NCBI RefSeq assembly: GCF_030406385.1
Contig: NZ_JAUEPM010000002.1
Span: forward strand, 248,001-312,000
Origin: Microbacterium oryzae
GTDB taxonomy: Bacteria; Actinomycetota; Actinomycetes; Actinomycetales; Microbacteriaceae
Direction of reading: 5' to 3'
Length of the DNA: 64,000 nucleotides
The translations under genes and the position numbers were made by a program. The notes beneath the pieces are model-generated. The model worked only from the letters and a program-made list of their open reading frames with translations. It did not search any database and was not told where the DNA came from. Of the stretch, positions 1 through 64,000 are shown piece after piece. Every line of letters begins with the position of its first letter. Position 1 is the first letter of the stretch.

Positions 1-869
1 GTGTCGTCGACCTCGATCGCACCGGTAGGAGGCAGCCCGACCGTCTCGAGCCCGAGGTCATCGGTGGCCGGTCGACGGCCGGTCGAAACCAGAAGCTCGT
101 CAGCCACGACGGTGCTGCCGTCGGCCAGCTCGATTGTCACGCTCCCCTCGTGAGCTCGGTCGACCCGCACGGGGGTGGCGGCGGTGTCGACCGTGACGCC
201 CTCGGTGACCAGCGCCGCGGCGACCAGCTCGCCGACGAAGGGTTCCTCGCGTTCGAGCAGTGGGTTACGCGATAGCAGGGTCACCTGCGAACCGAGGGAT
301 GCGAAGGCGAATGCGAGCTCGGTGCCGGCGACCCCGCCGCCGATGATCGCCAAGCGCGGCGGTACATGCTCGGCGGACGTGGCCTCGCGGGTGCCCCACG
401 GTGAGGCTGCGGCGAGTCCCGGAATCGCGGGCAGCACCGGAACGGATCCTGTAGCCACGGCGACCGCCCCGGCCGTGTAGAACCGGTCGCCCACGGCGAC
501 TCGTCCCCGGCCCGTGATCCTCCCGCGACCGCGGATCAGATCGATGCCGGCGGATTCCAGCCAGGACACCTGGCCGTCATCGCTCCATCCGTCGGTGAAT
601 GCCGTCCGTCGTGCAAGCACAGCGGCCGCATCGATGCCGCCCGTGATCGCGTCGCGAGCGCCAGCGAGGCGCTGCGCAGCGCGAAGGGCGTGGCCACTTC
701 GCAGGAGCGCCTTGGACGGCATGCACGCCCAGTAGGAGCACTCCCCACCGACGAGTTCGGCCTCGATGATCGCGACGCGAGCGCCGCGCTGGGAGGCGTA
801 GCCGGCGACATTCTCCCCGACGGGACCGGCGCCGATGACGATGAGGTCGTAGTCGGTCGTGCCGTTCAT
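1..869 (-). CDS. FAD-dependent pyridine nucleotide-disulfide oxidoreductase (C-terminus beyond window)
   Basis: Reverse-strand reading begins MNGTTDYDLIVIGAGPVGEN, a dinucleotide-binding GxGxxG FAD motif at residues 12-17. A CX4C redox-active disulfide in the context GGECSYWACMPSK follows at about residue 40, and a second NAD(P)H-binding motif (IIGGGVAGTELA) near residue 175. This is the arrangement of dihydrolipoamide dehydrogenase and mercuric reductase relatives: flavin and a cysteine pair pass electrons from NAD(P)H to a disulfide or other acceptor in the cytoplasm. The dimerisation domain with the usual His-Glu pair lies beyond position 1, so the substrate cannot be judged. Its ATG overlaps the stop of the membrane protein gene upstream (ATGA), so the two are probably co-transcribed. 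Confidence 0.85.
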   Translation of the reverse strand, partial: MNGTTDYDLIVIGAGPVGENVAGYASQRGARVAIIEAELVGGECSYWACMPSKALLRSGHALRAAQRLAGARDAITGGIDAAAVLARRTAFTDGWSDDGQVSWLESAGIDLIRGRGRITGRGRVAVGDRFYTAGAVAVATGSVPVLPAIPGLAAASPWGTREATSAEHVPPRLAIIGGGVAGTELAFAFASLGSQVTLLSRNPLLEREEPFVGELVAAALVTEGVTVDTAATPVRVDRAHEGSVTIELADGSTVVADELLVSTGRRPATDDLGLETVGLPPTGAIEVDD

Positions 870-1438
870 GAGGTGACCCGCTTGCGCAGGATGCTCGTCA
901 GGTGGATCGCGGAGATCAGGAAGAACACCGCGCCGAGAAGCGCGTATCCCGCGACTCCGGTGATCGCTCCGCTGCCCTGCAGTCCCTGGAAGAGGAATGC
1001 CGATCCGGCGAACACCGAGATCCCACCGGAGAGCATCTGCGGCACCTGTCCGCCGGCGCGACGGTTGCGGACGGCCGTGACCAGCTGCGGGATGCCCGCA
1101 CCGATGGCCCAGAGTCCCCAGACGACGAGCGCAGCCGATGCGGACACCGTGGAGGCCCATCCCAAGGCGATCGCGACCAGGATGCTGACGACGATGTTCA
1201 CCCACTCGGAAATCTTCGTTCGCTCGGAGTCCTTGTTCGACCGAAGCTGCCAGAACACGGCGGCCGCATCGAAGAGCGGGTAGATGATCAGCAGGGTCGT
1301 CAGGAACGGGCCCATCGATCCGCCGGTTGCGAACAGCAGCGCTGCCCATACGAGCGTGAAGCCGAACCTGGTGAAGTAGAGGCGGCGCAGTGCGGTGCCT
1401 GTAGCGGAGGAGGCGGTCGAGTCGACGGCGGTGGTCAT
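866..1438 (-). CDS. DUF308-like small integral membrane protein
   Basis: About 190 residues with some six hydrophobic helices and a basic C-terminus ending RKRVTS. The paired-helix pattern and a segment rich in G, W and A (IALGWASTVSASAALVVWG) suit the HdeD/DUF308 group of actinobacterial membrane proteins. The biochemical role is unknown. The ATG at 1438 is preferred over the one at 1444 because AAGGA lies six bases upstream of it. The stop overlaps the start of the flavin oxidoreductase, and a palindrome lies just upstream, between this gene and the divergent TetR gene, so this two-gene operon is the likely target of that repressor. Confidence 0.7.
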   Translation of the reverse strand: MTTAVDSTASSATGTALRRLYFTRFGFTLVWAALLFATGGSMGPFLTTLLIIYPLFDAAAVFWQLRSNKDSERTKISEWVNIVVSILVAIALGWASTVSASAALVVWGLWAIGAGIPQLVTAVRNRRAGGQVPQMLSGGISVFAGSAFLFQGLQGSGAITGVAGYALLGAVFFLISAIHLTSILRKRVTS

Positions 1439-1464
1439 GGTCATTCCTTCAGGTCGAAATCTAG

Positions 1465-1486
1465 GTAGAGTTACTAGTACGTCTAC
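1465..1486. promoter_or_regulatory. Candidate TetR operator between divergent genes
   Basis: A 22-bp imperfect palindrome with arms GTAGAGTTACT / AGTACGTCTAC, nine of eleven pairs matching, centred on CTAG. On the reverse strand it overlaps -35-like TAGACG and -10-like TAGATT (16-bp spacing) reading toward the membrane protein gene. Length, symmetry and position between a TetR gene and its divergent neighbour fit an autoregulated TetR operator. Binding itself is inferred. Confidence 0.5.
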
Positions 1487-1548
1487 ATGGATGACCGTAG
1501 ACTCATTCGGGAGGTCGCGCAAGCAGCGTCTCGAGATCGGAGCAACAG

Positions 1549-2115
1549 ATGGCGCCCGCCGCAGACACACGGTCGCGGATACTCGCAGCAGCGAACGAGC
1601 TGTTCTATGCGCAGGGCATCCGCGCGACCAGCGCCGACCGCATCATCGAGCAGGTGGGGATCACGAAGGTCACCTTCTACCGCCATTTCCGCACCAAGAG
1701 CGACCTGGTCGTCGCCTACCTAGAGGCGCAGGCTGCTGCGGAGAACGACTGGATGCTCAGCGTCATCGACCCCGGGGAACCCGCCGGGTCGTTGGCCGCA
1801 CTGGCCGCAGGCATCGGAGCGGCGAGCTGTCAGCCCGGCTTTCGCGGGTGCGCTTTCATCAACGCCGCCGCTGAGTTTCCGGATCCGGAGGACCCCGTTC
1901 GCCGGACCGTCGACGCGCACCGGGAACGAATGCTCCAGACCTTCGCTGAGATCGCCCTCGCAGGGGGTGTCAGCGACGTGCCGGCCAGCGCGAGACAGAT
2001 GATGTTGCTGCGTGACGGTGCCATGGTCAACGGATATCTCGGTGAACCCGAAGCCGTGGCCGAGGCTCTCGACGCGGGATTCGCTGCCATTCTCACGCAG
2101 GCTGCACTTCGATAG
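1549..2115 (+). CDS. TetR/AcrR-family transcriptional regulator
   Basis: 188 residues. The N-terminal TetR DNA-binding domain is clear: TRSRILAAANELFYAQGIR for helix 1 and RIIEQVGITKVTFYRHFRTK for the helix-turn-helix. The C-terminal ligand domain is short and Ala-rich with a single Cys pocket segment (GAASCQPGFRGCAFINAA), as in the TetR_C_33-like group of YcdC/RutR relatives. The start follows GGAGCAACAG. It is divergent from the DUF308/flavin reductase pair, and the 22-bp palindrome between them probably mediates self-repression. The inducer is unknown. The SDR gene 37 bp downstream may share its transcript. Confidence 0.88.
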   Translation: MAPAADTRSRILAAANELFYAQGIRATSADRIIEQVGITKVTFYRHFRTKSDLVVAYLEAQAAAENDWMLSVIDPGEPAGSLAALAAGIGAASCQPGFRGCAFINAAAEFPDPEDPVRRTVDAHRERMLQTFAEIALAGGVSDVPASARQMMLLRDGAMVNGYLGEPEAVAEALDAGFAAILTQAALR

Positions 2116-2152
2116 ACCCACACACAGCGGGGTGCCCGCGGATTGGTGAATC

Positions 2153-2947
2153 ATGAGACTCGACCTCACCGGAACTGTTGCGCTGATCACGGGATCGACC
2201 CAGGGCATCGGGCTTGCGATCGCCACCGGACTCGCCGGCGCTGGCGCGCACGTGATCGTCAACGGGCGGCGCGCCGACGGAACCGAAGCCGCGAGAGAGT
2301 CGATCCTCTCGGCCGTGCCGGGGGCGAAGGTGTCCATGCTGTCGGCGGACCTCGCTTCAGAGGAGGGAGCGGGTACCGCATCCGAACGGTTCCCGGATGT
2401 CGACATCCTCGTCAACAACCTCGGGATCTTCGGATCAGAGGATGCACTCGAGATCGAAGATGACGAGTGGCGGCAGTACTTTGAGACGAACGTCCTCTCA
2501 GCAGTTCGGCTGACGCGAATGTACCTTCCGCGGATGATGGATCGGAGGTGGGGACGGGTGCTGTACATCGCGAGCGACTCGGCATACGTCACCCCCATCG
2601 AGATGATCCACTACGGCGTGTCCAAGACCGCGCTTCTCGGCGTCTCACGGGGTTTCGCGAAGGTCGCCGCGGGGTCGGGAGTCACCGTGAACTCTGTCAT
2701 TGCGGGACCCACCCATACGGGCGGCGTTGAAGACCTCGTCTACGAGCTCGTGGACCGCTCCGTCCCCTGGGAGGAGGCGCAGCGCCGTTTCATGACCGAG
2801 CATCGCCCCCAGTCCCTCCTTCAGCGGCTGATCGAGCCGGAGGAGATCGCAAATATGGTGGTCTATCTGAGCTCCCGGCAAGCGTCTGCGACCACGGGTG
2901 GCGCTCTGCGCGTCGACGGCGGGTACGTCGATTCGATCGCTCCGTGA
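2153..2947 (+). CDS. Short-chain dehydrogenase/reductase (SDR)
   Basis: 264 residues, classical SDR. The Rossmann cofactor motif TGSTQGIG is at about residues 14-21, followed by the adenine-ring Asp (SADL), the structural NNLGIF (NNAG equivalent), a catalytic Ser in IASDSAY and the YGVSK active-site pair (YxxxK). The C-terminus ends with the usual TGGALRVDGGY. It is therefore expected to be an active cytoplasmic NAD(P)-dependent carbonyl reductase or alcohol dehydrogenase. The substrate cannot be named. It lies just downstream of the TetR gene and may belong to that regulon. Confidence 0.88.
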   Translation: MRLDLTGTVALITGSTQGIGLAIATGLAGAGAHVIVNGRRADGTEAARESILSAVPGAKVSMLSADLASEEGAGTASERFPDVDILVNNLGIFGSEDALEIEDDEWRQYFETNVLSAVRLTRMYLPRMMDRRWGRVLYIASDSAYVTPIEMIHYGVSKTALLGVSRGFAKVAAGSGVTVNSVIAGPTHTGGVEDLVYELVDRSVPWEEAQRRFMTEHRPQSLLQRLIEPEEIANMVVYLSSRQASATTGGALRVDGGYVDSIAP

Positions 2948-3033
2948 CCGACGACTTCACGCGCCCCCGGTATCGGCAGTGGACCCGATCACGGGTCGCA
3001 CGACGTACGAGAACGACGAAGTGAGGAGCGTTC

Positions 3034-4158
3034 ATGGGAGCGATGGATGACCTCATCAGTCCTGCGCTGGTCGCGCAGATGCGAGCGGCACTGCGATCGG
3101 TCGCGCCCGCGATGGACACGCCCAACCTCGCTCATGCGGAGACTGCGGTGCTCGGGGCAAGCCTCCGGCGCCGGGTCGACATAGTGCGGGATGCGCTTCT
3201 CGATGACCTGCCCGCGGGTTTCGCCCCGACCGAAGAGGTCGTCCTGTATCTGCTCGGAGAACCGCGATTCGCCGGGTGGATGATCTGGCCGACCACCGAG
3301 GTCGTGGCCGCGCGGGCGCTCGGGTCTGGATCAGAGCAGGATTTCGACTCCGGGATGGCTCTCCTGGCCCGTCTCACGACCGGACTCACCAGCGAGTTCG
3401 CGATTCGAGGTCTCCTCGCGGCCCGTCCTGAACGGGCGCTGGCAATCATGCAGACCTGGACGACGCACGACGATGAGCACGTCCGGCGGCTGGCGACGGA
3501 AGGTTCCCGCGCGTACCTGCCGTGGGCGAAGCGGGTTCCTTGGCTTCTGGCTCACCCTCGAGCGACGGAGGGGATACTCGATGGAACGTATCGCGATCCG
3601 TCCGAGTACGTCCGGCGGTCTGTGGCCAACCACCTCAACGATCTCAGCCGCATCGATTCTGCGGTCGTGGTCGACATCGGCAAGCGGTGGGCGGGCGATC
3701 CGAACGTGAATACCCCGTGGGTGCTCCGGCACGGACTCCGAACGCTGGCCAAACGGGCTGACCCGGGCGCGCTGGCCTTGCTGGGATTCAGCGGTGACGA
3801 GTTGGACGTCGAGCGACCGCAGCTATCCCGGGGCCTGGTGCCATGGGGTGAGGAGATCGCGATCAGTGCGCAGGTCCGCAACCACGGCTCTGCAGAGGCA
3901 CTGGTCGCGATTGACTACTCCATCGGCTTCCAGCGTGCCAACGGCTCAGTAAGTCCGAAAACCTTCAAGCTCGCTGTTCGGCGCATCCCTCCCGGGGACA
4001 CCGTGATCGTCGACAAAACGTTCTCCTTCCGCAGGATCACAACCCGCACGTACTATCCGGGTCGGCACTATGTCGCCGTGCAGGCGAACGGGGTGGTCTC
4101 CGAACCAGCGGACTTCGTCCTGGATGATCCACGCCCGTCGCAGATGACTGCGCGCTAG
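3034..4158 (+). CDS. DNA alkylation repair HEAT-repeat protein (AlkC/AlkD-like)
   Basis: 374 residues. The first ~240 are helical HEAT-like repeats typical of AlkD/AlkC glycosylases (for example SEYVRRSVANHLNDLSRID and PWVLRHGLRTLAKRADPGAL). The last ~110 are beta-rich with immunoglobulin-like features (GLVPWGEEIAISAQVRNHG and later beta segments), as in AlkC, which carries a C-terminal Ig-like domain absent from AlkD. Family members excise 3- and 7-alkylated purines from DNA. An AlkC-type N3-methylpurine glycosylase is therefore likely. The start is supported by AGGAG seven bases upstream. The gene converges on the GyrI-like gene, with only 27 bp between stops. Confidence 0.8.
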   Translation: MGAMDDLISPALVAQMRAALRSVAPAMDTPNLAHAETAVLGASLRRRVDIVRDALLDDLPAGFAPTEEVVLYLLGEPRFAGWMIWPTTEVVAARALGSGSEQDFDSGMALLARLTTGLTSEFAIRGLLAARPERALAIMQTWTTHDDEHVRRLATEGSRAYLPWAKRVPWLLAHPRATEGILDGTYRDPSEYVRRSVANHLNDLSRIDSAVVVDIGKRWAGDPNVNTPWVLRHGLRTLAKRADPGALALLGFSGDELDVERPQLSRGLVPWGEEIAISAQVRNHGSAEALVAIDYSIGFQRANGSVSPKTFKLAVRRIPPGDTVIVDKTFSFRRITTRTYYPGRHYVAVQANGVVSEPADFVLDDPRPSQMTAR

Positions 4159-4185
4159 CGGACGGCGCTTAGGTCCCGACACGGA

Positions 4186-4773
4186 TCACGCGACGGGGTC
4201 TCTGAGGATCGTGCGGAGCGTTGCCTGCGACGTGGTTCGTGTAAATCCGTCAGTATGGATTTCATGGTGGGGGCCGGCTCGGTGCAGCCCTCTCTCCTGT
4301 GCGTAGTCTCCGAGGCGCTTGAGGGTCGCGAACTCTTCCGAGAACGGTCCGTGATGCATGACCTGAACGACCTCCTGGGAGGGAACTGAGAACAGCGAGA
4401 TGTCATCCGAGGTGTTGTCGGCAACACTTGCGGCACGGGTGCGTGCGTCAGCGATGTCCGCTTCGGTCTTGCCTTCGGGGATCTGAGCGAGCACCCGGTA
4501 GAGCAGCGACGGGATCGGGTTGACGCTGTAGAAGTCAGCGATTTCAACGGGTGTGGAGTCCTCGGGGTACCAGAACTGCAGCTCCACGACGGGCGTCTCG
4601 TCGCTGCCGTTAAGGATGCGGGCGATATCGGAGACCAGAACCTTCTTACGGTAGAACTCATCGCTCCCGGGAGCACCGTCGCCAAGGACCGCGACGTAGT
4701 CGACGGAGGGGGTCCGCACGTATTCGGGGTTGTCGGATGCGTGCAGGTGCTCGGATAGCTGGGTGGTAGTCAT
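4186..4773 (-). CDS. GyrI-like small-molecule-binding domain protein
   Basis: 195 residues matching the COG4832-type GyrI-like proteins: an N-terminal segment with SVDYVAVLGDGAPGSDEFY, a central ELQFWYPED strand, and a C-terminal HHGPFSEEFATLKRL followed by HHEIHTDGFTRT. The domain is the ligand-binding half of AraC/MerR multidrug sensors and, alone, can bind or hydrolyse cyclic and electrophilic small molecules. No DNA-binding part is present. It is the last gene of a three-gene operon behind TetR and a MazG-like gene, so it probably acts as a cytoplasmic detoxifier or sensor partner under TetR control. That role is inferred. Confidence 0.78.
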   Translation of the reverse strand: MTTTQLSEHLHASDNPEYVRTPSVDYVAVLGDGAPGSDEFYRKKVLVSDIARILNGSDETPVVELQFWYPEDSTPVEIADFYSVNPIPSLLYRVLAQIPEGKTEADIADARTRAASVADNTSDDISLFSVPSQEVVQVMHHGPFSEEFATLKRLGDYAQERGLHRAGPHHEIHTDGFTRTTSQATLRTILRDPVA

Positions 4774-4791
4774 TACTTGCTCCTTTGATTG

Positions 4792-5175
4792 TTACTCGTG
4801 GGTGTTGGTCTTGTTCGCCCCGGCGGGGCGGGTGCGGGCGATGGTGGCGTCAAGGCCCGCGCTGATGCTGGCCATCGTCTCCGCGTAGGCCTCGTCAAGA
4901 TCGATGCCGAGCTTGTCGGCGAGGACGAACGTCCACCACATCGATTCGGCGAGTTTGTGCTTGAGTTCGGCTCGCGGGTCACCGTCGATAGCCCAGGTCC
5001 CGTCATGGGCGAGCAGAAGGCGACCGATGTAGCCGACGTCGTTGGAGAACCCGATCATCAGCTCATGCAGTGACCAGGTCTTCCCGTTGAAGCGCTCCTC
5101 GAGCACTTCGTACTGCGAGCGAACCGCGAGGGCTTGCTCACGTGCGGTGGATAGTGAGGCTGTGTGCTCAGGCAT
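4792..5175 (-). CDS. MazG-like nucleotide pyrophosphohydrolase-fold protein
   Basis: 127 residues, all helical. The segment ELKHKLAESMWWTFVLADKL, followed by GIDLDEAYAE, recalls the ExxExxD metal-binding helices of MazG/dUTPase-type NTP pyrophosphohydrolases (typical form EELADVLIYLLLLADRLGI). The second acidic pair is only partly conserved because Trp-Trp-Thr replaces part of the usual motif, so catalytic competence is uncertain. The start overlaps the end of the TetR gene by eight bases, and the GyrI-like gene follows 18 bp later, so all three are one transcript. Confidence 0.65.
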   Translation of the reverse strand: MPEHTASLSTAREQALAVRSQYEVLEERFNGKTWSLHELMIGFSNDVGYIGRLLLAHDGTWAIDGDPRAELKHKLAESMWWTFVLADKLGIDLDEAYAETMASISAGLDATIARTRPAGANKTNTHE

Positions 5176-5788
5176 GGGCGGGCTCCTTCGAGTCGGGGTT
5201 ACTGGGGAAGACGGTCATCGTGCGGCGCGCGAGGGCCAGGAGCGATTCGCGAGGCGTTCCGTCGGCTGCTCGGATGGCGAAGCCACTGCTGACAGTGATC
5301 AGAAACGCTGCGAGCTCCTCTGGGTGTTCATCCGGGGGGAGGTCGCCCTCGTCGATAGCGCGGCGGAACCGATCTGCGAACAGAGCTTGGATTCTCGCCC
5401 GGTTCTCCGTCAGCGAAGCCAGCTGTGTGAAGCCCTCGGTCGCGACGGCAGCCTGCACTGAGAGACATCCTGCGGGAAGCCCGGGCATGGTGACGGCGAT
5501 GGCGTTGCCCGCAAGGAAGGCTGCTGCCACATCACGGGCTGTGGTTTGAGCGAGGGCGTCTGTGACATAGCCCATGTTGCGTTGCACGTAGCGATCAAGC
5601 ACTGACTGAAACAACTGATCCTTGTCGCCGAACGCTGCGTAGAGGCTCGGGCGATTGATGCCCATCGCCGCGGTCGGCTCCGAGAGGCTGGCGCCGTCGA
5701 AACCGCGCCGCCAGAAAACGTCGACGGCTGCATCGAGAGCCACGTCGGCTTTGAAGCCGCGGGGTCGTCCAGGAGCTGTCATTGCCAT
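5168..5788 (-). CDS. TetR/AcrR-family transcriptional regulator
   Basis: 206 residues. The HTH domain includes GRPRGFKADVALDAAVDVFW and AAMGINRPSLYAAFGDKDQ, and the C-terminal part (GCLSVQAAV...GFAIRAADGTPRESLLALA) is of the TetR_C_16/AcrR-like type associated with electrophile and antiseptic responses. Two starts are possible (5788 or 5782). It heads a mini-operon with the MazG-like and GyrI-like genes, and a perfect 12-bp palindrome lies 17 bp upstream of the ATG, so autoregulation is likely. The inducer is unknown. Confidence 0.88.
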   Translation of the reverse strand: MAMTAPGRPRGFKADVALDAAVDVFWRRGFDGASLSEPTAAMGINRPSLYAAFGDKDQLFQSVLDRYVQRNMGYVTDALAQTTARDVAAAFLAGNAIAVTMPGLPAGCLSVQAAVATEGFTQLASLTENRARIQALFADRFRRAIDEGDLPPDEHPEELAAFLITVSSGFAIRAADGTPRESLLALARRTMTVFPSNPDSKEPAHA

Positions 5789-5804
5789 CCCGCCTCTCTT
5801 TTCT

Positions 5805-5816
5805 TACCGATCGGTA
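5805..5816. promoter_or_regulatory. Perfect TetR-type operator TACCGATCGGTA
   Basis: A perfect 12-bp palindrome sits 17 bp upstream of the TetR start and just after the LtrA stop. On the reverse strand it overlaps a -10-like TATACC. This core is a common form of operator for TetR proteins controlling their own mini-operon. Occupancy is inferred from position only. Confidence 0.55.
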
Positions 5817-5821
5817 TAGAA

Positions 5822-7015
5822 CTAGCGCGTCGCAGAATCTGCCCGGTGGGTAGGGCGCAAGTGCCGGTACGTGCTGAGTCCGAGCGTCAGCAGAACGACG
5901 ATTGCCATGGCTGCGATGGGCGGCGTGATCGCGACGACGGGAATCAGGGCGAGGGTTAGTGCTGCCGCGATCGCGCTCGACCAGGGGAGGCGGCGCGATG
6001 TGACCGATACGTAGGCGGCAGTGGAGGCGAAGAACAGTGCCAGCCCGCCCGCCAGGGCCGTCGCGTTGAAGATCCCGATGTCGCTGGCTTCCTCAATGTG
6101 TTCGATGGCGCCACTGATCCCCAACGAGGCCAGCAGGACTCCTGCCACGATCCCGAAATGAAGGTACGTGCCGACGGTCGCCACCCCCGTGCGCCGGGCG
6201 CCATCGAGCTCGTTGATGTCACGCTCAGCGGCTGCGGAGAGTCTGCCGAAGTAGTGCCACCACATGCTGAGGGAGAGTGTCACGGCGAGGAGAGCGCCGA
6301 CAACGGCGAGAGGAGAGAGGGCGGCGTGAGCGGCCCCGAATCCAATCGAGATGATCGATTCGCCGAGCGCCAGGATGACGACGAGACCGTGCCTTTCGGC
6401 GTAGTGCCCGGCCGAGGGCAGTTGCCACTGGCCACCGCGTGAGGTGAGGTACACGGTGATGCCTTCGATGGCGACGGCGGCCAGCCAGAGAGCGATCTGA
6501 GCAGGCCCTTCGAGCACCGCTCCCGTGATCAAGGCGGCAGAGACCGGCACGATGGTGACGCCCATGGTCAGGATGACCTGGCGGCGAAGTAGCACGTCGT
6601 GGCCGGCGACGAGGATGTTGACCCCCGTGTAGGCGAGGGACAGCACCACGAAGCTCGTCGCGAACAGCAAGGCTCCGAAGTGGCTTTCGCCGGGGCCGGG
6701 GTAGACCTCGGGGATGGAGATCGACAGGACGAGGACCATTGCGATAGCGATGAGGATCCCGATTCGCACCACACCACGGTCGGCGACGCGCTGGTTCGCA
6801 AGCCAAGCATGGGAAGCCCACGACCACCACAGCACACCGAGAACTGCGACCCCACCGAGCACGCTCGTCAGATCCGCGCCCTCCGCCATCAAGTGTGTGA
6901 TTTGAGTGAAAGCGAAGACGTAGACCAGGTCGAAGAACAGCTCCAGCGGCGTTGCTCGCTGCGCTCCAGCAGACCGTCCGCCGGATCGCTCGTGTGTCTC
7001 GATTGCGGTGGTCAT
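5822..7015 (-). CDS. ltrA: Low temperature requirement A (LtrA) family membrane protein
   Basis: 397 residues with about eleven hydrophobic helices. The LtrA signature is clear: RATPLELFFDLVYVFAFTQI near the N-terminus, WWSWASHAWLANQR, then ERHGLVVILALGESIISIG and SMWWHYFGR in the middle. LtrA proteins were named from a Listeria mutant unable to grow in the cold. The molecular activity is unknown; a transporter or channel role is suspected. The ATG at 7015 overlaps the stop of the aldo/keto reductase (ATGA), so translation is coupled. Confidence 0.87.
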   Translation of the reverse strand: MTTAIETHERSGGRSAGAQRATPLELFFDLVYVFAFTQITHLMAEGADLTSVLGGVAVLGVLWWSWASHAWLANQRVADRGVVRIGILIAIAMVLVLSISIPEVYPGPGESHFGALLFATSFVVLSLAYTGVNILVAGHDVLLRRQVILTMGVTIVPVSAALITGAVLEGPAQIALWLAAVAIEGITVYLTSRGGQWQLPSAGHYAERHGLVVILALGESIISIGFGAAHAALSPLAVVGALLAVTLSLSMWWHYFGRLSAAAERDINELDGARRTGVATVGTYLHFGIVAGVLLASLGISGAIEHIEEASDIGIFNATALAGGLALFFASTAAYVSVTSRRLPWSSAIAAALTLALIPVVAITPPIAAMAIVVLLTLGLSTYRHLRPTHRADSATR

Positions 7016-8073
7016 ACGCGTGCGAACGCGGTCGAGCTGAGGCCGTTGATGGTGGTGTCGCCCTGGAGGAAGCCCGTGGCGGAGCTGCGGATCACGTTCA
7101 TCGGGTACTCGAGAGTGGGCTCGGTGAGCGACGACAATCGTGCGAGCTCCCCAGGGGACAGTACGACGTCTGCAGAAGCCAGGTTGGCCTGAAGCTGATC
7201 CACGGTGCGTGCGCCGATCAGTGTCGATGTGACCTCGGCCTGCTGTCGCACCCATGCGAGCGACACGGCGGCGACGGTCGTGGCGTGCTCACCTGCGATC
7301 TCGGCCAGCGCGTCCAGAAGAACGAAGGTGTCTTCGGTGAGGTTGGGGGCGGCGTAGCCGGACCTGCTGGAGCCCTGCACGGCTCGGACCTCGCGGGAGT
7401 ACTTGCCGGAAAGCACCCCCGATGCCAGCGGGCTCCACGGGGTCACGCCGAGTCCGAGCGCTCGGGCGGCACCGAACTGCTCCCCTTCAGGGGTGCGGGC
7501 GAGGAGCGAGTACTCGACCTGAAGCGCAGCGATACGCTCCCAGCCGCGTGCTCCGGAGAGTCCGGCTGCCTGGCCCACCCACCATGCCGGTACGTTCGAG
7601 ACTCCGATCGCCCGGATCTTCCCCGTCCGCACCAGGTCATCGAGCGTTGAGAGTGTCTCTTCGATCGGGGTGTGCCGGTCCCACTGGTGCATCCAGTAGA
7701 GATCGATGTAGTCGGTGTTGAGTCGACGCAGCGACTCATCGAGCTGTGTGTGGATGGCCTTGCGGCCGGCCCCTCCGGCATTCGGATCTGACGGGTGCAG
7801 CGTGCCGCCGAACTTCGTCGCGAGGACGACACGATCCCGGCGTCCGGGCCGCTGGTCGAAGTAGTCGCCGAGAGTCTGTTCGGACTTGCCGGCGTTGTAC
7901 TGATTGGCTGTGTCGATGAAGTTGCCGCCCGCGTCCAGGTAGTGGTCGAGGATGTCGAAAGACGTCTCCGGGGCAGAGCCCCAGGTTCCATCGTCGAAGT
8001 TCATCGCTCCGAGTGCCAGAGGACTGACGCGAAGCCCGGTCGTGCCGAGCGTGCGGTAGGAATCGATGGTCAT
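7012..8073 (-). CDS. Aldo/keto reductase
   Basis: 353 residues, (beta/alpha)8 aldo/keto reductase. The N-terminal YRTLGTTGLRVSPLALGAMN is typical of AKR11/YajO-like enzymes. FIDTANQYNAGKSEQTLGDY supplies the catalytic Asp and Tyr, LATKFGG the Lys, and DLYWMHQWDRHTPIEET the His. The NADPH site is near SLLARTPEG and TSTLIGARTVDQL. It reduces aldehydes or ketones in the cytoplasm; the substrate is unknown. GGAGG precedes the ATG by four bases. It is the first gene of a pair with LtrA and is divergent from a SnoaL-like gene across a region with two dyads. Confidence 0.9.
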   Translation of the reverse strand: MTIDSYRTLGTTGLRVSPLALGAMNFDDGTWGSAPETSFDILDHYLDAGGNFIDTANQYNAGKSEQTLGDYFDQRPGRRDRVVLATKFGGTLHPSDPNAGGAGRKAIHTQLDESLRRLNTDYIDLYWMHQWDRHTPIEETLSTLDDLVRTGKIRAIGVSNVPAWWVGQAAGLSGARGWERIAALQVEYSLLARTPEGEQFGAARALGLGVTPWSPLASGVLSGKYSREVRAVQGSSRSGYAAPNLTEDTFVLLDALAEIAGEHATTVAAVSLAWVRQQAEVTSTLIGARTVDQLQANLASADVVLSPGELARLSSLTEPTLEYPMNVIRSSATGFLQGDTTINGLSSTAFARV

Positions 8074-8153
8074 GGTGCCTCCAAGTAGATGGTGCGGTGT
8101 CGTTTGATTCGAGTCTTCGACCGAGCCTCGGTCGGCGGAAGGCCGCGCGACCC

Positions 8154-8212
8154 GGGGTGCCGCGCACCCCCTCAGCGGTGGTGGCAAGCGGCTGAGGGGG
8201 TGCGGCGCACCC
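8154..8212. promoter_or_regulatory. Paired dyads forming a large inverted repeat in a divergent promoter region
   Basis: Two nearly identical dyads, GGGTGC-CGC-GCACCC (8155-8169) and GGGTGC-GGC-GCACCC (8198-8212), stand 43 bp apart centre to centre. Together with CTCAGC/GCTGAG they make inverted arms 8156-8176 and 8191-8211 (19 of 21 matching) around a 14-base loop. They lie between the divergent aldo/keto reductase and SnoaL-like genes, so they are not a terminator of converging genes. Twin operator sites on one face of the helix, perhaps for the XRE regulator just downstream, are the preferred reading. Confidence 0.5.
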
Positions 8213-8262
8213 TGGGAAGCGCGCCCTTCCCCGCAGTGTCGAGCCCGCGCAGTGTGGAATCC

Positions 8263-8655
8263 ATGACCACGAACACGAATAGCCCCGCCATCACCGCCGA
8301 GACCGTCGCCGCTTGGGTCGCCCGCTACCTCACCGCGTGGAAGGCCAATGACGCCGAGGACATCGCGGCACTCTTCGCCGAGGACGGCGAGTACCACGAA
8401 GGGCCTTATGAGACCGACTGGATCGGCCGCGACGAGATCGTCGCCGGCTGGCGTAGTCGCTGGGACTGGCAGCAGGGAGGCTGGAGCTTCGACTGGCAGC
8501 TCGTGTCCATCGCCGGCCCCTCCGCTGTCATCACCGGAGTGGGCCGCTATAAGAAACTCGGCAACTTCGACAACCACTGGACCGTCACCTTCCGCACGCC
8601 CGAGCTCTGCGAAAACTTCGTCATGATCAACAACGAAATCGACGACGAGGAGTGA
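8263..8655 (+). CDS. SnoaL/NTF2-like small protein
   Basis: 130 residues with the NTF2/SnoaL alpha+beta cone: AETVAAWVARYLTAWKANDA, then LFAEDGEYHEGPYE (the usual 'F..D..Y....' entrance), IGRDEIVAGWRSRW and a beta sheet ending FVMINNEIDDEE. Such proteins are cyclases, isomerases or ligand-binding proteins. No catalytic assignment is possible here. An alternative GTG or upstream start would extend into the palindromic region and is unlikely. It sits between the divergent aldo/keto reductase and an XRE regulator reading the same way. Confidence 0.78.
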   Translation: MTTNTNSPAITAETVAAWVARYLTAWKANDAEDIAALFAEDGEYHEGPYETDWIGRDEIVAGWRSRWDWQQGGWSFDWQLVSIAGPSAVITGVGRYKKLGNFDNHWTVTFRTPELCENFVMINNEIDDEE

Positions 8656-8737
8656 TGGCGCGCCGTTCCCCGGTCGCCCCGCGAAGCGCGACGCGCCGCA
8701 TGCTGCACTCGGCCGGGGGCCAGCTAACGTGAAGACC

Positions 8738-9568
8738 ATGCCCGTCCAGCCCAGTCCTCTCGGCGACTTCCTCCGCGCGCAGCGTGCCCGTGTCGCACCC
8801 GCTGACGTCGGGCTCCCCGATGTCGCAGGTCGACGCGTCAGCGGCCTTCGCCGTGAAGAGGTGGCTGTCCTTGCCGGTGTGAGCGTCGACTACTACACCC
8901 GTCTCGAGCAGGGGCGGGAGCGCACCCCGTCAGCTCAGGTCGTCGACGCGATCTGCGGCGCCCTCCGGCTGAGCCCTGACGCTCGCCAGCACGCCTACCG
9001 ACTCGCCATGCTCGCCCCGACATTCCAGCCGCCGTCGGGCACCGTCAGCCCGGAACTGCTGCAGCTGATGGACGCGTTCCCGGGAGCTGCGGCCTACGTC
9101 GTCGACCCGGCTTTCCGGGTGATCGCGGCCAACGCCACAGCGCGAGCACTGCTGGGTCCGACGCAACTCGAAGCCGGTGGCCTCGAGTACATCTTCCTCG
9201 AGCCCAGCGCCCGGGACTACTTCGTCGAGTGGGACGTCGTCGCGCGGGCCAGCGTGAGCGCGATCCGACTCGCTGCAGGATTTGCGGTTCCGTTCCCGGC
9301 GGTTCCACCGCTCGTGGAACGTCTCCTGCGTGAGAGCAGTGATTTCGCCGCTCTGTGGGCGGACCACACCGTGGCCGGGCTGAACATCACTTACAAGGTC
9401 ATCAACCACCCCGACATCGGTCGAGTGGAGCTGACCTATCAGACCCTCGACGTTCGCGATGCGCCGGGCCAGCAGCTCACCGTCGCCACCGCTCCCGTCG
9501 GTTCACCGAGCGCTGACGCCCTCGCGCTGCTGGGAACCATCGACGCCACCCGACGAGCGCGGAGCTAA
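8738..9568 (+). CDS. XRE-family regulator with MmyB-like ligand-binding domain
   Basis: About 276 residues (279 if a GTG at 8729 is used). N-terminal LGDFLRAQRARVAP leads into a helix-turn-helix: GLRREEVAVLAGVSVDYYTR and LEQGRERTPSAQVVDAIC, the hallmark RREEVA..AGVS.DYY.RLEQGR of the actinobacterial MmyB-type regulators. The remaining ~170 residues form a PAS-like MmyB sensor (AYVVDPAFRVIAANATARALLG), which in MmyB of Streptomyces can bind a fatty acid. Members usually repress an adjacent reductase gene. The aldo/keto reductase and SnoaL-like genes upstream, with their paired dyads, are the probable targets. Confidence 0.88.
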   Translation: MPVQPSPLGDFLRAQRARVAPADVGLPDVAGRRVSGLRREEVAVLAGVSVDYYTRLEQGRERTPSAQVVDAICGALRLSPDARQHAYRLAMLAPTFQPPSGTVSPELLQLMDAFPGAAAYVVDPAFRVIAANATARALLGPTQLEAGGLEYIFLEPSARDYFVEWDVVARASVSAIRLAAGFAVPFPAVPPLVERLLRESSDFAALWADHTVAGLNITYKVINHPDIGRVELTYQTLDVRDAPGQQLTVATAPVGSPSADALALLGTIDATRRARS

Positions 9569-9645
9569 GGCCGCGCGGCTCCACCCCGCCCGGTGGCATG
9601 GGGCTGCGGTGTCGCACGCGATCTACGCGCTCGTCGAGGAGTCGG

Positions 9646-9771
9646 CTACCCGGCGGCGCGGTAGATGCCGCGCACCCCTCCGACAGGGCCGTGCCCGTCG
9701 TCGTTCAGCCATAGCGAGGTGTTGTCACCGGCGTGCGTCGAGGTGACCTCGGCCTGCTGCCGGTCGGAAAG
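9646..9771 (-). other. Degraded or chance reading frame behind the nitrilase stop
   Basis: In frame with the nitrilase gene, just after its TGA, a further 41 codons run to a TAG. They contain RQQAEVTST, identical to a stretch of the aldo/keto reductase at about 7227-7253, with 17 shared nucleotides. This may be a scar of a rearranged aldo/keto reductase copy or a coincidence. The rest of 9569-9771 shows no gene. Confidence 0.2.
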
Positions 9772-10572
9772 TCAGTACAGGCCCGGGCGCCGGTCCCGGA
9801 ACAGATCGTTGTGCGGGGGCAGACTCTTGTCGTCGCGGCCGGTCACGGCGAGGTCGGCGACGGCGGTCGCACGCGCGTCAGGCCGCGCCGCGATCCAGCC
9901 GTCGCCGTCGATCACGACGGTGCCCGACGTCCACGTCACGCCCCGCTCCTGACCGCGTCGGTCCGCGATCACGGTCGGCAGGCGGGAGGACCGCGCGGCG
10001 GCCATCGCCTGGATCACCTCCGGCGGGTGCTCGCCGGGCGGCCGTGCGACGACCGGCCAGTTGACGGGCAGCGCCAGCACCTCGGCGCCGGCCAGCGCGA
10101 GACGACGCGGCACCTCCGGAAACTCGTTGTCGTAGCAGATCGCGACGCCGAGACTCCCGACCGGGGTGTCCACCACTGCACCGGCGAAATCGCCAGGCTG
10201 GAACACCGCCTTCTCGATGCCCCAGAGGTGGGATTTGCGGTAGTGCTCGAGAACGGCTGACCGGGTGAATACCACCGCGGTGTTGAACAGGCCGGTCGGC
10301 GAGGATTCGGCGTACCCGACGACGGCCGTCGCGCCGCCGGGAAGCGCTGCGCGGAGCAGCTCGAACCGCGGGTCGGCACGATCCAGGGCCGCGGCGCGCG
10401 CCTCGGCGACACCCGTGAAGACATATCCGCTCAGAGCCAGCTCAGGCGCGACGATGAGGCGGGCGCCGCGAGCGGCGGCTGCGGCGATCGCGACGGCGAC
10501 ACGCTCGATGTTGCCATCGACGTCGCCGAGCAGGATCTCAGGCGACACGGCCGCCGCTCGCAGCACCCGCAC
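9772..10572 (-). CDS. Carbon-nitrogen hydrolase (nitrilase superfamily)
   Basis: 266 residues from a GTG only two bases beyond the stop of the upstream SnoaL-like gene. The Glu-Lys-Cys triad is visible: Glu in LIVAPELALSGY, Lys in EHYRKSHLW, Cys in AICYDNEFPE. The enzyme should hydrolyse an amide or nitrile (or carbamoyl) C-N bond through a cysteine thioester. The sequence is closer to small amidases (for example omega-amidase/carbamoylputrescine type) than to true nitrilases, but the substrate is not determined. The C-terminus DRRPGLY is typical of the family. It is the last gene of the leftward sugar-transport/SnoaL series. Confidence 0.85.
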   Translation of the reverse strand: MRVLRAAAVSPEILLGDVDGNIERVAVAIAAAAARGARLIVAPELALSGYVFTGVAEARAAALDRADPRFELLRAALPGGATAVVGYAESSPTGLFNTAVVFTRSAVLEHYRKSHLWGIEKAVFQPGDFAGAVVDTPVGSLGVAICYDNEFPEVPRRLALAGAEVLALPVNWPVVARPPGEHPPEVIQAMAAARSSRLPTVIADRRGQERGVTWTSGTVVIDGDGWIAARPDARATAVADLAVTGRDDKSLPPHNDLFRDRRPGLY

Positions 10573-10574
10573 GA

Positions 10575-11555
10575 TCAGTAGATGTTCGCGAGCTCGAGCG
10601 GCTCGTCGCCGCGCATGCCAGCGATCTGCGCCCGCAAGGCGATGTCGTCCCACAGGCGCACCTCCTTGACGAGCTTGCCCTTGTGGAAGGTGAACTGCGA
10701 GATGCCCAGAACGTCGACGGGCTTGCCCGTGAGCGGCCCGTAGTTCGCCTTGCCCACGTACCCGCCGAGGAACTTCCACGTCACCGCAACCCGCAGACCG
10801 GCGTAGCGCACGTCGTAGTTCGTCTGGATGTCGCGGATCTCGAACTGGCCGGCGGGAAACGACTCCAGGAAGCGGAGCAGCGCCCGGCGGTAACCCTCCG
10901 GACGGATCACCGTGCGGTTCCCGACCGTGAGAAGCGTCAGATCGCGCTCGAAGTAGCGCTCAACCTTCTGCAGGTCGCGCTGGTTCCAGACCACGTCGAT
11001 CATCTCGAGGACCGTCTCGACTTCGGACCGGTACTCATCGGGGCGGGGACCCGAATCGCCGACCGCGATCGGGTCGACCGGTGCGGGCTCGGTCCACGAA
11101 CCCGTGTACCCGCGGAACGACTGGGCGCGCGCGAGCTCGTCGACGTCGAGGCCGTGGTACAGGGCGCCCGCGAGGCTGTCGCGCACGACCCACTCCTCGA
11201 CCATCCGACCCTGCCGGTACAGGCAGTTCGCGATGGTGCGGCCGACCTCGGGTGTGTGGAGGTAGCCCGAGAAGACGAGGTGCGAGCTGAGGAACGCGTC
11301 GTCACCTCGCGCCTCCCACACCACGTCCTCGGCCTGACCGGTGCGGTCGGGCGTGGCGGAGATGCGCATCAGCGAGCCCTCGATGACCTCGTCGCGGGTC
11401 GTCGAGGTGCCGAGCGAACCGTGCACGATCGAGTCGGGCTCGTAGTTCTCGCGGATGTAGCTGATCGAACGGTTCACCCAGATGAGGTCGGTCACCTCGC
11501 GGATGAAGTCATCGGGGTCGGCGTAGGGCTGGTAGGCGATCGGGTCGAGGGGCAT
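10575..11555 (-). CDS. Tandem SnoaL/NTF2-like protein
   Basis: 326 residues made of two SnoaL-type cones: about 1-150 (FIREVTDLIWVNRSISYIRE, HGSLGTSTTRDEVIEGS) and about 175-320 (VLEMIDVVWNQRDLQKVERY, VRYAGLRVAVTWKFLGGYVG). The second half resembles polyketide-cyclase-like 'ester cyclases'. The family isomerises, cyclises or hydrolyses small metabolites in the cytoplasm, but no catalytic residue can be assigned. GGAGGACCATC precedes the ATG. The gene is directly coupled to the nitrilase-fold hydrolase and lies 76 bp after the LacI gene, so the pair probably processes a product handled by the same regulon. Confidence 0.75.
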   Translation of the reverse strand: MPLDPIAYQPYADPDDFIREVTDLIWVNRSISYIRENYEPDSIVHGSLGTSTTRDEVIEGSLMRISATPDRTGQAEDVVWEARGDDAFLSSHLVFSGYLHTPEVGRTIANCLYRQGRMVEEWVVRDSLAGALYHGLDVDELARAQSFRGYTGSWTEPAPVDPIAVGDSGPRPDEYRSEVETVLEMIDVVWNQRDLQKVERYFERDLTLLTVGNRTVIRPEGYRRALLRFLESFPAGQFEIRDIQTNYDVRYAGLRVAVTWKFLGGYVGKANYGPLTGKPVDVLGISQFTFHKGKLVKEVRLWDDIALRAQIAGMRGDEPLELANIY

Positions 11556-11631
11556 GATGGTCCTCCGGGAAGGCGCGGCTGGGCCGCGGATGGGGTCGGG
11601 CGTGGGGTGGCACGGAGATACAGCGGCCGGA

Positions 11632-12639
11632 TCAGCCTCCGGGGTCGGCGGGCGGGCCGAGCGTCGACCGATCCACGAACCGCGTCGGGAAGGAGACGGT
11701 CTCGAACGTGTCCGTCTCGCCTTCGAGCCGAGCGGTGATGAGCCGGGCGGTCTCGCGCATCATCGCGTTCAGGTCGTACGCGATGGTCGACAGCTGGACG
11801 ATGTCCCACGCCGCGGACGGAAGGTCGTCGAAGCCGATGATCGAGACGTCGCGCGGGGGAGTGAGGCCCGCACGCGACGCGGCGTTCAGCGCACCGATCG
11901 CCACCACGTCATTGGCCGCGAACACGGCGGTCGGCGGCGTCGGCAGCGCGAGCAGGTCAGTCATCGCCCGGTCTCCCGTCTCGGTGTCGTACCCGCCCCG
12001 ACGCACGAGGCTCGACGGCAGGTCCATGTCGTGCCGGTCGAGGGCGTGCCGCAGCGCCGACTCCCGGGAGCGCCCCGTGCTCGTGTTCTCGGGGCCGAGG
12101 ATCGCCGCGATCCGATGGTGCCCGAGAGCGACGGCACGATCCACCGCGTCTTCGTAGCCCGGCGCGGGATCGACGACCGTGGCATCTGCATCCACGAGCG
12201 ACCCGGTCCGGTTGAAGTACACGAACGGCACCGATCGGTCGCGCAGCCGGATGGGGGTCGCCGATTCCAGCGTGGAGGTGGCGAGGATGACGGCAGCCAG
12301 TCCGTTGGCGACGAGCCTCTCGGCGAGGGTGTCGTCCTCGCCCGTCTCGGTCTGCAACATGAGCTGATACCCGAGCCGGTCGAGCTCGCGATGGGCCGGT
12401 GGGATGAGCTGCGAATAGAACTGGTTGTCGAGGTCGGTGACGAGCAGCCCCACTCGGCGGCTCCGCCCCGACGACAACGCGCGACCCGCCTCGCTCGGGA
12501 CGTAGCCCAGCTGGGCGGCAGCCTCCCGCACGCGACGCTTGGTCTTGTCCGAGACCTTCGGGTGGTCGCTCAGCGCGCGCGAGACCGTCGCCTGCGAGAC
12601 GCCGGCCAGTCGAGCGACGTCGTGGCTCGTGACGTTCAC
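11632..12639 (-). CDS. LacI-family repressor of the sugar ABC operon
   Basis: 335 residues. The N-terminal LacI helix-turn-helix and hinge are intact (TSHDVARLAGVSQATVSRAL and a hinge helix around AGRALSSGRS), followed by the periplasmic-binding-protein-like effector core (RRVGLLVTDLDNQFYSQLIP ... AVFAANDVVAIGALNAASRA). It should bind palindromic operators and release them on binding a sugar. It follows the MalFG-like permease genes by 31 bp and is probably the fourth gene of that transcript. Candidate sites with the half-element CGTATGC lie upstream of the solute-binding protein gene. Confidence 0.92.
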   Translation of the reverse strand: MNVTSHDVARLAGVSQATVSRALSDHPKVSDKTKRRVREAAAQLGYVPSEAGRALSSGRSRRVGLLVTDLDNQFYSQLIPPAHRELDRLGYQLMLQTETGEDDTLAERLVANGLAAVILATSTLESATPIRLRDRSVPFVYFNRTGSLVDADATVVDPAPGYEDAVDRAVALGHHRIAAILGPENTSTGRSRESALRHALDRHDMDLPSSLVRRGGYDTETGDRAMTDLLALPTPPTAVFAANDVVAIGALNAASRAGLTPPRDVSIIGFDDLPSAAWDIVQLSTIAYDLNAMMRETARLITARLEGETDTFETVSFPTRFVDRSTLGPPADPGG

Positions 12640-12670
12640 GAGATCACCGCCGCACTGGCATCTGTCCCGG

Positions 12671-13561
12671 TCATCCCTTGACGGACCCGTCGCTCAGTCC
12701 CGCCACCAGGTACTTCTGGGCGACGAAGGCGATGATGACCACCGGGAAGGTCAGGAGAATGGATGCCGCGCCCGCCTGCTGCAGCATGGGGAGGTTCTGC
12801 CCGAGCTGGGTGGCGATGAACACCGGGACCGTCTTGGACGAGCTGTCGGTGAGGACGACGGCCGTCAGGTACTCCTGGAAGGCGAAGAGGAACACGAAGA
12901 TCCCGGCCGTGACGATCCCCGGGCCCATCAGCGGGATCATCACCCGCCGCAGGATGCCGATGCGGGTGCACCCGTCGATCATCGCAGCCTCATCGAGCTC
13001 CTTCGGGATCTCCGCGAAGAAGTTGCGCAGCAGCCAGATCGTGAACGGCTGGTTGATCGCGACGAGGGCGATCGCCAGCGCGAAGGTGGTGTCGTAGATG
13101 CCCAGTGCGCGGCTGATGTCGTACATCGGCAGCACGACCGCGAACCGGGGCAGCGACCGGAAGACGAGCGCGATGACGAGCAGCAGCGCCGATATGTAGC
13201 TGGGGAATCGCGACAGCGCGTAGGCGGCGGGGATGCCGATCACGAGCGCGATCAGCGTCGAGACGACGGCGACGACGAGGGTGTTCACCAGGTAGTCGGC
13301 GAAGTAGGTGGTCTCCCACAGGTCGACGAACGCCTGGAGGCTCGGCTCGTAGTCCCAGAGGACCGGCGGGTTGCGGAAGGCGATGTCGGTCGGCTTGGTC
13401 ACCGACATCGTCATCCAGATGAAGGGGCTGAGGAACAGCAGGCACAGCAGCCCGAGAAGCATGCCCGTCACGACGGGAGGTCGCCGCCGCCGGCGCGCCC
13501 GCTGCAGATCGGAAGCCGACAGGGCGGAGCCCGAGCTGATCTCAGTGGTCGTGAGGCTCAT
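12671..13561 (-). CDS. Carbohydrate ABC transporter permease, MalG-like (CUT1)
   Basis: 296 residues with six transmembrane helices. The cytoplasmic EAA loop, which contacts the ATPase, is present (ELDEAAMIDGCTRIGILRRV, then IPLMGPG). The N-terminal RRRRRPPVVTGMLLGLLCLL is the usual signal-anchor start. It forms the translocation channel with the MalF-like partner, whose stop overlaps this ATG (ATGA). No ATPase gene is nearby, so the complex probably uses a shared MsiK-type ATPase encoded elsewhere, as is common in actinobacteria. Confidence 0.92.
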   Translation of the reverse strand: MSLTTTEISSGSALSASDLQRARRRRRPPVVTGMLLGLLCLLFLSPFIWMTMSVTKPTDIAFRNPPVLWDYEPSLQAFVDLWETTYFADYLVNTLVVAVVSTLIALVIGIPAAYALSRFPSYISALLLVIALVFRSLPRFAVVLPMYDISRALGIYDTTFALAIALVAINQPFTIWLLRNFFAEIPKELDEAAMIDGCTRIGILRRVMIPLMGPGIVTAGIFVFLFAFQEYLTAVVLTDSSSKTVPVFIATQLGQNLPMLQQAGAASILLTFPVVIIAFVAQKYLVAGLSDGSVKG

Positions 13562-14430
13562 CGGAGGGCCTTCGCTTCCTTGAAAGTCCCGCGGATGAAC
13601 GGGATGAGCATGATCAGGATGATGAGGATCGTCAGCACGTTGATCGCGCTGCCGAGACCGAGATGCTGCGCGCCGTCGGTGAACGCCATGGCGTAGACAT
13701 AGAGCATGATCGACTCGTTGCCGATCACCGCCGCTTGCGGCGACAGCGCGATGAGGCTGTCGAAGACGCGCAGGACGTCCATGATCGCGATCAGCGTCAC
13801 GAAGCCGAGCACCCCGCGGATGCTCGGGATGATCACGTAGAGGTGCGTCTGAAACGCGTTGGCCCCGTCGATTCGAGACGCCTCGCGTAGTTCCGCGGGC
13901 ACGCCCTGCAGCCCGGCGAGGATGATGAGCATCGCGAAGGGCTGCAGCGACCACACCTCGTTCGCGATGACGAGAACCTGGTTCCAGAACGGATCGGTGA
14001 ACCAGAGCACGGGATCACCGCCGAAGAACTCGATCAGCCGGTTGACGACACCGCCGAAGTTGTCGTTGAACAGCCACGAGAAGGCGACTGCGCCGACGAG
14101 CGACGGGAGCACGTACGACACCAGGAGGATGCCGAGCACGACGGGGCGCGTGCGGCCGAGTCGGTTGAGGCCGATCGCGATGAGGTACCCGAAGACGAGC
14201 AGGATCACCGTGGTGACGAGCGTCGTCGTGATGGTGAAGACGACTGCTCGGCCGAAGCGGCCGTCGGTCAGGGCCTCGGCGTAGTTGTCGAGGCCGATGA
14301 ATGTGCCGCCGGAGCCGTAGGAGACGTCCTCGAGGCTCCACTGGATGGTGCGGGCGAGCGGCACCACGAGCAGACCGCCCATGATGAGCAGGCTCGGGGC
14401 GAACAGGTACCAGAATTCACGCGCTTTCAT
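13558..14430 (-). CDS. Carbohydrate ABC transporter permease, MalF-like (CUT1)
   Basis: About 290 residues from the ATG at 14430 (297 if the ATG at 14451 is used; neither has an ideal ribosome-binding site, AGAGGA lies 14 bases before 14430). Starts KAREFWYLFAPSLLIMGGLL and has six helices. The EAA loop is LREASRIDGANAFQTHLYVI, then IPSIRG. It pairs with the MalG-like subunit encoded next (ATGA overlap) to import a sugar delivered by the lipoprotein encoded upstream. A stable stem-loop separates it from that gene. Confidence 0.9.
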   Translation of the reverse strand: MKAREFWYLFAPSLLIMGGLLVVPLARTIQWSLEDVSYGSGGTFIGLDNYAEALTDGRFGRAVVFTITTTLVTTVILLVFGYLIAIGLNRLGRTRPVVLGILLVSYVLPSLVGAVAFSWLFNDNFGGVVNRLIEFFGGDPVLWFTDPFWNQVLVIANEVWSLQPFAMLIILAGLQGVPAELREASRIDGANAFQTHLYVIIPSIRGVLGFVTLIAIMDVLRVFDSLIALSPQAAVIGNESIMLYVYAMAFTDGAQHLGLGSAINVLTILIILIMLIPFIRGTFKEAKALR

Positions 14431-14455
14431 GGGGTGACGCGTTCCTCTCATCGGA

Positions 14456-14490
14456 GTCCGTGGTCGGCCTCTGCAGGGCCGACCACGGAC
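14456..14490 (-). terminator. Intercistronic stem-loop after the binding-protein gene
   Basis: Perfect 14-bp inverted repeat (14456-14469 with 14477-14490) around a 7-base loop, between the binding lipoprotein gene and the permease genes. No T-run follows on the transcribed side, so it looks more like an mRNA-stabilising or partial-termination element than a full terminator. Such elements often keep binding protein mRNA more abundant than permease mRNA. Confidence 0.55.
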
Positions 14491-14513
14491 GAAGGTCGTT
14501 GCCGGATCCGAGG

Positions 14514-15818
14514 TCAGCCGATGGTTTCGCCCTCGGCCTGCATCTGCGCGACGCCGTCCTCGATCGACATGTCACCCATCAGGATCGCTGCGAGCGTGTC
14601 GCGTGTCGCAGCGGTCACGTCGGCGAGGATCGGCGAGACGACGGGCGGCATGACCGACACGATCGACTCGTTCGCGGCTTCGCCGTACGGTGAGTTCTCG
14701 TCGGTCACCATGCCCTCGCGAGCGGGGTAGGCCGCGGGCACCGAGGCCGCCGACGCGTCCTCACCGACCGACGAGGCGATCATCTGGAAGAGCATGTCGT
14801 GGTCGAGCCCGGTGTTGAAGGGAATCGACCAGCCGTCGATGGAGACGCGGTTGTACGCGTACTCGGCGTCGGCGTTCGCCTTTGGAGGCGCCGCGAAGGC
14901 GATGTCGTCGAAGAACTCGCTGTTGGTCTCGAGCATCAGGTCGTTCATGCGGCCGGAGAACATGATCGACATCGCGGCGGTGCCGTTGTACATCTGCTGC
15001 TGCACGCTGGGTTGGTCGAACGTGAGCACCTGCGGGTCCATGTACGGCACGAGGGAGGTCATGGCCTCGAGTGCCGTGCGGGCGTCGTCGGTGTCGAGGG
15101 TGACATTGCCGTCGGCGTCGACGAAGTCGCTGCCGAGCGAGTTCATCATCGCTTCGAAGCTGGTCGACACGTCGGAGGTGGCCAGCCACGGCAGGGCGAT
15201 GGGGTAGTCCATGGTCCCGGCGTCCTGGATCGCCTGTGCGGCGCTGATCATCTCGTCGAACGTGGTCGGGACCTCAAGGCCGAGCTCGTCGAACACGTCC
15301 TCGCGGTAGGCGAGGATGAACATCTGCCCCTGCATCGGCAGGGCGTACAGCGTGCCGTCGAACGTCAGCGCGCTGAGCATCGATTCGCTGAGCGCGTCGA
15401 GGTCGTACTGCTCGCTGTACTCGGCGAACAGGTCGTCGAGGGGTACAAGCTTGTCCTCGGCGGCCTGCGCGGGAATCGCGAAGCCGTAGTTCTCGATGAT
15501 GTCGTAGGTGCCGGTGTCGCCCGAAAGAGTCGCCGTGGTCTTCGTCACCTGCCCCGCGAAGTCAATCGGGTCGTGGACGAGGGTCACGTCGTCGATCGAG
15601 CAGCTCTCGACCATCGTGTCCGTGAATGGATCGATGGCCGACGAGTTGTACGCCAGGACGTTGACGGTGGTGGCGGATTCGGGCGCGGTGTAGTCGCACG
15701 CGACCGCCGCCGAGTTCTCGTTGGTGGTGCGGGAACCCGCACCACACCCCGTGAGCGTGACCGCAGCCGCGGCTGCTCCGGCGACAATCATGATAAGACG
15801 GTTCTTGGTGGGAGGCAT
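14514..15818 (-). CDS. Sugar-binding lipoprotein of CUT1 ABC transporter
   Basis: 434 residues. A lipoprotein signal peptide runs to the lipobox TLTGCG (Cys25), followed by a Ser/Thr/Asn-rich tether and a solute-binding family 1 core (TVNVLAYNSS ... TYDIIENYGFAIPAQAAEDK ... FDGTLYALPMQGQMFILAYR). It would be anchored outside the membrane and hand a di- or oligosaccharide to the MalF/MalG-like channel. The neighbouring GH13 alpha-glucosidase suggests an alpha-glucoside such as maltose, trehalose or isomaltose, which is an inference. Confidence 0.92.
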   Translation of the reverse strand: MPPTKNRLIMIVAGAAAAAVTLTGCGAGSRTTNENSAAVACDYTAPESATTVNVLAYNSSAIDPFTDTMVESCSIDDVTLVHDPIDFAGQVTKTTATLSGDTGTYDIIENYGFAIPAQAAEDKLVPLDDLFAEYSEQYDLDALSESMLSALTFDGTLYALPMQGQMFILAYREDVFDELGLEVPTTFDEMISAAQAIQDAGTMDYPIALPWLATSDVSTSFEAMMNSLGSDFVDADGNVTLDTDDARTALEAMTSLVPYMDPQVLTFDQPSVQQQMYNGTAAMSIMFSGRMNDLMLETNSEFFDDIAFAAPPKANADAEYAYNRVSIDGWSIPFNTGLDHDMLFQMIASSVGEDASAASVPAAYPAREGMVTDENSPYGEAANESIVSVMPPVVSPILADVTAATRDTLAAILMGDMSIEDGVAQMQAEGETIG

Positions 15819-15832
15819 GAGCTCACTGTATC

Positions 15833-15916
15833 CGTATGCACTCGGACAGTACGCGCCGCTAATGCTAAATCTGTGTTAACGCGTGTTACTTCTGCGGGTC
15901 AGCTGCATACGTATGC
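15833..15916. promoter_or_regulatory. Candidate LacI sites upstream of the binding-protein gene
   Basis: A perfect 12-bp palindrome GCATACGTATGC (15905-15916) lies in the last codons of the GH13 gene, 87 bp upstream of the binding-protein start. The same half-element CGTATGC recurs at 15833-15839, 77 bp away. The stretch between is unusually A/T-rich and includes a direct repeat GTGTTA (15873-15878, 15883-15888) and a promoter-like TAGCAT on the reverse strand. These are candidate operators for the operon's own LacI protein. Confidence 0.35.
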
Positions 15917-17622
15917 GTAACGCCGGCGCCGTTATCGAAGAGCCACGCCGTCGTCTCGCCCGGCAGCATCGGCGCGCGATCGCCGGGGATCGGGGCCGAC
16001 GGGTCAGAAGAGAGGCCTACGACCTCGCCGGGAGCGAGGCGGAGCGGAACCGGGACGTCGCCGAAGTTCGTCAGGGAGCGGACGCCGTCGCTGCGTCGGA
16101 CCTCGAGCACATCCTCGCCGTGCTCCACGATCGAACACATCGCCGCGCGCTCGAACCGGCGACGACGCTCAGTCAGTGCCGACCGATAGAACTCGATCGT
16201 CGACGTCGGATCGTCGGTCTGCGCCTCGACGCTCAGCGTCCCGAACCACGACGGCTGCGGGAGCGGGGTCGCCGACCCGTCACGTTCGGGCCCGAACCCG
16301 AAACGGGGGCCGGTCGACGTCCATGGGAGCGGCACCCGGCTCCCGTCTCGACCCTTCCGGCTGCCGGAGCTGCGAACCCAGATCGGATCCTGTAGCGCCG
16401 ACCGCGGGATGTCGGGCACCTCGGGCAGGCCGAGTTCCTCACCCTGATAGAGGTACGTCGACCCGGGGAGCGCGAGGATCAGCTGCGTCGCGGCGCGTGC
16501 CCGGCGCAGGCCGCGGTCGCGGTCCTCCCGCGGGTCGCCGCCATCGCTCATCAGCCACGCCACGGCATCCGCGCCGGGCGGAAGGCCGTAGCGCGTCGTG
16601 TGTCGGATGACGTCGTGATTCGAGAGCACCCACGTCGACGACGAGCCGACGGATGCCGCGAGGGTCAGGTTCTCGCGGATCGCCTCTGCGAATGCAGCCG
16701 CGCACCACGGCGACTCCAGCAGCGGGAATTCGAAGGCCTGCCCGAGCTCGGTCGGCCGGGCATACAGTGCGCGGCGGTGCGCGGGGACCCACGCCTCGGC
16801 GACTGCCGACCGGGGCGGGTCGTACTCGTCGAGCACCCGTCGCCAGCCCGCGAAGATCTCATGCACCTCGTCGCGGTCGAACAGCGGATCGGTGCCGTCG
16901 GCACGGCGGGGTGGCGGCGCGGCGTCCATCGAGCCGACTGGCCCCATCGACAGGGAGGACGAGCCAGGCAGAGGATCGGACAGGTCTTTCGCCAGCCCGT
17001 GGGCGACGTCGACGCGAAAGCCGTCGACCCCGCGGTCAGCCCAGAAGCGCAGCACATCGTGGAACATCTCGCGGACCTCGGGGTTCGACCAGTCGAAGTC
17101 CGGCTGCTCAGGCGCGAAGAGGTGCAGATACCAGGTGCCATCGCCGACGGGATGCCACGCGCTGCCGCCGAAGAGCGACGTCCACCCGTTCGGGGGCAGG
17201 GCGCCCGCCTCGCCTCGGCCCTGCCGGAAGACGTAGCGCGCGCGCTCGGGCGAGCCGGGCCCCGCGGCCAACGCGGCACGGAACCAGGCGTGCCGGTCGG
17301 AGGAGTGGTTGGGAACGATGTCCACGATGACTCGCATACCCAGCGCGTGCGCGTCGCGGAGGATGCCGTCGACGTCGTCGAGCGAGCCCAGCGCGGGATC
17401 CACCGCGCAGTAGTCGTCCACGTCGTACCCGCCGTCGGCGAGAGCGGACGGATAGAACGGGCTCAGCCAGACGGCATCGACGCCGAGCGCGGCGAGGTAC
17501 GGCAACCGGGAACGGACGCCGCCCAGGTCGCCGACGCCGTCGCCGGTGGTGTCGGCGAACGCCCGCGGGTAGACCTGGTAGACGACGGCATCACGCCACC
17601 AGTCGGCGTCCGGGGTGATCAT
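15886..17622 (-). CDS. GH13 alpha-glucosidase (oligo-1,6-glucosidase/trehalulose-hydrolase type)
   Basis: 578 residues, (beta/alpha)8 GH13 enzyme. The nucleophile is Asp205 in GFRVDVAH, the acid/base Glu276 in SAVAEAW, and the third acid Asp337 in LSNHD. The N-terminal WWRDAVVYQVYPRAFADTTG followed by DGVGDLGGVRSRLPYLAALG is typical of intracellular exo-alpha-glucosidases. It should release glucose from imported alpha-glucosides. No signal peptide is visible. Its ATG overlaps the MFS stop (ATGA), and the sugar ABC operon follows 67 bp on. Confidence 0.93.
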   Translation of the reverse strand: MITPDADWWRDAVVYQVYPRAFADTTGDGVGDLGGVRSRLPYLAALGVDAVWLSPFYPSALADGGYDVDDYCAVDPALGSLDDVDGILRDAHALGMRVIVDIVPNHSSDRHAWFRAALAAGPGSPERARYVFRQGRGEAGALPPNGWTSLFGGSAWHPVGDGTWYLHLFAPEQPDFDWSNPEVREMFHDVLRFWADRGVDGFRVDVAHGLAKDLSDPLPGSSSLSMGPVGSMDAAPPPRRADGTDPLFDRDEVHEIFAGWRRVLDEYDPPRSAVAEAWVPAHRRALYARPTELGQAFEFPLLESPWCAAAFAEAIRENLTLAASVGSSSTWVLSNHDVIRHTTRYGLPPGADAVAWLMSDGGDPREDRDRGLRRARAATQLILALPGSTYLYQGEELGLPEVPDIPRSALQDPIWVRSSGSRKGRDGSRVPLPWTSTGPRFGFGPERDGSATPLPQPSWFGTLSVEAQTDDPTSTIEFYRSALTERRRRFERAAMCSIVEHGEDVLEVRRSDGVRSLTNFGDVPVPLRLAPGEVVGLSSDPSAPIPGDRAPMLPGETTAWLFDNGAGVTHTYAADPQK

Positions 17623-19043
17623 GTCTCGTCCGTCCCTCCGACGCGCGCCCGCCACTGAGGGACCAGGCGCGCGTCGAGGGTCATCGCCAGCAGCGAGACG
17701 AGCAGCACGGCGATCACGAACCAGAATGCCCCGACAGACGCCGCGGCCACCGCTGTCGCATCCGTCGCGCTCGCCGTCGTCGAGAGCGCGAGGGTGAGTG
17801 CGACGCCGGCGACGCCGACGCCCGTGGCGGAGGCGAGTTCGCGCAGGGTGCTGTTGATGCCCGCTCCCGCGCGCCCGCCGAAGCGGCCGTAAGACGTCGT
17901 CAGCCGCGTGGACAGGGGGGAGGAGCACAAGCCGCCGCCGACCCCGACCACGACGAGCGCCGATTCATAGAGGAGGAACGACCCGTCGGCGCCCCAGGCG
18001 ATGACACCGAGATACCCGATGCTCGATGTCAGCAGGCCCGCGGCGGCGATCACACCGAGTCCCCACCGGCGCACGAGCGGGACGGTCGCGTAGGTGACGA
18101 TGAACATCGCGACCGAGATCGGCACGAGGCTCAGCCCGCTGATGCCGGCGCTGAGGCCTCGGACCGTCTGCACGATGTGCGCGTGCAGCGAGAAGAGCGT
18201 GAACAGCCCCGCGAACGTCGCCGTGATCCCGAGCGACGCTGCCCGGACCGTCGGGTCGCGGAACACCTCGAGGTGCAGGAGGGGATGGGATCTGCGTCGC
18301 TGCACCCTGACGAACCCGATCGAGGACGCTACAGCGATCGCGACGGGGACGGCGAGCAGCGCCGGCGCCGTCCGCAGCAGCGCGGGCGCCTCGATCACCG
18401 AGACCAGGGTGCCGACCGCCGCGAGCACGAAGAGTCCCGTGCCGGCGAGATCGAGCGGCGCACGACGATCGGGCCGTGCGCGCACGCCCACCGTGAGGAC
18501 GACGAGGACGGCGGCCACCGCAGCCAGGGGCGCGGTCACCGCGAACGCGCTCCGCCAGCCGCTCGCCGCGACCAGGGGGCCGCCAAGGCCGTTGCCCACG
18601 ATGCCCGCGAGGCTGGTCGAAGCCGTCCACGCCGCGACGATCGTCGCCTGGCGCATTCCGCCCCCGCGCTTCAGCAGGATCGACAGGGTCTGCGGCAGCG
18701 CGATGCCTGCGCCGATGCCCGCCACCGCGCGGGACGCGATCAGCAGCGGCATTCCGGGTGCGCACAGGGCGACGACGCTTGCCACCGCGAACAGAGCGAG
18801 GCCGGCCACGAGCACGCGCCCCTCGCCGAAGCGTTCTCCGATCATCTCGGACGGCAGGAGCAGACAGGCGAATGCGATGACGTACGCGTCGACGAACCAC
18901 GTGAGCTCTGCGGAAGTCGCGCGCATCGTGCTGTCCGCGAGCACCGGGACCGAGAGGTTCGCCAGCGAGACCGCCGACATCAGGAGGACGACGACGCCGC
19001 ACAGGATGGCAAGATCCCGGCGGCGGGTGCGAGTTTCGGTCAT
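17619..19043 (-). CDS. MFS transporter (DHA2-like)
   Basis: 474 residues, with 12-14 hydrophobic helices. The MFS motifs are clear: WFVDAYVIAFACLLLPSEMI with GERFGEGRV (motif A-like loop), and SRAVAGIGAGIALPQTLSI, followed by a drug-efflux-like TSLAGIVGNGLGGPL. Organisation of motif C and the 14-helix length fit the DHA2 drug:H+ antiporter family, so it probably exports a small molecule by proton exchange. It is the first gene before the GH13 gene (ATGA overlap), which suggests it may instead carry a sugar. The substrate is not known. Confidence 0.85.
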   Translation of the reverse strand: MTETRTRRRDLAILCGVVVLLMSAVSLANLSVPVLADSTMRATSAELTWFVDAYVIAFACLLLPSEMIGERFGEGRVLVAGLALFAVASVVALCAPGMPLLIASRAVAGIGAGIALPQTLSILLKRGGGMRQATIVAAWTASTSLAGIVGNGLGGPLVAASGWRSAFAVTAPLAAVAAVLVVLTVGVRARPDRRAPLDLAGTGLFVLAAVGTLVSVIEAPALLRTAPALLAVPVAIAVASSIGFVRVQRRRSHPLLHLEVFRDPTVRAASLGITATFAGLFTLFSLHAHIVQTVRGLSAGISGLSLVPISVAMFIVTYATVPLVRRWGLGVIAAAGLLTSSIGYLGVIAWGADGSFLLYESALVVVGVGGGLCSSPLSTRLTTSYGRFGGRAGAGINSTLRELASATGVGVAGVALTLALSTTASATDATAVAAASVGAFWFVIAVLLVSLLAMTLDARLVPQWRARVGGTDET

Positions 19044-19249
19044 GACACCAGTAAGCGGGAGGGGTGGGATGCGCCACGGCGAGTGCCGGTGCCGTATGGA
19101 CGGCGGCGTGGTGCGGCTCGAATCAGATCGGAGCCTCGCGCGTCCACCGGTCACTCTACGGCGCAGACGAGGTCGTCCCGCTCGCGGAGACGCCGAGATC
19201 GAATGCGTCGAAGCCGTCCCCAGCACGTGGCGGAACCGCCCGAACCGGC

Positions 19250-20569
19250 TCATGCCTGATAGCGCTCGAGTCGCATCGTCGCCGTCGCGGAGTGCGCCGC
19301 CATTCCCTCCGAGTCCGAGATGGTCTGGACGGCATCGGCGAGCTCGGGCGTCGTTCCGCGAGCGATCCGCTGATACGTGAGTGGCTTCACGAAGCGCGAA
19401 ACGGACAGTCCCGCGCTGTGCTTGGCGCCACCGGCGGTGGGCAGAACGTGGTTCGTGCCCGCCATGCCCTTGTCGGAATACGCCACCGTGCTCCACGAGC
19501 CGAGGAACAGCGAACCGTAGTTGCGGAGGCGATCGTGATACCAGTCGTCGTCGCGCGTCATCACCTCGAGGTGCTCGGGGGCGAGGTCGTCCATCAGCGT
19601 CGCCGCTACCTCGCGATCGGTCGCCACCGTCACGACGCCGTAGTCGCGCCAGGCCGGACCGGCGATCGACTGCGTGGCGAGCGACGCGAGCTGGCTGTCG
19701 ACCGCTTCGATGACGGCCGCCCCGTGTGCTTCGGAGGTTGTGACCAGGGCGGCGGGAGAGTTCGGGCCGTGCTCCGCCTGGCCGAGCAGGTCGGCAGCGA
19801 CGATCTCGGGGTCGGCGCTGTCATCGGAGATGACGGCGACCTCGGAAGGACCGGCGAGCAGATCGATGGCCACGGTGCCGAACAGCTGCCGCTTCGCTTC
19901 GGCGACGAACGCGTTGCCCGCGCCGACGAGCATGTCGACCGGCAGATCGCCGAGCAGGCCGTACGCCATCGCGGCGAGCGCCTGGACGCCGCCGAGGACG
20001 ATGACGCGGTCGACCCCGGAGAGGTGCGCGGCGTACACGACGGCGTCGTTAGCCGCCCCGTTTGGCTGCGGCGGCGAGCAGGCGATCACGGTGGGAACGC
20101 CCGCTTCCTTCGCGACTCCGACGGTCATGAATGCGCTTGCCGTCAGCGGGAAGCGGCCAGCGGGCAGGTAGGCGCCGACGCGGGAGACCGGGATGTAGCG
20201 TGCGCCGGTGACGAGGCCCGGCACCAGCTCGACCTCGAAGTCGGCGAGTCTCGCGCGCTGGGCTGCCGCGAACGCGCGCGTGCGCTCGGAGCCGAGCTCG
20301 ATGGCTGCGCGAAGATCGGGGGCGAGACGGTCGCCGCTCGACGCGATCTGCTCGGGAGACAGCTCGATGTCGCGCCCGTCGTAGCGGTCGAGATCGCGTG
20401 CGTGGTCGAGCACGGCGTCCATTCCGCGCCGCTGGATGTCGAGCAGCATTCGAGAAACCGTCTCGGCCACCGCGGGGTCGCGCTGGGCGGCGGGAGCGTC
20501 GACGAGCGGTTGCTTGAGGTGGACGAACGATCCGGCGAGACGGTCGAGCACGGGGGAGCTGTAGCGCAT
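19250..20569 (-). CDS. HisD-like NAD-dependent dehydrogenase (histidinol or sulfopropanediol type)
   Basis: 439 residues. Residues used for Zn and catalysis in histidinol dehydrogenase are kept: Gln264 and His267 in GQAEHG, Glu332-His333 in APEHLE, and Asp366 in YSDKGMAGTNH. The family oxidises a primary alcohol to a carboxylate in two NAD+ steps. No other his gene is nearby and the gene is divergent from a LysR regulator, an arrangement typical of HpsN (2,3-dihydroxypropanesulfonate 3-dehydrogenase) and other catabolic HisD paralogues rather than histidine synthesis. A catabolic role is therefore preferred, but is inferred from context. Confidence 0.75.
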   Translation of the reverse strand: MRYSSPVLDRLAGSFVHLKQPLVDAPAAQRDPAVAETVSRMLLDIQRRGMDAVLDHARDLDRYDGRDIELSPEQIASSGDRLAPDLRAAIELGSERTRAFAAAQRARLADFEVELVPGLVTGARYIPVSRVGAYLPAGRFPLTASAFMTVGVAKEAGVPTVIACSPPQPNGAANDAVVYAAHLSGVDRVIVLGGVQALAAMAYGLLGDLPVDMLVGAGNAFVAEAKRQLFGTVAIDLLAGPSEVAVISDDSADPEIVAADLLGQAEHGPNSPAALVTTSEAHGAAVIEAVDSQLASLATQSIAGPAWRDYGVVTVATDREVAATLMDDLAPEHLEVMTRDDDWYHDRLRNYGSLFLGSWSTVAYSDKGMAGTNHVLPTAGGAKHSAGLSVSRFVKPLTYQRIARGTTPELADAVQTISDSEGMAAHSATATMRLERYQA

Positions 20570-20593
20570 ACCTGCACGCTAGAGAACTGAAGA

Positions 20594-20633
20594 ACATCGC
20601 ACAACGGCGTGGAAGACGATGATTGACATCGCA
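20594..20633. promoter_or_regulatory. LysR-type binding region of the hisD-like promoter
   Basis: The octamer ACATCGCA occurs twice (20594-20601 and 20626-20633), 32 bp apart, about three helix turns. The second lies in CGATG-N5-CATCG (20617-20631). On the reverse strand -35-like TTGTGC and -10-like TAGCGT are 17 bp apart, just inside the first copy. This is the layout of a LysR recognition plus activation site for the divergent hisD-like gene. Confidence 0.4.
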
Positions 20634-20647
20634 TTTACCATTGGCGT

Positions 20648-21565
20648 GTGACCGTCACTCAGCTCACCGCGTTCCTCGCCGCCTTGCGTCTTGGATCGTT
20701 CACCGCCGCCGCGGTCGAACTGGACACCACGCAGGCGTCCATCTCCGAGCTCGTCGCGCGCCTCGAGCGCGAGGTCGGCGCGCGACTGTTCGTGCGCGGG
20801 CCGCGGCGACTCGCCCCGACCGAGGCGGCCCTCGCCCTCGCGGCACCCGCCGAACGCGCGGTCGCCGCCGTCGGCGAGGGGCTCGACGCCGTTCGATCGG
20901 TCACCGACCTCGACACGGGCACGTGCACGTTCGGCGTTCTCCGCAACGCCGCGTACTACGACCTCTCCGATCTCGTCCAGCGATTCCATGCGCTGCACCC
21001 CCGCGTCACCGTGCGATTGGTCGGACTGAACTCAGCCCTCGTCGCGGAATCCGTCGCCTCGGGTGAGATCGAAGCGGGACTCGTCGTGCTTCCGGTGGAC
21101 GATGCGGGGCTGGCGGTCCGTCCCCTCGCGCGTGACGAGGTGCTCTACGCATCTGCGAACCGTGATCCGGGTCTCGGCGCGGTCACCCTCGATGAGATCA
21201 GCAACGCCAAGCTCGTGCTGTATGACGCTTACGCCGGATGGCGTGACCCGACGAGGCGTCAGCTGCGCGACCGCGCCGCGCTCGCCGGCCTCGCCGTCGA
21301 ACCCGCGATCGAGGTCGAGCATGTCGAGACGGCGCTGAGCCTGGTCGCGACAGGATCGGTCGACACCATCGTCTCGCGGCGGGTCGCGGAAGGTGCCGGT
21401 TTCCCCTCCGGCATCCATGTCACCGCGTTCGACGACCCGCTGTACGACACGATCGCACTCGTGCAGCGACGGGGCGCGCACCTCTCGACCGCGACCCGCC
21501 GCATCGTCGAGCTCGCCGTCGAATCGCTCGCGTCGGCGGAGCTTCCGCGCGTCGCGGCGGGATGA
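20648..21565 (+). CDS. LysR-family regulator
   Basis: 305 residues from a GTG. The HTH is at the N-terminus (TQLTAFLAALRLGSFTAAAV, then ISELVARLEREVGARLF), followed by the LysR substrate-binding region (TFGVLRNAAYYDLSDLVQRF ... ALVAESVASGEIEAGLVVLP). It is divergent from the HisD-like dehydrogenase and should activate it in response to a co-inducer, probably the dehydrogenase substrate. Only 78 bp separate the starts, holding the direct repeat described above. Confidence 0.9.
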   Translation: MTVTQLTAFLAALRLGSFTAAAVELDTTQASISELVARLEREVGARLFVRGPRRLAPTEAALALAAPAERAVAAVGEGLDAVRSVTDLDTGTCTFGVLRNAAYYDLSDLVQRFHALHPRVTVRLVGLNSALVAESVASGEIEAGLVVLPVDDAGLAVRPLARDEVLYASANRDPGLGAVTLDEISNAKLVLYDAYAGWRDPTRRQLRDRAALAGLAVEPAIEVEHVETALSLVATGSVDTIVSRRVAEGAGFPSGIHVTAFDDPLYDTIALVQRRGAHLSTATRRIVELAVESLASAELPRVAAG

Positions 21566-21772
21566 TGGCGAGGGCGAGGCTGCGGGTCGAGCTGTGTCGC
21601 GCGGAGCGCATCGAACCTCGATGAAGAGGTAGTCGGGTGCGAGCCGCTGACGGCCACCGCGTAGGGCGCGAGCAGAGCCTCACCATCGACGTGAAGGGCC
21701 TGATCCGTGGCCACTCGACCCCGGAGGCCTCTCCTACGTCAACACCGACCGGCACGCCAACAGCCCGCGTAA
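21566..21772. other. Spacer with no recognisable gene at the island edge
   Basis: Between the LysR stop and the tRNA fragment no convincing coding sequence is seen. Short frames are open but have no start signal and run into the tRNA fragment and terminator. The stretch could hold worn remnants of integration functions, but nothing recognisable remains. Confidence 0.4.
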
Positions 21773-21798
21773 GGGTTCAAATCCCACCGTCACCGCCA
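21773..21798 (+). other. 3' fragment of tRNA-Ser (probable attachment site)
   Basis: Twenty-six bases match the end of a tRNA with exact spacing: half of the T-stem, T-loop TTCAAAT, five-base T-stem strand CCCAC, seven-base acceptor strand CGTCACC, discriminator G73 and encoded CCA. G73 with this acceptor strand fits tRNA-Ser. The bases just upstream (AA where GT of the T-stem is expected) break the pairing, so the tRNA body is absent. This is how the distal attachment site of a tRNA-integrated element looks. The intact tRNA-Ser would lie left of the window. Confidence 0.65.
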
Positions 21799-21804
21799 GA
21801 TGAG

Positions 21805-21848
21805 AAGGCCCCCGATCCCATGGAGACATGGGGATCGGGGGCCTTTCT
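21805..21848 (+). terminator. Strong rho-independent terminator after the tRNA-Ser fragment
   Basis: An 18-bp stem with one bulged G (21805-21822 with 21827-21845) around a GAGA tetraloop, ending in CCTTTCT. It begins six bases after the tRNA CCA end, as expected for the original terminator of a tRNA-Ser gene. On the reverse strand it ends in CCTT and can also stop the leftward transcript from RidA. Confidence 0.85.
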
Positions 21849-21889
21849 CGTACGCTGATCGACGCCGACGGTGACGCACCTGCCGTGCT

Positions 21890-22306
21890 TCAGGGCGAAC
21901 CGGCGTCGCCCCGACTCTCCTCGAGGACGGCGACGAGGTCGCACTGCACGAGCGCTCGGCGGTCGAGCTGGGCGGACATCGCCTGCCGGGCGGGGCGGCT
22001 CGCCGGATCGGGGAACATCTCGAGCCATTCGCGATTGAGCGCCATGCGGTCGCGGTAGTCGGCCAGCCAGAACGTCATCTTGACGATGTCGTCCACGTGC
22101 CCGCCCGCGGCCGCCATGAGGTGGCGCACGTGGAGGAACACGTTGCCGCACTGGGCGTCCAGTGACGCAGGCATCGTGGAGGTATGCGGGTCGCGCCCGG
22201 TGAGGACGCCCGAGAACAGGAAGGGCCCGATCCGCGACGCCGTCGGTATCGGGTTCTCGTGCGAGAAGCCCGGCATCAGGACGCTCGACCGCCGCGGCAC
22301 GGTCAT
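21890..22306 (-). CDS. RidA/YjgF/UK114-family protein
   Basis: 138 residues with RidA features (FSHENPIPTASRIGPFLFSG, DAQCGNVFLHVRHLMAAAGG, KMTFWLADYRDR). The C-terminus lacks the fully canonical R-Y/C-E end of archetypal RidA. The superfamily deaminates enamine/imine intermediates, and one branch (AmnD) is 2-aminomuconate deaminase in aminophenol meta-cleavage. It is the last gene of the leftward operon (ATGA overlap with the FAH-family gene), so it probably acts on a pathway intermediate. Confidence 0.85.
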   Translation of the reverse strand: MTVPRRSSVLMPGFSHENPIPTASRIGPFLFSGVLTGRDPHTSTMPASLDAQCGNVFLHVRHLMAAAGGHVDDIVKMTFWLADYRDRMALNREWLEMFPDPASRPARQAMSAQLDRRALVQCDLVAVLEESRGDAGSP

Positions 22307-23157
22307 CCCTCCTCGACGACGCGGTTCTCGATCGCGCCGAGGCCCTCGATCTCCGCGTGCACGACGTCGCCCGGCTTCAGCCAGTTCTGGGTGGGAGCGC
22401 CGATCCCCGCAGGCGTCCCCGTTGCGAGGATGTCCCCCGGCATGAGCGTCATGACCTGCGACAGGTAGGCGATCTGCTCGTAGATGTCGTAGATCATGTC
22501 GTGCGTGCCGAAATCCTGCCGCACCTCTCCGTTCACGCTCAGGCGCATGCGCAGGTCGAGCGGATCTGCGATCTCGTCGTCCGTCGTCAGCCATGGTCCC
22601 ATCGGACCGTGGGTGTCGAAGGACTTCCCGAGCGTGAACGTCGGAGAGCGCTTCTGCAGCCAGTCGCGAACGGACACATCGTTGACGACGAGATACCCCG
22701 CGATGACCGAGCGCGCCTCATGCGCCTCGACGTGGCGGCAGCGCTGCCCGATCACGACCCCCAGCTCGATCTCGTAGTCCAGCTGCTCGCTCACCCGCGG
22801 GCGCTCGATCGGGTCGAAGGGCCCGCCGATGCAGGAGACCTGCTTGTTGAACCACAGCTGGCTGGTGGGGATGGGGATGCCGGCCTGGCGTGCCTCCTCC
22901 GCGTGCTCGCGATAGTTCATCCCGATCCCGAGGAACTTCTGCGGGTCGTCGACAGGCGCTTCCAGGACGACGTCGGTGAGCGGGATCCGATCGCCCTCGG
23001 CGGCCAGAATGCCCTCACGCAGCTCGGCGAGCCGGGGTAGAGCGGCCCGCAGCGATGTGCCGACCCCGGGAAGGTCGCTGATGTCGACGAGCGCGTCGCC
23101 GTCGACGCGCGCCAGCCGCGAGGCTCCGTCGGCGCGGCGGTATCGAGCGATTCTCAT
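22303..23157 (-). CDS. Fumarylacetoacetate hydrolase family protein (HpaG-like or acylpyruvase)
   Basis: 284 residues with the FAH beta-roll: metal-binding acids in QLDYEIELGVVIG (around 127-131) and Asp in VVNDVSVRDW, plus FLGIGMNYREHAEEA and TGTPAGIG. Family members hydrolyse C-C bonds of acylpyruvates or, as HpaG, decarboxylate and isomerise the homoprotocatechuate ring-fission product. In this cluster it is a good candidate for the step between the ring-cleavage product and the HpaH-like hydratase. Start and stop both overlap neighbours (ATGA). Confidence 0.87.
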   Translation of the reverse strand: MRIARYRRADGASRLARVDGDALVDISDLPGVGTSLRAALPRLAELREGILAAEGDRIPLTDVVLEAPVDDPQKFLGIGMNYREHAEEARQAGIPIPTSQLWFNKQVSCIGGPFDPIERPRVSEQLDYEIELGVVIGQRCRHVEAHEARSVIAGYLVVNDVSVRDWLQKRSPTFTLGKSFDTHGPMGPWLTTDDEIADPLDLRMRLSVNGEVRQDFGTHDMIYDIYEQIAYLSQVMTLMPGDILATGTPAGIGAPTQNWLKPGDVVHAEIEGLGAIENRVVEEG

Positions 23158-23636
23158 GTCTTCTCCTGTTCCGCTCCGGCATCGCCGGAGCCCTCGTCCT
23201 CGGCGCGCTCGGAGGGCAGCTCGCCCCACACCTGCTCGCCGTACGGTGTCATCTGAAAGCTCACGAAACGCCATGCGCCGGTGGCGTCGCGTCGCAGCAC
23301 CTGTGTCACCGCGCCCCCGAGCGTGCGCTCGCCGCCGTCGGGATTGCGCAGCCGGTTGATCAGGGGGCCGTCAATGATGGCGACATCGCCCAGCACGCGC
23401 ACCCGCAGCTCTCCCCGGGAGATGCCGAGATAGGCCTGCCGTGTCGCGACGTGCTCGAGCAGCTGGCTCTTCGTGTGCGTGACGCCCGGCGCGTGGATGT
23501 GGACGAGGCTCTCATCGAACATGGCGTCGAGCGCCTCGACATCGGCGGCCATCAGCGCGCGCTGGCGCCGCTCCTCGAGCGCGAGCACCTCGGCCACGGC
23601 CGTGTCGTGATCGGCCGCGGGTTTCGTCGTCTTCAT
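23154..23636 (-). CDS. NTF2/DUF4440-like protein
   Basis: 160 residues, an NTF2-like cone of the DUF4440 or SnoaL type: EVLALEERRQRALMAADVEA, MFDESLVHIHAPGVTHTKSQ, then LLEHVATRQAY and GDVAIIDGPLI. The C-terminal 20 residues are Glu/Ala-rich. It could isomerise or bind a pathway intermediate, but no catalytic residue can be assigned. The gene overlaps the FAH-family gene before it and the SDR gene after it by four bases each, so the three proteins are made in coupled amounts. Confidence 0.75.
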   Translation of the reverse strand: MKTTKPAADHDTAVAEVLALEERRQRALMAADVEALDAMFDESLVHIHAPGVTHTKSQLLEHVATRQAYLGISRGELRVRVLGDVAIIDGPLINRLRNPDGGERTLGGAVTQVLRRDATGAWRFVSFQMTPYGEQVWGELPSERAEDEGSGDAGAEQEKT

Positions 23637-24415
23637 AGCAGTCCCTCATACGTTCCGCCGTCCAGCTGGATGCTCTGGCCGGTCATGTACCCCGCCTGCG
23701 CACTGCAGAGGAACGCGCAGGCGTCGCCGAATTCCTCCGGCCTTCCGAGCCGCCCGGCGGCGATGGTCGAGGCGATGCGGCGGTACGCCTCGTCACGGTC
23801 GATGTCCTCGGCGCTCATCAGCCGTCGGGCCATGAACTCCTGGCGCGGCGTGTCGAAGCGCTCTGGCAGCAGGCTGTTGACGGTCACGTTGTCCTGGACC
23901 ACCTCGCGGCTGAGCGCCTTGCTGATCGCCGTCAGCGCGCTGCGCGCAGAGGTGGACAGGCCCATCTCGTAGGAGGGGCTCTTCACCATCGCGGAGGTGA
24001 TGTTGACGATCCGTCCGAAGCGCCGAGCGCGCATCCCCGGCACATACGCGCGCATGAGCTCCACCGCGGGAATCATGTTCGCGCGCGCGGCCTCGATCAG
24101 CGCGTCCTCCGTCCATCCCTCCAGACCCACCGGCCGCGGACCGGCGTTGTTGTTCACGAGGATGTCGACGTGAGGACGCGAGCGGACGATCGCGTCCCGG
24201 CCCGCTGCGGTGGTGAGATCGGCTGCGACCGCCGACACGTCCGCGCCCTCCACCTCCTCGCGAAGCCGAGCAGAGGCCGCGTCCAGCCGGTCGGCGTCGC
24301 GCCCGTTGAGCACGACAGCGACGCCCTCACGCGCCAGGGCCAGCGCGCACGCATAGCCGAGGCCCTGCGATGACGCGGCGACGAAGGCGGTGCGTCCCGC
24401 GATTCCGAGGTCCAT
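23633..24415 (-). CDS. SDR-fold protein lacking the Tyr/Lys catalytic pair
   Basis: 260 residues. The Rossmann fold is intact (ASSQGLGYACALALA for the cofactor loop, NNNAGPRPVG, and a C-terminal TGQSIQLDGGTY). Where classical SDRs have YxxxK it reads GLSTSARSALTA, so Ser replaces Tyr and Arg replaces Lys. The upstream Ser is kept (ITSAMVKSP). A group of bacterial SDRs with GLSNGAR at this site is known, so this is a natural variant, but the chemistry is probably not ordinary alcohol dehydrogenation. It stands 17 bp from the FAD hydroxylase gene. Confidence 0.82.
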   Translation of the reverse strand: MDLGIAGRTAFVAASSQGLGYACALALAREGVAVVLNGRDADRLDAASARLREEVEGADVSAVAADLTTAAGRDAIVRSRPHVDILVNNNAGPRPVGLEGWTEDALIEAARANMIPAVELMRAYVPGMRARRFGRIVNITSAMVKSPSYEMGLSTSARSALTAISKALSREVVQDNVTVNSLLPERFDTPRQEFMARRLMSAEDIDRDEAYRRIASTIAAGRLGRPEEFGDACAFLCSAQAGYMTGQSIQLDGGTYEGLL

Positions 24416-24432
24416 GCCGGATCGGCCCTGGT

Positions 24433-25716
24433 TCAGGCCCGACCGGCTGCGGCCGGCTCGTCCCAGGTGCGGAAGCCGGTCGCCTCGCCGGCCTCATGCC
24501 CCGGACGCGGGGATCCGACGAGCCGGTGGTAGCGACTGAAGATGGCGTCGGCCTCGGTGAGCGGGAGCACGTCCTCGATGTCCTCGAACGGCTGCCCGTC
24601 GGTGCGCTCGGCCACCATCCGCCGGATCACCTCGTACCCTTCGCCGCGCATGTTGTCGGCGATGCGGTTCACGATGTCACGGCGCGCGGCGTCGTACGCG
24701 GCGAAGGCCTTCCGGGGATCGCCGAGTTCGATGAGCTTCTCCGTCAGCACCCGCGCGTCGAGCATGGCCTGCGTGATGCCGTTGCCGCCGCGGGGGTACA
24801 TGGCATGCGCCGCGTCGCCCAGCAGAACGACCCGCCCGTCCACCCAGGTGTCCAGGGGGAAGTGCCGGATGAGCGGGAACAGGTACACCTCTCGCGCGTC
24901 GCGGATGAGCTGCTGCACGTCGAGGAACGGCAGCTTCAGGGTGTCGAAGGCGGGAATGATCTGCTCGGGGTCGGCGACCTGGTTCCAGTCCTCGGCGGTC
25001 TCCTCGCCGTTCGTCTCGACGACCCAGTTGACCAGGTCCAGGCCCGAGCCCTCGAAGTTCTGCGCGATCGGGTACACGATCATCGTCGAGATGCGCGGGT
25101 CTCCGAGGTGGAGGATCGTGTGCCCGCCGCGGAACGGCTCGCGCAGCGTGGTGCCGCGCCACATCGTGATGCCGGAGAACTCCGGCTCCGCCTGGTTGGG
25201 GTGCATCTGCCGGCGCACCGCCGACTTGATCCCGTCGGCGGCGATCACGGCGTCGTGGCGCTTCTGCTCGGTGCGGCCGTCACGGTGGGCGATGTCGAGG
25301 GTGACGCCGTCCGCGTCCTGGGCGTAGTGCTCCACGCGTGCGCCGAGGATGACCGCGTCCTCGCCCAGGCGCTCGAGCACGGTCCGGTAGAAGAGCATCT
25401 GCAGGATGCCGCGATGCACGAACCGCTGCTCGTGCAGGTAGCCCATGTGCACCCCGCACTTCTCGGCGTAGATCTCCTGGCCGAAGTGGTTGTAGAAGAT
25501 CGAGTCCTCTGCGTCCACAGAGATCGCGCGGAACTTCTCGAGGAGGCCGAGATCGTCGATCTCCCGCGTTCCGACGGTCTTGATGTCCACGCCGACGCCC
25601 AGCGGCTTCAGCTCCGGCACTGTCTCGTAGATCGTGGGCCGGAAACCCGCCTGGTGCAGGCGGAGCGCGGTGATCAGGCCGCCGGGGCCCGCGCCGATGA
25701 TGGCGATATCGGTCAT
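24433..25716 (-). CDS. FAD-dependent aromatic hydroxylase (group A, salicylate hydroxylase-like)
   Basis: 427 residues of the PHBH/salicylate-hydroxylase family: ADP-binding GAGPGG at 8-13, the DG motif (AADGIKSAVRR), and the GD motif in LLGDAAHAMYPRGGNG. Such flavoproteins hydroxylate a phenolic or N-heterocyclic acid with O2 and NAD(P)H, often with decarboxylation. It presumably supplies the vicinal diol for the extradiol dioxygenase encoded on the other side of the promoter. The ATG at 25716 (TDIAIIGAG) is preferred over an upstream extension with an unstructured lead. Confidence 0.9.
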   Translation of the reverse strand: MTDIAIIGAGPGGLITALRLHQAGFRPTIYETVPELKPLGVGVDIKTVGTREIDDLGLLEKFRAISVDAEDSIFYNHFGQEIYAEKCGVHMGYLHEQRFVHRGILQMLFYRTVLERLGEDAVILGARVEHYAQDADGVTLDIAHRDGRTEQKRHDAVIAADGIKSAVRRQMHPNQAEPEFSGITMWRGTTLREPFRGGHTILHLGDPRISTMIVYPIAQNFEGSGLDLVNWVVETNGEETAEDWNQVADPEQIIPAFDTLKLPFLDVQQLIRDAREVYLFPLIRHFPLDTWVDGRVVLLGDAAHAMYPRGGNGITQAMLDARVLTEKLIELGDPRKAFAAYDAARRDIVNRIADNMRGEGYEVIRRMVAERTDGQPFEDIEDVLPLTEADAIFSRYHRLVGSPRPGHEAGEATGFRTWDEPAAAGRA

Positions 25717-25786
25717 GGTTGTTCTCGCTTTCTGGGGCGGGACGGTCTCGGTCTCGCTCGGGGGGATGGCGGATGGCCGGTGGGCG

Positions 25787-26506
25787 TCAGTGGTCAAGGG
25801 GGTCTTCCTGCAGAAATCGCTCGATGCGCTGCCACGTGCGGGCGGCGCTGCGGGGGTGCGGACCGAAGCCGGCCCGGCGCGAGGGAGGTGACGGCGGATC
25901 GGTGTAGCCGTGGCCGGCGCCGCCGAACAGGTCCACCTCCCAGTCCAGTCCGGCCTGCGAGAGCGCGCCCTCTATGCGGGCTCGCTCAGCGGCCGGCGCC
26001 ATCGGGTCGTCTGCGCCCGTGCACAGCAGCACACGCGCGCTCGCGGTCGCGCTCGACCAGTCGTCGCCGACGAGGTCCAGTCCGCCAGCGATGCTCACAG
26101 CGCCTGACACCTCGGCGCCGGTGCGCACCAGTTCGAGGGCGGAGGCGCCGCCGAAGCTCGTGCCGATGACGACGGGTCGTCGCCCTGCCGCCTCCGGTCG
26201 CTCCCGGAGGGCGTCGAGGGCGGCGGTGAGACGTCCGTGCCACTCCACGCGATCGGCCGCCATCCCGCCGACGAGCGGACCGGGGTCTTCGCCGGGAGCG
26301 GGCACCCGGCCCCAGACGTCGGCGGCGAGAACCGCGAAGCCGAGGTCCGCGAGCCGATGCGCGTCGCCGAGCACCGAGCGCGTGAGGCCGTACGCGCCGT
26401 GCACGAGCAGGACGGACGGCGACGGCCGCTCCGAGACGGGCGCGACGAGCATGCCGTGCATGGCCGTGTCGCCGTGCGCGTAGGGCACGGCCTGCTCGAG
26501 GCTCAT
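25787..26506 (-). CDS. Dienelactone hydrolase-like alpha/beta hydrolase
   Basis: 239 residues of the dienelactone hydrolase family: VLLVHGAYGLTRSVLGDAHR, a nucleophile elbow GTSFGG, Asp in CTGADDPM and His in GGAGHGYTDP. True dienelactone hydrolases use Cys in GxCxG, but here it is Ser, so it is better called a carboxyl- or thioester hydrolase. In this cluster it may cut an ester of the aromatic substrate or a lactone intermediate. The product remains in the cytoplasm, as no signal is seen. It lies between the LysR and hydroxylase genes. Confidence 0.85.
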   Translation of the reverse strand: MSLEQAVPYAHGDTAMHGMLVAPVSERPSPSVLLVHGAYGLTRSVLGDAHRLADLGFAVLAADVWGRVPAPGEDPGPLVGGMAADRVEWHGRLTAALDALRERPEAAGRRPVVIGTSFGGASALELVRTGAEVSGAVSIAGGLDLVGDDWSSATASARVLLCTGADDPMAPAAERARIEGALSQAGLDWEVDLFGGAGHGYTDPPSPPSRRAGFGPHPRSAARTWQRIERFLQEDPLDH

Positions 26507-26531
26507 CGCGCGGCCTCGGCGACGTCGGTGG

Positions 26532-27431
26532 TCAGGCGTCGTGGCGCGAGCGGTACCAGCCCGAGATGAAGTCGAGGAACAACCGCACCCGCGCGGGTGT
26601 CTGACCCCCCGGTCCGTGCACGGCGTACAGGGAGCGCGTCGGCGGCGGCAACTGCGGCAGCACTTCGACGATCCGTCCGGCGTCGAGCGCCGGCTGCGCG
26701 GGCCCGCGCGGGATGATGCCGATGCCGCAGCCCTGCTCCACCATCTGCTCGAGCAGCAGGTACGCGTTCGTCATGACGGCCGGTTCCTGCACCTTGTACT
26801 GCTGGGCATCCGGTCCGTCCCCCAGATGCCAGACCGCGTCGTTCGCGTGCGTCAGCAGCTCGTGTCCTGCGAGGTCGGAGGGTCGCTGCGGGGTCCCGCG
26901 CCGGGACAGGTACTCCGCCGATCCCGCCAGCACGAAGGGCAGCTCCGTGACCCGTCGCACCCGCACCCGGGAGTCCCGTGGATCCCGCGCATGGAAGGCG
27001 ACGTCGAAGCCCCGGTCGAGGAAGTCGTACAGGCGATCCGACATCGATCCGAGCTCGACGCGCACGCGGATCCGCGGATGCTCGCGCACGAAGGCGCCGA
27101 TGGCCGTGCCCAGGTCGAGGTTGCCGATCCACTTCGGACAGAGGATGGACAGCTGGCCCTCGGCCGAGCTCTGCCGCTCGGCCAGTTCCGCGTCCGTCTC
27201 CTCGATCTCCTGCAGGATGCGGTCGGCGAACTCCGCGTACTGCTGCCCCGCATCCGTCAGGCTCACGGAACGGGCGGTCCGGTTGACCAGCCGCACGCCG
27301 ACCTGCGCCTCCAGGTCCGCCACATGCCGCGACACGAGCGAAGGCGAGATGCCGAGAGCTCCGGCAGCGCCGTTGAACGTCGACACCCGGGCGACCGCGA
27401 CGAACGTCCGCATGACGACGAGACGATCCAC
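26532..27431 (-). CDS. LysR-family regulator of the aromatic cluster
   Basis: 299 residues. HTH in VMRTFVAVARVSTFNGAAGA and SPSLVSRHVADLEAQVGVRL, then a LysR_substrate domain (GQLSILCPKWIGNLDLGTAI ... LLEQMVEQGCGIGIIPRG), of the CrgA/DsdC-like subgroup. It is embedded in the leftward operon, not divergent from it, so it likely acts at the shared promoter region 32747-32917. The co-inducer is probably an aromatic acid or ring-fission product. Confidence 0.9.
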   Translation of the reverse strand: MDRLVVMRTFVAVARVSTFNGAAGALGISPSLVSRHVADLEAQVGVRLVNRTARSVSLTDAGQQYAEFADRILQEIEETDAELAERQSSAEGQLSILCPKWIGNLDLGTAIGAFVREHPRIRVRVELGSMSDRLYDFLDRGFDVAFHARDPRDSRVRVRRVTELPFVLAGSAEYLSRRGTPQRPSDLAGHELLTHANDAVWHLGDGPDAQQYKVQEPAVMTNAYLLLEQMVEQGCGIGIIPRGPAQPALDAGRIVEVLPQLPPPTRSLYAVHGPGGQTPARVRLFLDFISGWYRSRHDA

Positions 27432-27494
27432 GCCGGTTCTCCTTCGCTCCGTTGCCGCGGCCTTCCGATCCGAGCTTATCCGTCGTCCGCGCGC

Positions 27495-28358
27495 TCATCG
27501 CGCCGCCGCCTTCCGCTCGGCAGCGCGCAGGGCGCGGCGCTCCTCGCGTCCGGCCGGCGTCGCCGCGGGGGTCGCCTCCAGGAGCGTTCGCGTGTACGGG
27601 TCACGGGGCGAGGTGAACAGCGTCTCGGTGTCGGCGAGCTCGACGAGGCGCCCCTGGTTCATCACACCGACACGGTGGGCGATGCGTCGCACCAGTCCCA
27701 TGTCGTGCGCGATGAACAGGTAGCTCACGCCGGTGAGCTCCTGCAGATCCATGAGGAGGTTGATGATCTGGCTCTGCGTCGACAGGTCCAGCGCGCTCAC
27801 CGCCTCGTCGCAGACGACCAGGCGCGGCTCGAGCACAAGCGCCCGCGCGATTGCGACGCGCTGCTGCTGGCCGCCGGAGAGCTCGTTGGGGAAGCGTCCG
27901 AGGTGATCGGACGAGAGCCCGACGAGGTCGAACGCATGCCGCGTGCGGCGGTCGAGCTCGCGGCGGTCGCGTACGCCGTGGCGCCGCAACGGCGCCTCCA
28001 CCGCGTGCGAGACGAGGTGCCGCGGATTGAGCGAGGCGCTCGGATCCTGGAACACCGCCTGCACCTGACGCCGGTAGGCGAGCGGGGTGCGGCGACCCCA
28101 GCGGGCGATGTCCTCGCCGTCGAACAGGATGCTCCCCGACAGCGCCGGCAGCAGCCGCAGGATCGCGCGTCCCGTGGTGCTCTTGCCCGAGCCGGACTCG
28201 CCGACGAAGCCGAGAGTCTCCCCGGGCCGGATGTCGAAGCTCACGTCCTCGACGACGGGGGCCGCCGGGCGCGTGCGCAGGAGGCCGGCGCGGGTGTCGT
28301 ACGCGGCGGCGAGATCCTTCACCTCGAGAAGCGGGCGCTCGTCGATCTGGCTGCTCAT
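27495..28358 (-). CDS. Oligopeptide/dipeptide-type ABC ATPase (OppF-like)
   Basis: 287 residues. Walker [11 protein letters not shown]-loop FQDPSASLNPR, signature LSGGQQQRVAIARAL, and Walker B LVVCDEAVSALD (Ala in place of the usual Pro after DE). The C-terminus has the oligopeptide-transporter tail (DPYTRTLLEATP). It powers the OppB/OppCD complex encoded upstream. ATGA overlap with the fused permease-ATPase gene. Family importers carry peptides, but also glycosides and nickel, so a plant-glycoside substrate is compatible. Confidence 0.93.
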   Translation of the reverse strand: MSSQIDERPLLEVKDLAAAYDTRAGLLRTRPAAPVVEDVSFDIRPGETLGFVGESGSGKSTTGRAILRLLPALSGSILFDGEDIARWGRRTPLAYRRQVQAVFQDPSASLNPRHLVSHAVEAPLRRHGVRDRRELDRRTRHAFDLVGLSSDHLGRFPNELSGGQQQRVAIARALVLEPRLVVCDEAVSALDLSTQSQIINLLMDLQELTGVSYLFIAHDMGLVRRIAHRVGVMNQGRLVELADTETLFTSPRDPYTRTLLEATPAATPAGREERRALRAAERKAAAR

Positions 28359-30229
28359 CGCACGGCCTCCATCCGGTCCGCGGCCGCGACCGCGTCGTCG
28401 ATCTGGGCGCGGGTCGCGGCGTCGATGGTGCGCAGGCGCCCCGCACCGTCCGCGCTCGCCGGGTTCGCCGCCAGCAGCGCCGCGGTATAGGGGTGCTGCG
28501 GGGCCGCGAACAGGCGCTCCGCGGAGGCGTCCTCGACGATGCGTCCGCGGTACATGACGGCGGCTCGATCACAGGTCTCGGCGACGACGCCGAGGCTGTG
28601 GGTGATCATGAGCACGCCCATCCCGTACTCGTCGCGGAGGTCCAGCAGCAGGTCGAGCACCTGCGACTGTGTCGTGACGTCGAGCGCGCTCGTCGCCTCG
28701 TCGGCGATGAGCAGCTCGGGCTCGGCCGCGAGCGCCATCGCGATGGCCACGCGCTGGGCCATTCCGCCCGAGAACTGGTGCGGGTAGTGGTCGAGCCGCT
28801 CCGCCGCGCGCCGGACGCCGACGCGCTCGAGCAGCTCGACGGCGCGCGCCCGCGCCTGGGCGCGGGGGAGGCCCTTGTGGATCCGGAGCGGCTCGACGAG
28901 CTGCTGGCCGACGGTGTGCACGGGCGAGAGCGCGGTCATGGGGTCCTGGAACACAGCTCCCATGACCGTGCCGCGCACGCCGACGAGCTCCCGCGCCGGA
29001 AGCCGGGTGAGGTCGCGTCCGGCGACGCGGATGGAGCCGCCGTCGAGCCAGGTGCCGGCGGGGAGCATCCCCAGCACCGCGCGTGCGAACGTGGACTTGC
29101 CCGAGCCCGATTCGCCCAGGAGGCCGACGATCTCGCCGCGCCCCACCTCGAGGCTCACCCGGCGGACGATGTCGACGGGAGGACCCGAGGGGCGGGCCAG
29201 CGCGACCGTGACGTCGTGCGCCCGCAGCACCGGCTCTGCCCCCGACCCCCGCTCCTCGCGTGCGTCTGCCGACGCGACCGGCGCGACCGGGGCGGCGACA
29301 GGCGCGGCCGCCGGCGTCGCGGCGCGCCGCGGCCGGCGGCGGCGCTCGCCTGTCAGGGCATCGTTGAGACCGTCGCCGAAGACGTTGAACGCCAGCACGG
29401 TGAGCATGATCGCGAGACCGGGCGGCCAGGACAGGAAGGGCGCGACCGCCTGCTTCTCCACGGCGAGGCTCAGCATCGCGCCCCATGTCGGCACGTCGCC
29501 GCCGAGGCCGATGCCGAGGAAGCTCATCGCGGACTCGAGCATGATCGCAGACCCCAGGAACACGGCGGCCTGGGTGATCACCGGGCCGATCAGGTTCGGC
29601 AGGACCTGGCCGAAGATGATCTGCCCGGTGCGCAGCCCCGAGACCTCGGCGGCCTCGACGTACAGCTTGCCGCGTTCGACGAGCACCGTCGCGCGGGTCA
29701 TCCGGGCGAACGCCATGCAGAAGACGAGGCCGATCGCGAACATGAGGATGAACATGTTGCGACCCAGGATGGCGATGACCGTCAGGCCGATGAGCATCCC
29801 GGGAAGAGCCTGGGCCATGTCGACGAACCGCATGCCGATGCGGTCCCACCATCCGCCGTGGAAGCCGAAGAGCAGGCCGATCGGCACGCCGAGCACCGCG
29901 GCGATGACGACGGATCCGAGCGCCACGAGGAGCACGATGCGCGTGCCGTGGATGAGACGGCTCAGCTGATCGCGCCCGAGATCGTCGGTGCCGAGGACGT
30001 GCGCGGCGGACGGGGCCTCGAGCACGTGGTCGAAGTCCGTCAGCGTGGGGTCGTACGGCGCGATGAGCGGCGCCGCGAGGGCGACGACGACGAGCAGCAC
30101 GATGAACGCGAACGAGACGACGGTGGCCGGCTGCCGGCGGGCGCGGAAGACGATGCGCCCGATGTTCGTGCCGCGCTTGGATTCGGACGCGGCGATGGAG
30201 TGGACGGTGCTCGTGACGGTGTCGCTCAT
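28355..30229 (-). CDS. Fused ABC permease-ATPase (OppC-OppD)
   Basis: 624 residues in two parts. Residues about 1-300 are an OppC-like permease (six helices, [20 protein letters not shown] and [20 protein letters not shown]). A linker rich in Ala, Pro and Val (about 300-340) leads to an ATPase (about 345-624) with [24 protein letters not shown] and [12 protein letters not shown]. The fusion guarantees one permease per ATPase. The partners are OppB (next gene upstream) and OppF (next gene downstream), with ATGA overlaps on both sides. No frameshift is needed, since the frame is continuous. Confidence 0.92.
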
Positions 30230-31170
30230 CGCGGCCTCGCCTTCGGGTTGATGAGTCCATAGAGGACGTCGAGGACGAGGTTGACGACGATGATCATGAC
30301 GGCGATGAGGAGCACGCCCGCCTGCACGACGGCGAAGTCCTTGCCGGTGACGCTGCGGAGCATGAGCGTGCCGATGCCGGGGAAAGCGAACACCTTCTCC
30401 AGGGCGAAGCTGGCGCCGAGCATGATGCTGATGGTGATGCCCGTCGCGGACAGCACGGGGACGAGGGCGTTCTTGAACGCATACCGGAACACCACGCGGC
30501 CGCGCGGAACGCCCGCCGCGGTGAGGGAGTCGACGTAGCGCGAGGAGAGCGCCTCGGCCATCGCCGTGCGCGTCTGCCGCGCGATCAGCGCAGCGCCGGC
30601 GATGCCCAGCGCGATCGAGGGCAGGATGAGCCCCCGCAGCCATCCGACGGGGTCCGTCTCGAAGGGCACGTAGGCGACGACGGGCACCAGCCCCAGCTGC
30701 ACCGCGAAGACGAGCAGCAGCACGATGCCGACCCAGAACTCGGGCACCGACATCGTCAGGGCCGAGATGGCGGTCGCCACCCGGTCGCGGATCGAGCCCG
30801 GTTTGGTTCCGCCGAGGAGGCCGAGACCGAGACCGAGCAGCAGCGCCACCACGAGCCCGCCGAGCATGAGCGAGAACGTGGCGGGCAGGCGCTCGGCGAA
30901 GAGCTCGCCCACGGGCCGCGCCGACACGTACGACATCCCGAGGTCCCCCTGGAACGCATGCGCGTACCAGTCGCCGAGGCGGGTGAAGAACGGCCGGTCG
31001 AGCCCCAGCTGTGCTTCGAGCTGCGCGACGCCGGCCGGGGTGGCGGCGGCGCCCAGGATGGCCGCCGCCGGGCTCCCCGGAACGAGGTACGTGAGCAGGA
31101 AGACGAAGAACGACAGCAGGAGCAGCTGGGGCACCGCCAGGGCGAGCCGGGAGAGGACGAGCTTCAGCAT
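30226..31170 (-). CDS. Oligopeptide-type ABC permease (OppB-like)
   Basis: 314 residues, six transmembrane helices. N-terminal LVLSRLALAVPQLLLLSFFV and the periplasmic DRPFFTRLGDWYAHAFQGDL are typical of OppB/DppB. The cytoplasmic coupling loop is around SLTAAGVPRGRVVFRYAFKN. It forms the channel with the OppC half of the fusion. GGGGGTGG precedes the ATG. The binding lipoprotein is encoded 49 bp upstream. Confidence 0.93.
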   Translation of the reverse strand: MLKLVLSRLALAVPQLLLLSFFVFLLTYLVPGSPAAAILGAAATPAGVAQLEAQLGLDRPFFTRLGDWYAHAFQGDLGMSYVSARPVGELFAERLPATFSLMLGGLVVALLLGLGLGLLGGTKPGSIRDRVATAISALTMSVPEFWVGIVLLLVFAVQLGLVPVVAYVPFETDPVGWLRGLILPSIALGIAGAALIARQTRTAMAEALSSRYVDSLTAAGVPRGRVVFRYAFKNALVPVLSATGITISIMLGASFALEKVFAFPGIGTLMLRSVTGKDFAVVQAGVLLIAVMIIVVNLVLDVLYGLINPKARPR

Positions 31171-31219
31171 GTCGTCCACCCCCTTCGCGGCGCGCCCTGA
31201 CGGATGGTGATGCAGGACA

Positions 31220-32746
31220 TCAGGCCACGGGCTCCAGATCGCGGTAGTTGACGAGGTTCGGCTCCCAGCGCTCGGCGGGCGCCGCCACGCCGGAGACCGT
31301 CTCCGTGTTCCAGGCGAGCGTCTCGACGCCGCGTGCGTGGGCGCAGGTGAGCGCCTCATCGGAGATGATCTTCGTCACCTCGGCCCACAGGTCGGCTGCC
31401 TCCTCGGAGTCGCCCGCCGCGATGGCGGCGTCGGCGGCGGCCTTGAGCTCGGCGCTCTCGGCACCGGACGGGTTGCCGGGCGCATCGGCGGCGAACCATG
31501 CGCTGTACCACTCGTAGGGCGTCAGCTCGTCGTTGCTGGCGAGCCCGAGCGGGTAGCGACCCGAGTTCCACTCGGCGCTGAACTGCGGCGGGGGCAGCGT
31601 CGACACGCTGACGGAGACGTCGCTCAGAGCGGCCTTCACCTGCTCCATGAAGATGGTGATCTGCGTCTCGTTGTAGGGCGCCGCGACCATCTCCGCCGAG
31701 ACGACGGGGCTGCCGGCCTCCTCGTAGAGCTCCTGTGCGGCCTCGATGTCGGTCGGGTAGCCCTCGATGTCCGGGTTGTACCCCAGCTCGCCCTCCGCGA
31801 AGTGCTGTGTCGCGCTCTCGCCCTCGCCCTCGACCTCGACCATCTGCTCGACGTCGATCGCGTAGCAGACCGCCTGGCGCAGCTCCTGCGACGCGAAGAC
31901 CCCGCCCTCGCCGCGGTCGAAGAAGATGAGGTTGTTGCGGATGGCCGGGTACTGCAGCGTGTCGATCGCGGAGCCCTCCAGCGTGGCGAGCGATGTCACT
32001 TCGATGTCGCTCACATCGATCTCGCCCGACTGCAGGGCCGCGACGGCCGCGTCGTTCTCGGCGATCGCGTACAGCTCGACGTCGGCGAAGCCCGGGGCCT
32101 CTCCCCAGTAGTCCTCGTAGGCGGCGAAGTACATCTTCGTGCCGAGCACGGAGCGGTCGGGGTCGTACGCCCACGGCGAGGTCCCGACCGGGTTCTGCGC
32201 GATCGTGCCGTCTTCGAGTGCCGCGGGGCTCGCCATCGGCAGTGCCCGCGTCGTGAGCGTCTGCGCGATGGACGGCGTCGGAGCGGTGAGATTGAAGCGC
32301 ACGGTGAATTCGTCGACGACGTCGACGGACGCGATGGCCGCGAGCGTGGCGGCATAGGCCGTGGCACCGGCCTTCACGTACTCGACGTTGGCCTTCACGG
32401 CCTCGGCGTCGAAGGCCGTGCCGTCGTGAAAGGTCACGCCCTGTCGCAGCGTCAGGGTGATCGCGTCGTCGGTGAGCTCGTACGCCTCTGCGAGGAACGG
32501 AGCCGGCTGGCCGTCGTCGCCGACGGCGAGGAGGGTCTCGTAGGGCACTCGGAGCAGGCCGCCCTCCATCTCCTGGCCGGGTGACCAGTTCTCGGGGAAC
32601 TCGCCCCAGTTGACGCGGAGCGCGGCGTCGGCGGGCGCCTCGGGCGTATCCGCCGGGGCCCCGCCTCCTCCCGAGCATCCGGCGAGCGCGACGCCCGCGA
32701 CAGCGAGCGGGACGAGGGATCTGAGCAGAGCGGTCTTTCGCAGCAT
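31220..32746 (-). CDS. Solute-binding lipoprotein, family 5 (DppA/OppA-like)
   Basis: 508 residues with a lipoprotein signal ending VALAGCSG (Cys24), a Pro/Ala-rich tether and the SBP_bac_5 core (SPGQEMEGGLLRVPYETLLA, then VTFHDGTAFDAEAVKANVEY). It is the first gene of the leftward operon and has a strong ribosome-binding site AAGGAGG seven bases before the ATG. Family members bind peptides, but some bind plant glycosides or aromatic compounds. With the divergent rhamnosidase it may capture a glycosylated aromatic. The ligand is inferred, not seen. Confidence 0.93.
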   Translation of the reverse strand: MLRKTALLRSLVPLAVAGVALAGCSGGGGAPADTPEAPADAALRVNWGEFPENWSPGQEMEGGLLRVPYETLLAVGDDGQPAPFLAEAYELTDDAITLTLRQGVTFHDGTAFDAEAVKANVEYVKAGATAYAATLAAIASVDVVDEFTVRFNLTAPTPSIAQTLTTRALPMASPAALEDGTIAQNPVGTSPWAYDPDRSVLGTKMYFAAYEDYWGEAPGFADVELYAIAENDAAVAALQSGEIDVSDIEVTSLATLEGSAIDTLQYPAIRNNLIFFDRGEGGVFASQELRQAVCYAIDVEQMVEVEGEGESATQHFAEGELGYNPDIEGYPTDIEAAQELYEEAGSPVVSAEMVAAPYNETQITIFMEQVKAALSDVSVSVSTLPPPQFSAEWNSGRYPLGLASNDELTPYEWYSAWFAADAPGNPSGAESAELKAAADAAIAAGDSEEAADLWAEVTKIISDEALTCAHARGVETLAWNTETVSGVAAPAERWEPNLVNYRDLEPVA

Positions 32747-32917
32747 GCGCGCCTCCTTGCGACATGGCGCGGCTCCTCGGAGGAGCCGTCGAGATTCGGG
32801 TCGCGTTCACGCTAGAACGCCCGGTGCCCCTTCCACGACGTCCGATCGTGCAACCTCACCGTGCAGGATCGTGCGGATGCGTCAGGGCAGGGCGCGCCTA
32901 TCGTGAGGGACGTGACG
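32747..32917. promoter_or_regulatory. Divergent promoter region of the aromatic/glycoside cluster
   Basis: These 171 bp feed both gene sets. A hairpin with 8-bp arms and a CGG loop (32770-32788) lies in the leader of the binding-protein gene. GATCGTGC is repeated directly at 32844-32851 and 32867-32874, 23 bp apart, each near a further TGCA element, a pattern typical of activator sites. The LysR gene inside the leftward operon is the likely regulator. Confidence 0.4.
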
Positions 32918-35758
32918 ATGCCGTTCCAGCGCGATGACGCGCCCTCCCCTCCTCGCCCCGCTCGCATCGGCGTGCTGCGCGCCGAGCTGCGCGGCGACGC
33001 CGCCTGGGTGGCCACGCCGACCCCGCGGCTGACGTGGACGGTGGAGACGGACGAGCCCGGATGGCTGCAGGCGTGGGCCGAGATCCGGCGCGGAGACGAG
33101 ATCCGTCGCATCGACGGCGCCGAGAGCGTGCTCGTCGCATGGCCGTTCGCCCCCCTCGCGGAGGGTGAGGTCGCCGAGGTCGCGGTGCGAGCCGGAGCGG
33201 TCGACGGCCATGAGACGCCGTGGAGCGCGCCACTCGAGGTCGCGGCAGCGTTCACGACCGCGTGGCGCGGTCGCCTGATCGGTCTCGCCGACCCCGACGC
33301 GCCCGCCCGACCCGCGCTGCTGCGCAGGGCCTTCCGAGTGGAGCGGCCCGTGCGCCGCGCGGTGCTCCACACGACGGCCTTCGGCGCGGCGGACTGGACG
33401 GTCAACGGCGCGGCGGTGGACGACGGCGTGCTCGGGCCGGGCTGGACGAGCTACCGGCTGCGTGCGGTGCACGACACCGCGGACGTCACGCCGCTCATCG
33501 CGCCGGGGGAGAACATCCTGGCGGCGCGTCTGGCAGGAGCCTGGTACACGGAGGAGTACCACCTGCTGACGCCGCCCCGCCGAGTGTACGGCGCGCAGCC
33601 GTCCGCGGCGGCCCAGTTGCGCGTCGAATACGCCGACGGCTCCGTCGAGACGATCGCGACCGACCAGCGGTGGCGCGCGATCCCCGACCCCGAGACGCTC
33701 GCGAGCGGCATCTATGCCGGCGAGACGGCGGACGGCCGCGGTCGTCTGGACGGATGGGATCGGCCGGGATTCGACGACGTGACCTGGCCCGCCGCCGCGC
33801 TCTCATCGGATGCGCTGCCCACGCCAGAGCCGCGGATCGCACCGCCGGTCCGCCGCGTCGATACCGTGCCCGTGCGCGCCGTGCTGCCCGCACCATCCGG
33901 CGGCGTGATCCTCGATTTCGGACAGAACCTCGTCGGGCGTCTGCGCATCCGCGTGCACGGCGAGCGCGGCTCGCGGATCGTGCTGCGCCATGCGGAGGTG
34001 CTCGAGGACGGCGACCTCGCCCTGCGGCCGCTGCGGCGGGCCGCCGCCCGCGACGAGTACGTCCTCGGCGGCGGCGGCGAGGAGGTCTGGGAACCGCGCT
34101 TCACCTTCCACGGGTTCCGCTACGCCCGCATCGAGGGATGGCCAGGCCCCTTCGACGCCGACTCCGTCGAGGCGGTCGTCCTCCAGACCGACCTGCCGCG
34201 CACGGGCTGGTTCTCATCGTCCGACCCGCTGCTCGACCGGTTCCACGAGAACGTCGTGTGGACGATGCGCGGCAACGCGCTGGCCGTTCCCATGGACTGC
34301 CCGCAGCGCGACGAGCGTCTCGGATGGACCGGCGATCAGCAGCTGTTCGCCCCGACCGCGGCCTTCCTGTTCGACTGCGCGGCCTTCTACCGATCCTGGC
34401 TGCGCGACCTCGCCCTCGAGCAGGAGCGCGCCGGCGGCATCGTGCCGCTGTTCGCGCCCGACGCCGTGCCCTCGGTCTCCACGCGCGGACCGATGGCCGG
34501 ATGGGGTGACGCGATCGCGATCATCCCGCGGGTGCTCGCGGACGCGACCGGAGACCTGACGTTCCTTGACGACCTCTACCCCGCGATGCGCTCCTGGCTC
34601 GACGTCGTCATCGGGGCGCTCGACGACGACGGGCTCTGGACCGCGGGCCGGCAGCTCGGCGACTGGCTGGACCCGAACGCGCCACCGGACGCCCCGGCCC
34701 GCGGGCGGACGGACGCCGAGATCGTCGCCACGGCCTACTTCATCCGCAGCGCGCTGCTCGTCGCGCGCATCGCGCGCCGCCGAGGGCACGGCGACGAGGC
34801 CGATCGGCTCGAGCACGAGGCCGAGATCTCGCGGGCCGCGTTCCTCGAGGCCTATGTCACCCCCGCCGGTCGGATGATGTGCGACACCCAGACCGCCTAC
34901 GCGGTGGCGATCGCCTTCGACATCGTCACCGAGGAGCGGTTGCGGGCGCGCCTCGCCGACCGCCTCGCCGACGTGGTCCGCCGCGACGGATACCACATCG
35001 CGACCGGGCTCGTCGGGACGTCGGTCATCGCGCAGGCCCTCACCGAGGGCGGCCACCCCGACGCCGCGGAGCGGCTGCTGCTGCAGACCGAGAGCCCCTC
35101 ATGGCTGCATCCCGTCACCGTCGGCGCCACCACGATCTGGGAGCGCTGGGACGGTCTGCGCGAGGACGGCACCCTGAATCCGGGCGCCATGATCTCGTTC
35201 AATCACGTCGCGCTCGGATCCGTCGCGGCTTGGCTGCACGAGGACGTGGCGGGCCTCGCGCCCGCGGAGCCCGGCTACCGGCGCATCCAGGCGGCGCCCC
35301 GCGTGCTACGGGGCATCGACAGCGCCCGGGCAGAGCACCTGACGCCGTACGGGCGCGCGGTGGTGGGATGGGAGCGCCGCGGCGGCGTCGTCCACGTGAC
35401 CGCGGTCATCCCGCCCAACACGACCGGCGATGTCCGCCTGCCCGACGGCCAGCGGATGCGCGTGGGCTCCGGGTCGCACGAGTGGATCGTCGTCGATGAG
35501 CCGGACGAGCCCCGGCCTCCCATCCACCTCGACTCCTCCATGGCCGAGCTCGCCGACCACCCGGCGGCCTACCGCGCGTTCCACGCGGCGCTCGCCGCCT
35601 CCCCGAACGACTTCGTCGCGCGCGCCGTGCGCGCCAACGCGCTGTACCGGGACACGCTCCGCATCCGCGACGCGCTCACCTTCGCGGACGAGCCGACCGT
35701 CCTCGCCATCGCATCCGCACTCGCGAGTGCATCCGCACCCGCGACCATCTCCGCCTGA
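32918..35758 (+). CDS. GH78 alpha-L-rhamnosidase
   Basis: 946 residues with the bacterial GH78 layout: N-terminal beta domains (Bac_rhamnosid_N and carbohydrate-binding-like), then an (alpha/alpha)6 barrel. The general acid is Glu466 in MDCPQRDERLGWTGDQQ and the base Glu742 in TTIWERWDG. It hydrolyses terminal alpha-L-rhamnose from glycosides. No signal peptide is seen, so it should act on imported substrate in the cytoplasm. The last ~55 residues (after about 893) are an extra helical tail. The ATG at 32918 has GAGGGA seven bases upstream and is preferred over the GTG at 32912. First gene of the rightward series. Confidence 0.92.
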   Translation: MPFQRDDAPSPPRPARIGVLRAELRGDAAWVATPTPRLTWTVETDEPGWLQAWAEIRRGDEIRRIDGAESVLVAWPFAPLAEGEVAEVAVRAGAVDGHETPWSAPLEVAAAFTTAWRGRLIGLADPDAPARPALLRRAFRVERPVRRAVLHTTAFGAADWTVNGAAVDDGVLGPGWTSYRLRAVHDTADVTPLIAPGENILAARLAGAWYTEEYHLLTPPRRVYGAQPSAAAQLRVEYADGSVETIATDQRWRAIPDPETLASGIYAGETADGRGRLDGWDRPGFDDVTWPAAALSSDALPTPEPRIAPPVRRVDTVPVRAVLPAPSGGVILDFGQNLVGRLRIRVHGERGSRIVLRHAEVLEDGDLALRPLRRAAARDEYVLGGGGEEVWEPRFTFHGFRYARIEGWPGPFDADSVEAVVLQTDLPRTGWFSSSDPLLDRFHENVVWTMRGNALAVPMDCPQRDERLGWTGDQQLFAPTAAFLFDCAAFYRSWLRDLALEQERAGGIVPLFAPDAVPSVSTRGPMAGWGDAIAIIPRVLADATGDLTFLDDLYPAMRSWLDVVIGALDDDGLWTAGRQLGDWLDPNAPPDAPARGRTDAEIVATAYFIRSALLVARIARRRGHGDEADRLEHEAEISRAAFLEAYVTPAGRMMCDTQTAYAVAIAFDIVTEERLRARLADRLADVVRRDGYHIATGLVGTSVIAQALTEGGHPDAAERLLLQTESPSWLHPVTVGATTIWERWDGLREDGTLNPGAMISFNHVALGSVAAWLHEDVAGLAPAEPGYRRIQAAPRVLRGIDSARAEHLTPYGRAVVGWERRGGVVHVTAVIPPNTTGDVRLPDGQRMRVGSGSHEWIVVDEPDEPRPPIHLDSSMAELADHPAAYRAFHAALAASPNDFVARAVRANALYRDTLRIRDALTFADEPTVLAIASALASASAPATISA

Positions 35759-35787
35759 CCAGAAACCGCTGAGAGGAAGGACCGCAC

Positions 35788-36837
35788 ATGACGGTCATCG
35801 ACATCAACATCCACCACCTGCCCGAGGACCTCTTCACGAACGAGAAGACCCTCAACGGCTTCCTGAACAGCGCCCCGCGCGGCTTCGGCGAGATCGCCAC
35901 CGTCGGCACCGCGGACGACGGGAAGCAGCAGCTCATCCTGGAGAAGCCGAAGGGCTACCAGAACCTCAACTACGTCGACGGCGACTACTCCGCCGAGGCG
36001 AAACTCGCGGCCATGGACGACGCGGGCGTCGATTACGGCATCATGCGCGTGCCGGTGTGGCAGGAGTGGCTGGACCTCGAGACGTGCAGGGTCGTCAACG
36101 ACAACGCGGCCGACATCGTGAAGCGGTCGAACGGCCGGCTCTTCTCGACGGCGTGCGTTCCGCCGTGGGGCGGCAAGGAGAACATCTACGAGCTCGAGCG
36201 CTGCATCGGGGATCTCGGCGTCGTCGGCGTGCAGGTCGCCTGCCACTACGGCCAGCTCTACCTCGACGACGAGGTCTTCAAGCCCTACCTCAAGGTCCTC
36301 AACGACCTGCAGGTGCCCGTCATCGTGCATCACACGCCGCTTCCGGTCGAGTGGCGCTCGGTCATCGACTACACGAACCTGCGTCGTGAGTACGGGCGCA
36401 TCGTCGACCAGGCCACGGCGGTCGGTCGTGAGCTCTTCAGCGGCATGTTCGACGAGTTCTCGAACCTCAAGTTCATCCACACCATGTTCGGCGGCAACTG
36501 GTTCGCCAACACCGAGCTGCTCACGCCGCACGCGTCGAACAAGAAGGAATCGCTCACGCGGCTCGACCCGACCGGTGGGGAGAAGATCAAGAGCTACCTC
36601 GACAACAACATCTTCTACGACATGACCCACCCGCACTCGTGGGGCAAGCACCAGGTCGAGGCTGCGCTGAAGATCAACGGGGCGGACCACTTCATGTTCG
36701 GCTCGTCCTTCCCCGTGTTCCGCAGCTGGATGAGCCAGGGCGTGGACTTCGTGAACGACGACCTCGACATCAGCGACGACGAGCGCGAGCTGATCCTCTC
36801 CGGGAACGCCAAGCGCCTCTTCAACCTGCCGATCTGA
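35788..36837 (+). CDS. Amidohydrolase-2 family protein (ACMSD/decarboxylase-like) with altered metal site
   Basis: 349 residues of the amidohydrolase-2 TIM barrel (ACMSD, gamma-resorcylate decarboxylase, 4-oxalomesaconate hydratase relatives). Visible candidates for metal or proton-shuttle residues are Asp5, His9/His10, His181/His182 (IVHH) and His231 (IHTMFGG). Canonical members start with DxHxH or ExHxH and have Asp in FGxDYP. Here these read DINIHH and FGSSFP (Asn7, Ser307), so two ligands differ. The protein may be a metal-free or differently metallated decarboxylase or hydrolase. It is separated from GH78 by 29 bp and has SD AGAGGAAGGA. Confidence 0.82.
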   Translation: MTVIDINIHHLPEDLFTNEKTLNGFLNSAPRGFGEIATVGTADDGKQQLILEKPKGYQNLNYVDGDYSAEAKLAAMDDAGVDYGIMRVPVWQEWLDLETCRVVNDNAADIVKRSNGRLFSTACVPPWGGKENIYELERCIGDLGVVGVQVACHYGQLYLDDEVFKPYLKVLNDLQVPVIVHHTPLPVEWRSVIDYTNLRREYGRIVDQATAVGRELFSGMFDEFSNLKFIHTMFGGNWFANTELLTPHASNKKESLTRLDPTGGEKIKSYLDNNIFYDMTHPHSWGKHQVEAALKINGADHFMFGSSFPVFRSWMSQGVDFVNDDLDISDDERELILSGNAKRLFNLPI

Positions 36838-36839
36838 GC

Positions 36840-38165
36840 ATGGGCGCTGCGATGACAGATGACGACGTCGATGGCTTCTTCTCGACCGCGCGCCTGCGCG
36901 GCAGGGCGGAGGCGGTCCAGCTCGGCGACGAGAGCTATCGCGAGCACCTGCTGGACCTCGAGGACCCGAAGCTCGCCGCCTGGCGCGGCCTCGACCGAGA
37001 GGAGTTCGCGCGGCGGCGCGTCGACAACCCCTTCGTGCAGGGACTGCTCGCCGATTGGAATGCGCTCTACCGTGAGCCGTTCCGGGGCATCACGACGGAC
37101 GGCGCGGTGCGCGAGGGCCTGTACCCGCTCGCGGACGGGGGAGAGCCCGACGTCGAGATGGGGCGGGCCGTCGCCCGCCTGCTCGACGTCCTCGCACCGG
37201 AGCGGCTCGCGGCCGTCCGCTATCCGCTCGACGCACGAGAGTGGCGCGCCTGGAGCAACCCCGAGTTCGCCGTCCACCGCGTCGGGGTGCGGCTGGAGGA
37301 CCTCGACGCCGACGAGGTGACCGCGGTCCTCGCGGTGGTGGAGGCTTCGCTGAGCCCCGCGGGCTTCGCGCGCGTGCGCGAGACGATGGCGCTGAACGGC
37401 TACCTCGGCGAGCTCGTCGACCTGCCGCAGGTCATGAACGAGCGCAGCTACTCCTTCGCGCTGTTCGGCGAACCGGGAACAGGCGAGCCCTGGGGATGGC
37501 AGCTGTTCGGCCACCACCTCGCGCTCAACGTCGTCGAGGTGGCGGGACGTCACGTCATCGCGCCCGTGTTCATCGGCGCGGAGCCCGCGCTCTCGGACGA
37601 CGCTCGCGCTCCCCTCTTCGCGGAGCGCGAGCGACTCGCGCTCGAACTCGCTGCCTCCTTGACGCCCGCGCAGCGCCGGGCGGCCGTCGTGTACGGATCC
37701 GTGCTCGATCCGGACATGCCGGAGGGGCGCGTGCATCCCGCCGACGAGCGCCACGTCGCGGGCGCCTTCCGGGACAACCGCGTCGTCCCGTACGAGGGCG
37801 TCGTCGCCGGCGACCTCGACGACGCCCAGCGGGACCTGCTCCGGCGGATCGTGGCCGATGCGCACCTGCTTCTCAAGGACGGGCAGCGCGCGGCCACGCT
37901 CGCCGAGTTCGATGCGCACCTGGATGAGACGCACCTCGCCTGGTACGGGGCCACCGACGGCAGCCAGCCGATCTACTTCCGCGTGCACAGCCCGGTGCTG
38001 ATCGCCGAGCTCGACGACCACGCGGGCGTCTGGCTGGCCAACCGCCTGCCCGCGCGCTTCCACGTGCACACGACCCTGCGCCATCCGAACGGCAACGACT
38101 ACGGCAGGGCATGGATCCGGCAGTGGCGAGAGCGCACCGGCTCGCCGTCCGAGAACGACTTCTGA
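36840..38165 (+). CDS. DUF3500 family protein
   Basis: 441 residues (437 if the second ATG at 36852 is used). It matches DUF3500, recognised by MNERSYSFALFGEPG, WGWQLFGHHLALNVVE, a YGSVL element and the C-terminal FHVHTTLRHPNGNDYGRAWI. Many His, Asp and Glu residues lie in these motifs (for example H...H in GHHLAL and H in HVHTT), as for a metal or cofactor site, but no activity is established for the family. Starting two bases after the amidohydrolase stop and lying before the dioxygenase gene, it probably has a job in the ring-breakdown pathway. Confidence 0.8.
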   Translation: MGAAMTDDDVDGFFSTARLRGRAEAVQLGDESYREHLLDLEDPKLAAWRGLDREEFARRRVDNPFVQGLLADWNALYREPFRGITTDGAVREGLYPLADGGEPDVEMGRAVARLLDVLAPERLAAVRYPLDAREWRAWSNPEFAVHRVGVRLEDLDADEVTAVLAVVEASLSPAGFARVRETMALNGYLGELVDLPQVMNERSYSFALFGEPGTGEPWGWQLFGHHLALNVVEVAGRHVIAPVFIGAEPALSDDARAPLFAERERLALELAASLTPAQRRAAVVYGSVLDPDMPEGRVHPADERHVAGAFRDNRVVPYEGVVAGDLDDAQRDLLRRIVADAHLLLKDGQRAATLAEFDAHLDETHLAWYGATDGSQPIYFRVHSPVLIAELDDHAGVWLANRLPARFHVHTTLRHPNGNDYGRAWIRQWRERTGSPSENDF

Positions 38166-38175
38166 AGGAGAGCCG

Positions 38176-39171
38176 ATGCTTCCCGTCACCAATCCCCACC
38201 CCGCGTTCGCCCTCACCAGGGCCAGTCACGTCTCGATCGCCGTGACCGACCTCGAGCGCAGCCGGGACTTCTACCGCGACGTGATCGGCCTCGTCGTCAC
38301 GGAGGAGACCGACGACGCCGTCTACCTCCGCGGGCTCGAGGAGGCCGCGCATCACAGTCTCGTGCTCGAGCGCGCCGACGAGGCGAAGGCGCTGCACGTC
38401 GGCCTGCGGGTGCGCACCGACGACGACATCGTCGCGGCCGAGCGCTTCTTCCGAGAGAACGACATCGAGCACCGCCGCGTCGAGCGTGCCCACCAGGGCC
38501 CCACGATCCAGTTCCGCGACGCGGTCGGCACGCACATCGAGCTCACGTCGTCGATGGACGTCGTGCCGCGCATGATGCAGCGCTACGACACCTTCGTCGC
38601 GGGTGCCCCGCAGCGCATCGACCACTACCAGTGCGTCACGCACGACGTGCAGAAGGCGACCGACTTCTGGACGGGGCTCGGCATGCGGATGTCGGAGTAC
38701 ACCGCGAAGGACGGCACTGACGAGCTCTGGGGCACGTGGATGGAGATCAAGGGGAACACGCACGACCTCGTGTTCACGAACGGGCGCGGGCCGCGCCTGC
38801 ACCACTTCGCGTTCGCCGTCCCCGACGGCTCGTCGCTCATCCACGCGGCCGACGTCGCCGGCGCCCTCGGCTTCGGCGACGAGATCGACCGCGGGCCGGG
38901 GCGCCACGGCATCAGCAACGCGCTGTTCCTCTACCTGCGCGACCCCGATCAGCATCGCGTGGAGCTCTTCAACACCCACTACCAGTTCATCGATCTGGAG
39001 ACCCCGCCCATCCGATGGGATGTGACCGACCCGCGTCGCGCGCAGCTGTGGGGGATGCCCGCCTCGAACCGATGGTTCTTCGAGGCGAGCGAGTTCCCCG
39101 ACGAGCCTGTCGAGGAGCCCCTGCTGCAGGCGACGCCGCAGACGCTCGAGCAGTACCTGGGGGTGCACTGA
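38176..39171 (+). CDS. Extradiol ring-cleavage dioxygenase (homoprotocatechuate 2,3-dioxygenase-like)
   Basis: 331 residues, two vicinal-oxygen-chelate repeats. The Fe/Mn ligands of HPCD-like enzymes are apparent: His150 (RIDHYQ), His209/His210 (LHHFAF) and Glu263 (HRVELFNTHY), with a second-sphere His near 196. It should cut a catechol next to the two hydroxyls to a yellow semialdehyde. Substrate scope in this family includes 3,4-dihydroxyphenylacetate and other catechols with side chains. It overlaps the RraA gene by one base (TGATG). Confidence 0.9.
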   Translation: MLPVTNPHPAFALTRASHVSIAVTDLERSRDFYRDVIGLVVTEETDDAVYLRGLEEAAHHSLVLERADEAKALHVGLRVRTDDDIVAAERFFRENDIEHRRVERAHQGPTIQFRDAVGTHIELTSSMDVVPRMMQRYDTFVAGAPQRIDHYQCVTHDVQKATDFWTGLGMRMSEYTAKDGTDELWGTWMEIKGNTHDLVFTNGRGPRLHHFAFAVPDGSSLIHAADVAGALGFGDEIDRGPGRHGISNALFLYLRDPDQHRVELFNTHYQFIDLETPPIRWDVTDPRRAQLWGMPASNRWFFEASEFPDEPVEEPLLQATPQTLEQYLGVH

Positions 39172-39863
39172 TGGAGCTGATCGAGAAGCTGCGCGCGGCG
39201 CCCGTCGCCGGCCTGTCCGCGCAGCTGCGGCGGCGCGGGCTCCACCGGGTGTTCATCGACGGCGTCGCTCCGCTCACTCCCGGCTCCTCCCTGATCGGGC
39301 GCGCGCGCACGCTGCGCTTCATCCCGCTGCGGGAGGACCTCTTCGCGCGGCACGGCGGCGGTCACAACGCACAGAAGCGCCTCTTCGACTCCGTCGGACC
39401 GGGCGAGGTGATCGTCATCGAGGCGCGTGGCTTCCCGCACGCCGGGACGCTGGGGGACATCCTCGCGCTGCGCGCCCAGGTCGCCGGCGCCGCCGGCGTG
39501 GTGACGGATGGCGCGGTGCGCGACGCGCGCGCGGTCGCCGGCATCGGCGTCCCGGTGTTCGCGCAGGGAGCGCATCCCGCCGTGCTCGGGCGCGAGCACG
39601 TGCCCTGGGAGCACGACGTCGCGATCGCCTGCGGCGGCGCCGCCGTCGAACCGGGGGACTGGGTCGTCGGCGACGACGACGGCGTCATCGTCATCCCGCC
39701 GGACCTGGCCGAGGAGGTCGCCGACGCCACCATCGCCCAGGAGCAGGAGGATGCCTGGATCGCGGAGCGCGTGGCGGAAGGCCATCCCCTCGACGGCCTG
39801 TTCCCGATGAGCGCCGAGTGGCGGAGGCGGTTCGACGAGAGGGACGCCGGTGCTGACGCCTGA
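39171..39863 (+). CDS. RraA-like aldolase/decarboxylase
   Basis: 230 residues of the RraA/HMG-aldolase fold: GTLGDILALRAQVAGAAGVV with TDGAVRDARAVAGIGVPVFA carries the GxxxxD and DG.(V/I)RD motif that binds Mg and pyruvate enolate. True RraA regulates RNase E, but relatives with these residues are 4-hydroxy-4-methyl-2-oxoglutarate aldolase or oxaloacetate decarboxylase. In this operon a role in 4-hydroxy-2-oxo-acid or oxaloacetate cleavage is likely. Start by TGATG coupling to the dioxygenase. Confidence 0.85.
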   Translation: MELIEKLRAAPVAGLSAQLRRRGLHRVFIDGVAPLTPGSSLIGRARTLRFIPLREDLFARHGGGHNAQKRLFDSVGPGEVIVIEARGFPHAGTLGDILALRAQVAGAAGVVTDGAVRDARAVAGIGVPVFAQGAHPAVLGREHVPWEHDVAIACGGAAVEPGDWVVGDDDGVIVIPPDLAEEVADATIAQEQEDAWIAERVAEGHPLDGLFPMSAEWRRRFDERDAGADA

Positions 39864-40635
39864 GGTGCTCACCGGGATCGCCGACGAGCTCGCCCGGGCG
39901 GAGAGCGCGCGCACGACGGTGCCCCTGCTCACGGCGCGGCACGACGGGATGACGGTCGACGACGCCTATGCCGTCCAGCGGGTGTGGCGTGACCGGGGCC
40001 TCGCCGTGGGCCGGCGGATCGCCGGGCGCAAGATCGGGCTCACGAGCCGCGCCATGCAGCAGGCGACGGGCATCACAGAGCCCGACTACGGGGTGATCTT
40101 CGATGACGTCGTGTTCGAGAGCGGGACGGCGATCGAGCACGGGCGGTTCTCCAACGTGCGGATCGAGGTCGAGCTCGCCTTCGTGCTGGCGCGACCCCTG
40201 GCCGGCCCGCACACGACCGTCTTCGACGTGCTCGACGCGACGGCCTACGTGGCGCCGGCGCTCGAGATCCTCTCCAGCCGCATCGAACTGCCCGGGCGCA
40301 CGATCGTCGACACCATCAGCGACAACGCGGCGCTCGGCGGCATCGTGCACGGCGGGACGCCGACGGCGCCGTCGGCGATCGACCTGCGGTGGGTTGGCGC
40401 CCTGCTCCACCGCAACGAGGTGATCGAGGAGTCGGGTGTCGCCGGGGCGGTCCTCGGCCATCCCGCGAACGGGGTCGCGTGGCTCGCGAACAAGCTCGCC
40501 GCGCACGGTGACCGGCTCGAGGCGGGGGAGATCATCCTCTCCGGCTCGTTCACGCGTCCGATGCGCGTGGAGCGCGGCGATACCGTGCACGCGGACTTCG
40601 GCGCGCTGGGGGCGGTGTCGTGCCGCTTCGTCTAG
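39850..40635 (+). CDS. 2-oxo-hept-4-ene-1,7-dioate hydratase-like (HpaH/MhpD family)
   Basis: 261 residues of the HpaH/MhpD/FAH-like hydratase family: GRKIGLTSRAMQQATGITEP, DYGVIFDDVV, acidic metal ligands in RIEVELAFVLARPL, then EILSSRIELPGRTIVDTISD and GSFTRPMRVERGDTVHADFG. It should add water to a 2-oxo-alkenoate from ring cleavage, making 4-hydroxy-2-oxo acid for the aldolase that follows. The start is a GTG that overlaps the RraA gene by 14 bases, and its own stop overlaps the HpaI-like gene. Confidence 0.88.
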   Translation: MLTPEVLTGIADELARAESARTTVPLLTARHDGMTVDDAYAVQRVWRDRGLAVGRRIAGRKIGLTSRAMQQATGITEPDYGVIFDDVVFESGTAIEHGRFSNVRIEVELAFVLARPLAGPHTTVFDVLDATAYVAPALEILSSRIELPGRTIVDTISDNAALGGIVHGGTPTAPSAIDLRWVGALLHRNEVIEESGVAGAVLGHPANGVAWLANKLAAHGDRLEAGEIILSGSFTRPMRVERGDTVHADFGALGAVSCRFV

Positions 40636-41420
40636 CTCCCACTCTGCGCACGCGGCTGGCCGACGCGACGCGGCCGCTGGCGGGGATGTGGGTGTGCTCT
40701 GGCTCGCCGCTCGTCGCCGAGATCTGCGCCGGAGGCGACGTCGACTGGCTGCTCATCGACATGGAGCACGCGCCGAACGGCCTCCCGTCGGTGCTCGCGC
40801 AGCTGCAGGCCGTGGCCGCGTATCCGGCGACGCCCGTCGTCCGCGTCGCATCGGCCGATCCCGTCCTCATCAAACAGGTGCTGGACGTCGGCGCCCAGAA
40901 CCTGCTGGTGCCGATGGTGGGCTCCGCCGCCGAGGCGCGCGAGGTCGTCGCGGCCGTGCGCTACCCGCCGCTCGGTCGCCGAGGGGTCGGCTCGGCTCTC
41001 GCCAGGTCCGCACGGTGGAATCGCGTCGACGGCTACCTGACCGAGGCCGACGAGCACACGGCGCTGTTCGTGCAGGTGGAGACGATCGAGGCGGTCGAGG
41101 CCGCCGGGGAGATCGCCGCCGTGGACGGCGTCGACGGCGTCTTCGTCGGTCCGAGCGACCTCGCCGCGTCGATGGGCCTCATCGGCCAGCAGACGCATTC
41201 CGACGTCACAGCCGCCGTGCGGCGCGCGTTCGAGGCGGTGCTGCGGGCCGGCAAGCCCGTGGGCGTGAACGCCTTCGATCACGCCGTCGCGCAGAGCTAC
41301 GCCGGGGCCGGCGCGGCTTTCCTGCTCGTGGCCGCCGACGTGGCCGTGCTCGCCCGTGCCGCCGAGAACGTCGCGTCGGAGTGGGCCGGTGCCCCCGCGA
41401 GCTCTCGGGAGTCGTACTGA
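40620..41420 (+). CDS. 4-hydroxy-2-oxo-heptanedioate aldolase-like (HpaI family)
   Basis: 266 residues of the HpcH/HpaI class II pyruvate aldolases. Key pieces are GMWVCSGSPLVAEI, LLIDMEHAPNG, ATPVVRVASAD, Glu/Asp metal ligands in VQVETIEAVEA and DGVFVGPSDLAASMG. It cleaves a 4-hydroxy-2-oxo acid to pyruvate and an aldehyde (succinate semialdehyde in the homoprotocatechuate route). The start is a GTG overlapping the hydratase gene by 16 bases. It ends the rightward series; 142 bp without gene follow. Confidence 0.9.
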   Translation: MPLRLAPTLRTRLADATRPLAGMWVCSGSPLVAEICAGGDVDWLLIDMEHAPNGLPSVLAQLQAVAAYPATPVVRVASADPVLIKQVLDVGAQNLLVPMVGSAAEAREVVAAVRYPPLGRRGVGSALARSARWNRVDGYLTEADEHTALFVQVETIEAVEAAGEIAAVDGVDGVFVGPSDLAASMGLIGQQTHSDVTAAVRRAFEAVLRAGKPVGVNAFDHAVAQSYAGAGAAFLLVAADVAVLARAAENVASEWAGAPASSRESY

Positions 41421-41562
41421 CACGCGAGATCCTCCGGCGACACGGATTCGCTCCGTCCTCACGGACTCGTGGGGGCTTGCGCCGTCCGCCCTGTCGACCT
41501 CCGCGTAAACCAGCTCCTCCCTGAACGCAAGGGGTCCAGTCGGCTCAGGTCACCAGGGGAGA

Positions 41563-43293
41563 ATGGCGCATGCCATGGGAAGCATCGAGCGAAGTTCCGA
41601 GCAGCAGGGCGTCCGCGCGCTGCTGCTTCCGCTCGTGCAGCTCCCACCGCGGCTCTGGGCCCTGCTTATCGCCGTGCACCTCGGGATCGCGGCCATCCTC
41701 CCGCCGATCGTCACTGCGCTCTTCGAAGGCGCCCTGCACGTCGCGGACCTGCGCGCGCTGACCGATCAGAACCTGCTCGTCCTCGCCGGCACGCCGGGCT
41801 CGGTCGCGCTGCTGGCCGCGGCCGGCGCGCTCATCGCGGCGGCCTCTGTCGGATGGGCCGTGCTCGCCTTCGTCGTCGCCGAGCGTCGCCTGGCGGGGGA
41901 GGCGTCCCGCGGCAGCATGTGGCCGCGGCTCCGCGTGGCAGCCGGCATGCGCCGCGCCTGGCCCCTTGCCATCGGGATGGCCGTGGCCGGTCCGCTCGCG
42001 GGCATCACCGTCTTCGCACCCGCCAGTGCCGTCCTCGCGGTGCCGCCGTTCATCGGGCGCGAATTCCTCAAGGACGGCCTGAGCGGTGCCCTGTGGTCCG
42101 GAATCATCGGCGCGCTCCTCGTCGTCACAGCGGCCGCCATCCTCGCCCTTCCTGCGCTGATGCTGGAGCTGTGGCCGAAGGCGCCTCGCGACGAGCGCTG
42201 GGCGCGGCGCCGTGACGAGCGCCGCACCGCGATCGCCCTCGTCGTCGTGGCCGCCATCGTCGCCCTCCTGCCCAGGGCGGCGGCCTTCCTGCTGGAGACC
42301 GGACAGAGCGGGCTGCGCAAGGAGCCGGAGACCTTCGCGGGCCAGGCCATCCTCGCGTGGGCGCTGTACCAGCTCGTCAGCGTGTTCGCGGCGCAGGCGA
42401 TCGCCTTCCTCGTCGTCGCCCGCGCGCGCCTGGCCGCTGGGCTCGAGGCTTCGGCCATCGGGCCGGCGCCGGTCCGGTGGCGCCGCGTGCGCATCCGCGT
42501 GGTCGCCGTGACCGGAGTCCTCGCCCTCGTCGGGACCGGCGCGCTGACGGCAGGAGCGTCGCAGGCGACATCGGCGCTGCCCGAGGATCCGCTGCTCATC
42601 GCGCACCGCGGATACGACAACGGCGGCCCCGAGAACACCATCGCCGCGCTCGAGGCGGCGGCGGAGTTCGACCCCGACTACGTCGAGGTCGACGTGCAGC
42701 AGACCGCCGACGGCGACTACGTGGCGAGCCACGACGTGAATCTCACGGTGCTCGCGGGACGCAACGAGAACATCTACGAGATGACCACAGCCGAGGTGCT
42801 GCAGACGACGGTCAGCATGCACGGCCGCGCCGACACCATCCCCACCATGACCGAGTACGTGGAGCGCGCGCGAGAGCTCGGCATCCCGCTCATGATCGAG
42901 CTGAAGATCACCGGCCACGAGACCCGCGACCCCGTGGACGAGCTGCTCGCGGAGCTCGACGCCATCGGCGGGACGAAGGGCAACGTCTTCCACTCGCTCG
43001 ACCGCGCGTCGGTGGAGAAGCTCAAGCAGTTGCGCCCGGACCTGCGCGTCGGCCTCACCGTCGCGATCAACGTCGGCAAGCTCCCCGACGTCGGCAACGA
43101 CTTCTACGTCGTCGAGCAGGCGTCCATCACCCCCGAGATGATCGACTGGGCGCATGCGCGAGGCCTGCCGATCTACGCGTGGACGGTGAATGACCGGATG
43201 GCGATGGACGCGCTGCTGGCCGCGGGGATCGACGGTCTCGTGACCGACCAGCTGGACGAGGCCGTGCCGCTGATCTCCGACGCGGGCGGCTGA
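41563..43293 (+). CDS. Membrane-anchored glycerophosphodiester phosphodiesterase
   Basis: 576 residues (572 from an in-frame ATG at 41575). The first ~340 form a multi-helix membrane domain of the GDPD membrane family (about seven to eight helices). The last ~230 are a GDPD TIM barrel with AHRGYDNGGPENTIAALEAA, EVDVQQTADGDYVASHDVNL and a C-terminal GLPIYAWTVND. Catalytic His, Glu and Asp residues are all visible. It should hydrolyse glycerophosphodiesters (or polar-headgroup lipids) outside the membrane, giving glycerol-3-phosphate. No transporter is linked. Confidence 0.88.
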   Translation: MAHAMGSIERSSEQQGVRALLLPLVQLPPRLWALLIAVHLGIAAILPPIVTALFEGALHVADLRALTDQNLLVLAGTPGSVALLAAAGALIAAASVGWAVLAFVVAERRLAGEASRGSMWPRLRVAAGMRRAWPLAIGMAVAGPLAGITVFAPASAVLAVPPFIGREFLKDGLSGALWSGIIGALLVVTAAAILALPALMLELWPKAPRDERWARRRDERRTAIALVVVAAIVALLPRAAAFLLETGQSGLRKEPETFAGQAILAWALYQLVSVFAAQAIAFLVVARARLAAGLEASAIGPAPVRWRRVRIRVVAVTGVLALVGTGALTAGASQATSALPEDPLLIAHRGYDNGGPENTIAALEAAAEFDPDYVEVDVQQTADGDYVASHDVNLTVLAGRNENIYEMTTAEVLQTTVSMHGRADTIPTMTEYVERARELGIPLMIELKITGHETRDPVDELLAELDAIGGTKGNVFHSLDRASVEKLKQLRPDLRVGLTVAINVGKLPDVGNDFYVVEQASITPEMIDWAHARGLPIYAWTVNDRMAMDALLAAGIDGLVTDQLDEAVPLISDAGG

Positions 43294-43319
43294 CCAGCCC
43301 AGCGCGTTACTGTCGAAGG

Positions 43320-43985
43320 ATGCCCGCAGGAGTCGACACCCCGGATGAGGCACCGCACATGCGGCGTCTCGCGTCGGCGATGAAGGACACCGGACGGCGG
43401 AACGTGGTGCTCGCCGCGGCTGCCGTGCCCGTCCACGTCACGGTCGCGGGGTCGAAGACGCTCGTCCTGCTCGGGCACTTCTCCACGTTCATCGCGGCCA
43501 ACGTCCTCTTCACGCTCGGGATGGCCGCGGTCAAGATCCTCGTGGTGCGCGCGCATCGGAGCGAGGAGGGCGGGCACGGCACCGAGGCGGCGCTGCGCAC
43601 GTATCGCATCTCCGGTATTCTGCTCACGTCGATGGCGGCCGTCTATACCGTCGCGTGCATCCCGCTCGCGCTCGGCGAGCAGGTGCGGGTCGGCTACGAC
43701 CGGTACGTCGCGATCGCACTCGCCGTGATCGCGCTCGTGGAGCTCGGCCTCGCCATCCACGGCTTCTTCTCCGCCCGGCGACTTGGCGATGTGCTCATGC
43801 GCGCGGTCAAGCTCGGCAACATGGCCGCGGCTCTCGTGCTCCTCGTCCTCGCGCAGACCGCACTGCTGTCGATCCTCGGGCCCTGGCAGGACCCGTCGCG
43901 CTACAACGGATGGTGCGGGGTCGTGCTCGGCGGCGTCGCGCTGGCGATCGGCACGTCGATGATCCGGCACCGCCCGGGGGAGTGA
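43320..43985 (+). CDS. Integral membrane protein of unknown function
   Basis: 221 residues with about six hydrophobic segments. No family is recognised. The short N-terminal region (before RRNVVLAAAAVPVHVTVAG) is soluble, and a Cys pair is found in VACIPLA and NGWCGVVL. It begins 27 bp after the GDPD stop and may be co-transcribed with it. Confidence 0.6.
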   Translation: MPAGVDTPDEAPHMRRLASAMKDTGRRNVVLAAAAVPVHVTVAGSKTLVLLGHFSTFIAANVLFTLGMAAVKILVVRAHRSEEGGHGTEAALRTYRISGILLTSMAAVYTVACIPLALGEQVRVGYDRYVAIALAVIALVELGLAIHGFFSARRLGDVLMRAVKLGNMAAALVLLVLAQTALLSILGPWQDPSRYNGWCGVVLGGVALAIGTSMIRHRPGE

Positions 43986-44071
43986 CGTCTCCTCCTTACG
44001 GGGGAGGGCCGTATCGAGATTCCGACGGGCGGCGGATGGTCGTGGTCGCGCCGGATTCGTACGGTGGGGAC

Positions 44072-44296
44072 ATGAACACGCAGCAAAGCAACCGCACCCC
44101 CTTCATCGACCCGGTCATCATGAGCGCCATGACGGGTGCCGGAGTCGGGGTCGGCATGGCTGCGACATTCGCCATCGCCGCGCTCGCCGAGGTTCCGTTC
44201 GGGCTGCCCATGGCCATCGCGCTGCCGGCCGCGATGATCCTCGCGATCGGCGGCGCCGTCCTCCTCACCTGCCGGAAGAACCGCCGGGCAGCCTGA
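44072..44296 (+). CDS. Small two-helix membrane protein
   Basis: 74 residues starting MNTQQSNRTPFIDPVIMSAM, two Gly/Ala-rich helices and a basic end LTCRKNRRAA. GGTGGGGA precedes the ATG. No family is recognised. It converges with the next gene on the other strand, with 9 bp between stops. Confidence 0.55.
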   Translation: MNTQQSNRTPFIDPVIMSAMTGAGVGVGMAATFAIAALAEVPFGLPMAIALPAAMILAIGGAVLLTCRKNRRAA

Positions 44297-44305
44297 ACGC
44301 CGTCG

Positions 44306-45136
44306 TCACGAAAGCGGCGCCAGCCCCGGGTGACGTGCGAGACCATCCTCGCCGTACGCGGCGAACACGGTCATGACGGCGGCCAGGGGAACATCGGCGC
44401 CGCGGAGGCGGAGCGGCGCGATCGTCCCGCCGAACTCCGTCACCAGCGTCCACGAGCTCACTTCCGGATAGATCGCGGTCATCGCGCCGTAATGGAAGCT
44501 CATCCACTGTCCTCGCACGAGGCAGACGAGACGTCGATTCGAGACCAGCACTCGCACGTGCTCCCATTCGCGCCACTGCTCGGCCGCGGCGGCGTTGGCC
44601 GCCGAGCGTCGGGAGGCGGTCACCACAGCGCTCGCGGCCAGGCCGGCGAGCACGAACGCCGGCCTTCCCGCGAACACGCCTCCCGCTGAGGTGTACGTCA
44701 CGTCCTGGCCGTAGTACCGCTCGTAGTCGGCCTCGAGCTCGAAGAAGAACACCTCATCGCCCTCGGGCACCACGTGCCAGACGGGCATCGTCGCCGGCAC
44801 CTGCCGGCGCAGAAGCGTCGACCGCAGGGCGCGCGCGGCCTCCCACCGAGCGAGCTCCTGCTGGGCTCGCGCCTGCTGCACCTGCTCGAAAGGCGTCAGG
44901 ATCCCGCGCCGCCGGCGCGATTCCCGCCTGACCCGCAGAGCGCCGGTGACGGTGAGCACCGCGGCGACGAGCATGCCGACGACCATCGCGGCGATCACCG
45001 ACAGCACTGTGAGGCCGAGGCCGACGCTTTCCGTGGCGTCGGGGATCTCCGAGATCGCCGCGATCGTCAGTGCTCCCGCGAGGTAGATGACCGGCACGCA
45101 CAGCAGCGGGATGATCCAGCGCAGGTGTCGTCGCAT
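44306..45136 (-). CDS. Membrane-anchored protein of unknown function
   Basis: 276 residues. Two N-terminal helices (IIPLLCVPVIYLAGALTIAA and a second around SVIAAMVVGMLVAAV) precede a basic stretch RVRRESRRRRG and a long soluble part with EVFFFELEADYERYYGQDVT, then a further hydrophobic piece near FAGRPAFVLAGLAASAVVTA. The last ~80 residues (VRVLVSNRRLVCLVRGQWMS, FHYGAMTAIYP) recall PH-like or bPH domains of membrane-bound actinobacterial proteins. No activity is known. Confidence 0.65.
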   Translation of the reverse strand: MRRHLRWIIPLLCVPVIYLAGALTIAAISEIPDATESVGLGLTVLSVIAAMVVGMLVAAVLTVTGALRVRRESRRRRGILTPFEQVQQARAQQELARWEAARALRSTLLRRQVPATMPVWHVVPEGDEVFFFELEADYERYYGQDVTYTSAGGVFAGRPAFVLAGLAASAVVTASRRSAANAAAAEQWREWEHVRVLVSNRRLVCLVRGQWMSFHYGAMTAIYPEVSSWTLVTEFGGTIAPLRLRGADVPLAAVMTVFAAYGEDGLARHPGLAPLS

Positions 45137-45186
45137 CGGGCTCCCTTCACCGGTCCGGTTCGAGAAGAGTAGTGCCTTGGGTGCCC

Positions 45187-46185
45187 TCAGCGACTGCGCT
45201 CGGACTGGCGGGAGTCGTCGGAGCCGCCGACCTCCTCGGGAAGCTCGTCGATGGGGACGATCACGATGTCCTGCACGCGCCAGTCCAGATCGATGCAGGC
45301 GTTTCGCGCCTCCATGAGCTGGTCGAGGCTCGGCGTCTTTCCCTTCCGCGGCACCACGAACGACTCGACGTGGAAGACGTGGCCCTGGTCGCGCATGCGG
45401 CTGCCCGCCCTATCCACCCAGGGCAGATTCCGCAGGTAGGTGTCGACCTGACCGGCGACGGGATGGGGCTTGCCGTCGTCGAAGGTCGTCGCGCGCGTGT
45501 CGATGAGATCGGTGATGGCCGCACGCATGTTCTTCACGCCGTCGGACACGATGCTCGCCGCGATGAACAGCGCGGCCGCTGCATCCGCCCACCACAGTCC
45601 CAGTCCGATGCCGGCGACGCCGACGATCGACCCGGCCGCGGTCATCCAGTCGGCCTTGTTCATATCGGCGTCGGCATACAGCACCTTGTCGTGCAGATCG
45701 CGCGCGAGGCGCATCTTCACCTTGCCGAAGTAGATCGGCAGCGGGATGGTGAGCGCCATCGCGATCATCATCAGCCATCCCAGCCAGATCGGCTGACCGA
45801 AGAGCACGATCGATCCGATCGGCGGGTGCTCCGCACTGATGAGGCCGGAGCCGGAGTCGATGATGAGGAAGACGCCCATCGCGAAGAGGGCGACGCCGGC
45901 GACCAGATGCGCCACGCCGACGGCCCGGTGATAGCCGTAGGGGTACTTCTCGTTGGGCCGCCGGTTGACGATGCGCACCGCGATGAGGAACGCGATGGGC
46001 GGCGTGAGCGAGAGCAGGTCCTCGATCCACGCGGCCTTCATCGCCTGCGAGCTGCCCATCACGAGATAGACCATCGTGATGGTGACGGCGAGGAACACGA
46101 GCGTGTACCACTCGAAGCGGACGGCCTTCCGCAGGGCCTGCTCCTGCCGCTCGGGCAGCTCGGTGCGTCCGAAGCGCGCGGTCAT
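45187..46185 (-). CDS. Cation diffusion facilitator (CDF) transporter
   Basis: 332 residues with about five to six helices. CDF markers: EDLLSLTPPIAFLIAVRIVN, PNEKYPYGYHRAVGVAHL (the conserved ExxPxGxxR region), and DADMNKADWMTAAGSIVGVA with Asp/Asn at the usual zinc site positions, then the C-terminal cytoplasmic domain (HVFHVESFVVPRKG). It probably exports divalent metal in exchange for protons. It is translationally coupled to the short binding-protein gene upstream (ATGA). Confidence 0.85.
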   Translation of the reverse strand: MTARFGRTELPERQEQALRKAVRFEWYTLVFLAVTITMVYLVMGSSQAMKAAWIEDLLSLTPPIAFLIAVRIVNRRPNEKYPYGYHRAVGVAHLVAGVALFAMGVFLIIDSGSGLISAEHPPIGSIVLFGQPIWLGWLMMIAMALTIPLPIYFGKVKMRLARDLHDKVLYADADMNKADWMTAAGSIVGVAGIGLGLWWADAAAALFIAASIVSDGVKNMRAAITDLIDTRATTFDDGKPHPVAGQVDTYLRNLPWVDRAGSRMRDQGHVFHVESFVVPRKGKTPSLDQLMEARNACIDLDWRVQDIVIVPIDELPEEVGGSDDSRQSERSR

Positions 46186-46655
46186 GACGCCTCCTCGTAC
46201 AGGAACTCCTCGAGGGCGACGAGGAGCCGGTTCTCGCCCATCCGCACGATCATCACGTGCTTGTCGGGCCCATCCGCGGTGTAGGGGAAGGTGACGGCAC
46301 CTTTCTCCGCCCACGGGGTGTCGTCGAGGAAACCGCCGATGACGAGGTCGAGCTCGCCGCGGTCGAGGGCGTCCATCAGCACGGCCTCGCTCCCGGTCGT
46401 CCACTCGACGTCTGCACCCTGGCCCTCCGCGAACTCGGCGACGAGATCGGCTTCGCTGCCAGCCGGCTCGGTGCCCCCATCCATCTCGACCCAGGGCGGG
46501 TTCTCGGTCGCGCCGACGCGGAGCGCGCCGCCCTGAGCGCGATCGAGGGTGCCGTGCGGGTCGGCGGGGATCTGGATCGAGCAGCCGGTCAGCAGCACGG
46601 CGAGCGCCGCGACGGCTGCGAGCTTGAACTGGCCTCTCCCCATGAAGCCGACCAT
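46182..46655 (-). CDS. Half-size family-3 solute-binding-like lipoprotein
   Basis: 157 residues, lipobox VLLTGCS (Cys25), then one lobe of an SBP_bac_3 fold: GALRVGATENPPWVEMDG, GSEADLVAEFAEGQGADVEW, ALDRGELDLVIGGFLDDTPW. A complete family-3 protein is about 250 residues, and the second lobe is missing here. The open frame is clean, with GAGGTGA before the ATG, so it is not a random truncation. It is coupled to the CDF gene rather than to an ABC transporter, suggesting it senses or captures a metal or chelator. That function is inferred. Confidence 0.78.
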   Translation of the reverse strand: MVGFMGRGQFKLAAVAALAVLLTGCSIQIPADPHGTLDRAQGGALRVGATENPPWVEMDGGTEPAGSEADLVAEFAEGQGADVEWTTGSEAVLMDALDRGELDLVIGGFLDDTPWAEKGAVTFPYTADGPDKHVMIVRMGENRLLVALEEFLYEEAS

Positions 46656-46882
46656 AACGAATCACCTCGCGCCGAGCGGCGGGACGGGCGCGGCTTGATT
46701 CGCGAGCACCGGAGGAGTACGGCCCGGGGCGGGAGCGACGGGCATGTGCTCGGCGGCCTGTCGCTCGAGTTGACCCCTACCCACATCCCGTGCGCAGGGT
46801 CAAGGGCGCGACAGCGACCCCCGCCATCCGACACCATCTTCGGTGGACGCCTCTGAGGCAGGCGCGAGCACGAGGAGACAGC

Positions 46883-48190
46883 ATGACGCAGGACACCGCC
46901 CCCGATACCAAGCTGCGCAGGGGGATCACCGGCCCGCTGCTGTTCGCGTTCATCCTCGGAGATGTGCTCGGCGCCGGCATCTACGCTCTCATGGGCGTGC
47001 TCGCCGGCGACGTCGGAGGGGCGCTCTGGGCTCCGCTGCTCGTCGCCCTGCTGCTGGCCCTGCTGACCGCCGGGTCGTACGCCGAGCTCGTCACGAAGTA
47101 CCCGAAGGCAGGCGGCGCGGCGGTGTTCGCCGAGCGCGCGTTCCGCAGCCCGATCGTGTCGTTCCTCGTCGGGTTCTCCATGCTCGCCGCCGGCGTGGTC
47201 AGCGCCGCCGGACTCGCGCTCGCGTTCGCCGGCGATTACTTCAGCACGTTCATCGATCTGCCGGCGCCGCTCGTTGCGATCGTCTTCCTCGCGGTGGTCG
47301 CGGCCCTCAACGCCCGCGGCATCCGCGAGTCGATGGGCGCGAACCTCGTCATGACGATCATCGAGCTCAGCGGCCTCGTCATCGTCGTCGTGGCAGGCGC
47401 GCTGATCCTCGGCGGCGGCGCGGGCGATGCATCGCGCGTGACCCAGCTGCCGGAGGGCACGTCGGCCGCGACCGCGGTGCTCGCCGGCGCCATCGTCGCG
47501 TACTACTCGTTCGTCGGATTCGAGACGTCCGCCAACGTCATCGAGGAGGTCAAGAACCCCCGTCGCGATTACCCGCGCGCGCTGTTCGGCTCGCTCCTCA
47601 CCGCCGGCGTGGTGTACATCCTCGTCGGGCTCGCGAGCTCGATCGCCCTGCCCGCCGACGAGCTCACCAAGTCGAGCGGCCCGCTCCTCGAGGTCGTCGA
47701 GGCGAGCGGCATGGCGATCCCGTCGTGGCTGTTCAGCCTCATCGCCCTCATCGCCGTCGCCAACGGCGCACTGCTCACGATGATCATGGCCAGCCGCCTC
47801 ACCTACGGCATGGGCGAGCAGGGGCTCCTGCCCGCCGTGTTCGCGAAGGTGCTGCCCAAGCGCAAGACGCCGTGGGTGGCCATCCTCGTCACGACCCTCA
47901 TCGCCATGCTGCTGACGCTGCTGGGAGACCTCGCGCTGCTCGCCGAGACGGTCGTGCTGCTGCTGCTGTTCGTCTTCCTGAGCGCCAACATCTCGGTGCT
48001 CGTGCTGCGTCGCGACAAGGTCGAGCACGAGCACTTCCGGGTGTGGACCTTCGTCCCCGTGCTCGGCGTCGCGTCGTGCATCCTGCTCCTCACGCAGCAG
48101 GATGGCCGGGTCTGGCTCTTCGGCGCGATCGCGATCGCCGTCGGCGTGGTGCTGTTCTTCATCGCGCGCGCCACGAGCAAGCGCAGCTGA
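46883..48190 (+). CDS. APC-family amino acid permease
   Basis: 435 residues with about twelve helices. N-terminal GPLLFAFILGDVLGAGIYAL and LTAGSYAELVTKYPKAGGAA are characteristic of the APC superfamily (substrate loop between helices 1 and 2), and the mid region has GFETSANVIEEVKNPRRDYP. It likely exchanges or imports an amino acid with protons. The start has GAGGAGA. No linked catabolic gene gives the substrate. Confidence 0.88.
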   Translation: MTQDTAPDTKLRRGITGPLLFAFILGDVLGAGIYALMGVLAGDVGGALWAPLLVALLLALLTAGSYAELVTKYPKAGGAAVFAERAFRSPIVSFLVGFSMLAAGVVSAAGLALAFAGDYFSTFIDLPAPLVAIVFLAVVAALNARGIRESMGANLVMTIIELSGLVIVVVAGALILGGGAGDASRVTQLPEGTSAATAVLAGAIVAYYSFVGFETSANVIEEVKNPRRDYPRALFGSLLTAGVVYILVGLASSIALPADELTKSSGPLLEVVEASGMAIPSWLFSLIALIAVANGALLTMIMASRLTYGMGEQGLLPAVFAKVLPKRKTPWVAILVTTLIAMLLTLLGDLALLAETVVLLLLFVFLSANISVLVLRRDKVEHEHFRVWTFVPVLGVASCILLLTQQDGRVWLFGAIAIAVGVVLFFIARATSKRS

Positions 48191-48194
48191 GACC

Positions 48195-48240
48195 GCCTAC
48201 CGGGCGCGGTCGGCGGTCTGCACGCCCGCGCCCGGTAGGC
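48195..48240 (+). promoter_or_regulatory. Leader hairpins before yaeQ-like gene
   Basis: A perfect 14-bp inverted repeat (48195-48208 with 48227-48240) begins four bases after the permease stop and ends nine bases before the YaeQ start. A second, overlapping pairing (GACCGCC 48191-48197 with GGCGGTC 48212-48218) is mutually exclusive with the first. No T-run follows. It could be a terminator for the permease gene, or a switch that hides the ribosome-binding region. Confidence 0.4.
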
Positions 48241-48249
48241 TCGGTCGCT

Positions 48250-48798
48250 ATGGCGATCGGCGCGATGATCCACACCTTCACGGTGCAGCTGGCCGACGTC
48301 GATCGCGGCGTCTACGACGAGCTGAGCCTGCGCGTCGCGCGGCACCCGTCGGAGACCGACGCGTACATGCTCACGCGGGTGCTCGCGTACTGCCTCGAAT
48401 ACGAGGAGGGGATCGCGTTCGGCGAGGGGATCTCGTCGACGGACGAGCCCGCGGTCATCGTCCGCGACCTCACCGGCGCGATCACCGTGTGGGTCGAGGT
48501 CGGCGCCCCCGATGCTGAGCGCCTCCACTACGCGAGCAAGCTCGCCGAGCGCACCGCGGTCTACACGCACCGCGACCCGGCGAAGGTGCTCGGCGCGTGG
48601 GCGGGGAAGACGATCCACCGCGCGGAGGACATCGTCCTGCGCAGCTTCGACCCCGGCTTCATCGACGACGCCACCGCCGCCATCGAGCGCCGCAGCGCGA
48701 TGTCCGTGTCGGTGACCGAAGGCCACCTCTATCTGGAGCTGAACGGCGCGAACTTCAGCACGGCCATCCACGAGGTGCCGGCGCGCGCGCTCGACTGA
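48250..48798 (+). CDS. yaeQ: YaeQ family protein
   Basis: 182 residues matching YaeQ: MIHTFTVQLADVDRGVYDEL, HPSETDAYMLTRVLAYCLEY, then EDIVLRSFDPGFIDDATA and a C-terminal beta segment. YaeQ has a PD-(D/E)xK-like fold with acidic pairs (EEGIAFGEGI and WVEVGAPDAERL). Its role was once linked to transcription antitermination with RfaH, but this is not settled. It stands alone between a permease and an oxidoreductase gene. Confidence 0.87.
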   Translation: MAIGAMIHTFTVQLADVDRGVYDELSLRVARHPSETDAYMLTRVLAYCLEYEEGIAFGEGISSTDEPAVIVRDLTGAITVWVEVGAPDAERLHYASKLAERTAVYTHRDPAKVLGAWAGKTIHRAEDIVLRSFDPGFIDDATAAIERRSAMSVSVTEGHLYLELNGANFSTAIHEVPARALD

Positions 48799-48987
48799 GC
48801 GGCGGAGGTGGGCGGCGGCCCGCGGGTCGGCCGGCCGCGGCGACCGCTTCCCCGTTCCGCGTCCATCGGCGTCATGTCGCCGCGTTCTGCGGCGACGGTG
48901 GCCGCAGCGCGTTTTGACCCTCGGCCGGGCCGGCCCCTATGGTGGCCGCATCGGCGGCGGCCGCGCGGCACTCTCGAAAGGACGACG

Positions 48988-50040
48988 ATGAGCTCTCCCG
49001 AGACCACCCCGGCTTCGAGCGCGACGACGGGCGGATGGGCCGTGCTCGGTCCTGGGCAGATCGCGCGTCGGTTCCTGGCCGACCTCTCCTCAGCCGGCGG
49101 CGGGATCGTCGCGGTCGGCAGCTCCGACCCGGGGCGGGCGCGCGCATTCGCGGATGAGGCGGAGGCGAGCGGCGACGCCGACGTCTTCGCCGGCTCGTAC
49201 GAGGACGCGCTCGCCGATCCGCGCGTGCGCGCGGTCTACGTGTCCGCCGTGCACACGGCCCATCCCGATCTCGTGAGCGCGGCCATCCGAGCCGGCAAGG
49301 CCGTGCTGTGCGAGAAGCCGCTGTCGGTGAACGAGGCCACCACCGCCACCCTGGTCAGCGAGGCTCGCGGCGCGAGCGTGCCGCTCGTCGAGGCGTACAT
49401 GTACCGGTTCCATCCGCAGACGCGCGCGGTGCTCGACCTCGTCCGCGACGGCGTGATCGGGCGGGTGCTCCACATCGACGCGGCGTTCGCGTTCGCGATG
49501 CCCGAGCGCGAGGGGCGGCTGTTCGACCCCGCCGTCGCGGGCGGTGGCATCCTCGACGTCGGCGGGTACCCGGTGACGATGGCGGCGGCGATCGTCGACG
49601 CCGCGGAGGGCATGCACGCCGCGGAGCCGCTCGTCTTCTCGGCCGCCGGCGTCGTGGGCCCGACCGGAGTGGACGAATGGGCGGTGGCCCGCGCGACCTA
49701 CCGCGGCGGCATCACCGCGACCCTCGCGACGGGCGTGCGCGTGGACGCGCCGAACGACGTGACGATCCTCGGCGACAAGGGACGCATCCGCGTCGCCGAC
49801 CCGTGGACGCCGACGGGCGCGACGACCATCGAGCTCGCCACGGTGGATGGCGGTGCTCGGGTCGTCGAGATCGACGCCGCCCCCGCCTATGCGCTGGAGG
49901 CGAGCGCCGTGCTCGCCGCGCTGGCGGACGGCACCGGCGAGGCGACGGAGATGACGCACGCCGAGACCCTCGCGACGGTCCGGACGCTCGACCGCTGGCG
50001 CTCGGCGCTCGGCGTGCGCTTCCCGTTCGAGACGGACTAG
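48988..50040 (+). CDS. Gfo/Idh/MocA-family oxidoreductase
   Basis: 350 residues. Dinucleotide motif in WAVLGPGQIARRFLADL (GxGxIA), the EKP signature in GKAVLCEKPLSVNEATTATL (Lys of the active site), and a C-terminal beta sheet with GGGILDVGGYPVTMA. It reduces or oxidises a sugar, inositol or related polyol with NAD(P). The start at 48988 has GAAAGGACG. No operon partner in the same direction is seen, and it converges on RtcB, with nine bases between stops. Confidence 0.88.
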   Translation: MSSPETTPASSATTGGWAVLGPGQIARRFLADLSSAGGGIVAVGSSDPGRARAFADEAEASGDADVFAGSYEDALADPRVRAVYVSAVHTAHPDLVSAAIRAGKAVLCEKPLSVNEATTATLVSEARGASVPLVEAYMYRFHPQTRAVLDLVRDGVIGRVLHIDAAFAFAMPEREGRLFDPAVAGGGILDVGGYPVTMAAAIVDAAEGMHAAEPLVFSAAGVVGPTGVDEWAVARATYRGGITATLATGVRVDAPNDVTILGDKGRIRVADPWTPTGATTIELATVDGGARVVEIDAAPAYALEASAVLAALADGTGEATEMTHAETLATVRTLDRWRSALGVRFPFETD

Positions 50041-50049
50041 GGCCCACCG

Positions 50050-51219
50050 TCAGTCGCCCTTCACGTTGACGAGCTGCCGCAGGGTGTGCCGCACGGTCAC
50101 GAGGTCGTCCGCGTCGGTCATCACGCGGTCGATCGGCTTGTAGGCCTGCGGGATCTCGTCGAGGAACGCGTCGGTGTCGCGGTACTCGATGCCGGCCATC
50201 GCCTCGCGCAGCTGCTCGCGCGTGAAGGTGCGGCGGGCGGCGGATCGGGAGTACTCCCGCCCGGCGCCATGGGGCGAGGAGTTCAGTGACAGCGCGTTGC
50301 CCTTCCCCTCGACGATGTACGACGCCGTCCCCATCGAACCGGGGATGAGCCCGGGGCGGCCCGCGTCGGCGAGGATCGCGCCCTTCCGCGACACCCACAC
50401 GCGCTCGCCGAAGTGCACCTCCGACTCCGTGAAGTTGTGGTGGCAGTTGATGCGCTCGAGCTCCTCGACCTCCGTGCCGAGGAAGCCTCCCAGCTGCTCG
50501 GCAACGCGGTCCATCATCTCCTCGCGGTTGAGCAGCGCGAAGCGCTGGGCCCACCGCAGCTCGCGGATGTACTGCGCGAACTCGCCACTGCCCTCCTCGA
50601 GGTAGGCGAGGTCGCGGTTCGGCAGGTCGATCCGCGCGTCGCGGCAGATCCGCTGCGCGATGGCGATGTGGTGCTGCGCGATGCGGTTGCCCACGCCGCG
50701 TGAGCCCGAGTGCAGGAACATCCACAGCGCGTCCGTCTCGTCGACGGACACCTCGATGAAATGGTTGCCGCTGCCGAGCGAGCCCAGCTGCAGGCGCCAG
50801 CCCTTCGCGCGCGCAGCCGGATCGAACCCCGCCTCGGCCGCCAGCCGCTCGAGCTCGGCGATGCGGGGTGCCGCGGTGGCGGTGATCCTGCGATTCGCAT
50901 GCCCGGCGGAGAGCGGAACCGCGCGCTCGATCCGTCGACGCAGGTCGCCGAGGTCGCGCCCGGTGAGATCGGCGCGCGTGAACGGCGTGCGCACGGCGAT
51001 CATGCCGCAGCCGATGTCGACGCCGACGGCGGCCGGCATGATGGCGCCACGCGTGGGGATGACCGAGCCGACGGTCGCGCCGAGTCCGAGATGGGCGTCC
51101 GGCATGAGCGCCAGGTGCGGGTGGATGAACGGCATCTGCGACGACGTGCGCGCCTGCGCGATGGTCTGCTCGTCGATCAGGCTCGCCCACGACAGCAGCC
51201 GATCCGACAGCCTCTCCAT
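50050..51219 (-). CDS. rtcB: RtcB-family RNA ligase
   Basis: 389 residues, near the size of the bacterial RtcB2 group. Mn/GTP ligation motifs are present: VGVDIGCGM (Cys71), GSLGSGNHF, HSGSRGVGN, CHHNF, GSMGTASYIVEG and SSPHGAGR (guanylated His). It joins 2',3'-cyclic phosphate or 3'-phosphate ends to 5'-OH RNA ends using GTP. No RtcA or archease gene is next to it. Its start is 16 bp past the orphan ATPase stop on the other side, so it is probably a separate transcript or read from its own promoter. Confidence 0.93.
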   Translation of the reverse strand: MERLSDRLLSWASLIDEQTIAQARTSSQMPFIHPHLALMPDAHLGLGATVGSVIPTRGAIMPAAVGVDIGCGMIAVRTPFTRADLTGRDLGDLRRRIERAVPLSAGHANRRITATAAPRIAELERLAAEAGFDPAARAKGWRLQLGSLGSGNHFIEVSVDETDALWMFLHSGSRGVGNRIAQHHIAIAQRICRDARIDLPNRDLAYLEEGSGEFAQYIRELRWAQRFALLNREEMMDRVAEQLGGFLGTEVEELERINCHHNFTESEVHFGERVWVSRKGAILADAGRPGLIPGSMGTASYIVEGKGNALSLNSSPHGAGREYSRSAARRTFTREQLREAMAGIEYRDTDAFLDEIPQAYKPIDRVMTDADDLVTVRHTLRQLVNVKGD

Positions 51220-51234
51220 GGTCTTCCCCTCTCC

Positions 51235-52740
51235 CTAGCCGCCGGTGGCCGCCCTGATGACGGCCTCCGGGGTGGCGGCGTGCCGCGGCAGCTCGGCCGC
51301 GATGCGGCCCTCCCGCATGACGAGCACGCGGTCAGACATCCCGAGGATCTCCGGCAGCTCCGACGAGATCATGAGGATGGCCATCCCCTCGCCCGCGAGC
51401 CCGCTGAGGAGCCGGTGGATCTCGGCCTTCGAGGCCACGTCGATGCCGCGCGTGGGCTCGTCGACGATGAGCAGCCGCGGCCGGGTCGCGAGCGCGTTCG
51501 CCAGCACGACCCGCTGCTGACCGCCGCCGCTGAGCGAGCCGGCGGGAGCGCTCAGCGAGGCGGCCCTGATGCGAAGGCGCTCGACCCACCCCCGCGCGGC
51601 CGCGCGCTCGGCCCTGCTCGAGAGCAGCCCGCGCCGCGCGAGCGACCGACGCGACGCCAAGGTGACGCTGCGGGAGATCGGCAGGCTCGGGATGAGCCCG
51701 TGCCGCAGGCGATCGGCGGGAACGAGGGCGATGCCGCACCGGATGGCCGCTGCCGGGCTCCCCGAGGGAACCCGCTCGCCGTCCACGAGCACGCGGCCCT
51801 CGTCGTACCGGTCGACGCCGAAGATCGCGCGGGCGAGGCCACTGCGTCCCGAGCCGACGATGCCGGCGAGGCCGACGATCTCGCCCGCGCGCACCGTGAG
51901 CGATACGTCGTGGAACGTGCCGCGGCTCTCGAGCTCCGTCACCTCGAGGACGGGCTCGCCGATCTCGGCGTCCTGCTTGGGGAAGAGCTCGGTGACGTCG
52001 CGCCCGACCATCGCGCTCATGAGCTCGTCGACCGTGGTGTCGTCGATGTCCATGGTGTCGACGAACGCGCCGTCGCGCAGCACGGTGATGGTGTCGCAGA
52101 GGTCGAAGACCTCGCCGAACCGGTGCGAGATGAAGAGGATGGCCCTGCCCTCGTCGCGCAGGCTCCGCACGATCGCGAAGAGCCGCTCGATCTCGCGGAC
52201 CGAGAGCGCCGATGTCGGCTCGTCCATGATGAGGATGCGGGCGTCCTCGGTGAGCGCCTTCGCGATCTCGACGATCTGCCGATCGGCGATGGACAGCACG
52301 TCGGCGGGGAGATCGGGATCCATGTCGACGCCGAGGCGCCCGAGGATCCGCAGCAGCCGATCCCGCATGCCGCGGCGGTCGATCGATCCGAGCACGCCCC
52401 GCGGCTCGCGCCCGAGGTAGACGTTCTCGATGACGGAGAGGTGCGGGAAGAGCGTCGGCTCCTGGTGGATGACGGCGATGCCCGCGTCCCGCGACTGCGC
52501 GGGGGAGGTGAAGTCGACCGCCTCGCCGTCGATCTCGAAGCGCCCGCCGTCGCGGCGGTAGACGCCGGCGATGATCTTCACGATCGTGGACTTGCCCGCG
52601 CCGTTCTCGCCGACGAGCGCGTGCACAGACCCGCTCTCCAGGCGCAGGCTCGCCGAGCGCAGCGCGAGCACGGCTCCGAAGGACTTCACGACGCGGCGCA
52701 TCTCGAGGACGGGCAGCGCGTCGGGATCGCGCGCGGTCAT
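51235..52740 (-). CDS. Orphan sugar ABC ATPase (RbsA/MglA-like, two NBDs)
   Basis: 501 residues with two nucleotide-binding domains. NBD1 has GENGAGKST and DEPTSALS (Walker B, with signature LSIADRQIVEIAKAL). NBD2 has a degenerate P-loop GIVGSGRSG and LSGGGQQRVVLANALA, the usual CUT2 pattern in which one half is weak. No permease or binding protein follows. A gene for a similar ATPase is read divergently 1.2 kb away with its full transporter. GGAGGAGGG precedes the ATG, and a LacI operator lies 28 bp upstream, so it is co-regulated with that transporter. Confidence 0.9.
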   Translation of the reverse strand: MTARDPDALPVLEMRRVVKSFGAVLALRSASLRLESGSVHALVGENGAGKSTIVKIIAGVYRRDGGRFEIDGEAVDFTSPAQSRDAGIAVIHQEPTLFPHLSVIENVYLGREPRGVLGSIDRRGMRDRLLRILGRLGVDMDPDLPADVLSIADRQIVEIAKALTEDARILIMDEPTSALSVREIERLFAIVRSLRDEGRAILFISHRFGEVFDLCDTITVLRDGAFVDTMDIDDTTVDELMSAMVGRDVTELFPKQDAEIGEPVLEVTELESRGTFHDVSLTVRAGEIVGLAGIVGSGRSGLARAIFGVDRYDEGRVLVDGERVPSGSPAAAIRCGIALVPADRLRHGLIPSLPISRSVTLASRRSLARRGLLSSRAERAAARGWVERLRIRAASLSAPAGSLSGGGQQRVVLANALATRPRLLIVDEPTRGIDVASKAEIHRLLSGLAGEGMAILMISSELPEILGMSDRVLVMREGRIAAELPRHAATPEAVIRAATGG

Positions 52741-52767
52741 GCTCGCCCTCCTCCACGCTGAGCCGGA

Positions 52768-52781
52768 CTGAATCGATTCGA
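52768..52781. promoter_or_regulatory. LacI operator O1 (orphan ATPase side)
   Basis: CTGAATCGATTCGA, core GAATCGATTC perfect (52770-52779). It matches the operator at 53957-53970 in 12 of 14 positions and lies between the divergent ATPase and LacI genes. Confidence 0.7.
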
Positions 52782-52864
52782 TCGGTCGCGGGACTACTCT
52801 AGGCGTAGTCGCGAGCTGCCTGCATCGGTGCACCAGCCATCCTGCTCGCGCACCGAGGAGAGCC

Positions 52865-53866
52865 GTGCCCGCCAGCATCCGCGACGTCGCGCAGCTCGCC
52901 GGGGTGTCCGTCGGGACGGTCTCGAACGTGCTGAACCGGCCAGACGAGGTCGCCGTCGACACGGTCGCGAAGGTGAACGCCGCCATCGAGCAGCTCGCCT
53001 ACGTGCGCAACGACGCGGCCCGGCGCCTGCGGGCGGGCGTCAGCCGCACGGTGGGCTTCGTCGTGCTCGACGGGCAGAACCCGTTCTTCAACGACGTCGT
53101 CCGCGGCGCCGAGGATGAGGCCTTCCGCAACGGCATCGCGCTGCTGCACGGCAACACCGACGAGGACATCTCGCGCGAGCGGATGTACCTCGAGCTCTTC
53201 GAGGAGCAGCAGGTGCGCGGGGTGCTCATCGCCCCGCACGGCGACGTGGCGTCGCAGCTGCAGCGACTGCGCTCGCGCGGCATCCCTTCGGTGCTCATCG
53301 ACCGCTTCAGCGGCGACGGCCGGTTCTCATCGGTCTCCGTCGACTCCCTCGCGGGCGGGCGGATGGCCGCTGAGCACCTCATCGGCATCGGCCGACGGCG
53401 GATCGCGGTGGTGGGCGGCCCCTTCGATCTGCGCCAGATGAACGACCGGCTCGCGGGTGCTCGGATCGCGGTGGACGAGGCCGACGAGGACGTCGAGCTG
53501 GAGATCATCGCGACCGAGGCGATGACGGTCACCGAGGGTGCGAGGGCGGGGGAGCGGATCCTCGAGCGGCCGCGACGCGATCGCCCGGACGCGGTGTTCG
53601 CGGGCAACGATCTTCTCGCACTCGGGCTCATGCAGTCGCTCGTCGTCTCCGGCCGCTCGCTCGTCCCCGAGCAGATCGCGCTCATCGGGTTCGACGACAT
53701 CCCGTTCGCGGCCGCCGCGGCGGTGCCGCTGACCTCGCTGCGTCAGCCCAGTCGGATCATCGGCCGCACCGCGCTGCGGATCCTCCTGGAGGAGTCGAGT
53801 GACCCCGACGCCATCCCGCGGCAGACGGTGTTCCAGCCGGAACTCGTGGTCCGCGCCTCCGCCTGA
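52865..53866 (+). CDS. LacI-family repressor of the rhamnose/AI-2-type transporter
   Basis: 333 residues from a GTG with GAGGAG upstream. HTH SIRDVAQLAGVSVGTVSNVL and hinge NDAARRLRAGVSR, then the sugar-binding core (TVGFVVLDGQNPFFNDVVRG ... DAVFAGNDLLALGLMQSLVV). Its binding sites are apparent as the three TGAATCGATTCA-type palindromes at O1, O2 and O3. It should repress the ATPase on one side and the transporter operon on the other until a sugar is bound. Confidence 0.93.
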   Translation: MPASIRDVAQLAGVSVGTVSNVLNRPDEVAVDTVAKVNAAIEQLAYVRNDAARRLRAGVSRTVGFVVLDGQNPFFNDVVRGAEDEAFRNGIALLHGNTDEDISRERMYLELFEEQQVRGVLIAPHGDVASQLQRLRSRGIPSVLIDRFSGDGRFSSVSVDSLAGGRMAAEHLIGIGRRRIAVVGGPFDLRQMNDRLAGARIAVDEADEDVELEIIATEAMTVTEGARAGERILERPRRDRPDAVFAGNDLLALGLMQSLVVSGRSLVPEQIALIGFDDIPFAAAAAVPLTSLRQPSRIIGRTALRILLEESSDPDAIPRQTVFQPELVVRASA

Positions 53867-53868
53867 GG

Positions 53869-53880
53869 TGAATCGGTTCA
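53869..53880. promoter_or_regulatory. LacI operator O2
   Basis: TGAATCGGTTCA, one base off the perfect palindrome, three bases after the LacI stop and 89 bp (centre to centre) upstream of O3. Together O2 and O3 may allow DNA looping. Confidence 0.65.
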
Positions 53881-53912
53881 GGTCTCGGGATGGTCACGGC
53901 AGCTTCCTCGGC

Positions 53913-53942
53913 TTGACACGCCTTCCGCGGCACTCCTACAGT
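53913..53942 (+). promoter_or_regulatory. Promoter of the sugar ABC operon
   Basis: Consensus -35 TTGACA (53913-53918) and -10 TACAGT (53937-53942) with an 18-bp spacer. The perfect operator O3 lies just downstream, over the expected first transcribed bases, as in classical repressor blockage. Confidence 0.7.
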
Positions 53943-53956
53943 GGCACGCATTGGGA

Positions 53957-53970
53957 CTGAATCGATTCAG
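53957..53970. promoter_or_regulatory. LacI operator O3 (perfect palindrome)
   Basis: CTGAATCGATTCAG, a perfect 14-bp palindrome 15 bp downstream of the -10 element and 34 bp before the ATPase start. It defines the operator consensus for the adjacent LacI protein. Confidence 0.8.
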
Positions 53971-54003
53971 ATTCGTCCTCGACGAAGAGGGCAGGAGCAG
54001 CCG

Positions 54004-55509
54004 ATGGCGGAGTCGCCGGTGCTGGAGCTGCGTGACGTGGAGAAGGCCTTCGGCTCAGTGACCGCACTGCGCTCGGGCACCATCTCCGTGGACGCAGGCT
54101 CCATCCATGCGCTCGTGGGCGAGAACGGAGCGGGCAAGTCGACGCTCGTGAAGATCGTCGCGGGCCTGTATCAGCGGGATGGCGGCGTCTTCCGCCTTCG
54201 TGGCGACGACGTGGACTTCACGTCCACCGCGCAGTCGAAGGCGGCCGGCGTGGCCGTCATCTACCAGGAGCCGACGCTCTTCCCCGACCTGTCGGTGACG
54301 GAGAACATCTTCATGGGCCGCCAGCCCACGACGCAGTTCGGCCGCATCGACCGCAAGGCCATGCGCCACGAGGTCGAGCGCCTCTTCACGCGCCTCGGCG
54401 TGACGATCGATCCCGATCGCCCCGCGGAGGGGCTGTCGATCGCCGATCAGCAGGTCATCGAGATCGCCAAGGCCGTCTCGCTCGACGCCTCGCTGCTCAT
54501 CATGGACGAGCCGACCGCCGCCCTCTCCGGCGTCGAGGTCGAGCGCCTGTTCGCGATCGCGCGCAGCCTCCGCGACGAGGGCCGCGGGCTCATCTTCATC
54601 TCGCACCGCTTCGACGAGGTCTTCTCGCTCTGCGACACCGTGACCGTCATGCGCGACGGCGCCTACATCGCCACCAGCAGCATCGCCGAGACCAGCGTCG
54701 ACGAGATCGTCCACCAGATGGTGGGGCGCGAGGTCACCGAGCTCTTCCCGAAGCTCGAGGCCGAGAAGGGCGGGCCGCTGCTCGAGGTCGAGGGCCTCAC
54801 CAGCCCCGGCGTCTTCTCCGACATCACCTTCACCGTGCATGCGGGCGAGATCGTGGGGCTCGCGGGCCTCGTGGGCGCCGGCCGCAGCGAGGTCGCCCGC
54901 GCCGTCTTCGGCGTGGACGACTACACCGCCGGCAGCGTGCGCATGGGCGGCTCGGTCGTCCCCAAGCGCAACCCCAACGCCGCCATGCGTGCGGGCCTCG
55001 CGCTCGTCCCCGAGGACCGGCGCAAGCAGGGTCTCGTCGTCGAGGCGGGCGTGGGCGAGAACATCACCCTGTCCATCCGCAACCGCCTCGCCAAGCTCGG
55101 CCTCGTCACGAGCGGCATCGAGAACCGCGCCGCCCGCGAGTGGGCGAGCCGGCTCGAGGTCAAGAGCAACGCGCTCGACACCGTCGCGGCCACCCTCTCC
55201 GGCGGCAACCAGCAGAAGGTCGTCCTGGCGAAGTGGCTCGCGACGAACCCGCGCGTGCTCCTCATCGACGAGCCGACCCGCGGCATCGACGTGGGCACCA
55301 AGTCCGAAGTGCACCGTCTCCTCTCGCAGCTCGCGCAGCAGGGGATGGGCATCCTCATGATCTCGTCGGAGCTCCCCGAGGTGCTCGGCATGGCCGACCG
55401 CGTGCTCGTCATGCGCGAGGGCCGGATCACCGCTGAGATCGACCGCGCGGACGCCACGAGCGAGAACGTGATGCACGCCGCTACCCACGCCTCGGAGGCC
55501 GCAGCATGA
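54004..55509 (+). CDS. Sugar ABC ATPase (CUT2, RhaT/LsrA-like)
   Basis: 501 residues, two NBDs. NBD1 has GENGAGKSTLVKIVAGLYQR, signature LSIADQQVIEIAKAV and DEPTAALS. NBD2 has GLVGAGRSEVARAVF and LSGGNQQKVVLAKWLA, with DEPTRGID. Length equals the orphan ATPase at 51235-52740, and the two are clearly related. GGAGCAGCCG precedes the ATG. It powers the two permeases that follow (ATGA overlap). Confidence 0.93.
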   Translation: MAESPVLELRDVEKAFGSVTALRSGTISVDAGSIHALVGENGAGKSTLVKIVAGLYQRDGGVFRLRGDDVDFTSTAQSKAAGVAVIYQEPTLFPDLSVTENIFMGRQPTTQFGRIDRKAMRHEVERLFTRLGVTIDPDRPAEGLSIADQQVIEIAKAVSLDASLLIMDEPTAALSGVEVERLFAIARSLRDEGRGLIFISHRFDEVFSLCDTVTVMRDGAYIATSSIAETSVDEIVHQMVGREVTELFPKLEAEKGGPLLEVEGLTSPGVFSDITFTVHAGEIVGLAGLVGAGRSEVARAVFGVDDYTAGSVRMGGSVVPKRNPNAAMRAGLALVPEDRRKQGLVVEAGVGENITLSIRNRLAKLGLVTSGIENRAAREWASRLEVKSNALDTVAATLSGGNQQKVVLAKWLATNPRVLLIDEPTRGIDVGTKSEVHRLLSQLAQQGMGILMISSELPEVLGMADRVLVMREGRITAEIDRADATSENVMHAATHASEAAA

Positions 55510-56540
55510 CCACCACCCAGGCGACCCGCGCCATCCCCGCCTCCGAGGTCACGCGCCACATCGGCACGCTCGGCAAGGCGCGCGAGTTCGGCATTCTCCT
55601 CGCGCTCGTCATCGTCGTCGCCGCGGCGACGGTGAAGAACCCCACCTTCCTCTTCAGCCCCGACGGATGGCGCGACCTCCTCCTCACGCCGTCGATCCTC
55701 GTGCTCGTGGCCGTCGGCCAGGCGATCGTCCTCATCACGCGCAACGTCGACCTCTCCGTCGGCTCCGTGATGGGCCTCTCCGCGTATCTGACCGGCCGGC
55801 TGTTCATCGACATCCCCGGCATCCCGATCGTCGTCGTCGTCATCCTCGCCGTGCTGTTCGGCGCCGTCCTCGGCCTCATCAACGGCGCGCTCGTCGCGTT
55901 CGCGAAGGTGCCGGCGATGGTGATCACGCTGGGCACGCTGTACGCCTACCGGGGCATCAACGTGCTGTGGACCGGCAGCGACCGTGTCAACGCGTCGGAC
56001 ATGCCGAAGAGCTTCCTCGCGCTCGGCACCGGCCAGATCCTGACCATCCCGATCCTCACGATCGTCGCGGTCATCGTGCTCGCCATCGCCGCCTGGTTCA
56101 TGAAGAACACCCGCGGCGGCCGCGAGTACTACGCCATCGGGTCTGACCCGGCCGCGGCCGAGCTCTACGGTCTGCGCGTCACGCGACGCGTGCTCACCGC
56201 GTTCGTGCTCTCCGGCGCGCTCGCCGGGCTCGGCGGCGTCTTCTACGCGGCCCGCTACGGCACCATCAACTCGCAGGCGGGCTCGGGCTGGGAGCTCGAC
56301 GCCGTGGGCGCGGCCGTCATCGGCGGCGTCGCGATCGTCGGCGGCGTGGGCTCGGTGTGGGGTGCGGCCATCGGCGCGATGCTCCTCATGACCATCAACC
56401 GCGCCCTGCCGATCCTCGGCATCCCCGACTTCTGGCAGCGCGCGGTCGTCGGCCTGCTCATCATCAGCGCCATCGTGCTCGACCGCGTGCTCGCGGTGCG
56501 GCAGAAGCGTCGGCTCATCGAGGCGAGGGAACAGTCATGA
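55506..56540 (+). CDS. Sugar ABC permease 1 (CUT2, RhaP/LsrC-like)
   Basis: 344 residues with about ten helices. Typical BPD_transp_2 features: TRNVDLSVGSVMGLSAYLTG, AKVPAMVITLGTLYAYRGIN, and VIGGVAIVGGVGSVWGAAIG. It forms a hetero-permease with the following subunit. Both ends overlap neighbouring genes by four bases, as usual for such operons. Confidence 0.92.
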   Translation: MTTTQATRAIPASEVTRHIGTLGKAREFGILLALVIVVAAATVKNPTFLFSPDGWRDLLLTPSILVLVAVGQAIVLITRNVDLSVGSVMGLSAYLTGRLFIDIPGIPIVVVVILAVLFGAVLGLINGALVAFAKVPAMVITLGTLYAYRGINVLWTGSDRVNASDMPKSFLALGTGQILTIPILTIVAVIVLAIAAWFMKNTRGGREYYAIGSDPAAAELYGLRVTRRVLTAFVLSGALAGLGGVFYAARYGTINSQAGSGWELDAVGAAVIGGVAIVGGVGSVWGAAIGAMLLMTINRALPILGIPDFWQRAVVGLLIISAIVLDRVLAVRQKRRLIEAREQS

Positions 56541-57586
56541 CCACAGCACCCGTCACGTCGTCGAATCGCGTCGCCCGCGACTTCGACCGCCCGCTCTGGA
56601 AGCGGCTCGTGCTGAGCCGCGAGACCGCGATCATCGCGCTGCTCGTCGTCGTCGCGCTCGTCGCGGCGCTCACGGTGCGCGGCTTCGCGCAGCCCATCAC
56701 GTTCACGTACCTGATCCTCGACGTCGCGCCGATCCTCCTCATCGCGCTGCCGATGACGCTCATCATGGTCACCGGCGAGATCGACCTCTCGGTCGGCAGC
56801 ATGGTCGGGCTCTCCAGCGTGGTGACCGGCGTGCTCGTGCAGTCCGGCACCCCGTTCGAGCTGGCCGCGCTCGTCGCCCTCGTCGTCGGCGTGATCGGCG
56901 GCGCGTTCAACGGCTTCCTCGTGACCGTCGTCGGGCTCCCGTCGCTCGCCGTGACGATCGGCACGCTGGCGCTGTTCCGCGGCCTCGCCGTCGGCCTCCT
57001 CGGCACCACGGCCGTCACGAGCTTCCCCGAGATGTGGACCGACCTCGCGAAGGCCAAGTTCGCTGGCACCCCGATCCCCGCGATCATCGTGCCGTTCCTC
57101 GTCCTGCTGGTCGTGTTCGTCGTGCTGCTGCACTTCACCCCCTTCGGCCGCGGCATCTACGCCATCGGCCTGTCGAAGGAGGCCGCGCACTTCTCCGGCG
57201 TCCCGGTGGAGCGGACGAAGTTCGTGCTCTTCATCCTCGCCGGCGTCGTCTCGGCCTTCGCCGGCATCTACTACACGCTCCGCTTCGGCAGCGCCCGCGG
57301 CGACAACGCCACCGGCCTCGAGCTGCAGGTCATCGCGGCCGTCGTCCTGGGCGGCGTGTCCGTCTTCGGCGGCCGCGGCAAGATCCACGGCGTCATCGCC
57401 GCGGTGCTCCTCATCGGCATCCTCGCCAGCGCCCTGCGCTTGGCGAACGTGACGTCCGATGTCATCAACATCATCACGGGCGCCCTCCTGGTCGTCTCCG
57501 TGGTGGCCGCCAGCTTCCTGGCCTGGGTGCAGAAGGCGCGCCGCAAGCCAGGAGGAAGGGTGCGCGCAGCGGCCTCCACAGCATGA
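56537..57586 (+). CDS. Sugar ABC permease 2 (CUT2, RhaQ/LsrD-like)
   Basis: 349 residues, about ten helices, with TGEIDLSVGSMVGLSSVVTG, VVGLPSLAVTIGTLALFRGL and VLGGVSVFGGRGKIHGVIAA. Two distinct permeases with a single ATPase and binding protein are characteristic of the rhamnose (RhaSTPQ) and AI-2 (Lsr) importers rather than ribose importers, which use one permease gene. Confidence 0.92.
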   Translation: MTTAPVTSSNRVARDFDRPLWKRLVLSRETAIIALLVVVALVAALTVRGFAQPITFTYLILDVAPILLIALPMTLIMVTGEIDLSVGSMVGLSSVVTGVLVQSGTPFELAALVALVVGVIGGAFNGFLVTVVGLPSLAVTIGTLALFRGLAVGLLGTTAVTSFPEMWTDLAKAKFAGTPIPAIIVPFLVLLVVFVVLLHFTPFGRGIYAIGLSKEAAHFSGVPVERTKFVLFILAGVVSAFAGIYYTLRFGSARGDNATGLELQVIAAVVLGGVSVFGGRGKIHGVIAAVLLIGILASALRLANVTSDVINIITGALLVVSVVAASFLAWVQKARRKPGGRVRAAASTA

Positions 57587-57627
57587 CGGGCTCGCTCGAC
57601 ACCTCATACCCCACGAAAGGAAGAACA

Positions 57628-58686
57628 ATGACGTTTGCACGCAAGGGTGCGGCTGCTGCCGCTCTCACCATGGGCGTCGCCCTGGCGCTCTCGGGTTGCG
57701 CTCTCGACTCCGGCAACTCCGACTCCGGTTCGAGCTCCGGCTCCGACAGCAGCAGCGACGGCGGTGACAGCAGCAACCTGACCGTCACGTTCCTGCCGAA
57801 GAACCTCGGCAACCCGTACTTCGACACCTCGTCGAAGGGCGGCGAGCGCGCGGTCGAGGAGTTCGGCGGCACGTTCGCCGAGGTCGGCCCCGCCGAGGCG
57901 ACCCCCGACGCGCAGGTCAGCTACATCAACACCGCCACCCAGCAGGGCGTCGGCGCGCTCGTCGTCTCGGCGAACGACCCGCAGGCCATCTGCGACGCCC
58001 TCAACGAGGCACGCGACGCAGGCGTCAAGGTCGTCACGTTCGACTCCGACACCAACCCCGAGTGCCGCGACATCTTCGTGAACCAGGCTGACGCCGAGGG
58101 CATCGCCAAGGTCCAGGCCGACCTCATCGCCGAGCAGATCGACGGCGACGGCGAGATCGCCATCCTGTCGGCCGCCGCCAACGCGACGAACCAGAACACC
58201 TGGATCGAGATGATGGAGGAGTACCTCGGCAGCGAGTACCCCGACATCGAGGTGGTCGAGACGGTCTACGGCGACGACGACGACCAGACCTCGTTCGACA
58301 AGACCGCGGCGCTGCTGCAGTCGCACCCCGACCTCGAGGGCATCGTCTCGCCCACCACGGTCGGCATCGCCGCCGCTGCGCGCTACCTGCAGACCTCGGA
58401 CTTCCAGGGCGAGGTCGCGCTGACCGGTCTCGGCACGCCGAACCAGATGCGCGAGTACGTCGAGGACGGCACCGTCGAGGCGTTCGCGCTGTGGAACCCG
58501 GAGGACCTCGGCTACCTCTCGGCCTACACCGCGCAGGCGCTGATCGCCGGGGACATCACCGGCGAGGAGGGCGACACCTTCGAGGCGGGCGACCTCGGCG
58601 AGTACACCGTCGGCGCGGACGGCGTCGTCCTGCTGGGCGACCCGTTCGTGTTCGACGAGGAGAACATCGGCGACTTCGACTTCTGA
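57628..58686 (+). CDS. Sugar-binding lipoprotein (RhaS/LsrB-like)
   Basis: 352 residues. Lipobox LALSGCAL (Cys24), a Ser/Gly/Asp linker of about 25 residues, then a periplasmic-binding core: VTFLPKNLGNPYFDTSSKGG, SANDPQAICDALNEARDAGV, TFDSDTNPECRDIFVNQ. The FDSDTxPECR...NQ stretch is a strong link to LsrB/RhaS, with the Asp pair likely contacting the sugar. The GH78 rhamnosidase at 32.9 kb makes L-rhamnose the best guess, but AI-2 or another methylpentose is possible. The start has AAAGGAAG. Confidence 0.9.
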   Translation: MTFARKGAAAAALTMGVALALSGCALDSGNSDSGSSSGSDSSSDGGDSSNLTVTFLPKNLGNPYFDTSSKGGERAVEEFGGTFAEVGPAEATPDAQVSYINTATQQGVGALVVSANDPQAICDALNEARDAGVKVVTFDSDTNPECRDIFVNQADAEGIAKVQADLIAEQIDGDGEIAILSAAANATNQNTWIEMMEEYLGSEYPDIEVVETVYGDDDDQTSFDKTAALLQSHPDLEGIVSPTTVGIAAAARYLQTSDFQGEVALTGLGTPNQMREYVEDGTVEAFALWNPEDLGYLSAYTAQALIAGDITGEEGDTFEAGDLGEYTVGADGVVLLGDPFVFDEENIGDFDF

Positions 58687-58693
58687 GTCGCCA

Positions 58694-58738
58694 CGCAGAA
58701 CGCCCGGCCCGTGCATCGCACGGGCCGGGCGTTCTGCT
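58694..58738 (+). terminator. Bidirectional terminator (repeat copy 1)
   Basis: Perfect 20-bp stem (58695-58714 with 58718-58737), ATC loop. It lies between the binding-protein stop and the convergent stop of the next gene, so it can serve both. The first 39 nt (58694-58732) are identical to 59573-59611. Confidence 0.8.
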
Positions 58739-58747
58739 GTGGCCGGA

Positions 58748-59449
58748 TCAGAACGAGATGCAGTTCCCGTCCTCGTACATGAGCAAGGACTCGGCCGTGT
58801 CCGGCACGATGTAGGCGGTGTAGCCCGTGAATGACGAACCAGGGTAGAGCGTGGGACCGTCGGACATCGCCGGCATGCCGTCGGCGTAGGCGATGGCCTC
58901 GCTGTCGTACAGCTCGCCCTCGGGCGTCGCGAGCGACAGGTCGAAGCTGGCGAGGCTGGGCTCGACTCCGTCCGGGTCGATGCCCGTCATCGTGAGCTCG
59001 ACGATGACGTACGTGAAGCCGATGGGCGCCTCCTCGTTGAACCTGTTGTATCCGGCAACGGCGGCGTTGGCATCGGCGTCGACAACGCGACCGGTGAGCG
59101 AGTACTTCTCGCCGCCCAGCAGGCCCTTGGCCGTGTAGGGCTCGGGGAGCGGGTTCGCCCTGTCGCCCTGCTTCGCCGCCTGCGCCCCGGCGGCGAGCCA
59201 ACCGTCGGACGCGCGAGCATCGCCTGCGCCGACCCCGCTGATCCCGTTGGCGGCGGTGATCAGGACGAACGCCGCGACGATCGCGCCGACGACGAGCGTG
59301 CCCATCCGGCCCTTCTTCTCACCTGACCGTGCGCCTGCGAGCGCAGTCGGCGCAATCCAGGCGGCCGCGACGCGCCTCCGCTCGATCCACTGCGCGCCGT
59401 CGTCGTCGCGCTCGGCGCGAGCGAATCTCGCGACATCCATGGTGGTCAT
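58748..59449 (-). CDS. Secreted or membrane-anchored DUF4352-like protein
   Basis: 233 residues. An Arg-rich N-terminus precedes one hydrophobic helix (GTLVVGAIVAAFVLITAANG), then an extracellular beta domain (GGEKYSLTGRVVDADANA, TYVIVELTMTGIDPDGVEPS, GSSFTGYTAYIVPD). This resembles the DUF4352/immunoglobulin-like lipoprotein-type accessory domains. A late Cys is in EDGNCISF. Role unknown. The gene lies between two direct-repeat terminators. Confidence 0.68.
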   Translation of the reverse strand: MTTMDVARFARAERDDDGAQWIERRRVAAAWIAPTALAGARSGEKKGRMGTLVVGAIVAAFVLITAANGISGVGAGDARASDGWLAAGAQAAKQGDRANPLPEPYTAKGLLGGEKYSLTGRVVDADANAAVAGYNRFNEEAPIGFTYVIVELTMTGIDPDGVEPSLASFDLSLATPEGELYDSEAIAYADGMPAMSDGPTLYPGSSFTGYTAYIVPDTAESLLMYEDGNCISF

Positions 59450-59572
59450 GGTGGTGCCTCACGTCCTGAATTCATCCCCGTAGGGCGGGCGCGAGATCGC
59501 AGCGCCGCCACAACCTGAAGAGCGTCGGTATTCCGATCAGATACCTCGCGGCTCTTCGGCGTGTCCGAGGCG

Positions 59573-59611
59573 CGCAGAACGCCCGGCCCGTGCATCGCAC
59601 GGGCCGGGCGT
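59573..59611 (-). terminator. Terminator downstream of baeRF gene (repeat copy 2)
   Basis: Identical over 39 nt to 58694-58732, including most of the stem, but the last stem bases differ (TCTGC versus CTCGC), so the hairpin is about 15 bp here. It sits 14 bp after the baeRF stop and ends leftward transcription. Confidence 0.75.
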
Positions 59612-59625
59612 CTCGCTGTTCTCGA

Positions 59626-60738
59626 TCAGGCCGGGGTCGGCACCGCGAAGCGCAGCACCGCGGCGAAGGGGCCGCCGTCGGTGAGCTCCTCGCGGCGCAC
59701 CGCGCGCACCTGACCGCCGGACTGCAGCACGTGCGCGACGACGTCCTCGACGAGGGCCGAGTCGTCGCTGTCGGCCACGACGCGGCCGAACTCGTCGATC
59801 TTCCCCGGAACGTCGGCGGCGACGTCGAAGCGCAGCTCCGAGATCGCGGCGGCAGCGGCCGCCGCGGCCACCTCCGACACCCGCGAGGTGGCGAGCCCCT
59901 GCGAGCGGAGCTCTCCGAAGTGCTCCTTCCACGTCTCGGTGGCCGCCTTCTTGCGCTCCTCCAGGATGGTGCAGGCCTCCTCCACCAGCCGGTTGTCGTC
60001 AAGGGAGTCCGGGTGGGCGGGGATGGCGGCATCCAGCAGCGGGTCGTGGGTCGAGCGCGACCGGTAGGCGGCGGAGAGGTCCTCCGAGGTCGCGAGGATG
60101 AGCGGGGTGCCGCGCGGCACGATGCGAACCACCTCGTCCTGCACGATCTTGCAGTAGCGCTCCCGCTCGCTCTGGTCGCCGTCCGACCCACGGGCGCGGT
60201 CGCGGTCGGCCTGGCCCGCGTTCTCGGCGTGAGCGAAGGTGAGCTCGATGTCATCGGGCAGGACGAGCGGATGCTCGACCAGGCGGCCGTCGGCCAGGAG
60301 CTCGGTGAGGCGGGCCTTCCGCTTCGAGAGCTGGAGGACGAACGCGCAGTGGTGGTGATGCGGGGCACGCAGCAGCGCCCGCAGCGCGAACCGCGAGCCG
60401 ATCGTCACGCGGTCCTCGACGTCGAAGGGCAGGCGGAAGGCCTCTCGGCGGTCAGGCGCGGCGAGCAGCAGGATCGACTGCGACTGGTGTTCCCAGAATG
60501 CGTCGTCGTCGAGGGCCGCGCGCAGGTGGGAGATCACCGCCTTCTGCTCGTCCTTGGGGATGTCGGTCTGGGCCAGGCGCTCCGCGGCTTCGTCGATGGC
60601 ATCGCGGAGGGCGATGCGCACGCGCTCGTGATCCGTCGGTTTCGGCGAGGAGCCGATCGCGATCGTGACGCTCGCCGGATGGCGGTGGGCGAGCAGGTCG
60701 AGGAGCTGGCCGTCTTCTGGGATGTCCACGGTGAGCAT
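59626..60738 (-). CDS. baeRF-family protein (archaeo-eukaryotic release factor-like)
   Basis: 370 residues of the bacterial archaeo-eukaryotic release factor (baeRF) superfamily: LTVDIPEDGQLLDLLAHRHP with ASVTIAIGSS at the start, AFVLQLSKRKARLTELLADG in the middle, then EVVRIVPRGTPLILATSEDL and a basic helical end. Some relatives carry the GGQ motif of true release factors; no GGQ is seen here. It may act in ribosome or peptidyl-tRNA handling, but the function is not established. Its own terminator follows. Confidence 0.75.
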   Translation of the reverse strand: MLTVDIPEDGQLLDLLAHRHPASVTIAIGSSPKPTDHERVRIALRDAIDEAAERLAQTDIPKDEQKAVISHLRAALDDDAFWEHQSQSILLLAAPDRREAFRLPFDVEDRVTIGSRFALRALLRAPHHHHCAFVLQLSKRKARLTELLADGRLVEHPLVLPDDIELTFAHAENAGQADRDRARGSDGDQSERERYCKIVQDEVVRIVPRGTPLILATSEDLSAAYRSRSTHDPLLDAAIPAHPDSLDDNRLVEEACTILEERKKAATETWKEHFGELRSQGLATSRVSEVAAAAAAAAISELRFDVAADVPGKIDEFGRVVADSDDSALVEDVVAHVLQSGGQVRAVRREELTDGGPFAAVLRFAVPTPA

Positions 60739-60800
60739 GTGCCGACGATATGGGCGCCCGGCGCTGGCGCGCAGGGGGTTGCATCTGCCGATGCCGAGGG

Positions 60801-62234
60801 TTAGTGCACCTCGCGGAGCCGGTTCCCGCCATCCGCTCGCCGTGCGCGACGCGCCCTCACCTCGTAGGCCACCAGCAGGATGGCCACCCACACGGGGCCG
60901 ACGATGACGGCGGTGCGGTACTGGGGGGAGAAGGCCATGAGCACGACGACCGCGGCGAGGAAGACGAGCACGATCCACGGTGTGACCCGCGCCCACGGGA
61001 GGGGGAAGGCGAGGCGAGCCGCGCCATCCGCCCCGATGCGTCGACGGAACTTCAGCTGGGTGATCATGATCATGCCCCAGTTGATGATCGCGGCGATGAG
61101 CGCGATCGAGAGCAGGTACTGGAAGGCGAAGTCGGGCCACAGGAACACGACGACGACCGCGAGCACCGTGACCGCCGACGAGGCGAGGACGCCCGCGACG
61201 GGAGCGCCGCGGCGCGAGAGGCGGCCGAGGAACGCCGGCGCGCTGCCCTGCTGGGCGAGGGAGTGGAGCATGCGCCCGTTGGAGTAGAGGCCGGAGTTGT
61301 AGACCGAGACCACGGCCGTCAGCACGACGAGGTTGAGGATGTGCGCGGCGCCGGGGATGCCGATCCGGTCGAAGATCTGCACGAACGGGCTGGTGCCGCC
61401 GTCGATGAGCGACCACGGCATCACGGCCATGATGACCGCGAGGGCGCCGATGTAGAAGATGAGGATCCGCAGGATGACCTGGTTGACGGCCTTCGGGATG
61501 GTCCGCCGAGGGTCCGCGGCCTCGCCGGCCGTGACGGCGACGAGCTCGGTGCCGCCGAATGAGAACGCGACGACCGCGAGGGACGCGACCGTGCCGCCGA
61601 TCCCGTGCGGGAAGAAGCCGCCGTCGTCGACGAGGTGCGCGAAGGTGGGATCCGGCAGGTCGGTGCTGTTGTTGATGCCGAAGGCCACGACGACGATGCC
61701 GAGCACGATCATCGCGATGACCGCACCGACCTTCACGATGGCGAACCAGAACTCGAACTCGCCGAACGCGCGCACGCCGACGAGGTTGACGCCCGTGATG
61801 AGGACGAGCACGACGGCCGCCGACACCCACAGCGGCACCGCCGGCAGCCAGTAGTTCACGAACGAGCCGACGACCGAGAGCTCCACCATGGCCACGGCGA
61901 TGTAGTTGAACCAGTAGTTCCAGCCGGACACGAAGCCCGCCCGCGGGCTCCAGTTGCGGTGAGCGAAGTGGCTGAACGCGCCCGACACCGGTTCATCCAC
62001 CGACATCTCGCCGAGCGCGCGGATGATGAGGAAGATCACCGCGCCCACGACGAGGTACGCCAGCAGAACGGATGGCCCCGCCACGCCGATCGTGTCGGCC
62101 GAGCCGTAGAAGAGGCCGGTTCCGATCGCCCCGCCGAGCGCGATCATCTGGATGTGGCGGCCCTGCAGGGCGCGCTTCATGCGCGGGGCGTCATCGCTCG
62201 CGGACGCGGACGCGGGCATCCCTCGGGTCGTCAT
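60801..62234 (-). CDS. APC amino acid permease (GABA/proline permease-like)
   Basis: 477 residues, about twelve helices. The N-terminus RALQGRHIQMIALGGAIGTG followed by LFYGSADTI is that of AAP-type permeases (GabP, ProY, CycA). GWNYWFNYIAVAMVELSVVG and VAFSFGGTELVAVTAGEAAD carry the substrate region. It imports an amino acid with a proton. The start at 62234 has GGAGG immediately upstream; an alternative is the ATG at 62219. Confidence 0.9.
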   Translation of the reverse strand: MTTRGMPASASASDDAPRMKRALQGRHIQMIALGGAIGTGLFYGSADTIGVAGPSVLLAYLVVGAVIFLIIRALGEMSVDEPVSGAFSHFAHRNWSPRAGFVSGWNYWFNYIAVAMVELSVVGSFVNYWLPAVPLWVSAAVVLVLITGVNLVGVRAFGEFEFWFAIVKVGAVIAMIVLGIVVVAFGINNSTDLPDPTFAHLVDDGGFFPHGIGGTVASLAVVAFSFGGTELVAVTAGEAADPRRTIPKAVNQVILRILIFYIGALAVIMAVMPWSLIDGGTSPFVQIFDRIGIPGAAHILNLVVLTAVVSVYNSGLYSNGRMLHSLAQQGSAPAFLGRLSRRGAPVAGVLASSAVTVLAVVVVFLWPDFAFQYLLSIALIAAIINWGMIMITQLKFRRRIGADGAARLAFPLPWARVTPWIVLVFLAAVVVLMAFSPQYRTAVIVGPVWVAILLVAYEVRARRARRADGGNRLREVH

Positions 62235-62333
62235 CCCTCCATCCTCGCGGATGGCGCGGGCAGCGCCGCGCGACCACCTGCTCCGCGGACCTCTAACGTT
62301 GTCCTCGACCCTGTCCCCGACGCCAAGGCTCCC

Positions 62334-63548
62334 GTGACCCCCGCCATCCGACAGCGCCGCAATGCGCTCTTCGTCATGTTCCTCCTGCCCGGCCTCGGCG
62401 TCTCGTCGTGGGTGACGCGGACGCCGGACGTGCAGACGCTGCTGAGCGCGCGGATCGACCAGATGGGGTTCATCCTCTTCGGACTCTCGGTCGGCTCGAT
62501 GATCGGGATCCTCTCGTCCGGCCCGCTCGTCGCGCGTCTCGGCACGCGGCCGGTCATCGCCGTCGGGACGCTCGCCAGTGCGGTCGGCGTCGCGGTGGTG
62601 GGGCTCGGCGCCGCGCTCGGCATGGCTCAGGTCGTGGCCATGGGGCTCGCCCTGTTCGGCTTCGGGATGGGCTCCGGGGAGGTCGGTCTGAATGTCGAGG
62701 GTGCGGAGGTCGAGCAGGCGCTGGGCCGCTCGGTCATGCCGCTCATGCACGGCTTCTTCAGCCTCGGGACGGTGGTGGGCGCGATCGCGGGAATGCTGCT
62801 GACGGCGGCGGCCTTCCCGGTGGGGACGCACCTCGCTGTCGTCGGCGGGATCATCATCGCGGCACTGGCCCTGGCCATCCGGAACGTGCCGGCCGGCGTC
62901 GGGCGCCGCGCCGTCGTGAGCGATCGCGCGCAGAAGGCGCCGCGGGCGGAGGAGGTCGCGCCGACACCGGTGTGGAAGGACCCGAACCTGCTGCTCGTGG
63001 GCGGGATCATCCTCGCGCTCGCGATGGCCGAGGGGACCGCCAACGACTGGCTGCCGCTCGTCATGGTGGAGGGGCACGGCTTCGACGCCGCCCTCGGGTC
63101 GGCCGTCTACGCGATCTTCGCCGCGTCGATGACCCTCGGACGCTTCGTCGGCGGCTGGTTCGTCGACCGGTTCGGCCGCGCCGCCGTGCTCGCGGCGAGC
63201 TCCCTCCTCGGTGCGCTCGGCCTGGCCGTCGTGATCTTCATCGACAGCCAGATCGCGGCCGCCGCCGCGGTCGTGCTGTGGGGGCTCGGGGCGTCCCTCG
63301 GGTTCCCCGTCGCGCTGTCGGCGGCAGGCGACTCCGGCGATGACACCGCCGCACGCGTGTCGTTCGCTGCGACGATCGGCTACATCGCATTCCTCGTCGG
63401 GCCGCCCGTGCTCGGGCTCCTCGGCGAGCAGTTCGGGCTGCGATCGGCGCTCATCGTCGTGATGGCGCTGGTGGCGGTGGCGATCTTCCTCGCACCGGGC
63501 GCGCGGACCCCGGCTGAGCGCGAGGCGAAGGCGGCGGCGCGGGGCTGA
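62334..63548 (+). CDS. MFS transporter (FucP/YbjJ-like)
   Basis: 404 residues from a GTG, about twelve helices. GVSSWVTRTPDVQTLLSARI, GPLVARLGTRPVIAVGTLAS (motif A) and FGMGSGEVGLNVEGAEVEQA belong to the YbjJ-like subfamily of the FucP/sugar family. Opposite gene APC permease is read divergently. The substrate is unknown; a sugar or small metabolite is probable. Confidence 0.85.
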   Translation: MTPAIRQRRNALFVMFLLPGLGVSSWVTRTPDVQTLLSARIDQMGFILFGLSVGSMIGILSSGPLVARLGTRPVIAVGTLASAVGVAVVGLGAALGMAQVVAMGLALFGFGMGSGEVGLNVEGAEVEQALGRSVMPLMHGFFSLGTVVGAIAGMLLTAAAFPVGTHLAVVGGIIIAALALAIRNVPAGVGRRAVVSDRAQKAPRAEEVAPTPVWKDPNLLLVGGIILALAMAEGTANDWLPLVMVEGHGFDAALGSAVYAIFAASMTLGRFVGGWFVDRFGRAAVLAASSLLGALGLAVVIFIDSQIAAAAAVVLWGLGASLGFPVALSAAGDSGDDTAARVSFAATIGYIAFLVGPPVLGLLGEQFGLRSALIVVMALVAVAIFLAPGARTPAEREAKAAARG

Positions 63549-63622
63549 CCGCGGTTCGCCCCGGTGCCGCGGTCGCGGGATACTGACGGACGGAGCGCCG
63601 TCGGCGCCGAGAGGGAGAGAAC

Positions 63623-64000
63623 ATGACGCACACCGCCGACATCTCGGGAACGCAGCACGTGCTGCGAGCCGGCGCATACGAAGCAGCCATCGCCAGCGTG
63701 GGCGCCACGCTCCGCCAGCTTCGCCACGAGGGCCGCGACCTCGTCGTGCCGTTCGCCGCCGACGAGGTGCGCCCCGCCTACCGCGGCACGACGCTCGCAC
63801 CCTGGCCGAACCGCGTGGTGGACGGGCGCTACACGTTCGACGGCGTCGAGTACCAGCTGGCGCTGACGGAGCCGTCGCGCGGGCACGCGCTGCACGGGCT
63901 CGTGGCCTGGGCCGGGTTCGCCGTCGTCGACGAGAGCGAGAGCCATGTGACGCTCGCCGCGACGATCGAGCCGCAGGAGGCCTACCCCTGGCGCGTCGCG
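63623..64000 (+). CDS. Aldose 1-epimerase (C-terminus beyond window)
   Basis: First 126 residues of a galactose mutarotase-like protein: GATLRQLRHEGRDLVVPF, then RGTTLAPWPNRVVDGRYTFD and a catalytic His in GHALHGLVAW. It interconverts alpha and beta anomers of aldoses. GAGAGGGAGAG precedes the ATG. Catalytic Glu and the second His would lie beyond the window end. It stands near the sugar transporter genes, possibly in the same physiology, but reads as a separate transcript. Confidence 0.85.
   Translation, partial: MTHTADISGTQHVLRAGAYEAAIASVGATLRQLRHEGRDLVVPFAADEVRPAYRGTTLAPWPNRVVDGRYTFDGVEYQLALTEPSRGHALHGLVAWAGFAVVDESESHVTLAATIEPQEAYPWRVA

Follow-up and report, generated by a model that had tools for sequence, protein, structure and literature searches.

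The window analysed here is a stretch of 64 kb (C16:248001-312000) on a 430-kb contig, C16, of a 3.09-Mb genome (G000, hereafter the own genome). At window positions 21773-21798 it holds GGGTTCAAATCCCACCGTCACCGCCA, a 26-nt tRNA-Ser 3' end that consists of three 5' T-stem bases, the T-loop, the five-base 3' T-stem strand, the seven-base acceptor strand, G73 and CCA. An earlier note on this DNA had claimed that these 26 bases have the geometry of a tRNA end from T-loop to CCA, that the tRNA body is missing and that a strong terminator follows directly. The orphan end was confirmed on all three counts: the match is letter by letter, ARAGORN found no tRNA gene over the 64-kb window, and positions 21773-21860 (the orphan end, hereafter the scar, plus the hairpin behind it) have a folding energy of -49.3 kcal/mol, where shuffled versions average -30.6 kcal/mol (z -5.7). 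With up to three mismatches allowed, the 26-mer occurs once in the window and in 0/100 dinucleotide-preserving shuffles. An Rfam search near the scar at a permissive threshold gave only matches below the gathering score, which were taken as chance. The features of the window are as follows.

1-21772, no strand: in-window part of island A, the whole of which is C16:240789-269772 (29.0 kb, from tRNA-Ser(CGA) to the scar)
21773-21798, + strand: orphan 3' end of tRNA-Ser(CGA), 26 nt, identical to C16:240763-240788 and found in 0/100 shuffles
21799-21850, + strand: terminator-like hairpin directly 3' of the orphan, from folding
21799-41465, no strand: island B, 19.7 kb, missing from the tRNA-to-flank interval of G032, the closest relative found
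41466-41490, + strand: 3' half of the inferred native tRNA terminator and start of the DNA common with the closest relative, from a shuffle test
41491-64000, no strand: native flank, in large part collinear with G032 (91-96% identical)

The intact partner of the scar is a tRNA-Ser(CGA) encoded on the same strand at C16:240698-240788, with an identical 26-nt 3' end. Lying 29,010 bp upstream, it falls 7.2 kb beyond the left edge of the window; the acceptor strand of the scar pairs with the 5' start of this tRNA. A complete tRNA-Ser with the same 3' end had been predicted to the left of position 1, and it was found there, 29.0 kb away and matching at 26/26 nt; of the adjacent tyrosine recombinase that was to be looked for with it, neither a gene nor a remnant was detected. 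Two more serine tRNAs, at C16:103-105 kb, lack the complete 26-nt match (the better one reaches 84% over 42-44 nt), and the 260 kb of C16:170000-430569 hold no further core copy with 1-7 mismatches besides the tRNA and the scar. The scar is the right attachment site of the DNA enclosed by the two copies, termed island A.

Genes were called with a simple custom gene finder, giving 29 in island A and 18 in island B, and 40 of the 47 predicted proteins were scanned against Pfam (E ≤ 1e-5). From left to right, island A encodes a HAD hydrolase, a phosphonate ABC transporter, an RpiR regulator and a flavoprotein oxidoreductase (these mostly left of the window), followed by TetR, SDR, LtrA, an aldo/keto reductase and an MmyB-type regulator, and finally by a carbon-nitrogen hydrolase, LacI, a sugar ABC transporter, an alpha-amylase-family enzyme, MFS, histidinol dehydrogenase and LysR. 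No mobility domain was found in the 28 of its 29 predicted proteins that were scanned (one permease-like protein lay outside the scan), four of the 28 having no Pfam match. The G+C content of island A is 67.9%, including a stretch of 65.7% at window 1-9.6 kb, against 71.2% and 71.1% in the flanks; the lower G+C of the left 9.6 kb reported in the earlier note was thus reproduced, and it marks only part of the island. Two repeats were seen inside island A, a 26-nt direct repeat (window 7223-7248 and 9737-9762, 92% identical, 2.5 kb apart) and an intergenic 40-nt inverted repeat (window 8137-8230, 85% complementary, with a 14-nt loop).

Relatives of the phosphonate-transport block at the left end of island A occur elsewhere in related genomes, at 69-74% in the longest matches; this search scored one best place per genome and left out 95 genomes, so the tally is a floor. 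In one of them, G060, a 73% relative of the block (G060:C11:34038-38769) lies 19-24 kb beyond the orphan of that genome, outside the marked element and oriented with respect to the tRNA as it is in the own genome, so the phosphonate block may sometimes sit near the tRNA without being in a marked island.

The extent of the inserted DNA was read from a comparison with the closest relatives found, which on a 3.8-kb anchor at C16:332 kb were G032 (94%), G038 (87%) and G130 (85%). This ranking rests on one locus and one place per genome and scored 214 of 366 genomes, so a closer relative than G032 may exist among the 152 left out. G032 itself carries two core copies, 40.6 kb apart. In an alignment with C16:200-345 kb, the left-hand match to the own genome (89-94%) begins at C16:219 kb and stops shortly ahead of the tRNA, at C16:240,626; G032 has about 1 kb more there. 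Across the interval from the tRNA to window 41,466 there is no match of at least 200 bp to G032, bar one 265-bp stretch at 74% left of the G032 tRNA. The match resumes at C16:289,466 (window 41,466), 14 nt past the end of the G032 orphan core, and runs at 91-96% with small gaps on to C16:335.8 kb. The terminator behind the G032 orphan is identical over 33 nt to the one directly behind the intact tRNA of G038, a genome with a single copy, and is therefore taken as native. Since G032 matches left of the tRNA and again from 41,466, 48.7 kb would have been inserted, comprising island A (29.0 kb) and a second block, island B (19.7 kb). In this one relative both blocks are absent and both flanks are shared, and anywhere in its genome A and B find only 66-74% matches (68-72% for A). 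Island A also had no blastn match of at least 200 bp in the stretches around the tRNA of G032, G038 and G130.

The reading of the scar in the earlier note, as the trace of an insertion at tRNA-Ser, is supported by these data: the proposed comparison with relatives turned up, in the closest one found, a genome without the DNA between tRNA and scar, and positions 1-21.77 kb are inserted DNA absent from G032. The part that did not stand is the far edge, as the scar is the boundary between A and B and not the edge of native DNA. The reading we prefer, with a probability of about 0.87, is that islands stand in a tandem array at tRNA-Ser(CGA), in the order tRNA, island A, scar, island B, native terminator, and that the orphan is the footprint of an attachment site within it, the scar then serving as the left attachment site of island B too. 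The hairpin behind the scar differs from the inferred native terminator (the one behind the G032 orphan and the G038 tRNA) and probably came with island B instead of being the native terminator of the tRNA.

At the right edge of island B, the score of the terminator at 41,466-41,490 was reached by 14/500 shuffles and that of core plus terminator together by 29/500, while an attachment core there was undetectable (score reached by 323/500 shuffles); a site-specific entry of B is thus suggested by its left end and its position. To the right, the native flank departs from collinearity with G032 in two unmatched gaps of 0.8-0.9 kb in the own genome and in 3.5 kb extra in G032. In a further genome, G113 (L132, C1:1288517-1308516), the homologue of the cluster at C16:300.8-306.7 kb starts at most 0.1 kb from tRNA-Ser, which suggests a different rearrangement of the same locus.

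Island B encodes a RidA-like protein, two FAA-hydrolase-family proteins, DUF4440, an SDR, a FAD-binding monooxygenase-like protein and a dienelactone hydrolase, along with a peptide-type ABC transporter, an alpha-L-rhamnosidase, an amidohydrolase, DUF3500 and a glyoxalase-family protein, and is possibly a plant-compound degradation cluster. All 12 of its 18 predicted proteins that were scanned had a Pfam match, and none had a mobility domain. Its G+C content (71.1%) is close to that of the flanks (71.2% and 71.1%), so island B is missed by composition alone. In a contig search with the FAA-hydrolase right of the scar, none of the best 80 of 244 relatives was titled Microbacterium, records near the own genome possibly having been excluded.

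The scar was further examined as a junction across 366 genomes of the genus, with one or two best places scored in each, so that the counts are floors. Matches to window 17,600-24,450 at E ≤ 1e-60 were obtained in 54 of the 366 (own included), and the own genome alone has one that crosses the scar; elsewhere, matches in the left block reach window 21,554 at most and those in the right block begin no earlier than 21,918. Close relatives collinear across the scar had been named as the finding that would speak against an insertion, and none appeared in this set at that threshold other than the own genome itself. One genome, G080, was considered as a carrier of the same island by the spacing of its two copies (29,009 vs 29,010 bp) and was rejected: the right flanks of the two orphans share no match and G080 has no match to window 17600-24450 at E ≤ 1e-60, so the spacing was taken as coincidence.

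A variant of the tandem array, which it does not contradict, is that A and B arrived together as a composite island with the scar already inside. Both blocks are present here and both are absent in G032, as a joint arrival would leave them, and composite transfer is described as possible in the available part of PMC5704250; no other genome of the 366 joins the blocks (E ≤ 1e-60, one or two places each), however, and related blocks are found separately, so that we regard this route as unlikely. Arrival of A first, of B first or of both jointly each yields the present structure, and the eroded right end of B hints that B is the older.

A good deal less probable is that island A was the sole insertion and that all DNA right of the scar is native. 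Such a single element would agree with the scar being the only further copy with fewer than eight mismatches in the 260 kb scanned and with the 26-nt pair bounding A exactly; it conflicts with the comparison to G032, which shares DNA only from window 41,466 on and in whose genome window 24,450-41,460 finds only 66-74% matches. The remaining piece, window 21,850-24,450, is also rare: with at most two places scored per genome, it had matches of more than 1.5 kb in five other genomes among the matches listed for the 366, at 72-74%, and in the two with a known tRNA position (G011 and G091) these lie far from the tRNA. Synteny with 14 single-copy genomes and six 80-kb stretches did not yield the native right flank, the region being highly variable. 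In another pair of genomes, the right flank of the G017 orphan resembles what follows the intact tRNA of G095, a single-copy genome (88% over 1,018 nt). The DNA right of the own scar was compared with the stretches downstream in 32 single-copy and 22 two-copy genomes and matched none of them; as G032 is itself occupied, no strictly empty site was seen.

The same arrangement recurs in the genus. An exact 25-nt pattern of the core was sought in 119 genomes (own included) drawn evenly from the genus, and was present in 110/119, with at least two copies in 24/119. In 20 genomes (19 others and the own) two copies lie 2-100 kb apart on the same contig, and in 20/20 of these pairs they are on the same strand with the orphan downstream of the tRNA; in the other four multi-copy genomes the copies are on different contigs (G048, G055, G087) or on opposite strands far apart (G099). 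The intact tRNA was confirmed by ARAGORN in 22/23 other genomes, that of G023 being cut by the contig end with its variable arm readable. In the other genomes 22 orphans were examined, the second copy of G055 and two of the four in G023 being left out. The tRNA-Ser(CGA) site is thus an insertion hotspot in the genus. It was undescribed in the literature searched on tRNA-Ser, Microbacterium, islands and integrase, most subscription papers having been outside reach.

Many copies, tRNA or orphan, have a hairpin directly behind them, and similar hairpins recur among elements and hosts, as if the tRNA end and terminator travelled as one module. Over 60 nt, 23 orphans gave a mean of -29.8 kcal/mol vs -19.4 kcal/mol for 375 control stretches; the weakest orphan is equalled or surpassed by 92% of the controls, and with ranges overlapping this widely a terminator behind every copy is not established. 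G047 (L131) has, about 1.45 kb past its tRNA, 45 nt that are 95% identical to an orphan-linked terminator without holding an exact core copy; on this resemblance they are probably a decayed attachment site.

Integrases were compared in 21 of the 23 other genomes (G055 and G099 excluded). In 8/21 a PF00589 match is oriented towards the tRNA from a position 0.1-2.0 kb downstream; in 2/21 the integrase beside the tRNA is broken, and in 3/21 the interval contains a family member that is not next to the tRNA. The remaining 8/21 had no PF00589 match between the copies, and tblastn over the fetched stretches found no family member. The hotspot integrases form one family, the longer members being 48-79% identical (BLASTP), and their best relatives in a phage collection are integrases, at 48% in Gordonia phage Gsput1. 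Among single-copy genomes, no such integrase was found in the 14 fetched with 17 kb downstream (six with 77 kb); the difference, counting integrases intact or broken beside the tRNA, is 10/21 vs 0/14 (Fisher p = 0.002, a statistic that ignores kinship).

For the own genome, the statement in the earlier note that no integrase is visible agrees with PF00589, PF00239 and tblastn searches alike. The genome has six PF00589 matches, none of them on C16; four of these tyrosine recombinases match the hotspot family at 24-28% and two have no match at E 1e-6. When 12 family members were searched by tblastn against C16:170000-430569, no hit was better than E 0.096 and no integrase remnant emerged, and PF00239 over the whole genome found no serine recombinase near the islands. 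A partial serine-recombinase match with one stop codon lies at G000:C16:14413-14598, far from the islands.

These genus-wide data leave little room for an origin of the scar without integration, by deletion of a tRNA-Ser gene or from a duplicated tRNA end. A lone 3' end could come from deletion of a duplicated tRNA gene, yet such an origin is very improbable given the orientation and order common to 20/20 same-contig pairs, identity that, in the orphans listed, extends no more than about three bases beyond the 5' end of the 25-nt pattern, the related integrase beside many of the tRNAs and the lack, at all 22 orphans examined in other genomes, of another full-length tRNA-Ser(CGA). A resemblance by chance, or that of a tRNA-like sequence tied to a terminator, is excluded by the 26/26 identity and the 0/100 shuffles even with three mismatches.

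For the tandem array, the following course of events may be proposed. A tyrosine integrase of the hotspot family, known beside the tRNA in relatives, would have inserted the elements by recombining the chromosomal tRNA 3' end with the copy that each element carries together with a terminator of its own. Each insertion would rebuild the tRNA and push the old 3' end away, B would have entered by the same route as A, and the integrase would have been lost afterwards. Island A would then be an integrase-less, site-bounded island with matching ends, and B one that lost its right core. As no integrase lies between tRNA and scar, the status that can be claimed is that of a decayed island.

Stacking of acquired blocks at one site is a known mode of bacterial genome growth. 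The cargo of A and B consists of transporters, regulators, oxidoreductases, glycosidases and hydrolases, and none of the 40 of 47 proteins scanned (Pfam, E ≤ 1e-5) has a phage structural or packaging, relaxase, conjugation, transposase or integrase domain, so that neither a prophage nor an integrative conjugative element can be recognized by such content. The closest known counterparts are CIMEs, which the available part of PMC5704250 describes as decayed islands that keep both sites, with tandem accretion at the end of the target gene. Like them, island A keeps attL and attR (26-nt copies identical), has no integrase or mobility genes in 28/29 proteins and shares one tRNA 3' end with a second island placed in tandem. 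It has the structure by which CIMEs are defined, with a mobility that is putative; island B, with its right core undetectable, does not show the pair of sites. The array here differs from the CIMEs covered in that text in having no integrase-bearing partner, in its cargo of actinobacterial metabolic genes and in being known from sequence alone.

Similar tandem arrangements are described in the part of PMC3146451 available for Dehalococcoides, where islands follow one another downstream of one RNA gene, ssrA, each ended by a copy of its 3' end; 15 are without an integration module, and insertion is in the T-loop region. Tandem islands behind one RNA gene, 3'-end copies and the lack of an integration module in some are common to both systems, whereas the target and enzyme there, as far as that text goes, are tmRNA and a serine recombinase, and here tRNA-Ser(CGA) and, in relatives, a tyrosine integrase. 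The signature used by Islander, as given in the accessible portion of PMC4383910, is an intact tRNA and a displaced 3' fragment in fixed order and orientation, 2-200 kb apart. The tRNA and its downstream same-strand fragment show this signature at 26/26 nt and 29,010 bp; Islander, however, is described there as requiring an integrase gene inside the candidate, and island A, which has none, would be rejected by that filter.

A broader interpretation, which we put forward as doubtful, is that metabolic cassettes without an integrase of their own use tRNA-Ser(CGA) as a common docking port, a single widespread integrase family moving them in trans. Islands such as A, with their matching tRNA ends and their own terminator, would then be mobile units instead of dead relics. 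Cassettes mobilised in this way would explain the 8/21 occupied genomes that have paired sites and no tyrosine integrase between them.

Of the 64-kb window, 41.5 kb was probably acquired, with sharp boundaries, and composition flags only part of it; searches that require an integrase would miss such islands. A hotspot at tRNA-Ser(CGA) and its integrase family are now described for the genus, and, should integrase-less islands be mobilised in trans, metabolic genes would have a general exchange route here.
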